Positions 1-45,372 of a DNA stretch of 45,372 nt are shown here, in pieces (the stretch's first letter is position 1; every line of letters starts with the position of its first letter). The position numbers and the translations under genes are program-made. Below the pieces are notes generated by a model, which had not been told where the DNA came from, did not search any database, and saw only the letters and a list, made by a program, of their open reading frames with translations. Source of the stretch: Ruminiclostridium sp. (GTDB taxonomy: Bacteria; Bacillota; Clostridia; Oscillospirales; Ruminococcaceae). The stretch is taken from positions 1 through 45,372 of the forward strand of contig JAEEJW010000199.1 in assembly GCA_016282095.1 (NCBI GenBank), in the 5' to 3' direction.

Positions 1-24
1 AAAAAATGAGGGAGGAACCACACA

Positions 25-477
25 ATGACAAAAGAACAGAAGACCGAAGCTCTGCGCACGAGCATCGCCAAAGCGCAGAAAAGACAGCGCGAGCTGATGT
101 CCGAGGTCGATAAGACCGAGGCGAAGCTCGCAAAGCTCGAAAAAGAACTCAGCGCCGAGCTTGACAGGCAGAAAACGCAGAACTGTCGTAAGATGGGAGA
201 ACTTATCTACGAAAAATTCGGGGATGACATTACTCCGTCCGAGTTCGAGGATATGATCGCGTTCATTTTCCTCAACGACGCGATCCGGGAGTATGTCGAA
301 ACCGAAAAGAAAAAGCGTAAGGCAGTCGAGATCGCTATCGTAAAAGGTACAGAAATCAGCGATAACGCACCGGAGCCGCTGCCACCGGAAAATGAAAAAT
401 CGAAATCCTTGAATAGTATCATTGACGATATTATTAACGATTCCGATGATGATGAAAATGCAGACGATGAAGAATAA
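25..477 (+). CDS. Small coiled-coil, acidic-tailed accessory protein of a mobile element (DUF3847-like?)
   Basis: A 150-residue cytoplasmic protein of unknown function. Residues 1-50 are a charged heptad-like coiled coil rich in Lys, Glu and Gln. A short globular segment follows (about 53-95, around GELIYEKFGDDITPSEFEDM), and the tail is very acidic, ending in a run of Asp and Glu. The start is supported by GGAGG nine bases upstream of the ATG. It lies just before a TnpW-type gene and a large serine recombinase. Clostridial mobilizable elements often carry short coiled-coil proteins (DUF3847 and DUF4315 families) in this position, and the plan of helix plus a short EF/EL segment fits DUF3847 loosely. 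I cannot confirm the family by eye. The bases before it (1-20) may be the end of another element gene, but too little is present to call. Confidence 0.7.
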   Translation: MTKEQKTEALRTSIAKAQKRQRELMSEVDKTEAKLAKLEKELSAELDRQKTQNCRKMGELIYEKFGDDITPSEFEDMIAFIFLNDAIREYVETEKKKRKAVEIAIVKGTEISDNAPEPLPPENEKSKSLNSIIDDIINDSDDDENADDEE

Positions 478-560
478 AAACAGAAATATTGCTGCATTAA
501 ACAGAAAAGATAAGTTTGGGAGAAACATGGAAGTTGCAATTTATGCAGGAAGGAGCTAAA

Positions 561-776
561 TTGAGAGGAAATGAACTCATCACGAACGCCGCCGTAGCGG
601 ATACGGCAGAAACCAAAAACGAACCGTCGCCGGTTCAGGAAGACAATGTGTCGATTTACAGATTTGGCAAATCGGTCTACAAGGTCAGGACGCACTTCAA
701 TCTGAATTGTACCGAGACCATTACCGACGTAGTCGGAAGGCTGATTTTACAAGATCTGAACGATACTGACGATTAA
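561..776 (+). CDS. tnpW: TnpW-family transposon-encoded protein
   Basis: A small protein (71 residues from the chosen start) whose C-terminal half, around YRFGKSVYKVRTHFNLN and then TETITDVVGRLILQDL, follows the TnpW pattern: a short strand with Tyr-x-Val, a His-Phe-Asn step, then an amphipathic helix. TnpW proteins sit beside TnpX-type serine recombinases in Tn4451-like elements, and their role is not established. I chose the TTG at 561 because AGGAAGGAG lies just upstream (about 548-556). An ATG at 543 and a TTG at 516 are also in frame but have weaker ribosome-binding sites. It follows the previous gene after 83 bases and precedes the recombinase promoter by about 45 bases, so it probably belongs to the upstream transcript. 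Confidence 0.7.
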   Translation: MRGNELITNAAVADTAETKNEPSPVQEDNVSIYRFGKSVYKVRTHFNLNCTETITDVVGRLILQDLNDTDD

Positions 777-786
777 AAACAATGAA

Positions 787-2534
<1,748 letters not shown>

Positions 2535-2624
2535 AAAGGAAATACGAAAACTTCTACATGGGAACGGAGCGCCCGGACCCCCTCCCAAAAAACTTAAACC
2601 ACTTCGTTATTAAATTAAAAAGAA

Positions 2625-2662
2625 ATCTGCTCCTTTTGGTAGTCAAAGGGAGCAGATATTTT
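2625..2662 (+). terminator. Rho-independent terminator after the recombinase
   Basis: ATCTGCTCCTTTT (2625-2637) pairs with AAAGGGAGCAGAT (2645-2657), followed by ATTTTT. This is the likely end of the recombinase transcript, about 105 bases after its stop. Confidence 0.75.
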
Positions 2663-2690
2663 TATGTTTTTAGTGTCTTTTTCTTGGTAA

Positions 2691-2940
2691 AGTGGTACTA
2701 CTTACCGAATCTGCAAGGCGGCGGGGTACCCCCGCTGTCAATCCGTCTGTTACATTCAGCTATGGACGGTTTTCTGCCTCGCAGCCCGGAGTATTTCGTA
2801 AGTGGTACTTATGAACGAATCTGCAATGCGGCGGGGTACCCCCGCTGTCAATCCGTCTGTTACATTCAGCGAATGATACATTTCTGCCTCGCAGTCCGGA
2901 GTATTTCGTAAGTGGTACTTATGGACGAATTTGCAAGGCG
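2691..2940. repeat. 110-bp tandem direct repeat (2.3 copies)
   Basis: Copies at 2691-2800 and 2801-2910 match at 97 of 110 positions by direct reading. A partial third copy covers 2911-2940. Each unit starts with AGTGGTACT and carries a palindrome GCGGGGTACCCCCGC, an invariant core (2721-2760 and 2831-2870) and CTGCCTCGCAG. Seven of the 13 differences cluster in one ten-base block (2761-2770). At each unit junction TTCGTAAGTGGTACTTATG and the following ACGAA form an imperfect palindrome. Confidence 0.9.
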
Positions 2941-2989
2941 AAGCGATTTGTTTTAGGGGACGCACCTTTTTTAAAAGGGGCGGCGGGGT

Positions 2990-3006
2990 CCGGGGCAGAG
3001 CCCCGG
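2990..3006. repeat. GC-rich hairpin CCGGGGC-AGA-GCCCCGG
   Basis: A perfect 7-bp stem with a three-base loop inside a G-rich run (GGGGCGGCGGGGTCC). From memory, similar GGGGTCCGGGGC-type hairpins are scattered in Clostridia intergenic regions. On the minus strand it could contribute to ending the hydrolase transcript, since CCCCTTTTAAAAAA follows. Confidence 0.5.
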
Positions 3007-3007
3007 G

Positions 3008-3100
3008 CTCGAGCGCCAGCGACTCTCTTCAACACTCGAGCGCCAGCGACTCTCTTCAACGCTTAAGCGACAGCGACTCTCTTCAACGCTCGAGCGGAGC
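3008..3100. repeat. 27-bp tandem repeat (3.4 copies)
   Basis: Units at 3008-3034, 3035-3061 and 3062-3088 plus a partial unit at 3089-3100. Each starts CTCGAG or CTTAAG and contains GCGACTCTCTTCAAC. The first two differ only at the last base. The array ends two bases before the stop codon of the minus-strand hydrolase gene. There are no spacers, so this is not a CRISPR array. Confidence 0.9.
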
Positions 3101-3102
3101 GG

Positions 3103-3810
3103 CTACTTATACAGAGGAGCAAGCTCAGCAGGTGAGCCTTCTATGGCTTCGGCGATCTTATCGGGGGCGTCGAGGTGCATGAGAAACAGCTTTATACCGA
3201 GACCGGAAGTCCTGGCGAGAAGATCGCGCAGATTCGTATGTACCGGAGAGTCATGCAGTGAGACCTCGGCATAAAGGTATGTGCCAGGTTCAAGCCAAGG
3301 CAGGAACGGGTCTATGGATGCCGTATCTCCGGTATAGATCACATTCTTTCCGTATACGCAGAGCCTGTAACCGAAGCAGCGCCCCTCCAGCGTCGGAGTA
3401 TGGCTTGTGGGTATCACATCAAGAAGCCACGGACGTTCTGCATCCTGTGCGGTAAGCAGTTCATAGGCATCGGGAGCGCAGCCCTCCAGCCTGTCTATCA
3501 GGAACCGCATATCGTCTGCAACTTCGGCCGACGGCGCTATTACCGTGACCTTCCTTTTCAGGATATGATATGCGTAATGTATTAGCATAGGGATACCGCC
3601 GATGTGATCGCCATGGGTGTGAGTAACGATGACTGTGAGAGCAGCACCGGTGATCCCTGCCAGATTATCTGCACCGAATGTGCACAGCTTATGGAACGAC
3701 GACATCGGAAAGTCTATAAGAACGAGCTCGCTGCCGTGAGTAAAGAACGCGCTGTTGTGTTCACTTGTAAACGCCGAACCGCGCCCGAGGAATGTCAGAC
3801 ATTTATCCAT
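3103..3810 (-). CDS. Metallo-beta-lactamase-fold hydrolase
   Basis: A 235-residue cytoplasmic metal-dependent hydrolase. The metal site is clear: H64-T-H66-G-D68-H69 (HTHGDH), then His137 (SHTPT), Asp162 (YTGDT) and a final His212 (LMHLD). The pattern and length resemble RNase Z / phosphodiesterase-like members of the superfamily rather than true beta-lactamases, and there is no signal peptide. The substrate is unknown. It starts one base after the stop of the diguanylate cyclase gene (TGA-T-ATG), so the two are almost certainly co-transcribed and coupled in translation. A phosphodiester substrate linked to cyclic-di-GMP signalling is possible, but that is only an inference from the pairing. 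Confidence 0.88.
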   Translation of the reverse strand: MDKCLTFLGRGSAFTSEHNSAFFTHGSELVLIDFPMSSFHKLCTFGADNLAGITGAALTVIVTHTHGDHIGGIPMLIHYAYHILKRKVTVIAPSAEVADDMRFLIDRLEGCAPDAYELLTAQDAERPWLLDVIPTSHTPTLEGRCFGYRLCVYGKNVIYTGDTASIDPFLPWLEPGTYLYAEVSLHDSPVHTNLRDLLARTSGLGIKLFLMHLDAPDKIAEAIEGSPAELAPLYK

Positions 3811-3811
3811 A

Positions 3812-4813
3812 TCACCAGATCACCATGTTCCTTCCGTTGGACTTCGCGGTATAGAGATGTTCGTCGGCTTTGCTGATATTGTCCACTATTGACAGCGCCG
3901 GGTCGAGCTGACGGCAGCCGAAGCTCACCGTATAGCTTATGGTCTTACTGCCGGTATCACAGGGGGTTGACATTATCGTTTTCCGTATGATCTCGGCCTT
4001 TTCTGCGCATTTTTCAAGTGTGGTACCGGGCATCATCATAATGAATTCCTCGCCGCCCCAGCGGTAGACGCATTCACCGTCGGAGCAGGCTTCCGACAGA
4101 ATACCGGCATTGAACGCAAGCACCGCATCGCCCACATTATGTCCGTAGGTATCATTGATGCGCTTGAACTTATCAATATCGCAGATGAACATACTTACCG
4201 GTTTGCCCTGTTCGAGCAGTTTGCTGTATATCTTTGCGTAATCGCTGTGAAAGCCCATTCTGTTTTTCAGTCTTGTCAGTTTGTCGTGGTGCGAGTTTTC
4301 AAGGAATGTCTCCGACTCCAGCGTGATGCCGCAGACTATTGCCGCCAGTGACAGACAGCGGATATCACGCTCTTTGTCAAAGCCGCCTTCCTTGTTTATC
4401 ACCTGCAATGCCCCGATGAAATCGCCGTTCACGTCGGCTATGGGCATAACAAGTATGGATTTTGTGACATAGCCGGTCTTTTTATCCACATCGGAGTTGA
4501 AATCGGGATCATTGTACGGGTCATTTGTGATGACGACGCACTGCTTTGCCAAGGCTTTTCCCACAAGTCCGGTATTGTCCGGAATTACTATCCTGTCGGT
4601 GCCTGTCGCGGAAGTCGTCCATAGCTTGTGGCTGTATGTATCCCACTTCCAGAAGCTCGCTCTGTCCGCACCGACAAGGGACTTGCCGAGTTCGGTAAGG
4701 TAAGAGAACAGAACGGCGTGGTCTGTCCGCTTGTTGCCGCACATATCGGTGTAAAGTCTGCTGCATATATCGTAGATCTCCTGGAGCTGCTTTTCGCTGT
4801 TATTGTTCGTCAT
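3812..4813 (-). CDS. GAF-domain diguanylate cyclase
   Basis: A 333-residue cytoplasmic enzyme predicted to make cyclic-di-GMP from two GTP. An N-terminal GAF sensor domain (about 30-165; DRASFWKWD, LVGKALAKQ, PIADVNGDFIGALQV) precedes a GGDEF domain (about 172-333) with CDIDKFKRINDTYGHNVGD and an intact active site WGGEEF. The usual inhibitory site, Arg-x-x-Asp five residues before the GG, is not present: SDGE occupies that place. Product inhibition may therefore be absent. I chose the ATG at 4813 because GGAGG precedes it by seven bases; an in-frame start 39 bases upstream lies in the promoter region. There is no membrane segment, so the signal is intracellular. Confidence 0.9.
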   Translation of the reverse strand: MTNNNSEKQLQEIYDICSRLYTDMCGNKRTDHAVLFSYLTELGKSLVGADRASFWKWDTYSHKLWTTSATGTDRIVIPDNTGLVGKALAKQCVVITNDPYNDPDFNSDVDKKTGYVTKSILVMPIADVNGDFIGALQVINKEGGFDKERDIRCLSLAAIVCGITLESETFLENSHHDKLTRLKNRMGFHSDYAKIYSKLLEQGKPVSMFICDIDKFKRINDTYGHNVGDAVLAFNAGILSEACSDGECVYRWGGEEFIMMMPGTTLEKCAEKAEIIRKTIMSTPCDTGSKTISYTVSFGCRQLDPALSIVDNISKADEHLYTAKSNGRNMVIW

Positions 4814-4854
4814 AATGTGCCTCCGCGCAGTGTCCGGTTTTATTCTTAACATAT

Positions 4855-4883
4855 ATTATATCACTTTTTGGCAAGGAATGCAA
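4855..4883 (-). promoter_or_regulatory. Promoter of the diguanylate cyclase / hydrolase pair
   Basis: On the minus strand, TTGCAT (4883-4878) and TATAAT (4860-4855) have a 17-bp spacer, about 40 bases before the cyclase ATG. Confidence 0.7.
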
Positions 4884-4938
4884 TAGAAAGAACAGCAAAA
4901 CGCACTACAGGGACAAAGAAGCATACTTTATTTTTTTC

Positions 4939-4967
4939 TTGCATTGATCCGTGAAATATGTTATAAT
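4939..4967 (+). promoter_or_regulatory. Promoter of the nucleotidyltransferase-family gene
   Basis: TTGCAT (4939-4944), a 17-bp spacer and TATAAT (4962-4967). It leaves a leader of about 100 bases. The -35 box is the same TTGCAT as in the divergent promoter. Confidence 0.7.
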
Positions 4968-5076
4968 AATACGGATAATCATTATCGGGGTAATAAACGG
5001 ACAGATGAATGATACCTACAGAATACCCGTGTGCGGCAAGGGTAGCGCATGAGGGAATGAACGGATTGGTGAAAGT

Positions 5077-6192
5077 ATGAAAGAACTGATATATCTGCTT
5101 GCCTGTGCGGTGAACGGAGATGTACCTGACAGCAGACAGCTCGGGAAACCCGATATTCCTCAGCTCTATAAGCTGGCTAAGCGTCATACGGTGCGCGCCG
5201 CGGTATGTGCCGCGCTGGAGCGTGCCGGAATCCGTGACAAGGATTTCATCGAAGCGAAACACAGGGCTCTGCGCAAAGTGCTATGCTTTGATACGGAACG
5301 TAAGAAGCTGCTCGCGGAATTCGAACAACGGGGGATATGGTATATGCCGCTGAAAGGCATTATCCTGAAAGACCTTTACCCTAAATGCGGGATGCGTGAA
5401 ATGGCAGACAATGACATACTGTATGATAAGAATTATCAGAAAGATGTTTTAAAGATAATGACCGCAGAAGGGTACAAAGCGGATGCGGTCGGAGTTAGCA
5501 ATCATGATGTCTACATGAAGCCGCCGGTATTCAATTTCGAACTGCACACGGCGCTGTTCGGAGATAATATCGGTGAGAAGATACAGTCTTATTACCGTGA
5601 GCCTGTGCGGTTTATGGAAAAGGACGATGACAATAATTTCGGATATCATCTTTCCGACAATGATTTCTATGTGTTCATCACAGCGCACGAATACAAGCAT
5701 TTCACCACATCCGGTACCGGTATACGAAGCCTTCTCGACTGTTATGTCTTTTTAAAGGCAAAAGCGGATAAGCTGGACTTCCACTACATAGAAAAACAGC
5801 TTGAAGAGCTTGGCATAGCTGACTTTGAAAAAAAGCGCCGCACTCTCGCTATGAAGGTATTTGAGCACGGGACCGTGTCCGGGCTTGACGCGGACGAACG
5901 TGAGATGCTGAAATACTATCTGGGTTCGGGCACTTACGGAAACATGGAAAACAAGGTAAAAAACAAGCTCGAAAAACAGTACAGAAAGACGGGAAAACGC
6001 TCTAAAAGCACATATATCATGCGCCGCGTATTCCCCGATCTGAACACTATGACTGCCGCGTGTCCGTTCGTGAAGCATAACCCGCTGCTGTATCCCGTAG
6101 GCTTTGTCGTAAGGATAGCCCGCGGAAGCACAGTCAAGCGCAGAATGCTCCGGGAGGAGTACAGGATACTTGATAAGTACGATGATAAATAA
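5077..6192 (+). CDS. NTP_transf_5-family nucleotidyltransferase-like protein
   Basis: A 371-residue cytoplasmic protein of the uncharacterised nucleotidyltransferase family PF14907. The signature is MPLKGIILKDLYP followed by MREMADNDILYD. The spaced acidic residues (Asp-x-Asp in ADNDILYD) would be metal ligands, and an FELHTALFGD segment follows, as in this family. The family is often found with polysaccharide or surface-glycan genes, but no such neighbours are here. The substrate is unknown. The ribosome-binding site (GGTG at 5068-5071) is modest. The gene stands alone between its own promoter and a terminator. Confidence 0.82.
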   Translation: MKELIYLLACAVNGDVPDSRQLGKPDIPQLYKLAKRHTVRAAVCAALERAGIRDKDFIEAKHRALRKVLCFDTERKKLLAEFEQRGIWYMPLKGIILKDLYPKCGMREMADNDILYDKNYQKDVLKIMTAEGYKADAVGVSNHDVYMKPPVFNFELHTALFGDNIGEKIQSYYREPVRFMEKDDDNNFGYHLSDNDFYVFITAHEYKHFTTSGTGIRSLLDCYVFLKAKADKLDFHYIEKQLEELGIADFEKKRRTLAMKVFEHGTVSGLDADEREMLKYYLGSGTYGNMENKVKNKLEKQYRKTGKRSKSTYIMRRVFPDLNTMTAACPFVKHNPLLYPVGFVVRIARGSTVKRRMLREEYRILDKYDDK

Positions 6193-6197
6193 AAGAT

Positions 6198-6235
6198 GCC
6201 CGCTGTGTCCTGCAAACGGATACTGCGGGCTTTTT
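6198..6235 (+). terminator. Terminator after the nucleotidyltransferase gene
   Basis: GCCCGC (6198-6203) pairs with GCGGGC (6225-6230), followed by TTTTT. The loop is long (21 bases). Confidence 0.65.
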
Positions 6236-6248
6236 CAGTCATGGAAAC

Positions 6249-6282
6249 GGCAGGTCGCGCACGGTTGGCGGCAGGTCGCGCA
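6249..6282 (+). promoter_or_regulatory. Tandem direct repeat, probable LytTR binding site
   Basis: GGCAGGTCGCGCA occurs at 6249-6261 and again at 6270-6282, an exact 21-bp period (two helical turns). The downstream copy ends eight bases before the -35 box of the LytTR operon. LytTR regulators are known to bind paired direct repeats with about this spacing, so autoregulation is the natural reading. Confidence 0.7.
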
Positions 6283-6290
6283 AAGGGTAC

Positions 6291-6319
6291 TTGAAATCCT
6301 TCGCGTAACGTGGTAATAT
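6291..6319 (+). promoter_or_regulatory. Promoter of the LytTR-ABC operon
   Basis: TTGAAA (6291-6296), a 17-bp spacer and TAATAT (6314-6319). The start codon is 21 bases further on. Confidence 0.6.
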
Positions 6320-6340
6320 AGCATACAGAGGGGTGATACA

Positions 6341-6781
6341 GTGAAGATATCCATTAATACAGACCCGTCTCTGAACGAAACGGAGATAGTGATAAACTGC
6401 CCGGGGCTTACAGCGGATACCGAAAGGCTTATAGCTTTGCTGCGCATAATGGACAGCCGGATGACGGTGGTAAAGGACGACGAAACATATATGCTGGACA
6501 TTTCTGAGATAGCATACATAGAGTCCGTAGACCGAAAGACCTTTGTCTACACACTGAACGAATGCTATGAAACGAAGCTCAGACTGTACGAGACCGAGGA
6601 ACGGCTCTGCGGGAGCGGTTTTCTGCGGGTGAGCAAATCCTGCCTTGTGAATCTGAAACACATACGTTCGCTGCGGGCCGAACTGGACAGGCGGCTCAGG
6701 CTGACGCTGGAGAACGGTGAACAGATAATAGTGTCGAGGCAGTATTCGGACGACATAAAGACAAGACTGGGGGTAAAGTAA
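6341..6781 (+). CDS. LytTR-family DNA-binding regulator
   Basis: A 146-residue transcription regulator with only a LytTR DNA-binding domain (about residues 40-142; MLDISEIAYIESVDRKTFVYT, GFLRVSKSCLVNLKHI, LRLTLENGEQIIVSRQYSDDIK). There is no receiver domain, so it is not a classical phosphorylated response regulator. This is the LytTR regulatory-system type, in which a membrane partner encoded next to it holds the regulator inactive. The GTG start at 6341 is supported by GAGGGG upstream. One base separates its stop from the DUF3021 ATG. It probably activates its own promoter through the repeat at 6249-6282. Confidence 0.92.
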   Translation: MKISINTDPSLNETEIVINCPGLTADTERLIALLRIMDSRMTVVKDDETYMLDISEIAYIESVDRKTFVYTLNECYETKLRLYETEERLCGSGFLRVSKSCLVNLKHIRSLRAELDRRLRLTLENGEQIIVSRQYSDDIKTRLGVK

Positions 6782-6782
6782 A

Positions 6783-7250
6783 ATGGAAAAAAAGTCTACA
6801 GTATTCGGCTTTCTCGCGCAGGTGTTCATGATCTACGGAATCACGACCCTGCTGCTCAATATATTCAGTCTGCTCTTCGGTGAAGCGGCATACGGCTATT
6901 CGACCATATTCTCGCTGACCGGCGGTGTCGGGGTGGCTACCAGCCTGCAGTTCCTCGCGGCGATTACAGTGATAATTGTCCTTCGCGTAGTATTCATGAC
7001 GGATGCGGTGATAAAGAAAATGCCGCTGGCGGCGAGGATCATAGCCCTGTTCGGGGGAGTGTTCGCGGTGATAGTGGCGTTCGTGTTTGCGTTCGGTTGG
7101 TTCTCGGCAGACGACCCGCTGGCATGGGTGATGTTCGTGATATGCGTCACCGTGAGCTGCGCTGTGAGCACATTCATCTCTCTGCTTGCCGAAAAACAGG
7201 AAAACCGCAGATTACAGGAAGCGCTGGAACGGGTAAAGGGGGAACAGTGA
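6783..7250 (+). CDS. DUF3021 membrane protein, probable LytTR inhibitor
   Basis: A 155-residue membrane protein with four predicted hydrophobic segments (about 6-28, 41-70, 79-107 and 112-136) and a short charged cytoplasmic tail (ENRRLQEALERVKGEQ). The length and pattern fit DUF3021. Proteins in this position in LytTR regulatory systems (for example the HdrRM and BrsRM pairs of streptococci) restrain the cognate regulator, and that role is inferred here. It sits between the LytTR gene and the ABC transporter genes with no gaps; its stop is one base before the next ATG (TGA-T-ATG). Confidence 0.85.
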   Translation: MEKKSTVFGFLAQVFMIYGITTLLLNIFSLLFGEAAYGYSTIFSLTGGVGVATSLQFLAAITVIIVLRVVFMTDAVIKKMPLAARIIALFGGVFAVIVAFVFAFGWFSADDPLAWVMFVICVTVSCAVSTFISLLAEKQENRRLQEALERVKGEQ

Positions 7251-7251
7251 T

Positions 7252-8103
7252 ATGACTTATGCGATCACGGCGGCCGGCATCACCATGAGCTTCGGTGCGC
7301 ACAAGGTCCTTGACGGCATTGATATGAAAGTACCGGCGGGGGAGATATTCGGGCTGCTCGGTCCTTCGGGGGCAGGCAAGACCACTCTGATAAAGATACT
7401 GACGGGACAGACGGCTCCCGACAGCGGCGCAGCTTCAATAAACGGCAGCAGCAGCGACAGGCTCACCGATGCCGACAGAATGAAATTCGGCATTATGATG
7501 GACGATTTCGGCGTATATGAGCGCCTGAGCTGCTTCGATAACCTGAAGTTGTTCGCACGGATATACGGCCTCGATGACAGCCGCATAAAGAGCGTACTTG
7601 AAAAAGTCGGGCTTGCGGAAGCGGCGAAAAAGCCCGCGTCTGCTCTTTCAAAGGGCATGACCGGGCGGCTCAGGCTGGCGCGGGCATTCATGACCGATCC
7701 GTATATACTGTTTCTCGACGAGCCGACGAGCGGACTCGATCCGGCAGCTGCGGATGCCATACGCAGGATGATAATTGCTGAAAAGTCCCGGGGCAGGACG
7801 GTGTTCCTCACCACCCATGACATGGCCGAGGCTGCGAAGCTCTGCGATCATATAGCTCTGCTCAATGACGGAACAATAGTCGAGCAGGGGAGTCCCGCGG
7901 AGATATGCAGGAAGTACGACCATCAGCGCAGGCTGAAGATACACCTCTCCGACGGCAGTGATACGGAACTGCCGTATGGCGCCGGAGCCGCGGCGGAGAT
8001 AGCGGAGCTTATACGCAGCGGCAGGGCAGAGACCATACACACCACGGAACCCGACCTTGAAACGGTATTCATGGAACTTACGGGAAAGGAGCTTTCTGCA
8101 TGA
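7252..8103 (+). CDS. ABC transporter ATP-binding protein (ABC-2 exporter type)
   Basis: A 283-residue ATPase subunit. Walker A is GPSGAGKTT (37-45), Walker B is ILFLDEP (152-158) and the switch His is in TTHD. The signature motif reads LSKGM (132-136) instead of the usual LSGGQ, as is seen in some drug and bacteriocin-type exporters. Residues 220-283 form the C-terminal extension common in this group (LKIHLSDGSD to ETVFMELTGKE). It overlaps the permease gene by four bases (ATGA). With the LytTR / DUF3021 pair it looks like an inducible export or self-protection system against an antimicrobial or toxic compound. The substrate is unknown. Confidence 0.93.
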   Translation: MTYAITAAGITMSFGAHKVLDGIDMKVPAGEIFGLLGPSGAGKTTLIKILTGQTAPDSGAASINGSSSDRLTDADRMKFGIMMDDFGVYERLSCFDNLKLFARIYGLDDSRIKSVLEKVGLAEAAKKPASALSKGMTGRLRLARAFMTDPYILFLDEPTSGLDPAAADAIRRMIIAEKSRGRTVFLTTHDMAEAAKLCDHIALLNDGTIVEQGSPAEICRKYDHQRRLKIHLSDGSDTELPYGAGAAAEIAELIRSGRAETIHTTEPDLETVFMELTGKELSA

Positions 8104-8792
8104 AGAACATAAAAGCCATATTCCTGAAACAGATGAAAGACACGCTGCGTAACAAGCCCGTTCTGATACAGTTCGTGCTGTTCCCGGCGCTGGTGCTGAT
8201 ATTCGAGAACGCAGTAAATATCGAGAATATGCCGGAGCACTTCTTCGCGAAGCTTTTCGCGGTGATGTTCGTGGGAATGGCTCCACTGACCTGTATGTCC
8301 GCGCTTATTGCCGAGGAAAAGGAGAAAAATACACTCCGCGTATTGCTGATGAGCGGAGTGAAGCCCGCGGAATATCTCATCGGCACAGGCGCCTATGTGT
8401 TTGTGATGTGCCTTGCCGGGACAGCGGTGTTTGCTGCGGCAGCGGGCTTCGGCGGCAGCGATCTTATCCTGTTCGTCGGCGTCATGCTGGCAGGTATAAT
8501 ACTTTCGGAGCTTGCAGGTGCGCTGATAGGCGTGTCCTGTAAGAACCAGATGACCGCTTCGTCGGTGAGCATACCTGTGATGATGCTGATATCGTTCCTG
8601 CCTATGCTGTCGATGTTCAATGACACGATCAGGTCTTTTGCGGCGGTGACCTATTCCCAGCAGATAAGTGATCTGATAAACGGGATAGGAGCGGCGGAAG
8701 TGAAGCCGCTGAGCCTTGCGGTCATCGGGCTGTATCTCGTCGCGGAAACAGCCCTGTTCATGGCGGTATATAAACGCAGAGGTCTTGACTGA
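8100..8792 (+). CDS. ABC-2 type transporter permease
   Basis: A 230-residue membrane subunit with about six hydrophobic segments. The start (KNIKAIFLKQMKDTLRNKPVL) is the usual cytoplasmic helix of ABC-2 permeases. The first membrane segment follows, then EEKEKNTLRVLLMSGVKPAEYL, which is the conserved coupling-helix region of this family. It overlaps the ATPase gene by four bases and is the last gene of the operon. A homodimer with two ATPase subunits is the expected form. Confidence 0.88.
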   Translation: MKNIKAIFLKQMKDTLRNKPVLIQFVLFPALVLIFENAVNIENMPEHFFAKLFAVMFVGMAPLTCMSALIAEEKEKNTLRVLLMSGVKPAEYLIGTGAYVFVMCLAGTAVFAAAAGFGGSDLILFVGVMLAGIILSELAGALIGVSCKNQMTASSVSIPVMMLISFLPMLSMFNDTIRSFAAVTYSQQISDLINGIGAAEVKPLSLAVIGLYLVAETALFMAVYKRRGLD

Positions 8793-8798
8793 GAACAG

Positions 8799-8834
8799 AA
8801 AAAGGCAGCCTGCCGTCCGGCAGACTGCCTGTTT
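8799..8834. terminator. Bidirectional terminator between the ABC permease gene and xylB
   Basis: The stem-loop 8803-8830 (AGGCAGCCTGCC / GGCAGACTGCCT, loop GTCC) has GTTTTA on its plus-strand exit and five T residues on its minus-strand exit (AAAAA at 8799-8803). It can serve both convergent transcripts. Confidence 0.8.
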
Positions 8835-8847
8835 TATATTTGTGTCA

Positions 8848-10371
8848 TCAGAGCTGTGCCAGCTCGGCAAAGGTCTGCTGCATACGCGGGTAGAGCCTGC
8901 GGTAGAGCTCATATACCTTTTCGTACTTTTCGCTGTTCTCGGCTACAGGCTCCTGTATCTTGTCTGCCTTGATAACAGCCTTGCAGGCCTCGGGTACGGA
9001 AGAGTAGATGCCTGTCCCGACAGCGGCAAGGAGAGCTACGCCCAGCGCCGGGCCTTCCTTGTTCTGGGTTGTCTTTACGGGGCAGCCGTAGAGATCGGCC
9101 AGCATCTGGCGCCACAGCGGGGAAGTGCCGCCGCCTCCGCAGGCCATCATATCGCTGACGTTGATGCGCATTTCGCGCATTACCTCAACACAGTCGCGCA
9201 GGGAGTAGGAAACGCCCTCCATGACCGCGCGTATCATATCGCGCTTCTTGTGCATCGTGGACAGGCCTATGAATGCACCGCGGGCATTGGGGTCGAGGTG
9301 AGGTGTGCGCTCGCCGTTCAGGTAGGGCATATAGAGCAGTCTGTTCGCACCTATCGGAACTTCCATGGCAGCCTTATCGGTGAGGAAGTAGGGGTCAACG
9401 CCCATGTTCATCGCTGTTTCCATTTCGCTCCAGCAGAGGTTGTCGCGGAACCATTTCAGCGAGAGACCGGCGCTCTGGGTAACGCCCATGACGTGCCAGC
9501 AGCCCGGAACGGCGCAGCAGAACGTGTGGACTCTGCCTTTCTTGTCTATAGAGATATCGGAGGTGTGTACGAATACGACACCGCTGGAACCGATAGTCGT
9601 GAATGCCTTGCCGTCCTCTACCACGCCGGTGCCTACTGCCGCGGCCGCATTGTCGCCGGCGCCGCCCACAACGGGAGTGCCTTCCGCGAGACCTGTCATG
9701 GCTGCGACCTGTTTTGTTACCTTACCGGTGATCTCCGGGCTCTCGTAGACTTTTGCCAGCAGGGACTTGTCAATGCCCAGTTTTTCAAGCACCTCGTCGG
9801 ACCACTGTCTCTTCGGGATATCGAGGAGCTGCATACCCGAAGCATCGGACACTTCGGTGGCGAACTCGCCGGTCAGCATGAAGCGGATATAGTCCTTCGG
9901 CAGCAGTATGTGGCGGCAGCGCTCGAAGTTCTGGGGCTCGTTGTTCTTCACCCACATGATCTTCGCGGCTGTGAAGCCTGTGATCGCGGGGTTCGCGGTG
10001 ATCTCGATGAGTTTGTCGTGACCGACCTTCTCGGTGATCTCGACAACTTCCTTCGATGTACGCTGGTCGCACCAGATAATGCTCTTGCGTATTACCTTGC
10101 ATTCCGCGTCAAGCATAACGAGACCGTGCATCTGTCCCGAAAGACCTATGCCCTTGATCTCGGAGGCGGATACGCCGCTTTCGGAGATAACATCGGAGAT
10201 ACCGTTGACAGCGGCTCTCCACCAGTCCTCGGGGTCCTGCTCCGCGTAGCCGTTCTGCGGGGTGTAGAGAGGGTATTCGTAGGTAGCGGAAGCGAGGGCA
10301 GTGCCGCTTTCATCGAAGATGACGGTCTTTGTTCCCGATGTTCCGATATCCACGCCTAAAATGTAAGCCAT
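8848..10371 (-). CDS. xylB: Xylulokinase
   Basis: A 507-residue cytoplasmic FGGY-family sugar kinase that phosphorylates D-xylulose to D-xylulose 5-phosphate, the entry to the pentose phosphate pathway. The N-terminal phosphate-binding motif is GVDIGTSGTKTVIF. The substrate loop GLSGQMHGLVMLD and IIWCDQRT are typical of XylB rather than of glycerol or ribulose kinases, and the C-terminal ATP site is MMACGGGGTSPLWRQMLADLYG. The length is standard. The ATG has AAAGGAACG about ten bases upstream. It is a single-gene unit with its own promoter and presumed operators. It links the arabinose and xylose products of the nearby locus to central metabolism. Confidence 0.96.
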   Translation of the reverse strand: MAYILGVDIGTSGTKTVIFDESGTALASATYEYPLYTPQNGYAEQDPEDWWRAAVNGISDVISESGVSASEIKGIGLSGQMHGLVMLDAECKVIRKSIIWCDQRTSKEVVEITEKVGHDKLIEITANPAITGFTAAKIMWVKNNEPQNFERCRHILLPKDYIRFMLTGEFATEVSDASGMQLLDIPKRQWSDEVLEKLGIDKSLLAKVYESPEITGKVTKQVAAMTGLAEGTPVVGGAGDNAAAAVGTGVVEDGKAFTTIGSSGVVFVHTSDISIDKKGRVHTFCCAVPGCWHVMGVTQSAGLSLKWFRDNLCWSEMETAMNMGVDPYFLTDKAAMEVPIGANRLLYMPYLNGERTPHLDPNARGAFIGLSTMHKKRDMIRAVMEGVSYSLRDCVEVMREMRINVSDMMACGGGGTSPLWRQMLADLYGCPVKTTQNKEGPALGVALLAAVGTGIYSSVPEACKAVIKADKIQEPVAENSEKYEKVYELYRRLYPRMQQTFAELAQL

Positions 10372-10391
10372 ATTTCATCGTTCCTTTCCGG

Positions 10392-10408
10392 TATAAGCAA
10401 TGCTTATA
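10392..10408 (-). promoter_or_regulatory. Perfect palindrome in the xylB leader (probable repressor operator)
   Basis: TATAAGCA-A-TGCTTATA is a perfect 17-bp palindrome. It lies about 15 bases downstream of the -10 box, just after the expected transcript start of xylB, where a bound repressor would block transcription. The regulator is not identified. Confidence 0.6.
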
Positions 10409-10422
10409 ATATTACTGAATTT

Positions 10423-10451
10423 ATTATAATACATCACATTCAATTTGTCAA
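10423..10451 (-). promoter_or_regulatory. xylB promoter
   Basis: On the minus strand, TTGACA (10451-10446), a 17-bp spacer and TATAAT (10428-10423) form a perfect sigma-A consensus. Confidence 0.85.
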
Positions 10452-10464
10452 CAGTCACCAAAAT

Positions 10465-10496
10465 AATCGCAAATAACACCGGAAAAATCGCAAATA
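10465..10496 (-). promoter_or_regulatory. Tandem 21-bp-period repeat upstream of the xylB promoter
   Basis: AATCGCAAATA occurs at 10465-10475 and 10486-10496, spaced exactly 21 bp. The nearer copy is 13 bases from the -35 box. The arrangement is that of an AraC/XylS-type activator site. Confidence 0.6.
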
Positions 10497-10640
10497 TTAA
10501 TGTGTTTTCTTCCATGGTATCAGGCCTCGGTGCTTACGGAAAGCCGCCGCTGCGATATTCCGGAAAATAACCTGTATTACATAATTTTGCCCTAAATACA
10601 CAGATAATAAAATATATATTTAGCAAAAATGCAAAAATTC

Positions 10641-10669
10641 TTGACTTTTTTGTGAAATAATGATATTAT
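10641..10669 (+). promoter_or_regulatory. Promoter of the zinc-ribbon / SPFH operon
   Basis: TTGACT (10641-10646), a 17-bp spacer and TATTAT (10664-10669), 35 bases before the first ATG. Confidence 0.7.
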
Positions 10670-10704
10670 ATATTCGGATACTTTCGGAAAAACGGAGGGT
10701 AAAG

Positions 10705-11709
10705 ATGAAAAGAAAGATAACCGCGTTAATCGCGATACTTCTTGCCGCATTTATGCTGTTCGGCATCTCGGCGGCGGCATTCGACGCAAACGATTATGAC
10801 TACAGCTTCGATTTTGACAGCGGAGGGAGCAGCTGGGACAGCGACGATTACGGCGGAGGCAGTACATATTACTACAGCGACAGTGACGGCGGCTCCGGCG
10901 GTGGAGGCGGGGGATTCCCCGTGGGCATCGTTATAGCTATTATCATTATAGTGATAATCGTTCTGGCGGCTTCGAAAAAGGGCAATTCCGGCGGAAGCGG
11001 CAGCACCACTCCTGTGGGCGGCGGTGTTCGTCCCGCGAACGGAGGTCAGGGCCTCAATGTGAACCTGCCGGACAGGACCGCGCAGATAGAGCAGATAATC
11101 AAGAAGGACGATCCGAACTTCTCGGCGGATGATTTCAACGCGTTCGTCAAGGAAGTCTATATGGATATCCAGAGCGCATGGTGCAAGCGTGACCTTACTC
11201 CCGTAAGACCCGTTATGCACAACAACCTCTATAATACGACCGCAAAGCAGGTACAGTCCAAGATCGATCAGGGCGTGACATATCACTATGAGAGCATCGC
11301 GATCAATACCGCGTATCTCACGAGCTTTGTACGCGACAATGAGTACGAATACCTGACCGCGTACCTCAACGCGCGCTTCATCGACTACCAGACCGATGAT
11401 AAGACCGGCAACATAGTCCGCGGCGACAAGAATACCCGCTGGGATTTCCGTTACAAGATGAAGTTCGTCCGCTCGGTAGGCTCAAAGACCAACAGCGCGG
11501 AAGAGAGCAACATGGTCGGACACAACTGCCCGAACTGCGGCGCGCCGCTTGAGATCTCCAGCACCGGAGTATGCGCTTACTGCGGCTCCACCGTTACCAC
11601 CGGCCAGTACAGCTGGGTGCTCACGGGCTTCGATACCATACGCAATGATACAAAGGATGACGGAATAAGACTGCCGGACAGCGGAACGGACAGCAATAAC
11701 AACGCTTGA
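10705..11709 (+). CDS. Membrane-anchored Tim44-like zinc-ribbon protein (YdjG-like?)
   Basis: A 334-residue protein of unknown function. It has a signal-like N-terminal segment (about 1-25), a Ser/Asp/Gly-rich linker, and a clear transmembrane segment at about 71-89. A soluble domain (about 120-265) resembles the Tim44-like / NTF2-type fold, with a helical region (FNAFVKEVYMDIQSAWCKRD) and later strands. A C-terminal zinc ribbon has CPNCG and CAYCG. I chose the ATG at 10705 because GGAGGG precedes it. Three co-directional genes follow with almost no gaps. Their order and sizes (334, 249, 473) recall the Bacillus subtilis YdjG-YdjH-YdjI set, which recruits the PspA-like YdjF to the membrane. 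That match rests on layout and recalled sizes, not on an alignment. Confidence 0.8.
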   Translation: MKRKITALIAILLAAFMLFGISAAAFDANDYDYSFDFDSGGSSWDSDDYGGGSTYYYSDSDGGSGGGGGGFPVGIVIAIIIIVIIVLAASKKGNSGGSGSTTPVGGGVRPANGGQGLNVNLPDRTAQIEQIIKKDDPNFSADDFNAFVKEVYMDIQSAWCKRDLTPVRPVMHNNLYNTTAKQVQSKIDQGVTYHYESIAINTAYLTSFVRDNEYEYLTAYLNARFIDYQTDDKTGNIVRGDKNTRWDFRYKMKFVRSVGSKTNSAEESNMVGHNCPNCGAPLEISSTGVCAYCGSTVTTGQYSWVLTGFDTIRNDTKDDGIRLPDSGTDSNNNA

Positions 11710-11710
11710 T

Positions 11711-12460
11711 ATGGGACCGATACTCACAACACTGATAGTTATAGCAATAATAGTTCTCGCCATTGCGGGAGGCGTCATGTTCATAAAATGGAAGCTCAAC
11801 TCCGTGACGAAGCGTTACCTCGGCATGGGACTGGGGCAGACCGCCGATATGCTGAAGCAGGGGCTTCAGGAAGAGGCTTCGACGCCGAAATCGATATCCA
11901 ACGTCTCCGCGATGTATAAGCCGCGGCTGATGCGTGATTTCCCGGATATGAGCTATGAGCGCTTCCTCGAGATGGCAAACTCGGCATTCCTGTCGATACT
12001 GACATCGATAGAGAGCGGCAGCACCGATAATATGAAGCTCGCTACCGATACGCTGAAAGAGAAAGTCTACAACATTATCAGGGATAACCAGAACAAGGGT
12101 ACAGTAGAGCATTTCGACAATGTAAAGATACACCGTACTGCGATAGCGGATTACAAAAGCACCTCCGATATCGCAACTGCGGTATTCGAGATATCCTTCG
12201 AATGCCTGCACTTCTATGAGGGGAAGAAGAACAAGAACCCCGATACGCTGTGCCAGATGGCGGCAAGTGTGACGCTGAGTTACGGCAGGGAGTTCTCCGA
12301 GGACACCTCATCACTTACTTTCTCGCACAACTGTCCGAACTGCGGCGCGCCGGTATATTCCGTCGGCGGCAGAATGATGCAGTGCAAGTACTGCGGCACG
12401 GGCGTTACCGAGGACGTACACAGGAGCTGGGTCGCCAGCGCCTATAAATTCATTAAATAA
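11711..12460 (+). CDS. Membrane-anchored Tim44-like zinc-ribbon protein (YdjH-like?)
   Basis: A 249-residue protein with one N-terminal membrane anchor (about 4-27, ILTTLIVIAIIVLAIAGGV) and a soluble domain (about 60-200) that parallels the preceding protein: SYERFLEMANSAFLSILTSI matches the helix position of its neighbour, followed by paired strands. A C-terminal zinc ribbon has CPNCG and CKYCG, then a closing segment (HRSWVASAYKF) like the SWVLTGFDTI end of the neighbour. The two are probably diverged duplicates. The start is one base after the previous stop (TGA-T-ATG), indicating translational coupling. Confidence 0.8.
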   Translation: MGPILTTLIVIAIIVLAIAGGVMFIKWKLNSVTKRYLGMGLGQTADMLKQGLQEEASTPKSISNVSAMYKPRLMRDFPDMSYERFLEMANSAFLSILTSIESGSTDNMKLATDTLKEKVYNIIRDNQNKGTVEHFDNVKIHRTAIADYKSTSDIATAVFEISFECLHFYEGKKNKNPDTLCQMAASVTLSYGREFSEDTSSLTFSHNCPNCGAPVYSVGGRMMQCKYCGTGVTEDVHRSWVASAYKFIK

Positions 12461-12477
12461 ACAGAAATGTTTTATTT
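12455..12477 (+). promoter_or_regulatory. AT-rich hairpin at the stop codon before the SPFH gene
   Basis: AAATAAACA (12455-12463), a GAAA tetraloop and TGTTTTATTT (12468-12477) form a nine-pair stem with one bulge, overlapping the TAA stop. It lies 35 bases before the SPFH start and may set relative expression or RNA stability in the operon. Confidence 0.35.
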
Positions 12478-12512
12478 ATACTTAATTTTACAATGAAAGG
12501 AAATGATTGACC

Positions 12513-13934
12513 ATGGGACTTATCAAAGCTGCGATAGGCGCTGTAGGCGGTGCGCTTGGCGATACCTGGAAGGAAGCCATACACTGTGAGTCTATCAACA
12601 ACAAAATCCTTATGAAGGTCGGCACCAAGATGCATGACGGTGCTGCAAGATCGAGCAACACCAAAGGCACCGACAACTACATAAGCAACGGTTCTGCCAT
12701 TATGGTAGAGACCGGTACCTGCATGCTGACGGTCGACAACGGTAAGATCACAAACATCGTTACCGAGCCCGGACGCTACATTCTTGACAACTCCTCCGCG
12801 CCGTCGATCTTTGCCGGCAATATCAAGGATTCGCTCAAGGACGTCCTCAGCAGATTTACTTACGGCGGAACTCCCGCTGCGGAACAGAAGGTAGTTTATA
12901 TCAACCTTCAGGAAATCCCGGATCTGCTCTTCGGTACAAGTGAGCCTATGCCCTACTTCGATCCGTACTACAACACCACTATCGAGCTCAAGTGCTTCGG
13001 TTCGTTCTCCATTCAGATACCCGACGCAGAGGCTGCGGTAAGATTCTACACCGAAGTATGCCCCAAGGGCGTTGACGCAGGCGATCTTACAGCGCAGGAG
13101 ATCTTCGGCAGAGATCAGTACAAGGCAGAGTTCATTCAGGCTCTCCTCGCAGGTCTCGGCTCGCTGTCCGATCAGGGCGTGAGATATTCCAGCATCCAGA
13201 CACACCTCCCCGAACTCGCTCAGTATGCGGCAAAGAACGCTGTAGACTGGACGGAGAGAGGCTTCCAGATCAAGAAGGTCGGCTTCAGAGGACCGGTAAC
13301 ACTGTCCGAAGATTCCAAGAAGCGTCTCGGCGCAAGACTCGAAGCGGATACTCAGCTTGACGACCGCGTTCAGAAGGCTATGATGAACAAGAGCATCGCC
13401 AACGGCATCGAGGCTATGGGCTCGAACGAAGGCAGCGGCGGCGGAATGATGGGTATTATGGGCATGGGCCAGATGATGAACATGGGTGCAAATCTCATGG
13501 GCTCGTACAATACCCAGCCTCAGCAGCCTGTTCCTCCCCAGGGCGGAGCTCCCGCGGCAGGCGGCTGGAAGTGCCCCTCCTGCGGAACGATGAATACCAC
13601 CAACTTCTGCTCCAACTGCGGCGAGAAGAAACCCGCTCCTCCGGCAAGCTGGAAGTGCTCCAACTGCGGCGCGGAGAATACGACCAACTTCTGCTCCAAC
13701 TGCGGCGCGAAGAAGGGCGAAGCTGCTCCTGCTCCTGCGGCTCCGGCAGCGTGGAAGTGCGAGTGCGGCGCGGAGAATACCTCCAAGTTCTGCTCGAACT
13801 GCGGCAAGCCCAAGCCTGCGGCTCCCAAGAAGTACAAGTGCGACAAGTGCGGCTGGGTTCCTGCGGATCCCGAAAAGCCTCCGAAGTTCTGCCCCGAGTG
13901 CGGCGATCTCTTCGACGAGAACGACGTTCAGTAA
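12513..13934 (+). CDS. SPFH-domain protein with four C-terminal zinc ribbons (YdjI-like)
   Basis: A 473-residue cytoplasmic protein. The N-terminus (MGLIKAAIGAVGGALGDTWKE) and the following 300 residues match the virion-core / SPFH group that includes Bacillus YdjI; members oligomerise at membranes. After a Met/Gly-rich linker (about 310-330), four cysteine-rich modules follow, separated by Pro/Ala linkers. The first two are CPSCG...CSNCG and CSNCG...CSNCG; the third is shortened to CECG...CSNCG; the last is rubredoxin-like CDKCG...CPECG. Bacillus YdjI is, to my recollection, much shorter, so the zinc-ribbon array is the notable addition. ATG 12513 is chosen by family resemblance; a TTG at 12507 has better spacing to AAAGG and would add two residues. 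Confidence 0.88.
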   Translation: MGLIKAAIGAVGGALGDTWKEAIHCESINNKILMKVGTKMHDGAARSSNTKGTDNYISNGSAIMVETGTCMLTVDNGKITNIVTEPGRYILDNSSAPSIFAGNIKDSLKDVLSRFTYGGTPAAEQKVVYINLQEIPDLLFGTSEPMPYFDPYYNTTIELKCFGSFSIQIPDAEAAVRFYTEVCPKGVDAGDLTAQEIFGRDQYKAEFIQALLAGLGSLSDQGVRYSSIQTHLPELAQYAAKNAVDWTERGFQIKKVGFRGPVTLSEDSKKRLGARLEADTQLDDRVQKAMMNKSIANGIEAMGSNEGSGGGMMGIMGMGQMMNMGANLMGSYNTQPQQPVPPQGGAPAAGGWKCPSCGTMNTTNFCSNCGEKKPAPPASWKCSNCGAENTTNFCSNCGAKKGEAAPAPAAPAAWKCECGAENTSKFCSNCGKPKPAAPKKYKCDKCGWVPADPEKPPKFCPECGDLFDENDVQ

Positions 13935-13958
13935 CAGAAAATTCGCGGCATAATAACA

Positions 13959-13992
13959 GCGTCCCCGTTCTCCGGAACGAGGGCGCTTTTTT
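13959..13992 (+). terminator. Terminator of the SPFH operon
   Basis: GCGTCCCCGTTC pairs with GAACGAGGGCGC (with G-U pairs) around a TCCG loop, followed by TTTTTT at 13987-13992. Confidence 0.8.
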
Positions 13993-14039
13993 GCGTTGTA
14001 AAAAATTACCGTCAGAAGCAGAAAATCCGCCGAAAAATC

Positions 14040-14068
14040 TTGACATTATGTAGAAAATGTGTTACAAT
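14040..14068 (+). promoter_or_regulatory. Promoter of the large surface protein gene
   Basis: TTGACA (14040-14045), a 17-bp spacer and TACAAT (14063-14068). A small hairpin (ATACCC 14100-14105 with GGGTAT 14113-14118) lies in the leader before the GGGAGG ribosome-binding site. Confidence 0.8.
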
Positions 14069-14142
14069 AAGCTGATAAAATATCTTAATGTGGTGAACTA
14101 TACCCGGAGTGAGGGTATGTCCATATATACGGGAGGCTAAAT

Positions 14143-17100
14143 ATGAAGAAAAACAGTATCATAAGCAGGAGAAAGCAGCGCTTTCTGTCGTTTATAATGG
14201 CTGTGGCCGTGGCAGTGCAGTCGTTAGGTATTCAGGTGTGGGCGGATATAAGCGGTACATGGGACGGAGACAATGGATATAACATTTCCGGAACGGTCGC
14301 TCAGGGACAGGTCGTGAATGGCTCCGATATTGCCGGTTCTAATTCAAGTTCCTCCTTTTCAGTAACATACATTATTAATAATGTCCCAGTATATACAGAT
14401 AATTATGTAACCGAAACTTCATTTACGGTATTAAGCAGTCCGATAAACGGTGTTTATTTTACCGGCGATTTTGTTATATCGGGTTATGTTAACGGCAGCG
14501 GTGCATTTGGTAATATTACGCTCACAAATAATAATTCAACGTCTGAATTTGCAGTTACATTTGATCTGAATGGCGGTTCGGGCACTGCACCTGCTGCTCA
14601 GAATGTCGTCATCGGCGGCACAGTTGCCGCACCCGACGCTTCTGCGCTTGCTTTGTTCAGCAAGCAGGACAAAGTATTTACAGGATGGTATAAAGAATCC
14701 GGCTGTCAGAATGAATGGAACTTTGCTACTGATAAAGTAGCGAATGCAACAATACTTTACGCTGGCTGGGGAGATAAGTCTGCCGTTACTCCTACGGTAG
14801 ATATTACTTCGTGGATTTACGGCGAAACAGCAAATGCGCCGGTTCTCGGCGGCAACGATCATGGGGCGCCGTACACAGTAGTTTATTATGGCACCGCAAA
14901 TGATAGTTCCGTTTATGCTGAGAGCGCTGCACCGCCTGTAAAGGCAGGTAATTATACTGTAAAATATACACTGGAGGAGACTGCTACTCATAAAGGCGGT
15001 ACAGCGACAAAAGCATTTTCAATAAACAAAAGGAGCATCAATATCAAAGCAACTGACAATTCCGTAGTTTACGGTGAAGCCGGTGCGCCAAACGCGGAGA
15101 CTCCTTATACATTTGAGCCGTATCAGGCCGGAAAAGCCGCATTTGTGGCAGGAGATGACCAGAGCGTTTTCAGCGGGTTGAATACGATAAGCTATATGTA
15201 TACTACTTCAAACGAACCGATAGGCATGTATGCTCAGGGCGACCCGGTCGGAAACTACAGACTGAGGATAAACGGAACGGTAACAGCAGATAACTATGAA
15301 GTGTTTTATGTATCAGGAGTGCTTAAAGTAACAAAGAGACCCGTTACGGTTACCGCGAAAAATCAGGAAGTAAGTGTCGGCGGAGATATATCGTCCGGCG
15401 CTTCGCAGGCTGAACTTACCGGACAGTTCGGAGATCACAGGCTTTCCGACGGGGAAGGCGATGTTGCTGTTACTACCAACAATGACAGGACAACGATCGG
15501 CGAATATGATAATGCGCTGGTTATCACAGAAAGTACAGTAAAGATCCTGGACGGCATGACAGATGTCACTTCCAACTATGCGATAACCTGTGTGCCGGGT
15601 AAACTTACCGTAAAAGGCGAGCAGACATATACAGCTCCTTCTGCGCTGAATCCGACGTATAACGGCAGTGCACAGGCTCTCGTATCTGCGGGTACCACCG
15701 ATCACGGCACATTCCGGTACAGACTCGGAGACAACGACTGGTCGACTGATCCCCCGACAGCTACCGACGCCGGCGATTATTTTGTTGACTTTTATATAGA
15801 GGGTACAGGCCTTTACAACAATACCGATATCGATTCTGTTGCTAATGTATCGATCGCCAAAGCCCCGCTTACCGTTACGGCTGTAAACAAAGAGGTCACA
15901 TACGGTGAGGATGCGCCGGAATACACCATTTCTTCCAGCGGACTGAAGGGTACAGACACCATTGGCACCGGCAATACTACCGACATCTATCTGAGCGGCG
16001 GCACGCTTGCCGTTCAGTGTGATTACGCAAAGGGCGACGGCGTTCTCGCTGCCGGATACCCGATAACCTTCACCAACGCCGATACCGTCAATACCACCAA
16101 CTATGATTTCACCCTTACACCCGGTACGCTTACGGTAAATAAGAGACCGATCACGATAACGGTCAACAATCAGACTGTAAATCTCGGCGATAATATTTCC
16201 CAGACTGAATGGTCGCAGACAGGCACACTGGCTTCCTACGGCGGCGTTACCGACACTATCACCGTGACGCTCAGCGGAGACACATCTGCCGCCACTGCAA
16301 ATGGAACGATAACCGCCGCTGTGGTTATAAAGCACGGCGAGACGGACGTTACGGCAAACTATGATATAACGGAAAGCACGGGCGTTCTGACAGTAAACAA
16401 GGGCTCGGCTTCAGATGACCCCGCATATGTGGAGCCCGCAGCCGGAGAACTTACAGCCACTTACGGCGACACTGTGGCAAGCGTAGATCTGCCCGCTAAC
16501 TGGAGCTGGAACACACCGGCCGGAACATTGGTCGGCAATGTGGGAACAAATCAGTTCTCCGCTACATATACCCCCACAAATACAAACTATGCTTCGGTAA
16601 CCAAGGATCTGGGCATAACTGTTTCGCCGAAGACAATCAACGTTATCTGGTACTATGATTCCACAAAGCAGGCGGTTTATGATAACAACGACCCGTATGT
16701 CTATAACGGAAGCGAGCAGTGCCCGTATCCGGCAGCCGATCCCAATGACCTTTTACAGGGTGATACCTGCGGAATAGATGCAGACGAAGTGAGCGGCGGT
16801 GCGACAGTTGTAGGAAACAATTATACAGCCACGGTTCCGACAACAGCCGCCACCAACGGCAACTATACCGTCGCTGTCGATTCAAGCTGCAATTTCAGGA
16901 TCGAGATGAAGTCTCTTACCGTGACTGCCGACAGCCTGACCGAAGTAAACGGAAATGCGCTTGTCTACGGTGACTCGGCTCCCTCGCCTTATACCTTTAC
17001 CGCCGAAGGACTTGTTTCGCCCGACACTATAAGCACGATCTACCTCAGCGGCGGTACCGAAGCGGGTGTTATCAAGTGCGGCAGCACATACACACAGGGA

Positions 17101-20100
17101 AGCGCTCCCGGAAACTATGCTGTCACATTTACAAGCAAGCCCGAATCCGACAATTATGATCTTACTTATACAGACGGCACACTTGAGGTAAAGAAGAGAC
17201 CGATCACGATAACCGCAGGCAATCAGGAGGTCGCTGTCGGCGGAACTATCGCCCAGACCGGATGGTCAATGACTTCGGGAACACTGGCTTCCTACGGCGG
17301 TGTTACTGATACGATAACGGTGACCCTCACACCCAGCAGTACCGCATCTGTAACGACTTCGGGTACTATAACACCCACTACCGTGACAATAAAGCACGGC
17401 GATACTGATGTTACCGAGAATTATGCTATAACTCCGGTCGGTGGTACTCTGACTGTAACAAAGGGTGCGCCGACATACACAGCGCCGGCGGCGATTACTC
17501 CGCTCACATACAACGGAACGGAACAGACACTTATCAGCGCGGGAATATCTGCACACGGAACATTCCGGTACAGGCTTGAAGGCCAGAGCTACGGCGATTC
17601 GCTCCCGAAGGGAAAAGGTGCCGGCAGCTACACCGTTTACTGGAAGTTCACCGGTGATGCCAATCACTCCGATATCGCTGAACAGTCTTTCAACGTAGAG
17701 ATCGCTGCCAAGGAAGTCACGGTTTCCGGAATAGGGGCAGTGGATAAGACCTACGACGGCACCACAAACGCTACACTTAATTTCGGTAATATAAGCATTA
17801 CCGGCAAAATCAACGGCGACGATCTTTCCGTCACCGCGACAGGTGCGTTTGATGACGCAGACGCATCCGATACCGCCAAGAACGTTACTCTCTCCGGGCT
17901 TTCGCTTACCGGCGATGACGCGGGTAACTATGCTCTTGCGGCAACGGGTCAGCAGGCCTCGACGACCGCAAAGATAAACAGAAAGTCTATAAACATTTCC
18001 GTAGCTATGCAGGACTGGGTCTATGACGGCACAGACCATGCGGGTACTGACGATCCTGTCATTACGGGCAATACGAGCCAGGGCGCGGAATCCTTCAGAT
18101 TCAAGAAAAAGACCGATCCCGACAACTCATATTCGGCGACAAGACCTGTTGATGCAGGGACATATACTGTTGAAGCTAAAGTCGCGCAGACAACGAACTA
18201 TAACGAAGCTTTGGCATATACCGATTTCACGATCTCCAAAGTCCCCACAGCCAGCATAACACTTCCGGCTCCGACTCATGAAGACGAGACTATAAGCGGA
18301 AAGAATGACGGTAAGATCTCGAATGTTGACGATACCATGGAGTACTGCCGTCTGGATACCGCAGCCGGTAACCCGACAGCGGCAACACTGACCGCAGTTC
18401 CCGCCGGAACTACTTTGCAGACTGTCCTTACGGATAAGGCCCCGGGTTATTATTTCTTCCGCTATAAAGCAGATGATAACCACGAGGCTTCCGCGTTCGC
18501 TTCATTCCAGATCAAGGCCGGATCAAAGCTCACACTGCTCTTCAGCGCGAATACGACCGATGCCTCGGTTTCGGGTATGCCCGCGAACCAGAGCCTTGAC
18601 TACAATGGCATCGTTGCAGCGCCGGCGGCCGATCCGGCCAGAAACGGCTACGGCTTCGGCGGCTGGTACAAGGAACCCGACTGCATTACCGCGTGGAATT
18701 TCGCAGATGACACTGTGACCGTAAACAATACAGTGATATACGCGAAATGGACACCGACAATCTACACGATAACCTATAATCTCGGCGGCGGCACCGTAGC
18801 GGTGAATAACCCCACACAGTACACGATCGAGAGTGCTGCGTTCACGCTCAACAACCCGACAAGAGAGCATTACAGCTTCAAGGGCTGGTCGGGAACTGAC
18901 CTCATTGGCAGCGAGAACCAGAGCGTAACTGTCGCGGCCGGCAGTACCGGCATCCGCACATACACAGCGAACTGGACTCCCGATACTTATAACGTTGCTC
19001 TCTATGTAAACGAAGGTACGATAAACTCCGGCAATCTGAATACATACATTTATGGCACGGTGACATTCCTGCCGACAGATGTAACGAGAGTCGGATACAC
19101 ATTTGACGGCTGGTTTGACAACGACGAACTTACCGGTTACCCGACGGCAAATATAAGCGCGGATGAATTCGGTGACAAGGAATACTGGGCAGGCTGGACT
19201 ATAAATCAGTACACCATAACCTTCAATACAGACGGCGGAACCTACATTGCTCCTATCACTCAGAACTACGGCACTGCGGTCACTGCACCTGCCGATCCTG
19301 TGAAGGACGGCTACACTTTCCTCGGATGGGATACGCCGATACCTGCTGTAATGCCTCTCGACGGAGCGGTGATAAAGGCACTGTGGGAGCAGAATACTCC
19401 GGACAGACCCGCCGGTATCACGACACCTACTTATGTACCGCCTGTGACTACTACCGGTGAAACGACACCGCCGCTTCCTCCGGAAGAACCGGAAGATGAC
19501 ATCGACGATATCATCGAAGGTGATGATGACGACGATGATGACGATGACATCGGCGACGATGACGATGAACTCGATGATGACTTTGACGACGAGTTTGACG
19601 ATGATACGACAGGCAGAAATGACGACGACGATGAAGACGACGAAGACGACGAAGACGAAGACGACTATGATCTCGGATATTTCGTTCAGGTAACATATAT
19701 TACCCCGTCGGATGAAACCAGAGAAAAAGTACGCGCAATCGCCGAAAAAATGGGCAAGGAGTGCTATGACGGACTCTTCTGGGATATCAATCTTTTCCGG
19801 ACCGTCAATGGAGAGATTGCCGAACAGCTGTATGAAGTCAATGAGCCCATAGTTGTTTCCATTGAGCTGCCCGAAGATCTGAGAGCACTGATCGCGGAAT
19901 TCAGCGATTCATTCAGTATTGTCAGAATACATGGCGAAGAGGTTGAGTTACTCGACTGTCAGTATGACGCAAACACAGGTATTCTGACTTTCCGTTCGGA
20001 TAAATTCTCCGATTATGCTATGATCTACAGCGGTTCTCATGATGAAAACCCCGTTACCGGAGCTCCGCTGGACGGCGTATGGCCCTGCGCTCTCCTGGGT

Positions 20101-20154
20101 ATTGCACTCATGGTGCTTGTAAGACCGTTAAAACGCGGTAAGGACGAACAGTAA
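14143..20154 (+). CDS. 2003-residue secreted MBG / InlB-repeat surface protein with a sortase-like tail
   Basis: A giant exported protein, probably an adhesin or cell-surface stalk. Order of parts: signal peptide (about 1-35, ending near VQVWADIS-type small residues); an InlB_B-type repeat (about 144-210, FDLNGGSGTAP...FTGWY...LYAGW); a long series of MBG-like beta domains (about 290-1400; recurring KRPITIT, NYDFTLTPGTLTV and VTYGEDAP-type motifs) with a YDG-like unit near 1185 (KTYDGTTNATL); further InlB_B repeats (about 1473-1750); a Pro/Thr linker; an Asp-rich run (about 1785-1843); a globular C-terminal domain (about 1845-1970). The end is NPVTGAP, a hydrophobic segment and RPLKRGKDEQ, which looks like a sortase signal although not LPXTG. 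The start has GGGAGG upstream. Its first 200 codons look more AT-rich than the rest. Confidence 0.9.
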   Translation: MKKNSIISRRKQRFLSFIMAVAVAVQSLGIQVWADISGTWDGDNGYNISGTVAQGQVVNGSDIAGSNSSSSFSVTYIINNVPVYTDNYVTETSFTVLSSPINGVYFTGDFVISGYVNGSGAFGNITLTNNNSTSEFAVTFDLNGGSGTAPAAQNVVIGGTVAAPDASALALFSKQDKVFTGWYKESGCQNEWNFATDKVANATILYAGWGDKSAVTPTVDITSWIYGETANAPVLGGNDHGAPYTVVYYGTANDSSVYAESAAPPVKAGNYTVKYTLEETATHKGGTATKAFSINKRSINIKATDNSVVYGEAGAPNAETPYTFEPYQAGKAAFVAGDDQSVFSGLNTISYMYTTSNEPIGMYAQGDPVGNYRLRINGTVTADNYEVFYVSGVLKVTKRPVTVTAKNQEVSVGGDISSGASQAELTGQFGDHRLSDGEGDVAVTTNNDRTTIGEYDNALVITESTVKILDGMTDVTSNYAITCVPGKLTVKGEQTYTAPSALNPTYNGSAQALVSAGTTDHGTFRYRLGDNDWSTDPPTATDAGDYFVDFYIEGTGLYNNTDIDSVANVSIAKAPLTVTAVNKEVTYGEDAPEYTISSSGLKGTDTIGTGNTTDIYLSGGTLAVQCDYAKGDGVLAAGYPITFTNADTVNTTNYDFTLTPGTLTVNKRPITITVNNQTVNLGDNISQTEWSQTGTLASYGGVTDTITVTLSGDTSAATANGTITAAVVIKHGETDVTANYDITESTGVLTVNKGSASDDPAYVEPAAGELTATYGDTVASVDLPANWSWNTPAGTLVGNVGTNQFSATYTPTNTNYASVTKDLGITVSPKTINVIWYYDSTKQAVYDNNDPYVYNGSEQCPYPAADPNDLLQGDTCGIDADEVSGGATVVGNNYTATVPTTAATNGNYTVAVDSSCNFRIEMKSLTVTADSLTEVNGNALVYGDSAPSPYTFTAEGLVSPDTISTIYLSGGTEAGVIKCGSTYTQGSAPGNYAVTFTSKPESDNYDLTYTDGTLEVKKRPITITAGNQEVAVGGTIAQTGWSMTSGTLASYGGVTDTITVTLTPSSTASVTTSGTITPTTVTIKHGDTDVTENYAITPVGGTLTVTKGAPTYTAPAAITPLTYNGTEQTLISAGISAHGTFRYRLEGQSYGDSLPKGKGAGSYTVYWKFTGDANHSDIAEQSFNVEIAAKEVTVSGIGAVDKTYDGTTNATLNFGNISITGKINGDDLSVTATGAFDDADASDTAKNVTLSGLSLTGDDAGNYALAATGQQASTTAKINRKSINISVAMQDWVYDGTDHAGTDDPVITGNTSQGAESFRFKKKTDPDNSYSATRPVDAGTYTVEAKVAQTTNYNEALAYTDFTISKVPTASITLPAPTHEDETISGKNDGKISNVDDTMEYCRLDTAAGNPTAATLTAVPAGTTLQTVLTDKAPGYYFFRYKADDNHEASAFASFQIKAGSKLTLLFSANTTDASVSGMPANQSLDYNGIVAAPAADPARNGYGFGGWYKEPDCITAWNFADDTVTVNNTVIYAKWTPTIYTITYNLGGGTVAVNNPTQYTIESAAFTLNNPTREHYSFKGWSGTDLIGSENQSVTVAAGSTGIRTYTANWTPDTYNVALYVNEGTINSGNLNTYIYGTVTFLPTDVTRVGYTFDGWFDNDELTGYPTANISADEFGDKEYWAGWTINQYTITFNTDGGTYIAPITQNYGTAVTAPADPVKDGYTFLGWDTPIPAVMPLDGAVIKALWEQNTPDRPAGITTPTYVPPVTTTGETTPPLPPEEPEDDIDDIIEGDDDDDDDDDIGDDDDELDDDFDDEFDDDTTGRNDDDDEDDEDDEDEDDYDLGYFVQVTYITPSDETREKVRAIAEKMGKECYDGLFWDINLFRTVNGEIAEQLYEVNEPIVVSIELPEDLRALIAEFSDSFSIVRIHGEEVELLDCQYDANTGILTFRSDKFSDYAMIYSGSHDENPVTGAPLDGVWPCALLGIALMVLVRPLKRGKDEQ
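19500..19670 (+). repeat. Asp/Glu-coding GAY-repeat tract inside the surface protein gene
   Basis: A run of GAT/GAC (Asp) with some GAA codons, interrupted by a few Ile, Gly, Leu, Phe and Arg codons, encodes about 57 residues that are mainly acidic. It separates the repeat stalk from the C-terminal domain. Such tracts can bind calcium and can change length by slippage in steps of three bases. Confidence 0.85.
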
Positions 20155-20165
20155 ACAGCATAAAG

Positions 20166-20197
20166 ACCGCCTCCGTTTACATGAACGGGGGCGGTTC
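20166..20197 (+). terminator. Probable terminator after the surface protein gene
   Basis: ACCGCCTCCGTTT pairs with GAACGGGGGCGGTT around a short ACAT loop. The U-run is poor (CTGTATT), so efficiency is uncertain. Confidence 0.6.
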
Positions 20198-20324
20198 TGT
20201 ATTATCTGGAATAATAGCGCACCTGTAAGCGGATGTACAGTATCCCCACAGTTGACTTCACAGAAGGACAGCAGTGTATTGACACGCAGTAACTGCCCGA
20301 AAATATCGTTTTTCAGGGTGAGAC

Positions 20325-20353
20325 TTGAATTTCCGCAGTTAATGTGATATAAT
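20325..20353 (+). promoter_or_regulatory. Promoter of the YhhN-family gene
   Basis: TTGAAT (20325-20330), a 17-bp spacer and TATAAT (20348-20353), about 45 bases before the ATG. Confidence 0.7.
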
Positions 20354-20399
20354 TGACATGAAATATCTCCCGCATTTTTATATGGAATAGGGTGAGAAT

Positions 20400-21098
20400 A
20401 TGATAACCAGAAGAGCGGCTGCTTTCAATATACTATTGACCTGTGCAGTTTTTCTGCTTGCCGTTTTATATCTGTTAACAGGAAGCATATTGGCCAAGGC
20501 GGGTGCGAGTATTTGTTTTGCTGCCATAGGCCTCATCAACTTTTTTATAACGAAGGACAGGCTCGGAGAATACAGAGCCTTTTCTGTATTTCTTCTGTGC
20601 GGCCTTTTCCTGGCGATGGCGGGAGATATAGTCATTAACTTCATCTTCATAGCAGGAGCCGCTGTATTTGCGGCAGGACATATATTCTTCTTAACAGCGC
20701 AGCTTCGTCTGTGTCCGCCGGACAGAAGAAGCATAAAACGGGACATAATATGTGCGGCGGGTTTATTTCTGGTGAATCTGTCGATCATAATGTTTGCGCC
20801 GATGCGGTTCAGGGAACCTGCGACAATAGCAGTGTGCGTAGTGTATGCATTGATAATTTCCGCAATGACCGGCAAAGCTGTAAGCAATTGTATCGGAACA
20901 AAGACACGGTTCTCCGGGTATATGCTGCTTGGAACGGGTTTATTTATGATCTCGGATATACTGCTCGTTCTGTATGCGTTTACGGGAAAAATCGAGGCGA
21001 TGCATTATGTAAGCCTCACGGTTTACTATATTGCCGAAGTAATTCTTGCGGATTCTTTTCTGTTGCTTGCAAGATACAAGGAAAGACCTGATCAGTAA
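20400..21098 (+). CDS. YhhN / TMEM86-family integral membrane protein
   Basis: A 232-residue protein with about seven to eight hydrophobic segments. The pattern GDIVINFIFIAGAAVFAAGHIFF in the first half and GTGLFMISDILL in the second half are the two conserved Asp-containing stretches of the YhhN family, whose characterised animal member (TMEM86) is a lysoplasmalogenase. A lipid role in the membrane is therefore possible but unproven for this bacterial protein. The start has AGGGTGAG upstream. It stands alone between its promoter and a strong terminator. Confidence 0.8.
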   Translation: MITRRAAAFNILLTCAVFLLAVLYLLTGSILAKAGASICFAAIGLINFFITKDRLGEYRAFSVFLLCGLFLAMAGDIVINFIFIAGAAVFAAGHIFFLTAQLRLCPPDRRSIKRDIICAAGLFLVNLSIIMFAPMRFREPATIAVCVVYALIISAMTGKAVSNCIGTKTRFSGYMLLGTGLFMISDILLVLYAFTGKIEAMHYVSLTVYYIAEVILADSFLLLARYKERPDQ

Positions 21099-21203
21099 GA
21101 AATTTTGAAATTACCGCTCAGTCTGATAATGTTCATAGTTGTGTTGATTTGTGCTGCATTATAGGTTCAGGATACTGAGCCGCGGCTCCTGAATAAACAA
21201 TAT

Positions 21204-21245
21204 GTCCTCAACATTTGCCGGACCGGCATTTGCTGAGGACTTTTT
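21204..21245 (+). terminator. Strong terminator after the YhhN-family gene
   Basis: GTCCTCAACATTTGCCGG pairs almost perfectly with CCGGCATTTGCTGAGGAC (to 21240), followed by TTTTT. Confidence 0.85.
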
Positions 21246-21366
21246 GATATATGTTCCGGGTGAATCTGTCCGGCATCGGAATCCTCCGGTGCCGTAATGT
21301 CCTTCCGGGCTTTGTTTTATGCGGCATAAATTCCGCTTCCGGGCTGAGCGGCGTTAAAAGACTTTC

Positions 21367-22740
21367 TCAGTCACTCCGCACAGCCTTCATCTGTACCTTG
21401 TTGCCGTACATCTCGTTGTCCGCACGGTCAAAGACATCTCTGACGCAGGTGTCGGAACCTGCCCTGTAATTCGAGCAGCCCACCGCTGCGGAAGGGAAGT
21501 TCATATATCCGGCAGAACTGCCCTCCGCGAGCATCAGCCTGAAATTAGCGGCAAGGGTAAGTGCCTTTGCCGAAAGCTCACCCTCTGTTATCACCGCGAA
21601 TTCGTCGCCTCCGATGCGGTACGCGCCGCAGCCGCGGAAGAAATCCCGTATCAGCCCGGCCAGCTTCTTTATCATGGCGTCGCCGTGTATATGGCCGTAT
21701 TCGTCGTTTATACGCTTAAGGAAATTGAGGTCGATCACGATCAGGGCGAACTGCGCTGTTCTGGAATGTATCTGCTCTTCAAGAGCGGCTATCGCTTCGT
21801 AGTAGGCCATTTTGTTTTCAAGCCCCGTAAGTGCGTCGCGCCGTGCAAGCTCGCTGAATTTCTCGGCTCTCTCGTTCGCGGTCAGGAGCTCTCCGGATAT
21901 GGTCATTATCTTGTCAATATGAGTCTGGAATTCCGACATCATGGAGGCTGTCTGCTGCGCCAGAACACCTATTTCATCATTGTCTCTTTCGCGCTGCCTT
22001 ATCTGTTCGGCGATCTCCGGGGATTTTACACGCGCGTATTCGCGTATGTTTTCGGAAAGCTCTTTCAGGCGGTTGATGCAGCGCTTGCGGATAAAGCGTA
22101 CAGACAGTATGCTTATGGGCAGAATGAGCGCTTCAAGTATCAGCGAGAGCAGCAGCGAGCTTATGAATGCATCGTGTTCCGCAGAACTCATGTCCGCGGC
22201 AGTCCAGATCATCACAGTTCCGTCCTTGCCTGCGGATACCGGAATACAGCAAGACACGGTCCTGCCGTATCTGCCGGCGTAAATATCCGACAGACCGATA
22301 TACACGCCCTTTTCTTTCGCTTCGGCCAGAGCCGCGGCAACATCTTCCGGCACTTCTCTGAAATAGGCTTCGGAGGTGTCCGGAAAACTGTTCTTCGCTT
22401 CGGCAGTGCGTACCGTGTCCGCGATGTGTTTTACCCGCAGGTTGTCGTCGGTCACGGCGATAAGGCTTATATAGGCAAGATCGAACGTGTTCAGATAAAG
22501 CTCTGCGTGCCGCTGCCAGTCGCCGTGTATGTCATCCGGGGCGTTTCCCGAAGCTACGGTCTTTAACAGGGACGTTACCTGATCGGCGGTATTTCCGCGC
22601 TGCCCGGTATTTTCGGAGGTACGGGCGAAGTAAGAGAATACTCCCGCTGCAAGAGGTACAATGACCATAAGAACAGCAAACATGATGCCGAAGCAGAACG
22701 AAAGACTGTCCGTCAGTCTGCCTGCGGTCTTTTTGTTCAT
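21367..22740 (-). CDS. Membrane sensor diguanylate cyclase (GGDEF)
   Basis: A 457-residue protein predicted to make cyclic-di-GMP in response to an outside signal. A first membrane segment (about 15-37) is followed by an extracellular sensor region (about 40-185, Cache-like in length and position), a second membrane segment (about 190-212), a HAMP-like linker with coiled coil, and a GGDEF domain (about 290-450) with DLNFLKRINDEYGHIHGD and intact IGGDEF. The inhibitory Arg-x-x-Asp is missing (FRGC in its place). The ATG at 22740 has AGGGG about eleven bases upstream; a GTG at 22752 is also possible. It lies 67 bases after the GH51 gene with no terminator between, so it probably belongs to the arabinosidase operon. 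Confidence 0.88.
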   Translation of the reverse strand: MNKKTAGRLTDSLSFCFGIMFAVLMVIVPLAAGVFSYFARTSENTGQRGNTADQVTSLLKTVASGNAPDDIHGDWQRHAELYLNTFDLAYISLIAVTDDNLRVKHIADTVRTAEAKNSFPDTSEAYFREVPEDVAAALAEAKEKGVYIGLSDIYAGRYGRTVSCCIPVSAGKDGTVMIWTAADMSSAEHDAFISSLLLSLILEALILPISILSVRFIRKRCINRLKELSENIREYARVKSPEIAEQIRQRERDNDEIGVLAQQTASMMSEFQTHIDKIMTISGELLTANERAEKFSELARRDALTGLENKMAYYEAIAALEEQIHSRTAQFALIVIDLNFLKRINDEYGHIHGDAMIKKLAGLIRDFFRGCGAYRIGGDEFAVITEGELSAKALTLAANFRLMLAEGSSAGYMNFPSAAVGCSNYRAGSDTCVRDVFDRADNEMYGNKVQMKAVRSD

Positions 22741-22807
22741 CGCCTGTATCACCCCTTCCGATAAAATAGAGCAGGAAATCAGCCCGGAAATGAGAGAATA
22801 TACGTTT

Positions 22808-24271
22808 TTATGAAAGTACGATGCTTACGACGGAGCACTTCGGCAGGGTGAACTTAACGCCCTTGTCGGTGATCTCCGCCTTGTGTCCGACGGGAGCCAG
22901 CTTTTCGGGAGAAGCGAAATCATTAAATGATCTCACATCACCGGTAAGTATGCGGGCTTCCGCAGTCCTGGGAGCCGCGCCTACGATCGCGCAGTCTATT
23001 TCAAAGTCCTCGCCCAGCGACGCGTTAGCGAAAGTCATTGTGATCTTGCCGTCCTTGTCCATGGAGGCGGACTGTGAAACGGCAGGTATGCCGTTGGTCT
23101 CGGTATTCTGGGTGTAGCTGTAGAGAAGTTCCGCGTCCTGATGCGTCTTGAACATATCGAAAACGTGGTAGGTCGGAGTTTTGAGCAGCTTGTCGCCCTC
23201 GGTCATTATGATGCACTGGAGCACGTTTACGACCTGCGCAATATTTGCCATGCAGACTATATCCGAACGCTGATTGAATATGTTCAGGCTCACTGCAGCA
23301 ACGATCGCGTCACGCATGGTGTTCTGCTGGAACAGGAAGCCCGGATTCGTGCCTTCCTCTACGTCGAACCAGCATCCCCATTCATCGACTGCCAGCTTCA
23401 TATTGTCGCTGTACTTCTTCATTACTGCGGCGTGCTTTTCTATGAGTCTGTCAACGCGAAGCGCCTGCGCTATGGTCTTGTAGTATTCTTCATCGCTGAA
23501 CACGGTTGCGCTGCCCTTGTGCCAGAAATCACCGGACGGAATGGTGTAGTAGTGCAGGGATATAGCTTTTGCGTGATTGTCGTTCACTATGCTCATCAGC
23601 ACGTCTGTCCAGTGGTAATCGTCCACATTGGGGCCGCCGGCTATCTTATACAGTTCATTTCCGCTGAAATTACGGCAGTAGGTCTGGAACCTGCGGTAGA
23701 GATCGGCATAATACTCGGGGCGCATATTTCCGCCGCAGCCCCAGTTCTCATTGCCGATGCCGAGGTATTTCAGCTTCCAGGGCTTTTCTCTGCCGTTTTT
23801 GCGGCGGAGGTCGGCCATGGGGGATACGCCGTCGAAGGTTATGTATTCTATCCAGTCAGCAAGCTCCTCGACTGTGCCGCTGCCAACATTTCCGCAGAGG
23901 TAGGGCTCACAGCCGATCTCCTCGCACATATTGAAGAACTCGTTGGTGCCGAAGGAATTGTCCTCGGTGACTCCGCCCCAGTGGGTATTCACCATTTTTT
24001 TACGGGTTGATTTTTCGCCTATGCCGTCGCGCCAGTGGTATTCGTCTGCGAAGCATCCTCCCGGCCAGCGGAGAACGGGCAGCCTTATGTCTTTGAACGC
24101 CTGGATGATATCGTTTCTCACGCCGTTGGTGTTGGGGATCGCGGAATTTTCGCCCACGAATATGCCGTCATAGATGCATCTTCCGAGGTGTTCGGAAAAG
24201 TGTCCGTATATCTCACGGTTTATGTGGGACTTCTTGTCAAGCGTGTTGACTGCTGCCGAAAGTGTTTTCAT
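22808..24271 (-). CDS. abfA: GH51 alpha-L-arabinofuranosidase
   Basis: A 487-residue intracellular enzyme (no signal peptide) that removes alpha-L-arabinofuranosyl units from arabino-oligosaccharides, with retention. The acid/base Glu175 (GIGNENWG) and nucleophile Glu297 (AVDEWGCW) stand almost where they do in characterised GH51 enzymes (175 and 294 in the Geobacillus enzyme). [18 protein letters not shown] is the usual N-terminal barrel motif, and a C-terminal beta domain follows (about 385-487). The length is standard. It lies 37 bases downstream of the GH127 gene, so the two share a transcript. With the GH43 and GH127 enzymes it completes breakdown of both alpha- and beta-linked arabinose. 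Confidence 0.95.
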
Positions 24272-24308
24272 AATTTTCCTCCTGATAATTTAAATTCTTG
24301 CAGATCTG

Positions 24309-26213
24309 TTATTTCCGTACAGGTAACCATACTCTCATCTGGTTCTCGCCTCTGTTGCCCCATGTGTAATATGGTACGGCATAAGCGGTGCAGGCGGTAT
24401 ATGCGGGTCTTTGGGCTGTGTAGAGCCCGTCTGTCTGCGCTGTCCGGAATGCCGGCACTCCGAGCCGCACTGTGCCGCAGAGAAGCTCCGGCTCTTCGGC
24501 AGTGCTTATGCTGCCTTCGGTATCGAGCCCGAGCTGGAGCACATCCCCGTCATTGTCGGCGCCCTCGAAGCAGTAAACGAGAGGTCCCCGGCATACCGCC
24601 GCATATCCTGTGAGCCGCGGGATCTTCGGAGAAGCGTAAACAAAGCGCGGTGTATCGTCGAGAGTAAGTACTATCTCGCTGTCGCCGTCAGTTTTTATAT
24701 ACACATATCCCTTTTCGGGAGCGCCGGTGAAGCTGCTTCCGTTCACGGTGAGGGAATAGCTGCTACTCCAGCCGGGTATCCTTACTGCCAGACACCCGCT
24801 GCCCGACACTTTGTATCTGACCGTGAAGCCGTAGGGATAATCCGTTTCGCAGACCAGCTTCATACCGTTTTCGAAGCAGACTGTTCCCGCCGCGTACAGG
24901 TGGCAGAATATGGTGTTTTCGTTCTCTCCGTAGGCATACTTGCCGAAGGAGGATATCAGTCTTGCCGCATTGGGCGGGCAGCAGGCGCAGGCATACCAGC
25001 CGGGTCTCTGCGTAAGATCGTGTCTGTGGGTAGGCGCGACTCCCGATATCCCGGGAACGACCTCCAGCGGGTTCACATAGAAGAAACGCTTTCCGTCGAG
25101 CTGCATACCGGCAAGTACTGTGTTGTAGAAAGCCTGCTCCATAACATCGGAGTATTCACCGTTAACTTCGTTTTCGAGCATACGCGACGCGAAGAACATC
25201 AGTCCTATGGAGGCGCAGGTCTCTGCGTAGGCGGTATCGGAAGGGAGATCGTAGTCCGTGCTGAACGCTTCACCGTGTACGGTGGAACCGATACCTCCGG
25301 TAATGTACATCTGACGTTTCGTTATGCTGTCCCAGAGGCGCTTGCAGGCTTCAAAAAGCTCACTGTCGCAGGTCTCGGCAGCAAGGTCGGCCATTCCCGT
25401 ATAGAGATATACGGCGCGCACGGCATGGCCTTTTGCGCGCTCGGCCTTGCGCAGCGGGATATTGCTTTGCTGGTATTCGCCGTTGCCGGGATCGCAGCCC
25501 CAGACTTTCCAGCTGCGGGCTTCGCATTCACGCTTATAGAAATCGGTATCGGTGCCGCGTGTATTAATAAAGTATTCCGCAAGAGACAGGCATTTCTCGT
25601 TCCCGGTGAGCCGGTACATCTTCATAAGAGCAAGTTCGATCTCCGGATGTCCCGGAAAACCGCCGTGATTATTCTCAATGAATACTTTATAAATATGCTC
25701 CGCGTTTTTCATCATGACATCGAGGAGTTTACGCTTTCCGCAGGCTTCATAATATGCGCAGGCGGCTTCGATCATGTGTCCCGCGCAGTACAGTTCATGG
25801 GCTTCGAGCAGGTTGGTCCAGCGCTTGTCCTTATCCTTTATTATGAAATATGTGTCAAGGTATCCGTCCTCGTCCTGCGCGGCGGCGATTATATCAACAA
25901 GGTCATCGACCTGTTTTTCCAGTACCGGATCGGGGAAGTTGCGCAGGGAATAAGCCGCGGCTTCTATCCATTTCGCAGCGTCACTGTCCTGGAACACCAT
26001 TCCGTAGAACCCGTCGCCGGTATCTTCGCCGCGCACAGCTTTGCCGGCATTTATGAAATTCTGTACAACATGACTTTTTTCTGCTCCCTCGGCCTTGTCG
26101 TTGAGCACCGCGTACTGATACGGCAGTACCGTATCGCTCACGAGGCGCTGATATTTTCTGATAAACGCGTCGGAGCTGTATGCGCCCTGTCTGATCTGAC
26201 TCTGTACTTTCAT
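24309..26213 (-). CDS. GH127 beta-L-arabinofuranosidase
   Basis: A 634-residue cytoplasmic cysteine glycosidase that releases beta-L-arabinofuranose, as found at the ends of some plant arabinans, hydroxyproline-rich proteins and rhamnogalacturonan II. The active site is well preserved by comparison with the Bifidobacterium enzyme HypBA1: nucleophile Cys411 in CACCPPN, zinc ligands Cys409, Cys412, Glu331 and Cys333 (AETC), and acid/base Glu315 (HGEAF), with the same 16-residue gap between the two Glu residues. The (alpha/alpha)6 barrel takes up most of the protein, and beta domains follow from about residue 440. The start has AAAGGCGG nine bases upstream. First gene of the minus-strand arm, with a leader of about 150 bases from the predicted promoter. 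Confidence 0.94.
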   Translation of the reverse strand: MKVQSQIRQGAYSSDAFIRKYQRLVSDTVLPYQYAVLNDKAEGAEKSHVVQNFINAGKAVRGEDTGDGFYGMVFQDSDAAKWIEAAAYSLRNFPDPVLEKQVDDLVDIIAAAQDEDGYLDTYFIIKDKDKRWTNLLEAHELYCAGHMIEAACAYYEACGKRKLLDVMMKNAEHIYKVFIENNHGGFPGHPEIELALMKMYRLTGNEKCLSLAEYFINTRGTDTDFYKRECEARSWKVWGCDPGNGEYQQSNIPLRKAERAKGHAVRAVYLYTGMADLAAETCDSELFEACKRLWDSITKRQMYITGGIGSTVHGEAFSTDYDLPSDTAYAETCASIGLMFFASRMLENEVNGEYSDVMEQAFYNTVLAGMQLDGKRFFYVNPLEVVPGISGVAPTHRHDLTQRPGWYACACCPPNAARLISSFGKYAYGENENTIFCHLYAAGTVCFENGMKLVCETDYPYGFTVRYKVSGSGCLAVRIPGWSSSYSLTVNGSSFTGAPEKGYVYIKTDGDSEIVLTLDDTPRFVYASPKIPRLTGYAAVCRGPLVYCFEGADNDGDVLQLGLDTEGSISTAEEPELLCGTVRLGVPAFRTAQTDGLYTAQRPAYTACTAYAVPYYTWGNRGENQMRVWLPVRK

Positions 26214-26350
26214 TATTATATTCCGCCTTTTTTACTGAAATAGTCCCCCGGAAAGAGTATTGTCTATATCCTCAGACCGGATATTATACCGCTGTCCTGC
26301 TCCTGCAAAGATGATATATTTCTTTATACGCAAAAAATCAGGACATTGTA

Positions 26351-26379
26351 TTGACATTTGTATGTGTTTTTATTATAAT
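26351..26379 (+). promoter_or_regulatory. Promoter of the araC-like gene
   Basis: TTGACA (26351-26356), a 17-bp spacer and TATAAT (26374-26379), which is perfect consensus. Its -10 is shared, on the opposite strand, with the promoter of the arabinosidase arm. An AraC-type operator lies just downstream, so repression of its own gene is expected. Confidence 0.85.
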
Positions 26380-26401
26380 TGTATCATAGAATAAAAATCA
26401 A
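26372..26401 (-). promoter_or_regulatory. Promoter of the GH127-GH51-GGDEF arm
   Basis: On the minus strand, TTGATT (26401-26396), an 18-bp spacer and TATAAT (26377-26372). The -10 is the reverse reading of the symmetrical ATTATAAT used by the araC promoter. Spacing and box positions relative to the adjoining operator are the same as in the GH43 promoter at 27425-27454. Another TATAAT at 26288-26283 lacks a good -35. Confidence 0.65.
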
Positions 26402-26430
26402 TGGACAATATTCTTATAAATATGGAGGAT
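26398..26430 (-). promoter_or_regulatory. AraC-type operator copy 1 (tandem half-sites, 21-bp period)
   Basis: Read on the minus strand, the half-sites are ATCCTCCAT (from 26430) and ATTGTCCAT, 21 bp apart, joined by the shared linker text TATAAGAAT. It matches copy 2 at 28 of 33 positions. It abuts the -35 of the GH127 promoter and also covers the ribosome-binding site of the araC-like gene (GGAGG 26424-26428). Confidence 0.75.
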
Positions 26431-26434
26431 AATC

Positions 26435-27283
26435 TTGAACGAAGTGATATTATCGACTGCATATCAGCCGATCGTATGTGCCTGTGACTTTCTGGCGGCT
26501 TATGAGCCGTTCTATCATCTTGACCGTGTGCTTGAATTCAACGATCTTCTTTATGTTGTGGAGGGGACGATGTACGTTTCGGAGGACGGCACGGATTATG
26601 ATATCAACGAGGGCGAAATGCTTTTCCTCAAGCACCACATAAGACACTACGGCGTAAAGGAGACTCAGCGCGGTACGAAGTGGTACTACGCACACTTTTA
26701 TCTTGAGGAACCTGACGGAGATATACCGCGCTTTGAACCGAATTCCGCTCCGCTTGTGCTCAATCAGCCGCTGAAATATTACGAGCCTCTCCCGAAGAAA
26801 CTCACCGGACTGAAAGGCGGGTATATCGAAAGCAGATTTGCCGAGCTTGTGGATTACTGCCGCACGGGCGACGAACTGAAACGAATGCGGATAAACAGTA
26901 TGTTTTACCAGTTCCTTGCGGATATAGCTCTTGCTAAATATATGGAGAAAAACGACTACTCACTGTCTTGCCGCATCCGCTCATGGCTTGAAAAGCACTA
27001 TGCCGAGCCGTTCAACGCGGATAAACTCGAAAAGGAGTTCTATCTGAGCTACAAGCGCATGGCGGCTGTATTCAAGCAGGAGCAGGGCGTTACGATGCAG
27101 CAGTATCATACGGAACACCGTATGCAGGCTGCGGCCTTCCTGCTGCGGTCTACGCTGCTCCCGATCGGGGATATAGCGAACAGGCTCGGCTTTGAGGACA
27201 GACTGTATTTCAGCAGGTGCTTCCACGCTTTCAGCGGTACGTCGCCGAAAGAATACCGGCATTCGGCAAAAACGGATTATTAA
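26435..27283 (+). CDS. AraC-family transcription regulator
   Basis: A 282-residue regulator, probable sensor of arabinose or arabino-oligosaccharide. The N-terminal cupin domain (about 10-160; LYVVEGTMYVSEDGTDYDINEGEMLFLKHH) binds the ligand. Two helix-turn-helix motifs form the C-terminal AraC domain (about 185-280; FYLSYKRMAAVFKQEQGV and IGDIANRLGFEDRLYFSRCFHAFSGTSPKEYR). The TTG start at 26435 is supported by GGAGG six bases upstream; the next in-frame ATG would cut away part of the cupin domain. It sits between the two catabolic arms, and 33-bp tandem sites occur at both arm promoters. Activation of both arms and repression of itself is the expected pattern. Confidence 0.94.
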   Translation: MNEVILSTAYQPIVCACDFLAAYEPFYHLDRVLEFNDLLYVVEGTMYVSEDGTDYDINEGEMLFLKHHIRHYGVKETQRGTKWYYAHFYLEEPDGDIPRFEPNSAPLVLNQPLKYYEPLPKKLTGLKGGYIESRFAELVDYCRTGDELKRMRINSMFYQFLADIALAKYMEKNDYSLSCRIRSWLEKHYAEPFNADKLEKEFYLSYKRMAAVFKQEQGVTMQQYHTEHRMQAAAFLLRSTLLPIGDIANRLGFEDRLYFSRCFHAFSGTSPKEYRHSAKTDY

Positions 27284-27304
27284 GAAACAGACCTATACAT
27301 ATCC

Positions 27305-27368
27305 CGGCTCCGGAGGACTGTACAACATGGCAGAATTTGTCCGTACAGTTTTCCGGAGCCTGCTTTTT
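27305..27368 (+). terminator. Terminator after the araC-like gene
   Basis: GGCTCCGGA...ACTGTAC (27305-27322) pairs with GTACAGT..TCCGGAGCC (27343-27360), followed by TGCTTTTT. It isolates the regulator from the large operon. Confidence 0.85.
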
Positions 27369-27395
27369 GTAAGTAGCGTATAACTATACGAGACA

Positions 27396-27428
27396 ATTAT
27401 CCATATATATTAGAATATTATCCATTGA
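27396..27428 (+). promoter_or_regulatory. AraC-type operator copy 2 (tandem half-sites, 21-bp period)
   Basis: ATTATCCAT occurs at 27396-27404 and 27417-27425, exactly 21 bp apart, with linker TATTAGAAT. The second half-site overlaps the -35 box by one base, the usual place for an AraC-type activator. Confidence 0.8.
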
Positions 27429-27454
27429 AACATTACCAAAAACAGGTATATAAT
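27425..27454 (+). promoter_or_regulatory. Promoter of the arabinan import operon
   Basis: TTGAAA (27425-27430), an 18-bp spacer and TATAAT (27449-27454). It probably drives the 18-kb gene run that continues past the window end. Confidence 0.75.
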
Positions 27455-27512
27455 AAATACAGCGTAAATACATTGTCAGATAGTCTGCCATCCGGTTCGG
27501 AGGAGTATTGGA

Positions 27513-29123
27513 ATGAAAAATGAAATTATCAGGAGATCTGCTGCCCTTCTGGCAGTTGTACTTACAATTTCCGGCTGCGGCGTACAACCTGTATCGTCCG
27601 GGACCGAACAGACTCAGATACAGACGGAGGCTCCCACGGTGGAAAGAGATTATGATTTTACCGTAAATTTCGACAGCGTAAAGAAAGGCAATGTATCTGC
27701 AGGGCCGTCAGTTCATGATCCTTCCGTGCTGAAAGCGGACGGTAAATATTACATCTACGGTTCCCATATGTCCTGCGCATCATGCGACGACCTGAAGACA
27801 TGGCGGTTCGTGGCTGACGGATACCGCGCAAGCAACACAGTATACGGACAGATATATGATGTATATGATGAGGCCTTTGCCTATGCGGGCAGCCCTAAGA
27901 GCATCATTCCTACCGACAACGCGAAACAGGGCGGCGAGCACGTCTGGGCTCCCGATGTGATATACAACAAGTCAATGGGCAAGTATGTGATGTACTACTG
28001 CACATCTTCGACTTGGAATGCTTCGAATCTGTGCTACGGCATATCCGACAGCCCCGAAGGTCCCTTCGAGTGGCAGGGCGCACTGATATATTCGGGTTAT
28101 GACCGCGAGACCATAAAGGCCACCGATGTACTTGAATATGTCGATGAAGACTATGCAGAAGAGAACTACTTCAAGGGAAGAGAGTACAATTTCGACAGCT
28201 TCCCGAATGCTATCGACCCCGCCGTATTCTATGACGCGGACGGCAGGATGTGGATGGTGTACGGCTCATGGAGCGGCGGCATCTTCCTGCTGGAGCTCGA
28301 TGAAAAGACCGGAAAGGTGATACACCCGGCTGCCGACCCGGAAAACAGCGTTGACCCGTACTACGGAAAAAGGCTTTTCGGCGGCGGACATATGTCCATA
28401 GAAGGCCCGTATATACTTTATGACAAGGAAAGCGGATATTACTATCTGTTTGTTTCCTACGGCGGCCTCAATCGTGACGGCGGCTATCAGATACGCGTTT
28501 ACCGCAGCGACAGACCCGACGGAGAATATATCGATATGAACGGAAAAAACGCGGCAAAGGGCCTGAACCACGCGTATTTCGGTCTTAAACTCTCCGGCAA
28601 TTATATGCTGCCGAGCCTCTCTAAAGCGTATAAGGCTACCGGACACAACTCGGCACTCATCGACGATGACGGACGAAAATACATCGTTTATCATACACGC
28701 TTCGACGACGGCACAGAGAGACACTCGCCGAGAGTTCATCAGTTCCTTGTGAATGAAGAAGGCTGGCCGTGTATGCTGCCGTATCAGACCCAGGGAGAGA
28801 AAGTCTCCGCGACGGGCTACACGATGCAGGAGACCGCAGGCCGCTACTACTTTATAAATCAGGGAACGAAGATCGACAGCAAAGTAGCGCAGCCGGAGAT
28901 ACTCTATCTGAACGATGATGGCACAGCCGCGACCGAAAAGTCCTCCGGAACATGGACTATGCACGAGGGTACATATTATATGACCGTTACTCTCGGTGAA
29001 AAGACATACAGCGGAGTATTCTGCAAGATGCCCGATGAGGCGGGGACTCCCGTGATGACATTCTCTGCTGTCGGATATGATGAGAGCGTATGGGGTGTTA
29101 AATACCTTGAAAGTGCAGAATAA
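27513..29123 (+). CDS. GH43 endo-arabinanase-type lipoprotein
   Basis: A 536-residue surface lipoprotein enzyme that should cut alpha-1,5-L-arabinan. The lipobox is ISGC (lipidated Cys22). The five-bladed propeller carries Asp69 (VHDPSV, base), Asp235 (NAIDPAVF) and Glu297 (SIEGPYI, acid). GHNSAL with YIVYHTRF marks the arabinanase-type GH43 and its metal-site His. The C-terminal 90 residues (from about 445) are an extra beta domain as in the longer Bacillus arabinanase Abn2. Its position as first gene, ahead of the importers, fits cutting polymer at the cell surface to feed the transporters. GGAGG precedes the start. Confidence 0.92.
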   Translation: MKNEIIRRSAALLAVVLTISGCGVQPVSSGTEQTQIQTEAPTVERDYDFTVNFDSVKKGNVSAGPSVHDPSVLKADGKYYIYGSHMSCASCDDLKTWRFVADGYRASNTVYGQIYDVYDEAFAYAGSPKSIIPTDNAKQGGEHVWAPDVIYNKSMGKYVMYYCTSSTWNASNLCYGISDSPEGPFEWQGALIYSGYDRETIKATDVLEYVDEDYAEENYFKGREYNFDSFPNAIDPAVFYDADGRMWMVYGSWSGGIFLLELDEKTGKVIHPAADPENSVDPYYGKRLFGGGHMSIEGPYILYDKESGYYYLFVSYGGLNRDGGYQIRVYRSDRPDGEYIDMNGKNAAKGLNHAYFGLKLSGNYMLPSLSKAYKATGHNSALIDDDGRKYIVYHTRFDDGTERHSPRVHQFLVNEEGWPCMLPYQTQGEKVSATGYTMQETAGRYYFINQGTKIDSKVAQPEILYLNDDGTAATEKSSGTWTMHEGTYYMTVTLGEKTYSGVFCKMPDEAGTPVMTFSAVGYDESVWGVKYLESAE

Positions 29124-29409
29124 GAAAAAGCCGCCGCGAGAGGGATTCAGACGGCGCAAGAGCTCTTATTATGAAGGAATGACCAAAAAGCAGATAGCTG
29201 CGGATACGGCTAAAACGGCGCTCCGCTGGCTGCTGATAAGCGCGTTCCTGTTCGTGTACTGGTTTGTCATGCTGCTGCTGGTGTCGATGATACTTGTGAA
29301 CGTGTGGAAGACCAATATCACCGAGCTTATCATTTATTCCTGCATACTCGGCGGTATAAGCTCGCTTGTGTATGCTTATATGCTGGTACACAGGAAATTC
29401 TATTACTGA
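29107..29409 (+). CDS. Small two-span membrane protein of unknown function
   Basis: A protein of about 100 residues with a basic N-terminus (KKKPPREGFRRRK) and two hydrophobic segments (about 38-63 and 70-90 from the chosen start), ending in HRKFYY. I do not recognise the family. The start is uncertain: TTG 29107 has GGGGTG eight bases upstream and overlaps the GH43 gene end by 17 bases; GTG 29113 is also possible. It is followed after 32 bases by the solute-binding protein gene. It may be an assembly or accessory subunit of the importer, but nothing in the sequence proves that. Confidence 0.65.
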   Translation: MKVQNKKKPPREGFRRRKSSYYEGMTKKQIAADTAKTALRWLLISAFLFVYWFVMLLLVSMILVNVWKTNITELIIYSCILGGISSLVYAYMLVHRKFYY

Positions 29410-29441
29410 AACATGATCCCTGCGGGAGCGGAGGTAGAAAT

Positions 29442-32402
29442 ATGAACGGAAAGAAATCGGCGGGACGCCTTTCAAAACTGCTGGCGGCACTGCTAATGAT
29501 CTCGTTTGCGGATATAGCTGTTCCTGCGGACGCTGTCAATGCTCCCGCGGCTTCTTCCGCGTCCTCCGGTGTTTATGACAAGCAGTTGTTAAGTGAACGG
29601 ATATCCAATAATTACAGTAAGGTAAGCGTGGGATATACGGCGAAGGAATATAACGGCGAAGATATAAGCTTCGGATATTCCGGCGGTAATTCCGGTGCGC
29701 TGACTTCCGATACAATGGGCTATACCGGTGCGGAGAGCGTTCTTGATCTTCACGCGGGAGATAAAGCCGCATTTTCTGCCGATGTGGCGGAAAAAGCACT
29801 TTACGCGGTACGCTTCGACTACATATCCTACGATGATTCCGTACTGCCCGTGGAGTTCTCAATGGCACTCGATACAGAAGGTTCGTATCCGTTCTATGAG
29901 TGCCGCAATATAAAGCTGCGTTCTGAATGGATCCCGAAGTCCGAAAAGGCCTTCGACAGATACAACGATGAGGTTGTCACCGTTCCGGATAAAGCAGTGA
30001 AATGGCAGAGCGCGTATTTCACCGACAGCAGCGGCCGCCGTTCTGCGCCTCTGCTCATAGAGATGCCTGCCGGTCAGCATACCCTTTATTTCGAGGTAAA
30101 GAGCGGAAGCTTCCTGCTCGGCAGAGTGAGCCTTGCTGCCCCGGAAAGCATACCGGGATACAGCGGTGCCAGAACCGCCGACGGCAGTGAGCTCATAATG
30201 ATCGAGGGTGAGGATTATATCTGCTCCAACGAATCCTCGATACACGCTGTCGCGGAATTCGATGCGGGAGTTTCGCCCTACAAGGTGACCGATTCCGAGC
30301 TGAACTCCATAGATCCCGCTTCTTTCGATACTGCGGGTCAGTCGCTTACATACAGATTCAATGCCGCGGCTGCGGGATACTATTATATAGCGATGAATTA
30401 CAGTCAGGCCGACAAGACGGATTTCCCGGTTTTTATTGACGTGCGTATTGACGATAAAATACCCGATACCGCTTTTTCGGCGTGTGAAATGGCATATTCC
30501 ACAAATTACAGGATAAGTACGCTGTCCGATCATGACGGAAAAAAGCTCCCGGTTTATCTTGAACCCGGCGAGCACACGATCTCCTGCACTATAACACTCG
30601 ACCCTATATGCAATATCCTTGAATCCGTTGAGGAGATCATGGCGGGCGTAAACGACCTTGCCCTCGAAATAACAAAGGTGGCGGGAACAAACTCCGACAA
30701 GTACAGAGACCTGTCCCTCTCCCGCTATATACCTGATCTTGACACCAAACTGAGAGCCTACGCAGATGAGCTCACGGAGCTTGAAGCAGGCGCAAGACGT
30801 TTCACGGGCGGCAGCAACGTGGCTGTGATGTCCTCGATGCTGATCGCCGCGAACCAGCTCCGTTCACTGGCGGACAATCCCGACGAGATACCCTACCGCA
30901 TAGGCGAGCTTTCGTCAAGCACTAATTCGGTCAACCAGTATCTTGCCAATACGATAGACTCTCTGCTGAAAAACGGTCTTGCGATTGACCGTATATGGCT
31001 GTATCAGGAGGGCGCAAAGCTACCCGAGCCTCCCGGATTCTTTGAGGTGATATGGAAAGCGATAGAACGTTTCGTAGCGTCGTTCTTCGATCAGTCCTAC
31101 TCCGCTTCCAACATCGACCCGGAACACGTTCAGGTGTGGGTCAACCGTTCGAGTCAGTATGTGCAGGTCATGCAGAAGATGATCGACGAGTACTTCACTC
31201 CCGGTACCGGCATAGATGTGGATATAAGCATAATGCCGGACCAGTACAAACTGGTGCTTGCCAATTCATCGGGCAATGCTCCCGATGTGGCGACGGGAAT
31301 AAACTACACCATACCGTACGAACTCGCGATACGCGGAGCGCTGGCGGATATGGCGAAATACCCCGATTTTCAGAAGACTGCCTCGGTATATGAGCCCGGC
31401 TTCTTCCTGACCGGAACTATCGGTGAGTCGGTATATTCGATGCCGGAAACAATGAATTTCTGGGTGCTGGTGTACCGTTCCGATGTTCTCGAAAAGCTGG
31501 GGCTTTCTGTACCGGATACAATGCAGGACGTCATAGATATGCTGCCCGAACTTCAGATGCGCGGACTCAACTTCTACTATCCTACTGCCGGAATGAGAGC
31601 GATGCGCAACTTCCACGGCACCACACCTCTCATCGTACAGAGCGGCGGTGCGCTGTACTCGGGACTTGCGCAGGACGGCACAACGCTCGGCAGCGAGGCT
31701 TCTGTCAAGGGTTTCACAACGCTTACCGACCTGTTCACCGTATATGATATGCCGGTGGATATCGACAACTTCTATCAGCATTTCCGCAACGGCGACATAC
31801 CGATAGGGATCTGCGACTACGGTTCATACAATCTTATAAGCAACGCGGCTCCCGAGCTGGCCGGCTCATGGAACATAGCGATAGTCCCCGGTCTCGAACA
31901 GCCTGACGGCAGCATATCCCGCAACACCTGCGGCTGTGCGGAATCGACTGTCATATTCAGGAGCAGCGAAGAACGTGAAGCAAAGGCATGGGAATTCATA
32001 AAGTGGTGGTCTTCGACTCCGGTTCAGTCGGAGTTCGGTCAGACCATGCAGATCACCTACGGCGATGAATACCTGTGGACCACCGCAAATGTCGAGGCAT
32101 TTGAAAGACTGCCTCTTGACAGCTCCCACAAGAAAGTTATACTTGAATTTGCGAAGAACGTCATAGATGTGGCCCGCGTTCCCGGAACATATATGCTGGA
32201 ACGTGAGATAAGCAACGCTTTCAACTCCGTGGTCGTTGACGGCAAGAGCGCCCAGACCCGCATTGACGAGGCGGTGAAGGTGATAGACCGCGAAATGAAG
32301 CGCAAGCTGGAAGAATTCGGCTACATAGACAGTGAAGGGAATACGCTGATCGAATACCGTATCCCCGATATCAACAGTATCATGCCGATACTCGGAAGAT
32401 AA
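29442..32402 (+). CDS. Very large extracellular solute-binding protein (ABC importer 1)
   Basis: A 986-residue exported protein, more than twice the usual size for sugar-binding proteins. An N-terminal signal peptide (about 1-34) lacks a lipobox Cys. Residues 40-500 hold two beta-rich, carbohydrate-module-like regions (around [14 protein letters not shown]...DKAAFSADV and [15 protein letters not shown]) plus a helical linker. The MalE-like binding domain spans about 560-960 ([53 protein letters not shown]). I chose ATG 29442 because GGAGG precedes it and a signal peptide starts there. It lies directly ahead of MalF/MalG genes. How it stays at the cell surface is unclear. The added modules may bind arabinan chains. 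Confidence 0.88.
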
Positions 32403-32419
32403 CAAGGAGGTGCTTGTTA

Positions 32420-33433
32420 ATGGAAGCACAGGCGAATACCGCGCAGACCGCGGCAATGCCGGCAAAAAAACGCAGAAAAAACAAGATCTCCCGGCGTGAG
32501 AACAACTGGCGCGGCTGGCTGTTCATAGGGCCTTATGCGCTCATCTTTTCGGTATTCATTCTTGTTCCTGTAGTTCTTGCTGTAATACTTTCATTCACCA
32601 ATTTCAACGCTATCCAGTTCCCGAAGTTCGTAGGGTTCCTCAACTATATAACTATCCTTACGAACGATGCGGAGTTTATGAAATATGTCCTCCCGAATAC
32701 CATCATTTATGCTGTTGTTGTAGGTATCGGAGGTTATATTCTTTCCTTCATTCTCGCATGGGCTTTGTGTAATCTTACAAAGCCCGTGCGGACCGTTTTT
32801 GCGCTGATTCTCTACTCTCCGAGTATGACAACCGGCGTAGCTATGACGGTACTGTGGAAGGTTATCTTTTCCGGCGATCAGGCAGGTCTCCTCAACAGCT
32901 GGCTCATGGAGCTGGGAGTTATCACGGAACCGATACTCTGGCTCACGGATGCGAGATACCTGCTTCCGATAGTAATAATCATAGGACTCTGGTCTTCAAT
33001 GGGTATAGGCTTCCTGAGCATGATAGCGGGTATTCTGAATACCGACGCGTCGCTGTATGAAGCCGCCTCCATCGACGGCATTACCAATCGTTTTCAGGAA
33101 ATGATCTACATAACCATACCGCAGATGAAGCCGCAGATGCTCTTCGCGGCGGTAATGGCGATAGTGGGTGCGTTCCAGAACGGTATGATAAGCTCTATGC
33201 TTGTAGGCAACCCCTCTCCGGGCTATGCCTCCCAGCTCCTCGTTAACCACATCGAGGACTACGGCTTCCTGCGCTACGAAATGGGCTATGCTGCGGCTAT
33301 ATCGGTAGTGCTTCTGCTTATAGTACAGCTTTTCAGCAAAGGCGCAAATGCACTTCTCACCGAAAAGGATCCTTACGGAAAGGCAAAATCGAAGCCCGTA
33401 AAGGTACAGACCGAAGGGAAGGTGATAAAATGA
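32420..33433 (+). CDS. Sugar ABC transporter permease 1, MalF type
   Basis: A 337-residue inner-membrane subunit with six predicted spans after a basic N-terminus ([14 protein letters not shown]). The EAA loop that docks the ATPase reads [15 protein letters not shown]...TIPQMKP. The first span begins at [14 protein letters not shown], typical of the MalF/UgpA group. AAGGAGGTG precedes ATG 32420. The stop overlaps the next start by four bases (ATGA), so the two permeases are made in step. Confidence 0.94.
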
Positions 33434-34293
33434 AAGGCAGAAAAATAAACCCCAAACGCTTTGAGATAGGGCAGCTGAAGATAATTCTCCTCATACTCCC
33501 GCTCGTTATATTCATGGGTATGCCGATCATCTTTATCCTGAACCACGCGTTCAAGCCCATGGAAGAACTGTTCGCTTTCCCGCCCACGTTCTTCGTGAAG
33601 AACGCAACTCTTGAAAACTTTTCAAAGCTGATAAAATTCTCTGACAGCAGCGGCATACCGCTGAGCAGGTATCTCTTCAACAGCCTGATCGTCACGGCAG
33701 TGACTGTCGGACTTGCGCTGCTTCTCACTACGATGTCCGCGTTTGCCCTTGCGAAGATAAAGTTCAAGGGACGCAATATGCTTGCGAAGATCAATCAGGT
33801 AGCTATCATGTTCGTGAGCACGGCTGTGCTGATACCGAGATATCTGGTTATCTGCAAGCTGGGGCTTATCGACAATCTGCTCGCGCATATCCTCCCGCTG
33901 GTGGCTATGCCCGTGGCGCTGTTCCTTGTGAAGCAGTTCGTCGAACAGGTGCCGGACTCGCTGCTTGAAGCGGCGTATATGGACGGCGCGACCGACCTCG
34001 ATATATATCTGAAAGTCATCATGCCCATGATAAGACCGGCAGTGGCGACTGCCGCCATACTTGTGTTCCAGCAGGTATGGACGAACATGGAGACATCGAG
34101 CTACTTCTTCAGTGATGACAGCATGAAAACGCTGACATTTTACATGAACACACTTGTAAACGCGAACAATACCGTTGCCGGACAGGGTATGGCGGCTGCG
34201 GCTTCACTGATAATGTTCCTGCCTAACCTTATCCTGTTTATAATTTTACAGAACAAGGTAATGAACACAATGGCAAACTCCGGCATCAAGTAG
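33430..34293 (+). CDS. Sugar ABC transporter permease 1, MalG type
   Basis: A 287-residue inner-membrane subunit with six spans, partner of the preceding permease. The EAA loop is [24 protein letters not shown]. It has the usual MalG features: the [13 protein letters not shown] first periplasmic loop and a C-terminus ending shortly after the last span. No separate ATPase gene follows here, so the MsmX-type protein at the window end probably energises it. Confidence 0.94.
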
Positions 34294-34309
34294 AATTGGG
34301 GGAAAGAGT

Positions 34310-36358
34310 ATGCAAAAGCTGAAACGCCTTGCAGCGGCGCTGCTGACAGCGGTACTGATATGTATAACGCTGTCGGTCTCCGCGTATGCCGATACCCCTT
34401 ATGTCACATACACGATCAATGGCTACGGTCAGATACGTCAGACCCAGACCGCATATCTCGCTCACGCGACCATAACAAAATTCGGCGAGGCTTCACTCGC
34501 TTCTCCGAGCGATATATGCCTTGCCGATGACGGACTTATCTATATCGCGGATTCAGGAAACAAAAGAATAGTAGTGGGAAATGCCGAGGGTGAGCTTGTA
34601 CGGACTGTCGGCGAAGGTACGCTGAAAAATCCCCGCGGCGTATTCGTAACGGCTGACGGCAGCATATATGTGGCAGACCGTGACGCGGGAAAGATATTCA
34701 TTTTCGGCAGCGACGGGCAGCTTACCGGAGAATACGGGAAGCCCGCAAGTCCGCTGTACGGCGATGAGGTCAGCTTCCTTCCGATAAAGATAGTCGTGAA
34801 CAACGCCGGCATAATGTTTGCAGTGTGTGAATCCAACACAAACGGTATCGTTGAGATATCTCCCACCGATGGCGGTACCTTTCTCGGCTATTTCGGAACC
34901 AATTACGCTGCAACGAACCTTACTACGATAATTTACCGCATGATACTCACCGACGAGCAGAGAGCCAAAATGGTGAGCAATATACCGGCGACTCCTACCA
35001 ACCTGACCATCGACGAAAAGGGACTCATCTATACCGTTACGCGCGGTAACAGGAACGACACCTTAAAGCGCCTGAATATCGCCGGCACGAACATGATACA
35101 CAATACCGACGGCACTTATGCCGATACCCCGACATCCGTGGCTGCCGGCAATCATGATAACGTATATGTAGCGGACCAGCAGGGCTACATTTTCGAGTAC
35201 AATAACGAAGGTGAGATGATCTTCGTTTTCGGAGGCCCCGACGACGGTACTCAGCGTGTAGGCCTCTCCACAATGGTCAGCGGTATCGCGGTTGACAGTA
35301 ATGACCGCATCTATGTTCTCGATTCGGACAAGGCACAGGTACAGGTCTATCAGCCTACCGAATTCACCAATCTTCTGCATAGCGCGCTGTACCTTTATTC
35401 AAAGGGCCGCTATACCGAAGCGAAGGAACCGCTCACTTCGATACTGAAGATGAACTCCATGTTCGACTACGCCAACAAGGCTATGGGTCGCTGCTATTTC
35501 CGTGAGGAGAATTACGGCGAGGCCATGCGCTACGCCAGACTTGCGAAGGATTATTCCGGCTACTCGGACGCGTACTGGGAAATACGCAATGTATGGCTGA
35601 AAAATAACATAATCACCGTTATTCTGGTGATCGCAGCAATATTTGTTGTAATTAAGATCATAAAGGTACTTGACAAGAAGAAACAGATACTCGGCAGGCC
35701 GAGGGCCTTCGCCGGAAAGCTGCGCGAAAACCGGTTTGCTGACAACTTCTGCTACGCCTTCAGATTTATGAAGAAACCCGCGGATACCGCTTACGGTATT
35801 GCCGCCGAGGGCAGGGAAGGCTGGCTCATGCCGTCGCTCATGCTGCTGATATTCATGATAGAATTCATCATAAGCAAATATACCTGCGGTTTTCTGATGA
35901 AGACAGTCATGGACGGCAGATACGAAATACTCAGCGATATCGGCGCGATAATCGCCGTGGTAGCCGCAGTAACCGCCTGCACCTATCTCGTATGCACGAT
36001 CAATGAGGGTGAAGGCACGGTAAAGAAGATATACACGGCGATCTGCTACAGCCTTACGCCGTATATCATATTCATGCCGCTGAATTATGTGCTGTCGCAC
36101 GTTCTTACAAACAATGAGATATTCCTGACCACGATGCTGTCGGTACTGACTTACGGCTGGATCGCCGTGATCGCGTTCGTGGGACTTAAGGAGGTCAACA
36201 ACTTTACCGTAGGACAAACTGTGAAGGTGATACTTCTGACGCTGTTCGCGGCGCTCATACTCGCGCTTCTGATATTTATAATCTATGTTCTCTGGGCACA
36301 GGTGTTCGGTTTTATCGGAGCGCTGGTCGGTGAGGGGGTGTACAGACTTGGATACTAA
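34310..36358 (+). CDS. NHL-repeat / TPR / Yip1-domain membrane protein
   Basis: A 682-residue membrane protein of unknown biochemical role. The signal peptide spans about 1-28. Six or so NHL beta-propeller repeats follow (about 55-345; SPSDICLADDGLIYIADSGN and NPRGVFVTADGSIYVADRD are clear), then two TPR-like helices (about 350-425), a membrane span (about 430-450), and a Yip1-type domain with about five spans (about 510-680). The propeller would face outside, possibly binding glycan or an importer component. A Yip1 domain linked to NHL repeats between two importer cassettes is unusual. The gene overlaps the next by 11 bases and follows the MalG gene by 16 bases. Confidence 0.85.
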   Translation: MQKLKRLAAALLTAVLICITLSVSAYADTPYVTYTINGYGQIRQTQTAYLAHATITKFGEASLASPSDICLADDGLIYIADSGNKRIVVGNAEGELVRTVGEGTLKNPRGVFVTADGSIYVADRDAGKIFIFGSDGQLTGEYGKPASPLYGDEVSFLPIKIVVNNAGIMFAVCESNTNGIVEISPTDGGTFLGYFGTNYAATNLTTIIYRMILTDEQRAKMVSNIPATPTNLTIDEKGLIYTVTRGNRNDTLKRLNIAGTNMIHNTDGTYADTPTSVAAGNHDNVYVADQQGYIFEYNNEGEMIFVFGGPDDGTQRVGLSTMVSGIAVDSNDRIYVLDSDKAQVQVYQPTEFTNLLHSALYLYSKGRYTEAKEPLTSILKMNSMFDYANKAMGRCYFREENYGEAMRYARLAKDYSGYSDAYWEIRNVWLKNNIITVILVIAAIFVVIKIIKVLDKKKQILGRPRAFAGKLRENRFADNFCYAFRFMKKPADTAYGIAAEGREGWLMPSLMLLIFMIEFIISKYTCGFLMKTVMDGRYEILSDIGAIIAVVAAVTACTYLVCTINEGEGTVKKIYTAICYSLTPYIIFMPLNYVLSHVLTNNEIFLTTMLSVLTYGWIAVIAFVGLKEVNNFTVGQTVKVILLTLFAALILALLIFIIYVLWAQVFGFIGALVGEGVYRLGY

Positions 36359-38612
36359 AAAGCCGAACCGGCTCCTCATCGTTATCATCATCGCGGCTGT
36401 ACTGCTGATCGCGGGTGTCGCTGCGGCGATCGTGATCATCATGGGCGCGGAGACTGATGTGGTAAAGGGCACACATTCACACTCGGCACCCGAGCCTGTG
36501 ACCGGCGCTAAGGTCGAAGCGAAAGACGGCTTTGTACAGGTCGCGGAAAGCGATACATACAGGCTGTATTATTACGAACCGCAGTTCTCCATACGGCTTG
36601 AGAACAAAAAGACCGGTGCGGTGCTCGATTCCACCGTCAGTGACGAGAAGGACGACGGAAAGAACAACGCCAGCTGGACGGCGTATATGAAGAGCGGCAT
36701 CGTGATAAATGCCATAATTGGTACACTCAACACCTATCAGGTGGATATGAACACTGTGAAGAACGAAATCTCCACATGGTACATTGATAACGGCATCTAC
36801 GCGAAGATACACTTCAAGGGAAATTATTATTTTGAACTCGGTGTTGAGGTAAAGCTCGAGGGCGATGACCTGATCGTGCGCATACCCGACGAGTCCATTA
36901 AGGAAAACAAAGAAAATACCTACATCAGCACAGTCAGCCTGTTCCCGTTCCTCGGCTACACATATCTTGACGAGCAGAACGGCTATATGCTTGTGCCTGA
37001 CGGAAACGGCGCGCTCATTTACCTTGATAACAAGGAAGGCCGCTATACCACAGGCTTCTCCGGGCTGATCTACGGCATAGACGACGGAATGACCAACCAT
37101 ACTTCCGTATCTACGATATGGGAGCATTACGAGACAGTCACAGAAGCAAACAAGGTGATCGCACCCGTGTTCGGAATGACGCATCTTGACGATAAGCTCG
37201 GCTATCTCGGTATAGTTGAGTCCGGTGACGAAAGGTGCAGCGTTGAGGTCGTCCCGAACGGTGTTATGGTAGACTACAACCGCTGTTTCGCGAAATTCCT
37301 GCTGCGCGACGTTTATGTGCAGCCCCTCAATCAGTCCAATTCCGGCACAGTTCCCGCAGTTGAGAAGGACAGACAGCATTCCGATCTTACCGTAAGATAT
37401 TGTCTCCTTTCGGACGATGCCGCAAACTATTCCGGAATGGCGAACGCATACCGCAGATATCTGCTCGACAGCGGAAAGCTGGTACAGCGTGATACGGGCT
37501 ACAGAACCCGTGTTGATTTCCTCGGTACCGAACGAGAAGCGTTCCTTATGGGAACGACTGCGGTGACCATGACAACAACAGGTCAGGCATCGGATATACT
37601 CGCTGAACTCCGCGGCCTCGGCGTGAACAATGTACTGTCGGTATTCAAGGGCTGGCAGAACGGCGGACTTTATGATGTTCCGGTCAGCTCCTTCGGCGCA
37701 GACGGCAGCATCGGCGGAAACTCCGGAATAAAGAACTTCGTAAAGACGCAGGCTGATCTTGGCAGCAAGGTCTATCTCTATGACGATGCTCTTATGGTCA
37801 ACGCGGACACTCATTCTACCACCTACAACGTTATGAAAATGGTGAACAAGCGTACATTCAAAAACGAGACTCACGGACAGGTATATGATATGTTCTATTA
37901 TCTGATGCCCGGACGCAGCCTGACAGACCTTGCTCACCTTACCAAAGACCTGAACGGTGCAGGCATCGGAAATATAGCGCTCTCGGGCATCACGGAAACG
38001 CTGTTCTCCTACAGCTCGAAAGGCAATTTCTACTCCCGCACCGACACAATGGATATTTACGAAGACGCAGTCAGCGCGGCAGGGGAGATGTGCGGAGTCG
38101 TAACGGAGACACCGAACGCTTTCCTTTGGAAATACTCGGAAGCTATGCTGGATATGCCGCTGAGTTCATCTGATTATCTGTATCTCGACCGTGAGATACC
38201 GTTCCTTTCAATGGTGTTCAAGGGCATAGTTCCGACATATTCCGAATATGTGAATTTTGAGGCAAACAAGCAGGAAAACTTCCTGCGTATGGTGGAAGCG
38301 GGCGTTTACCCGTCTTTCTACATCACGGCGGAAGATTCCTCAAAACTCATCTACACGAATTCGAGCGATCTGTATTCACTCGAATACGCATCGTACCGTG
38401 ACACGATCGCTGAATATGACAGCGCACTCAGGGCTGTCGCCGAGAAGGTCGGCACTGCCTGCATAACTAAACACGAGATACTTGACAGCGGGCTTGTAAA
38501 AGTGACCTACGACAACGGCGTCACGATATATGTAAACTATACCGGATCCGCGCAAAGCGACGGCGATCTGACCGTGGACGCGCTTTCCTATACCGTAAAG
38601 GCAGGTGAGTGA
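36348..38612 (+). CDS. DUF5696-family extracellular protein
   Basis: A 754-residue membrane-anchored protein with one N-terminal span (about 8-34) and a large outside part. Length, the N-terminal beta region, and the later barrel-like segments (LRGLGVNNVLSVFKGWQNGG, AQADLGSKVYLYDD-type strands, PGRSLTDLAHLTKDLNGAGI) fit DUF5696, a family of unassigned activity that recurs beside MalFG-type importers in Clostridia and Paenibacillus-like bacteria. The repeating strand-helix pattern suggests a TIM-barrel glycosidase fold, with Asp residues in strand ends as candidate catalysts (inference). The TTG at 36348 is chosen for the GAGGGGG site eight bases upstream; it overlaps the previous stop. Confidence 0.82.
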   Translation: MDTKKPNRLLIVIIIAAVLLIAGVAAAIVIIMGAETDVVKGTHSHSAPEPVTGAKVEAKDGFVQVAESDTYRLYYYEPQFSIRLENKKTGAVLDSTVSDEKDDGKNNASWTAYMKSGIVINAIIGTLNTYQVDMNTVKNEISTWYIDNGIYAKIHFKGNYYFELGVEVKLEGDDLIVRIPDESIKENKENTYISTVSLFPFLGYTYLDEQNGYMLVPDGNGALIYLDNKEGRYTTGFSGLIYGIDDGMTNHTSVSTIWEHYETVTEANKVIAPVFGMTHLDDKLGYLGIVESGDERCSVEVVPNGVMVDYNRCFAKFLLRDVYVQPLNQSNSGTVPAVEKDRQHSDLTVRYCLLSDDAANYSGMANAYRRYLLDSGKLVQRDTGYRTRVDFLGTEREAFLMGTTAVTMTTTGQASDILAELRGLGVNNVLSVFKGWQNGGLYDVPVSSFGADGSIGGNSGIKNFVKTQADLGSKVYLYDDALMVNADTHSTTYNVMKMVNKRTFKNETHGQVYDMFYYLMPGRSLTDLAHLTKDLNGAGIGNIALSGITETLFSYSSKGNFYSRTDTMDIYEDAVSAAGEMCGVVTETPNAFLWKYSEAMLDMPLSSSDYLYLDREIPFLSMVFKGIVPTYSEYVNFEANKQENFLRMVEAGVYPSFYITAEDSSKLIYTNSSDLYSLEYASYRDTIAEYDSALRAVAEKVGTACITKHEILDSGLVKVTYDNGVTIYVNYTGSAQSDGDLTVDALSYTVKAGE

Positions 38613-38614
38613 CC

Positions 38615-39700
38615 ATGGCTGAAATGACAAAAAAAATGACCCGTAAGGAAAAGAAAGAGCTCAGGGAACGGATGAAGCATCTGAAGTCCGGCAAGCTCGA
38701 AAAGCGCTACGCGAGAATGGGCTACATCTTCATGATACCGTGGTTCATAGGGGCGGCTGTATTTCTCGCCTATCCTCTCGGAAGCTCGTTCTGGTACGCT
38801 CTGAACAATATCCGCATCACACCCCTCGGAAGGATATTCAACTTCGTGGGTCACGGAAACTTCACGCAGATACTCATTGAAGATCCGGACTTTATGATCT
38901 ACCTTGTGGATTATCTTACTTCTACAGTGATATCGGTTCCTATCATCGTCGTGTTTGCCCTTCTCATTGCGATGATGCTGAATATGAAGATAAAGGGCAA
39001 GGGCTTTTTCCGGCTTATATTCTTCCTTCCGGTAATAATCGTGAGCGGTCCGATACTCGGTATGCTCAACTCACAGGGCGCCGGAAGCGTTTCCGCGATC
39101 GACACGGCGGCGCTCTCGGGTGCGATAGGTTCGGTGCTTCCGGAACTGATTGCAAAGCCTATATCCGATGTGTTCGGAAATATGATAACGACTCTCTGGT
39201 ATTCGGGCGTGCAGATACTCATATTCCTGTCGGGCCTCCAGAAGATCGACAAATCAATGTATGAGGCGGCCAAGATCGACGGCGGCTCGGGCTGGGAATG
39301 CTTCTGGAAGATAACGCTTCCGAACCTCAGATCCATGATACTGCTGAACACGATATACACCGTGGTGTTCGTCTCGAATAACAGCGACAATCCCATAATC
39401 GTGCTCATAAAGAACTCCATGTTCTCGGGTACGAAGGAAAAGGGTTACGGCTACGCGTCGGCTATGGCATGGCTGTATTCGATAGTGGTGCTGATACTTG
39501 TGGGACTGTTCGCGCTCCTTCTCGCGACACGCAAGGATCAGTACGAAAAGCAGGTCAAGCGCGCGATAAAGGCGAGAAAGAAGGAAAAACGGAACAAGAA
39601 GAGGATAGAAAGGAGGAACCGCAGAAATGCCAAGAGGATCGAGCAGCAGCGTGCAAAAGGCAGGATCACCTCGCACACCACGAAGCGCGACGACTACTAA
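38615..39700 (+). CDS. Sugar ABC transporter permease 2, MalF type
   Basis: A 361-residue inner-membrane subunit. A charged N-terminus (MTRKEKKELRERMKHLK) leads into six spans. The EAA loop is EAAKIDGGSGWECFWKITLPNLRS. The C-terminal tail is long and very basic (about 310-361, rich in Lys and Arg, e.g. KARKKEKRNKKRIERRNRRN), which is not usual for this family. That tail overlaps the next gene for 74 bases. AGGTGAG precedes the ATG at 38615. It is clearly different in sequence from permease 1, so this is a second importer rather than a recent duplicate. Confidence 0.93.
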   Translation: MAEMTKKMTRKEKKELRERMKHLKSGKLEKRYARMGYIFMIPWFIGAAVFLAYPLGSSFWYALNNIRITPLGRIFNFVGHGNFTQILIEDPDFMIYLVDYLTSTVISVPIIVVFALLIAMMLNMKIKGKGFFRLIFFLPVIIVSGPILGMLNSQGAGSVSAIDTAALSGAIGSVLPELIAKPISDVFGNMITTLWYSGVQILIFLSGLQKIDKSMYEAAKIDGGSGWECFWKITLPNLRSMILLNTIYTVVFVSNNSDNPIIVLIKNSMFSGTKEKGYGYASAMAWLYSIVVLILVGLFALLLATRKDQYEKQVKRAIKARKKEKRNKKRIERRNRRNAKRIEQQRAKGRITSHTTKRDDY

Positions 39701-40649
39701 GTCATGGCGTGAGCGGTTCACCAGGGAGAAGATACACCGCTTCATGTTCGGCACGAAGGACAGAGAAGGTTTCCTTAAACAGTTCGCTGTCTATGCGCTG
39801 CTTATATGTATCGGTTTCATCTATGTCTATCCGATACTTCACATGGTATCGAGCAGTCTTATGACGCTTGACGATCTGCTTGATTCGTCTATAAAGTGGC
39901 TGCCGAGCTCGCTGAATTTCGCGAACTATGAACAGGCGGCAAAGAGCATGGATTTCTGGAACGCCCTGTGGCAGAGTATAGTGATAGCCGGTGTTCCGAC
40001 GATATGCAACCTGGTTTCCTGCTCCGTAACAGGCTACGCTCTCGCAAGGTTCGACTTCAGGGGCAAGAAGATAGTCATGGGTATAATCATACTCAGCTTC
40101 GTGCTTCCGAGTCAGATAACCATGATACCGACTTACGTCCTTTACTCGAATCTCGGCATACTGAACACGATATGGGCGTTCATACTTCCGGCTATGTTCG
40201 CGCAGGGATTCAAGGCACCGATATTCATACTCATCTTCTGGCAGTTCTTCCGGCAGATCCCGAAAGCGCTGATAGAAGCATCAAGAATAGACGGCGCGGG
40301 ACATTTCAGATCATTCTTCCGGATAGCGCTCCCCAGCGCAAAGCCCGCGTTTATCACGGTCGCGCTGTTCTCGTTCGTGTGGTACTGGAACGAATCATAC
40401 CTCACGGAGCTGTATGTTCACGGAGTTTACGGCAAATCCGACTGGACAACGCTGGTCGTTCAGCTTGACAACTTCGCGGCTAACTTTTCAAGTTACCAGC
40501 AGACGGCTACGGCAGGAGCCACGAATCTCAACGAGTCTATAAATATGTCGGGAACACTTCTCAGCATACTGCCTCTGATGATACTCTATTTTGTGCTTCA
40601 GAGACATTTTGTCGAAAGCATAGACAGAACCGGTATAACCGGCGAATAA
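39627..40649 (+). CDS. Sugar ABC transporter permease 2, MalG type
   Basis: A 340-residue inner-membrane subunit with six spans and EAA loop EASRIDGAGHFRSFFRIALPSAKP. The N-terminus carries about 45 Ser/Arg/Lys-rich residues before the first span, longer than usual. The ATG at 39627 has AGGAGG ten bases upstream, which supports the long start despite the 74-base overlap with the previous gene. A start at the later Met39 (MFGTKDREG) would give a more typical length but lacks a good site. Confidence 0.92.
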   Translation: MPRGSSSSVQKAGSPRTPRSATTTKSWRERFTREKIHRFMFGTKDREGFLKQFAVYALLICIGFIYVYPILHMVSSSLMTLDDLLDSSIKWLPSSLNFANYEQAAKSMDFWNALWQSIVIAGVPTICNLVSCSVTGYALARFDFRGKKIVMGIIILSFVLPSQITMIPTYVLYSNLGILNTIWAFILPAMFAQGFKAPIFILIFWQFFRQIPKALIEASRIDGAGHFRSFFRIALPSAKPAFITVALFSFVWYWNESYLTELYVHGVYGKSDWTTLVVQLDNFAANFSSYQQTATAGATNLNESINMSGTLLSILPLMILYFVLQRHFVESIDRTGITGE

Positions 40650-40659
40650 CAAGCACCTG

Positions 40660-40679
40660 TACAGGCAAAGGCGCCTGTA
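40660..40679 (+). promoter_or_regulatory. Hairpin between permease 2 and solute-binding lipoprotein genes
   Basis: TACAGGC (40660-40666), loop AAAGGC, GCCTGTA (40673-40679). There is no U-run. Such intercistronic stems often stabilise the downstream part of importer mRNAs and allow more binding protein than permease to be made. Confidence 0.45.
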
Positions 40680-40714
40680 TCGATAACAAACCAACAACAA
40701 AAACGGAGGAACCT

Positions 40715-42346
40715 ATGAAGAAAAGAATACTTTCAATCTTACTTGCAGGCTGTATGGCAGCCGGAGTTCTCGCGGGCTGCGGAAACGGAGGCAACCCGGG
40801 AACAACTGCAGCGCCTTCCGGCGGTGAGGCCGGAGGTAACACCGGGAGCACAGGCCCCGCGACTTCCGTAACGAACGATTTCGAACTCGTTACCGTTGAC
40901 GGAAGCTCTCATCAGTACAAGAAGTACAAGGATATGACGAGCGAGAACATCACGCTCACATACTTCCACTTCGATCAGGATGAGACCGTTCAGCTCCTTG
41001 CGGAAAGATTCATGAAGATCTATCCGAACATCACGGTAAATGTACAGTATGAGAATGTGGCAAATTACAATACCACGCTTTCCACTCTCGTAAGCAACGG
41101 TCAGGCACCTGACGTTATCATGCATTCCGACTGCGACTACGCGCTCTCGAATATGCTTCTTGCGGACATCTCCTCTTTCTTCAATACGGACGATGAGACC
41201 AAGAACCTTGCCGACACGATCAACTCCGCGGGTCTCGGCACCTACAATCTTGAGGGCGGCATGAGATACAGCGTACCCGTGAAGTTCTTCCCCGGCGCTA
41301 TGTTCGTTGACCGCAACGTTCTCGAAACGCTGAACCTGAAAGTTCCGACACAGAACTGGACATGGAGCGAGATGACACAGCTCATCAAGGACGCTACCGT
41401 GCTCAACTCTCCCGACGGTATGGCTTACTACGGACTCGGTTACTATAACCGCCTCGATTCCTACTACGGCATTGCCGCAAGACAGGATATCATCGGTGAG
41501 TTCGGATTCAACGGCAAGGTATTCGATCTGACCGAATGGGCAGTAGGCGAGCAGGAATTCTCGAACCTGAAGCTCGGCGGCTACATAGCTCCCACTACCG
41601 AGACACAGGCTATGGAAGACTGGTGTGGCGACTGGGAAGGCTGGGCAGGCAACACCGGCCACGCGGCACTCTTCTCCGAAGCATTCTGGACATTCCAGAA
41701 CACATGGAACACTCCCGGCTATAAGGACAGCTACAACCTCGACGTAGTTCCTTACGTTATCCCCGCTGTTTCCGAGGCAGATGCCGGTGCAAACCACCAT
41801 TCGATAGCTACAATTGACTACGGCGGGATCACCACTTCCTGCCAGCATCCGCGTGAAGCTTATGAGCTTCTCAAGTTCATGTCTTATGGTGTTGACGGCT
41901 GGTACACACGCTGCGAGATCTACTCCGATGAGACCATCGTGAACGCTATGGGTACAGCCCTCAAGTATGATGTAATGCCTGTTCCGATCACAAAGGACGA
42001 GGGCGTCTGGGACGAGTACATCAAGGTTTACTGCGCAGGCATGGACGATGAGCACACACAGCTCTGGAGAGATTACTTCAAGTCCTGCATGCAGCCTATC
42101 TCCTTCGGCTGGACCAGCATAGCAGGCTACTGGAACTTCTGCGACCAGTACTTCAACTCTATCGGCATCCATGACCTGGTTGACAACGGTACCGCACAGG
42201 CTGCCGATTATGTAGAGGAAGCAAACCGCAAGGCAAACTACTTCCACGCACAGGCGATGCTTGACTACTTCGGACCCGGTGCATATAATGTACTGACCGA
42301 ATCCGAGATAGCGGAGTATGAAAAGATGAAGGCTGACAATCAGTAA
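40715..42346 (+). CDS. Sugar solute-binding lipoprotein (ABC importer 2)
   Basis: A 543-residue lipoprotein. The signal ends in the lipobox LAGC (lipidated Cys22), followed by a Gly/Thr/Ser-rich linker. The MalE-like two-lobed binding fold is seen in ENITLTYFHFDQDETVQLLAERFMKIYPNI-type N-terminal strand and helix, PDVIMHSDCDYALSN, and the hinge segments around YSVPVKFFPGAMFVDRNVLE. Many Trp and Tyr residues in the middle (NWTWSEM, WCGDWEGWAG, FWTFQNTW) suit stacking on sugars. AACGGAGG precedes the start. It is slightly longer than typical (400-450 residues). It is the partner of permease pair 2 and probably imports arabino-oligosaccharides. Confidence 0.93.
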   Translation: MKKRILSILLAGCMAAGVLAGCGNGGNPGTTAAPSGGEAGGNTGSTGPATSVTNDFELVTVDGSSHQYKKYKDMTSENITLTYFHFDQDETVQLLAERFMKIYPNITVNVQYENVANYNTTLSTLVSNGQAPDVIMHSDCDYALSNMLLADISSFFNTDDETKNLADTINSAGLGTYNLEGGMRYSVPVKFFPGAMFVDRNVLETLNLKVPTQNWTWSEMTQLIKDATVLNSPDGMAYYGLGYYNRLDSYYGIAARQDIIGEFGFNGKVFDLTEWAVGEQEFSNLKLGGYIAPTTETQAMEDWCGDWEGWAGNTGHAALFSEAFWTFQNTWNTPGYKDSYNLDVVPYVIPAVSEADAGANHHSIATIDYGGITTSCQHPREAYELLKFMSYGVDGWYTRCEIYSDETIVNAMGTALKYDVMPVPITKDEGVWDEYIKVYCAGMDDEHTQLWRDYFKSCMQPISFGWTSIAGYWNFCDQYFNSIGIHDLVDNGTAQAADYVEEANRKANYFHAQAMLDYFGPGAYNVLTESEIAEYEKMKADNQ

Positions 42347-42403
42347 GCCGTAAAACATTTGTAACTGTCCCGTTACGGGATAATAATAGAAAGGAATATA
42401 ATT

Positions 42404-43990
42404 ATGAAGAAGAAGTTATCATTCACTCTTGCACTTGCCATGGTACTGTCTCTGGCAGCCTGCGGCAACAACGGCGGAAGCACCGCTGCAACAACTACAG
42501 CAGCAGCTACCACGGCCGCTCCGGCCGAAACCACCACAACAGAGAAACCCGCTGAGACCACAACGACTACAGAAGCTACCACCGAAGCAGCTCCCGCTCC
42601 CGTTGAGGCAGAGCCTATCACAGCTGAGCCGCTTGTATATCTCGGATTCGAGAACACTGACGGACTTACGGCAGTTGAGCAGGTAGAAGACAAGGGCTCA
42701 CTCACAGGCGCTAACTTCGGTCTTGCCGCTTCCGCTCATCCGATACTCATTGCAGAAGGTCAGGGCGCAGTCGGCAACGCTCTCTATCTCGACGGCAAAT
42801 ACGGTGTTGACTTCGAAATGAAGGAAACAGACGAAAGCTATACATTCTCCTTCTGGTACAACGCAGACCGCGTTTCCACATACGGTCCCGTTGTTCAGAT
42901 AGGCCGCAATATAGGTATGTCCAATGCCGACGCTACCGTTACATGGCTCAACATCACAAAGTCCACATGGGGCTCCAACAGCGCGGATATCTTCCCGGTA
43001 GGCTGGAACCGCAACTCTTCTATCGGCACCGAAGTAAGCGCTGACGGTGTATGGCCGTGGATCTACGCTATGGACGATCAGGAGCACGGCAAGCGTGAGT
43101 GGTGCAACCTCACTATCGTAGCAGACGGCAACCGCTATGTTGCAGATGACGGCATGGAGCGCGTAGGCACCAAGTTCTACCTCAACGGCGAACTCAAGTG
43201 GGAAGCAAATGCCGAGAATATGTATTATCAGGGTCTTGCTCCCGAGATACTCACAGGTGACGGCATCGAAGGTCACATCGGTATCAACTACTGGGATACG
43301 ATCTTCAAGGGCTTTATCGATGAGCTCTACATCTATGACGAAGCACTCACAGACGGACAGGTAAAGACACTCTTCGAGCAGGGCAATCCTCCTGAGAAGC
43401 CCGTTGCTCCCGAAGCAGGCGCAGTTGAAGAACCCGAGCCCGAGCCGGTAGTTCTCGCACCCATCACACCCGACGCTTCTGCTGTAGCAACACTCGGTAA
43501 TACCGAAAGAGCTCTTGGTTTCTGGACAGACCACACCGACGGTTATGAGCTCAAGGACGGTTCTTCTGTCAAGCTCACAGTCAACAACTATTCCGACGGT
43601 ATCAACAACTGGGATAACTTCTTCCTCGCATTCACAAACACAGCAGTCAAGGCCGATACAATACCGAGCGCCGACAACTACGAAGGATATGCAGAGTACG
43701 CTGTTCTCCGCGCTGACGCTTACGGCTGGGGTGATGCTTCCTACAACGCTTCTTTCGATACTTCCTGGACAGACTTTGCAGGCTGGCTCGCAAGAATGAC
43801 CTGCGCAACCGCTGAGATCGTCTGCACACGCAACGGCGGCGAAGTTACTGTCGATATCACATTCCACTTCGCAGATTCCGGCGTTGAGACCGAAAAGGTT
43901 GTATTCACATCCACAATGACTGCCGATTCTCCCGTATTCGTACACATCGGCGGCGAGGGCGCTTACATCGAGCTCCTCAGCGTGGAATAA
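42404..43990 (+). CDS. LamG-like carbohydrate-binding surface lipoprotein
   Basis: A 528-residue lipoprotein with lipobox LAAC (Cys20), a long Thr/Ala/Glu-rich linker (about 25-72), a LamG / concanavalin-type jelly-roll domain (about 75-325; VYLGFENTDG, NALYLDGKYGVDFEM, YTFSFWYNAD, GFIDELYIYDEALTDGQV), a Pro/Glu linker (about 330-360) and a second beta domain (about 365-528; LGFWTDHTDGYELKDG, FHFADSGVETEKVVFTS) that may be another binding module. No catalytic motif is visible. It probably holds arabinan at the cell wall for the GH43 lipoprotein and importers. It is in the same transcript as the binding protein, 57 bases away. Confidence 0.87.
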   Translation: MKKKLSFTLALAMVLSLAACGNNGGSTAATTTAAATTAAPAETTTTEKPAETTTTTEATTEAAPAPVEAEPITAEPLVYLGFENTDGLTAVEQVEDKGSLTGANFGLAASAHPILIAEGQGAVGNALYLDGKYGVDFEMKETDESYTFSFWYNADRVSTYGPVVQIGRNIGMSNADATVTWLNITKSTWGSNSADIFPVGWNRNSSIGTEVSADGVWPWIYAMDDQEHGKREWCNLTIVADGNRYVADDGMERVGTKFYLNGELKWEANAENMYYQGLAPEILTGDGIEGHIGINYWDTIFKGFIDELYIYDEALTDGQVKTLFEQGNPPEKPVAPEAGAVEEPEPEPVVLAPITPDASAVATLGNTERALGFWTDHTDGYELKDGSSVKLTVNNYSDGINNWDNFFLAFTNTAVKADTIPSADNYEGYAEYAVLRADAYGWGDASYNASFDTSWTDFAGWLARMTCATAEIVCTRNGGEVTVDITFHFADSGVETEKVVFTSTMTADSPVFVHIGGEGAYIELLSVE

Positions 43991-44029
43991 TAACAACAAC
44001 AAACACAATCTTATACAAATTTCTCCATT

Positions 44030-44117
44030 GGAAGGTGCGGGGAGCTTTTCCCCCACCTTTCCGAAGACGGTGAACCCCGCCGTTTTCGGAAAGGTGAGCC
44101 TTTCCGGAAATGAAAGG
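44030..44117 (+). promoter_or_regulatory. Ladder of mutually exclusive hairpins before the second GH43 gene
   Basis: Five segments in series can pair alternately: A GGAAGGTG (44030-44037), B CACCTTTCC (44054-44062), C GGAAAGGTG (44088-44096), D CCTTTCC (44099-44105), E GAAAGG (44112-44117). A:B is a closed hairpin. B:C extends to a 17-bp stem (44054-44070 with 44080-44096) with one G-U pair. C:D is 7 bp with a 4-base loop. D:E would hide the ribosome-binding site of the GH43 gene. No U-run follows. Confidence 0.55.
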
Positions 44118-44127
44118 AACGTCACGA

Positions 44128-45081
44128 ATGACCGAAGACCTGATATACAACAAACCCTGGATAATGCAGCGCGCCGATCCCTATGTGCTGAGGCATACGG
44201 ACGGTAAATACTACTTCACCGCCTCGGTTCCGGCGTATGACCGCATAGTACTGCGCTGTTCCGATACGCTCGGCGGCCTCGCGGAAGCGGAGGAAAAGAC
44301 ACTCTGGCACTGCCATGAGAGCGGTCCCATGAGCAGGCATATCTGGGCGCCGGAGCTGCATCACATCTTCGGCAAGTGGCATATATACTTCGCAGGCGGT
44401 GAAAAGGATGATCCCTGGAAGATACGCCCCTATGTCCTTGAGTGCAGCGGTGACGATCCGATGACCGGCGAGTGGACGGAGCTTGGAATGATGCGGTGCA
44501 GAGAGGACGACGAGTTCTCTTTCAGAGCGTTCTCGCTGGACGGAACGGTGTTTGAGAACGGTGGAGCGCATTACTACGTCTGGGCAGAGAAGGTGGGCGT
44601 CGGAAAGCAGATATCCAATCTCTACATAGCACGGATGAAGGATGCAAACACCCTTGACACCGTGCAGGTGATGCTGACGACACCGGACTATGACTGGGAG
44701 AGACACGGTTTCTGGGTAAACGAAGGCCCTGCCGTGATAAAGCGCGGAGGCAGGATATTCCTTACATATTCCGCCAGCGACACGGGCGCCGCGTACTGCA
44801 TGGGAATGCTCACAGCAGATGAGAACAGTGATCTTCTCGATCCGCGGAGCTGGAGCAAGGAGCGCCGTCCGGTGCTCAGCACAGACGCGGAAAAGGGAAT
44901 TTACGGCCCGGGACATAATTCCTTTACCGTTGACGCGGAGGGTAATGATATCCTCGTTTTCCACGCGAGAACGGAGTCTGAGATCACGGGCGATCCGCTC
45001 TACAACCCGAACCGTCACGCTATGCTGATGCCGGTGCGCTGGGAAAACGGAAGGCCGGTATTCGGCTTCGACAATATATGA
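44128..45081 (+). CDS. Intracellular GH43 exo-alpha-L-arabinofuranosidase-type enzyme
   Basis: A 317-residue cytoplasmic five-bladed propeller glycosidase without signal peptide. Catalytic residues: Asp17 (QRADPYV, base), Asp138 (SLDGTVF) and Glu199 (VNEGPAV, acid); GHNSFTV is the metal-site His motif. The short length and RADPYV start resemble exo-acting alpha-1,5-arabinofuranosidases such as those of the GH43_26 type, but beta-xylosidase activity cannot be excluded by eye. I chose ATG 44128 for the AAAGGAAC site, giving a protein that begins just before the first blade. It probably degrades imported arabino-oligosaccharides. Confidence 0.9.
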
Positions 45082-45103
45082 TGATTATCAGGAGGAACGA
45101 ACA

Positions 45104-45372
45104 ATGGCAAGTTTATCGCTGAAGCATATCTATAAAATATATCCGAACGGATTTGAAGCAGTGAAGGATTTCAATCTCGAAGTGGAAGACAAGGAGTTCA
45201 TCATCTTTGTAGGCCCTTCGGGCTGCGGCAAGTCCACGACTCTGCGAATGATAGCAGGGCTTGAGGATATATCGGACGGTGAATTCCTGATAGACGGAAA
45301 GATAATGAATGATGTGGAACCGAAGGATCGCGATATCGCTATGGTATTCCAGAACTATGCGCTCTATCCTCA
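45104..45372 (+). CDS. msmX: MsmX/UgpC-type sugar ABC transporter ATPase (partial, cut by window end)
   Basis: Only the first 89 codons are in the window. Walker A is GPSGCGKST, the lead-in [16 protein letters not shown] matches the MalK/MsmX/UgpC family, and the Q-loop VFQNYALYP is present. In Firmicutes one MsmX-type ATPase often energises several sugar importers, so it may serve both permease pairs of this locus, which have no other ATPase. GGAGG precedes the ATG by nine bases, and the gap to the GH43 gene is 22 bases, so it ends or continues the operon. Confidence 0.93.

Follow-up and report, generated by a model that had tools for sequence, protein, structure and literature searches.

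A seven-gene set combining two permease pairs with NHL-Yip1 and DUF5696 proteins recurs across the Firmicutes and may serve glycan capture and import

Introduction

The capture of polysaccharide fragments at the surface of Gram-positive gut and soil bacteria is much less clear than that performed by the Sus systems of the Bacteroidota. The SusCD/PUL systems share with the module described here a presumed capture at the surface, glycosidases encoded alongside and, in some members, many parallel copies per genome; they differ from it in that the module operates without an outer membrane and imports through ABC permeases, and the Pfam scan gave no match to the SusC (TonB-dependent) and SusD lipoprotein families among the module proteins. 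CUT1 importers served by a shared MsmK/MsmX ATPase have in common with it MalF/MalG-type permeases, SBP_bac proteins and, near 10 loci, an MsmK-like gene. Unlike these importers, the module has two permease pairs per set, two membrane-tethered proteins facing outwards and an oversized, CBM-bearing binding protein (SBPbig). Lin1841 (5ysb), a beta-1,2-glucooligosaccharide-binding protein and one of the closest known systems, has neither the CBM35-like domains nor the helical spacer of SBPbig.

The GH129 enzymes, namely the alpha-N-acetylgalactosaminidase NagBb (5wzn) and the 3,6-anhydro-D-galactosidase DagB (5opq), are 13–14% identical to the DUF5696 protein, which differs from them in its membrane helix, in the non-acidic residues found here at the catalytic Asp site, and in having no match to the GH129 Pfam family (PF18952 alone was listed at E <= 0.01). 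In the literature searched, outside which most subscription papers and preprints lay, no paper on DUF5696 or on the seven-gene set was found. The first-pass annotation was right, within that literature, in stating that DUF5696 has no assigned function, though its fold is recognizable.

Results and Discussion

Organization of the Locus

The window, i.e., the whole stretch of 45,372 nucleotides from Ruminiclostridium sp. analyzed here, carries on one strand the eight genes SBPbig, MalF1, MalG1, NHL-Yip1, DUF5696, MalF2, MalG2, and SBP2 (Table 1). Their order, coordinates and tight packing match those first annotated, the spacing between neighbors ranging from a 74-base overlap to a 65-base gap. 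GGAGG precedes the ATG of SBPbig, and a promoter scan detected a promoter-like site at 27425–27454, ahead of the GH43 lipoprotein gene. The small two-helix membrane protein and the downstream GH43 enzyme had escaped the first-pass annotation; the former matched no Pfam family and has relatives in 15 of the fetched loci (E < 1e-9).

Table 1. Features of the window, in order of position.
Feature	Coordinates	Strand	Evidence and remarks
GH51-type alpha-L-arabinofuranosidase	22808..24271	-	Alpha-L-AF_C E 5.8e-46
GH127 beta-L-arabinofuranosidase family protein	24309..26213	-	PF07944 E 3.1e-101
AraC-type regulator	26435..27283	+	HTH_18, AraC_binding
GH43 lipoprotein with GH43_C domain	27513..29123	+	Pfam
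Small two-helix membrane protein	29179..29409 (open from 29077)	+	Hydropathy; just upstream of SBPbig
SBPbig	29442..32402	+	986 aa; SBP_bac_8/1; signal helix followed by a pair of CBM35-like beta-sandwich domains, a helical spacer and a maltose-binding-type domain
MalF-type permease 1 (F1)	32414..33433	+	BPD_transp_1; separate group in permease tree
MalG-type permease 1 (G1)	33430..34293	+	BPD_transp_1; separate group in permease tree
NHL propeller-TPR-membrane helix-Yip1 protein	34310..36358	+	Pfam NHL and Yip1; TPR profile match; hydropathy
DUF5696 protein	36330..38612 (alternative start 36285)	+	N-terminal membrane helix, GH129-like fold outside
MalF-type permease 2 (F2)	38609..39700	+	BPD_transp_1; separate group in permease tree
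MalG-type permease 2 (G2)	39627..40649	+	BPD_transp_1; separate group in permease tree
Lipoprotein binding protein SBP2	40715..42346	+	Lipobox LAGC; SBP_bac_1 E 1.5e-15
Laminin-G-like lipoprotein	42404..43990	+	Laminin_G_3 28.3 bits; adjoins 34/52 close-relative loci
GH43 enzyme without signal	44110..45081	+	PF04616 E 5.4e-59; downstream of module

Conservation of the Gene Set

A sample of 299 genomes spanning the phylum contained 26 with DUF5696, and all 26 also harbor NHL-Yip1 and SBPbig, an obligate co-occurrence. With ten genomes searched in full (the copy numbers of the others being lower bounds), NHL-Yip1 lies immediately upstream of 76 of the 85 DUF5696 matches; an earlier count of 32/46 was low, scoring having been confined to the top 3 or 4 candidates in each genome. 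Among the nine unpaired matches, six start <=2.1 kb from a contig start and one (G121:C9) is rearranged, the others being G140:C266 and G140:C108.

We annotated 139 loci, a non-random set including the 79 most similar among 545 relatives (L052–L130), others hand-picked among relatives (L032–L051), loci from low-copy genomes (L131–L150) and loci hand-picked from five multi-copy genomes (L151–L170), with two pairs of identical DUF5696 proteins (L104/L105 and L048/L147). NHL-Yip1, DUF5696, MalF2, and MalG2 are contiguous in 129 of them, and all seven genes occur in order in 106 (including L133, scored as complete with an interrupted MalG1), the median intergenic distances across loci ranging from -8 to 17.5 bases. 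The 10 loci in which the inner four are not contiguous are either broken by contig ends (8) or rearranged (L045 and L165). No NCBIfam name was obtained above the cut-off, and the search of viral contigs gave no lead.

The recurrence across the phylum and these two counts strongly support the first-pass view that the genes form one unit, and the inner genes, far from occurring mostly without importers, adjoin MalF2-MalG2 in 129/139 loci. Judging from these sequences, a conserved seven-gene assembly recurring across many Firmicutes is strongly supported. Each permease pair taken alone resembles a normal CUT1 pair, as would be expected if two ordinary importers had become adjacent by chance with unrelated genes in between; this reading is already contradicted by the survey, in which order, co-occurrence across the phylum and four single-group permease lineages make a chance neighborhood extremely improbable. 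Co-location is by itself no proof of a single complex.

A four-gene form, NHL-Yip1-DUF5696-F2-G2 with no F1-G1-SBPbig nearby, was found in 9/40 phylum-sample and 2/79 genome-contig loci, and the double importer is therefore not indispensable.

Permeases and ATPase

BPD_transp_1 scored above its Pfam cut-off in F1, G1, F2, and G2, which form four separate groups in the permease tree. MalF1 and MalF2 show 25% identity, MalG1 and MalG2 23%, and no significant BLAST match was obtained between SBPbig and SBP2. The low identities and the unmatched binding proteins show that the two importers did not arise by recent copying of one from the other, in line with the first-pass annotation, and the four permease lineages likewise rule out a recent duplication. 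The sugar-binding proteins outside the cell typical of CUT1 importers are represented by SBP_bac_1/8 matches in two proteins and by the MBP fold. The translations of the four permeases carry the EAA loops, which dock the ATPase, as EAASIDG, EAAYMDG, EAAKIDG, and EASRIDG. No MalK/MsmK-type ATPase gene is present in the window, where the contig ends at 45372. An MsmK-like gene occurs in 10 other loci, one of which (L053) was Pfam-scanned; the 13 loci initially so labeled were reduced to 10 when the genes of L038, L157, and L169 proved not to be MalK-like. The ATPases encoded upstream of a second, genus-wide module are not MalK-like either.

The NHL-TPR-Yip1 Protein

Pfam matched both NHL and Yip1 (PF04893; 48.6 bits, cut-off 28.6), and residues from about 360 to 415 match consensus TPR proteins in profile searches. 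The hydropathy profile predicts a signal helix, then an extensive region outside the membrane, a helix at 433–451 followed by a charge of +5, and then the Yip1 membrane part; together with the single N-terminal helix predicted in DUF5696, this agrees with the topology first suggested, in which both proteins are membrane-tethered and have large outside domains. In some loci two neighboring genes encode NHL and Yip1 separately (split match in 27/139; so named in Butyrivibrio), which fits a fusion of interacting parts.

Two other roles were considered for the inner genes. Eukaryotic Yip1 domains act in membrane trafficking, and the tight coupling of the inner genes to F2-G2 would suit assembly factors that promote permease insertion or stability and never contact a glycan; we find this improbable, however, as a 700-residue outside domain with a glycosidase fold and a conserved cleft is unlike a chaperone. 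Propellers and TPR domains often mediate interactions, LacI, AraC, and HTH regulators are found near many loci, and the four-gene form has a single importer: these features would be expected if NHL-Yip1 and DUF5696 sensed the outside glycan and gated or regulated two ordinary importers. This is nevertheless quite unlikely, since neither protein shows a kinase, receiver or DNA-binding domain in Pfam and the inner genes are tied by their order to the transporter genes and not to the regulators.

SBPbig and Glycan Binding

The maltose-binding-type domain of SBPbig has an MBP fold in the predicted structure (Foldseek). As this domain filled the Foldseek list, the two N-terminal domains were assessed by sequence profiles only, in which the best match of both was to the CBM35 domains of cycloisomaltooligosaccharide glucanotransferase (5x7g and 3wnl); those domains belong to an enzyme, whereas their counterparts in SBPbig belong to a binding protein. 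With E <= 0.01, the CBM_35 Pfam family was matched in 9/40 second-domain rows and 3/40 first-domain rows, none of them from the window itself. These two CBM35-like domains and the predicted glycosidase-fold cleft of DUF5696 support the proposal that the module grips a glycan.

Fold and Catalytic Residues of DUF5696

The DUF5696 protein matches PF18952 with an E-value of 5e-172, and its predicted structure shows a GH129-like architecture composed of a beta-sandwich, a TIM barrel and a C-terminal beta domain. A scan for the GH129 Pfam family over 249 genomes gave no match, even in the controls, and is uninformative. The site of the catalytic Asp (NagBb Asp435, DagB Asp486) corresponds to residues 567–569 in the window, Ser-Gly-Ile, as placed by counting on from a profile alignment ending at NagBb residue 426 and not from superposed coordinates. 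An acid is present there in 2 of 53 close relatives, the other 51 being non-acidic, and in 38 of 82 other DUF5696 members, such as those of Bacillus and Paenibacillus. In the cleft, Trp457 (53/53), Glu608 (52/53) and Glu671 (53/53) are conserved among the close relatives; Glu608 lies where strand 5 ends.

The machine had been suggested to cut as well as to grip. For DUF5696 this is doubtful here because of Ser-Gly-Ile at the catalytic site and the rarity of an acid among its relatives; the neighboring GH43, GH51, and GH127 enzymes are the safer candidates for this activity. Conservation of Glu608 and the acid in other members make catalysis by DUF5696 possible, and the GH129 fold along its whole length and the near-invariant cleft residues would likewise suit an active glycosidase with altered catalytic residues, trimming the captured chain at the membrane in an otherwise unchanged machine. 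DagB (PMC5698469) shows that a catalytic residue of NagBb need not be shared by other GH129-like enzymes. The non-acidic site in the window and in 51/53 close relatives makes an active DUF5696 glycosidase unlikely.

Substrates

GH43 or GH51 genes adjoin 43/52 loci of the window's subfamily versus 10/84 other loci, these counts being lower bounds since the flanks were short and labels came from one Pfam-scanned representative per cluster. The neighbors of the 84 other loci also include GH10, GH26, GH106, or GH35 with PF10091, and the chassis is therefore a general one. The first-pass assignment to arabinan thus stands for the subfamily and not for the module itself; on these gene neighborhoods, the window's module most likely handles arabinan. 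The module also ties the DUF5696 family to a known fold and allows substrates to be predicted from neighbors.

A Putative Capture and Import Machine

It seems to us an even chance that the products of the seven genes make up a single membrane-bound machine for glycan capture and import, acting here on arabinan fragments. The CBM35-like domains of SBPbig would grip the glycan and offer chain ends to the maltose-binding-type domain, which would feed permease pair 1. DUF5696, anchored by its membrane helix at the entrance to permease pair 2, would hold the glycan in its GH129-fold cleft, and SBP2 would supply that pair. NHL-TPR-Yip1 may be the membrane scaffold tying DUF5696 to the permeases. Both pairs would be driven by a common MsmK-type ATPase, and the GH43, GH51, and GH127 enzymes would cut the glycan. 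Physical assembly into one complex and joint transport are inferred.

More tentatively, and with our judgement leaning somewhat against it, the module might represent a new Gram-positive class of glycan capture, in which NHL-TPR-Yip1 would hold the two permease pairs together and DUF5696 would feed them as a glycosidase-fold receptor whose catalytic Asp was lost. With its glycan-specific subfamilies and as many as 20 copies in one genome, such a class would be the functional equivalent of SusCD. It is in any case a defined, widespread seven-gene candidate, the parts of which can be tested. Five genomes carry 8 to 20 DUF5696 matches (20 in one of them), which fits the comparison with Sus by analogy and suggests that, in some lineages, the module is one of the principal routes by which glycans are taken up. 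Among the loci hand-picked from these genomes, L157 has a stop inside DUF5696.

Gene content of the module

The eight genes proposed in the first-pass annotation are all present, in the order given there, on the window, a complete contig of 45,372 bases (G000:C8): the oversized binding protein (SBPbig), which starts at 29442 as annotated, MalF1-MalG1 (F1-G1), NHL-Yip1, DUF5696, MalF2-MalG2 (F2-G2) and a lipoprotein binding protein. Neighboring genes are spaced by -74 to +65 bases, the Pfam families were those expected in all eight cases, and the hydropathy is consistent with membrane anchors carrying outside domains. The two permease pairs show 25% (MalF1/MalF2) and 23% (MalG1/MalG2) identity, and sequence comparison of SBPbig with the lipoprotein binding protein gave no significant match. 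We class the module as a new, elaborate form of CUT1 importers. The gene set, the folds and the co-occurrence are established; in the reading that we favor, to which we give roughly even chances, its products would assemble and function as a single capture-and-import machine. The small two-helix membrane protein has relatives in 15 of the loci retrieved (E < 1e-9) and matched no Pfam family; members from the gut may have it as an eighth component.

Features of the window outside the module genes
Feature	Position	Strand	Remarks
Large serine recombinase	841-2520		Resolvase, Recombinase, DUF4368
FGGY sugar kinase	8848-10371	-	possibly belongs to pentose use
2003-residue protein	14143-20154		List-Bact (Flg_new), MBG, YDG repeats; probably a surface protein
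AraC regulator	5' of module		
GH127	5' of module		
GH51	5' of module		
GH43 lipoprotein	5' of module		promoter-like site ahead of gene
Small two-helix membrane protein	29179-29409 (open from 29077)		between GH43 lipoprotein and SBPbig
Laminin-G-like lipoprotein	3' of module		
Second GH43	3' of module		

Conservation of gene order

Using module-derived profiles, 139 loci were annotated: 20 hand-picked loci (L032-L051), the best 79 of 545 relatives (L052-L130) and 40 phylum-sample loci (L131-L170). The first seven genes occur in order in 16/20, 67/79 and 23/40 of these, respectively, and the inner four (NHL-Yip1-DUF5696-F2-G2) are contiguous in 18/20, 73/79 and 38/40; among the 10 exceptions, eight are cut by contig ends and two are rearranged. 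Nine phylum-sample loci out of the 40, each belonging to a multi-copy genome, have no SBPbig or F1-G1 nearby, and the same holds for L114 and L127; in L138 and L140 these genes follow the inner ones. Since SBPbig-F1-G1 is missing or moved in some loci, the inner four form the tightest core, to which SBPbig-F1-G1 is a companion importer. Median distances are -8 bases from NHL-Yip1 to DUF5696 and -1 from DUF5696 to F2, and the lipoprotein binding protein usually follows or precedes the core. Among the hosts with a name are Ruminococcus albus, Butyrivibrio, Lachnospiraceae, Bacillus, Paenibacillus, Cohnella, Haloplasma and Peloplasma. In RefSeq the proteins carry no more specific names than NHL repeat-containing, YIP1 family and DUF5696 domain-containing protein, and a literature search in a collection without most subscription journals yielded no paper on DUF5696.

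The genome under study carries a second full module (L038, on G000:C53), related forms of which occur across the genus (L174-L183). ABC ATPase genes lie directly upstream of it in all 11 loci read; G014 has a pair of them, of which the downstream one ends in a MazE/AbrB-like part. Likeness to MalK was not apparent in these ATPases, which we read as LolD/MacB-like and which might drive both permease pairs.

When 127 permeases taken from 32 loci were placed in a quick maximum-likelihood tree, F1, G1, F2 and G2 each fell on one side of a branch, the four roles being therefore old and kept distinct. Support was 90 for G1, 98 for G2, 96 for F2 and 4 for F1, the last owing to a single long row (L129); once it is removed, the remaining 31 F1 sequences reach 99.

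Co-occurrence across the phylum

Among 299 evenly drawn genomes, DUF5696 was detected in 26 and NHL-Yip1 in 27, the 27th (G301) having a single 284-residue piece on an 8.5 kb contig from which the rest of the module is absent. SBPbig, counted only where the match extends into its N-terminal half, occurs in 28: the 26 DUF5696 genomes (truncated by the contig start in G161) plus G162 and G212, whose contigs stop within MalF1; its sugar-binding domain only was matched in six more. After a full search of ten genomes, NHL-Yip1 lies directly upstream on the same strand in 76 of the 85 DUF5696 matches, with at least one such pair in each of the 26 genomes. All 35 other genomes of the genus searched carry DUF5696. 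The highest numbers of matches (G140, 20; G099, 11; G121 and G193, 10 each; G223, 8) recall the expansion of SusCD; these five genomes measure 2.2-3.0 Mb.

Substrate

In the window's subfamily, at least 43 of the 52 loci have GH43 or GH51 beside the module and at least 34 the laminin-G-like lipoprotein, and no GH10, GH26, GH106, GH35 or PF10091 clusters were found there. The other 84 loci show, again as lower bounds, GH43/GH51 in 10, GH35 with PF10091 in seven, GH10 in five, GH26 in four and GH106 in four. The substrate seems to vary with the subfamily; the chassis is therefore general, with arabinan the likely cargo in the window. The seven loci with GH35 and PF10091, a family which we take to be linked to GH144, include L097, L099, L100, L104, L108 and L131, with Bacillus and Paenibacillus among the hosts; beta-1,2-glucan would fit as their cargo.

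Relatives of SBPbig (25-28% identity) are also encoded in MT835587.1, MT835600.1 and MT837217.1, unannotated records from human faeces filed as Bacteriophage sp., which are possibly bacterial DNA misfiled as phage.
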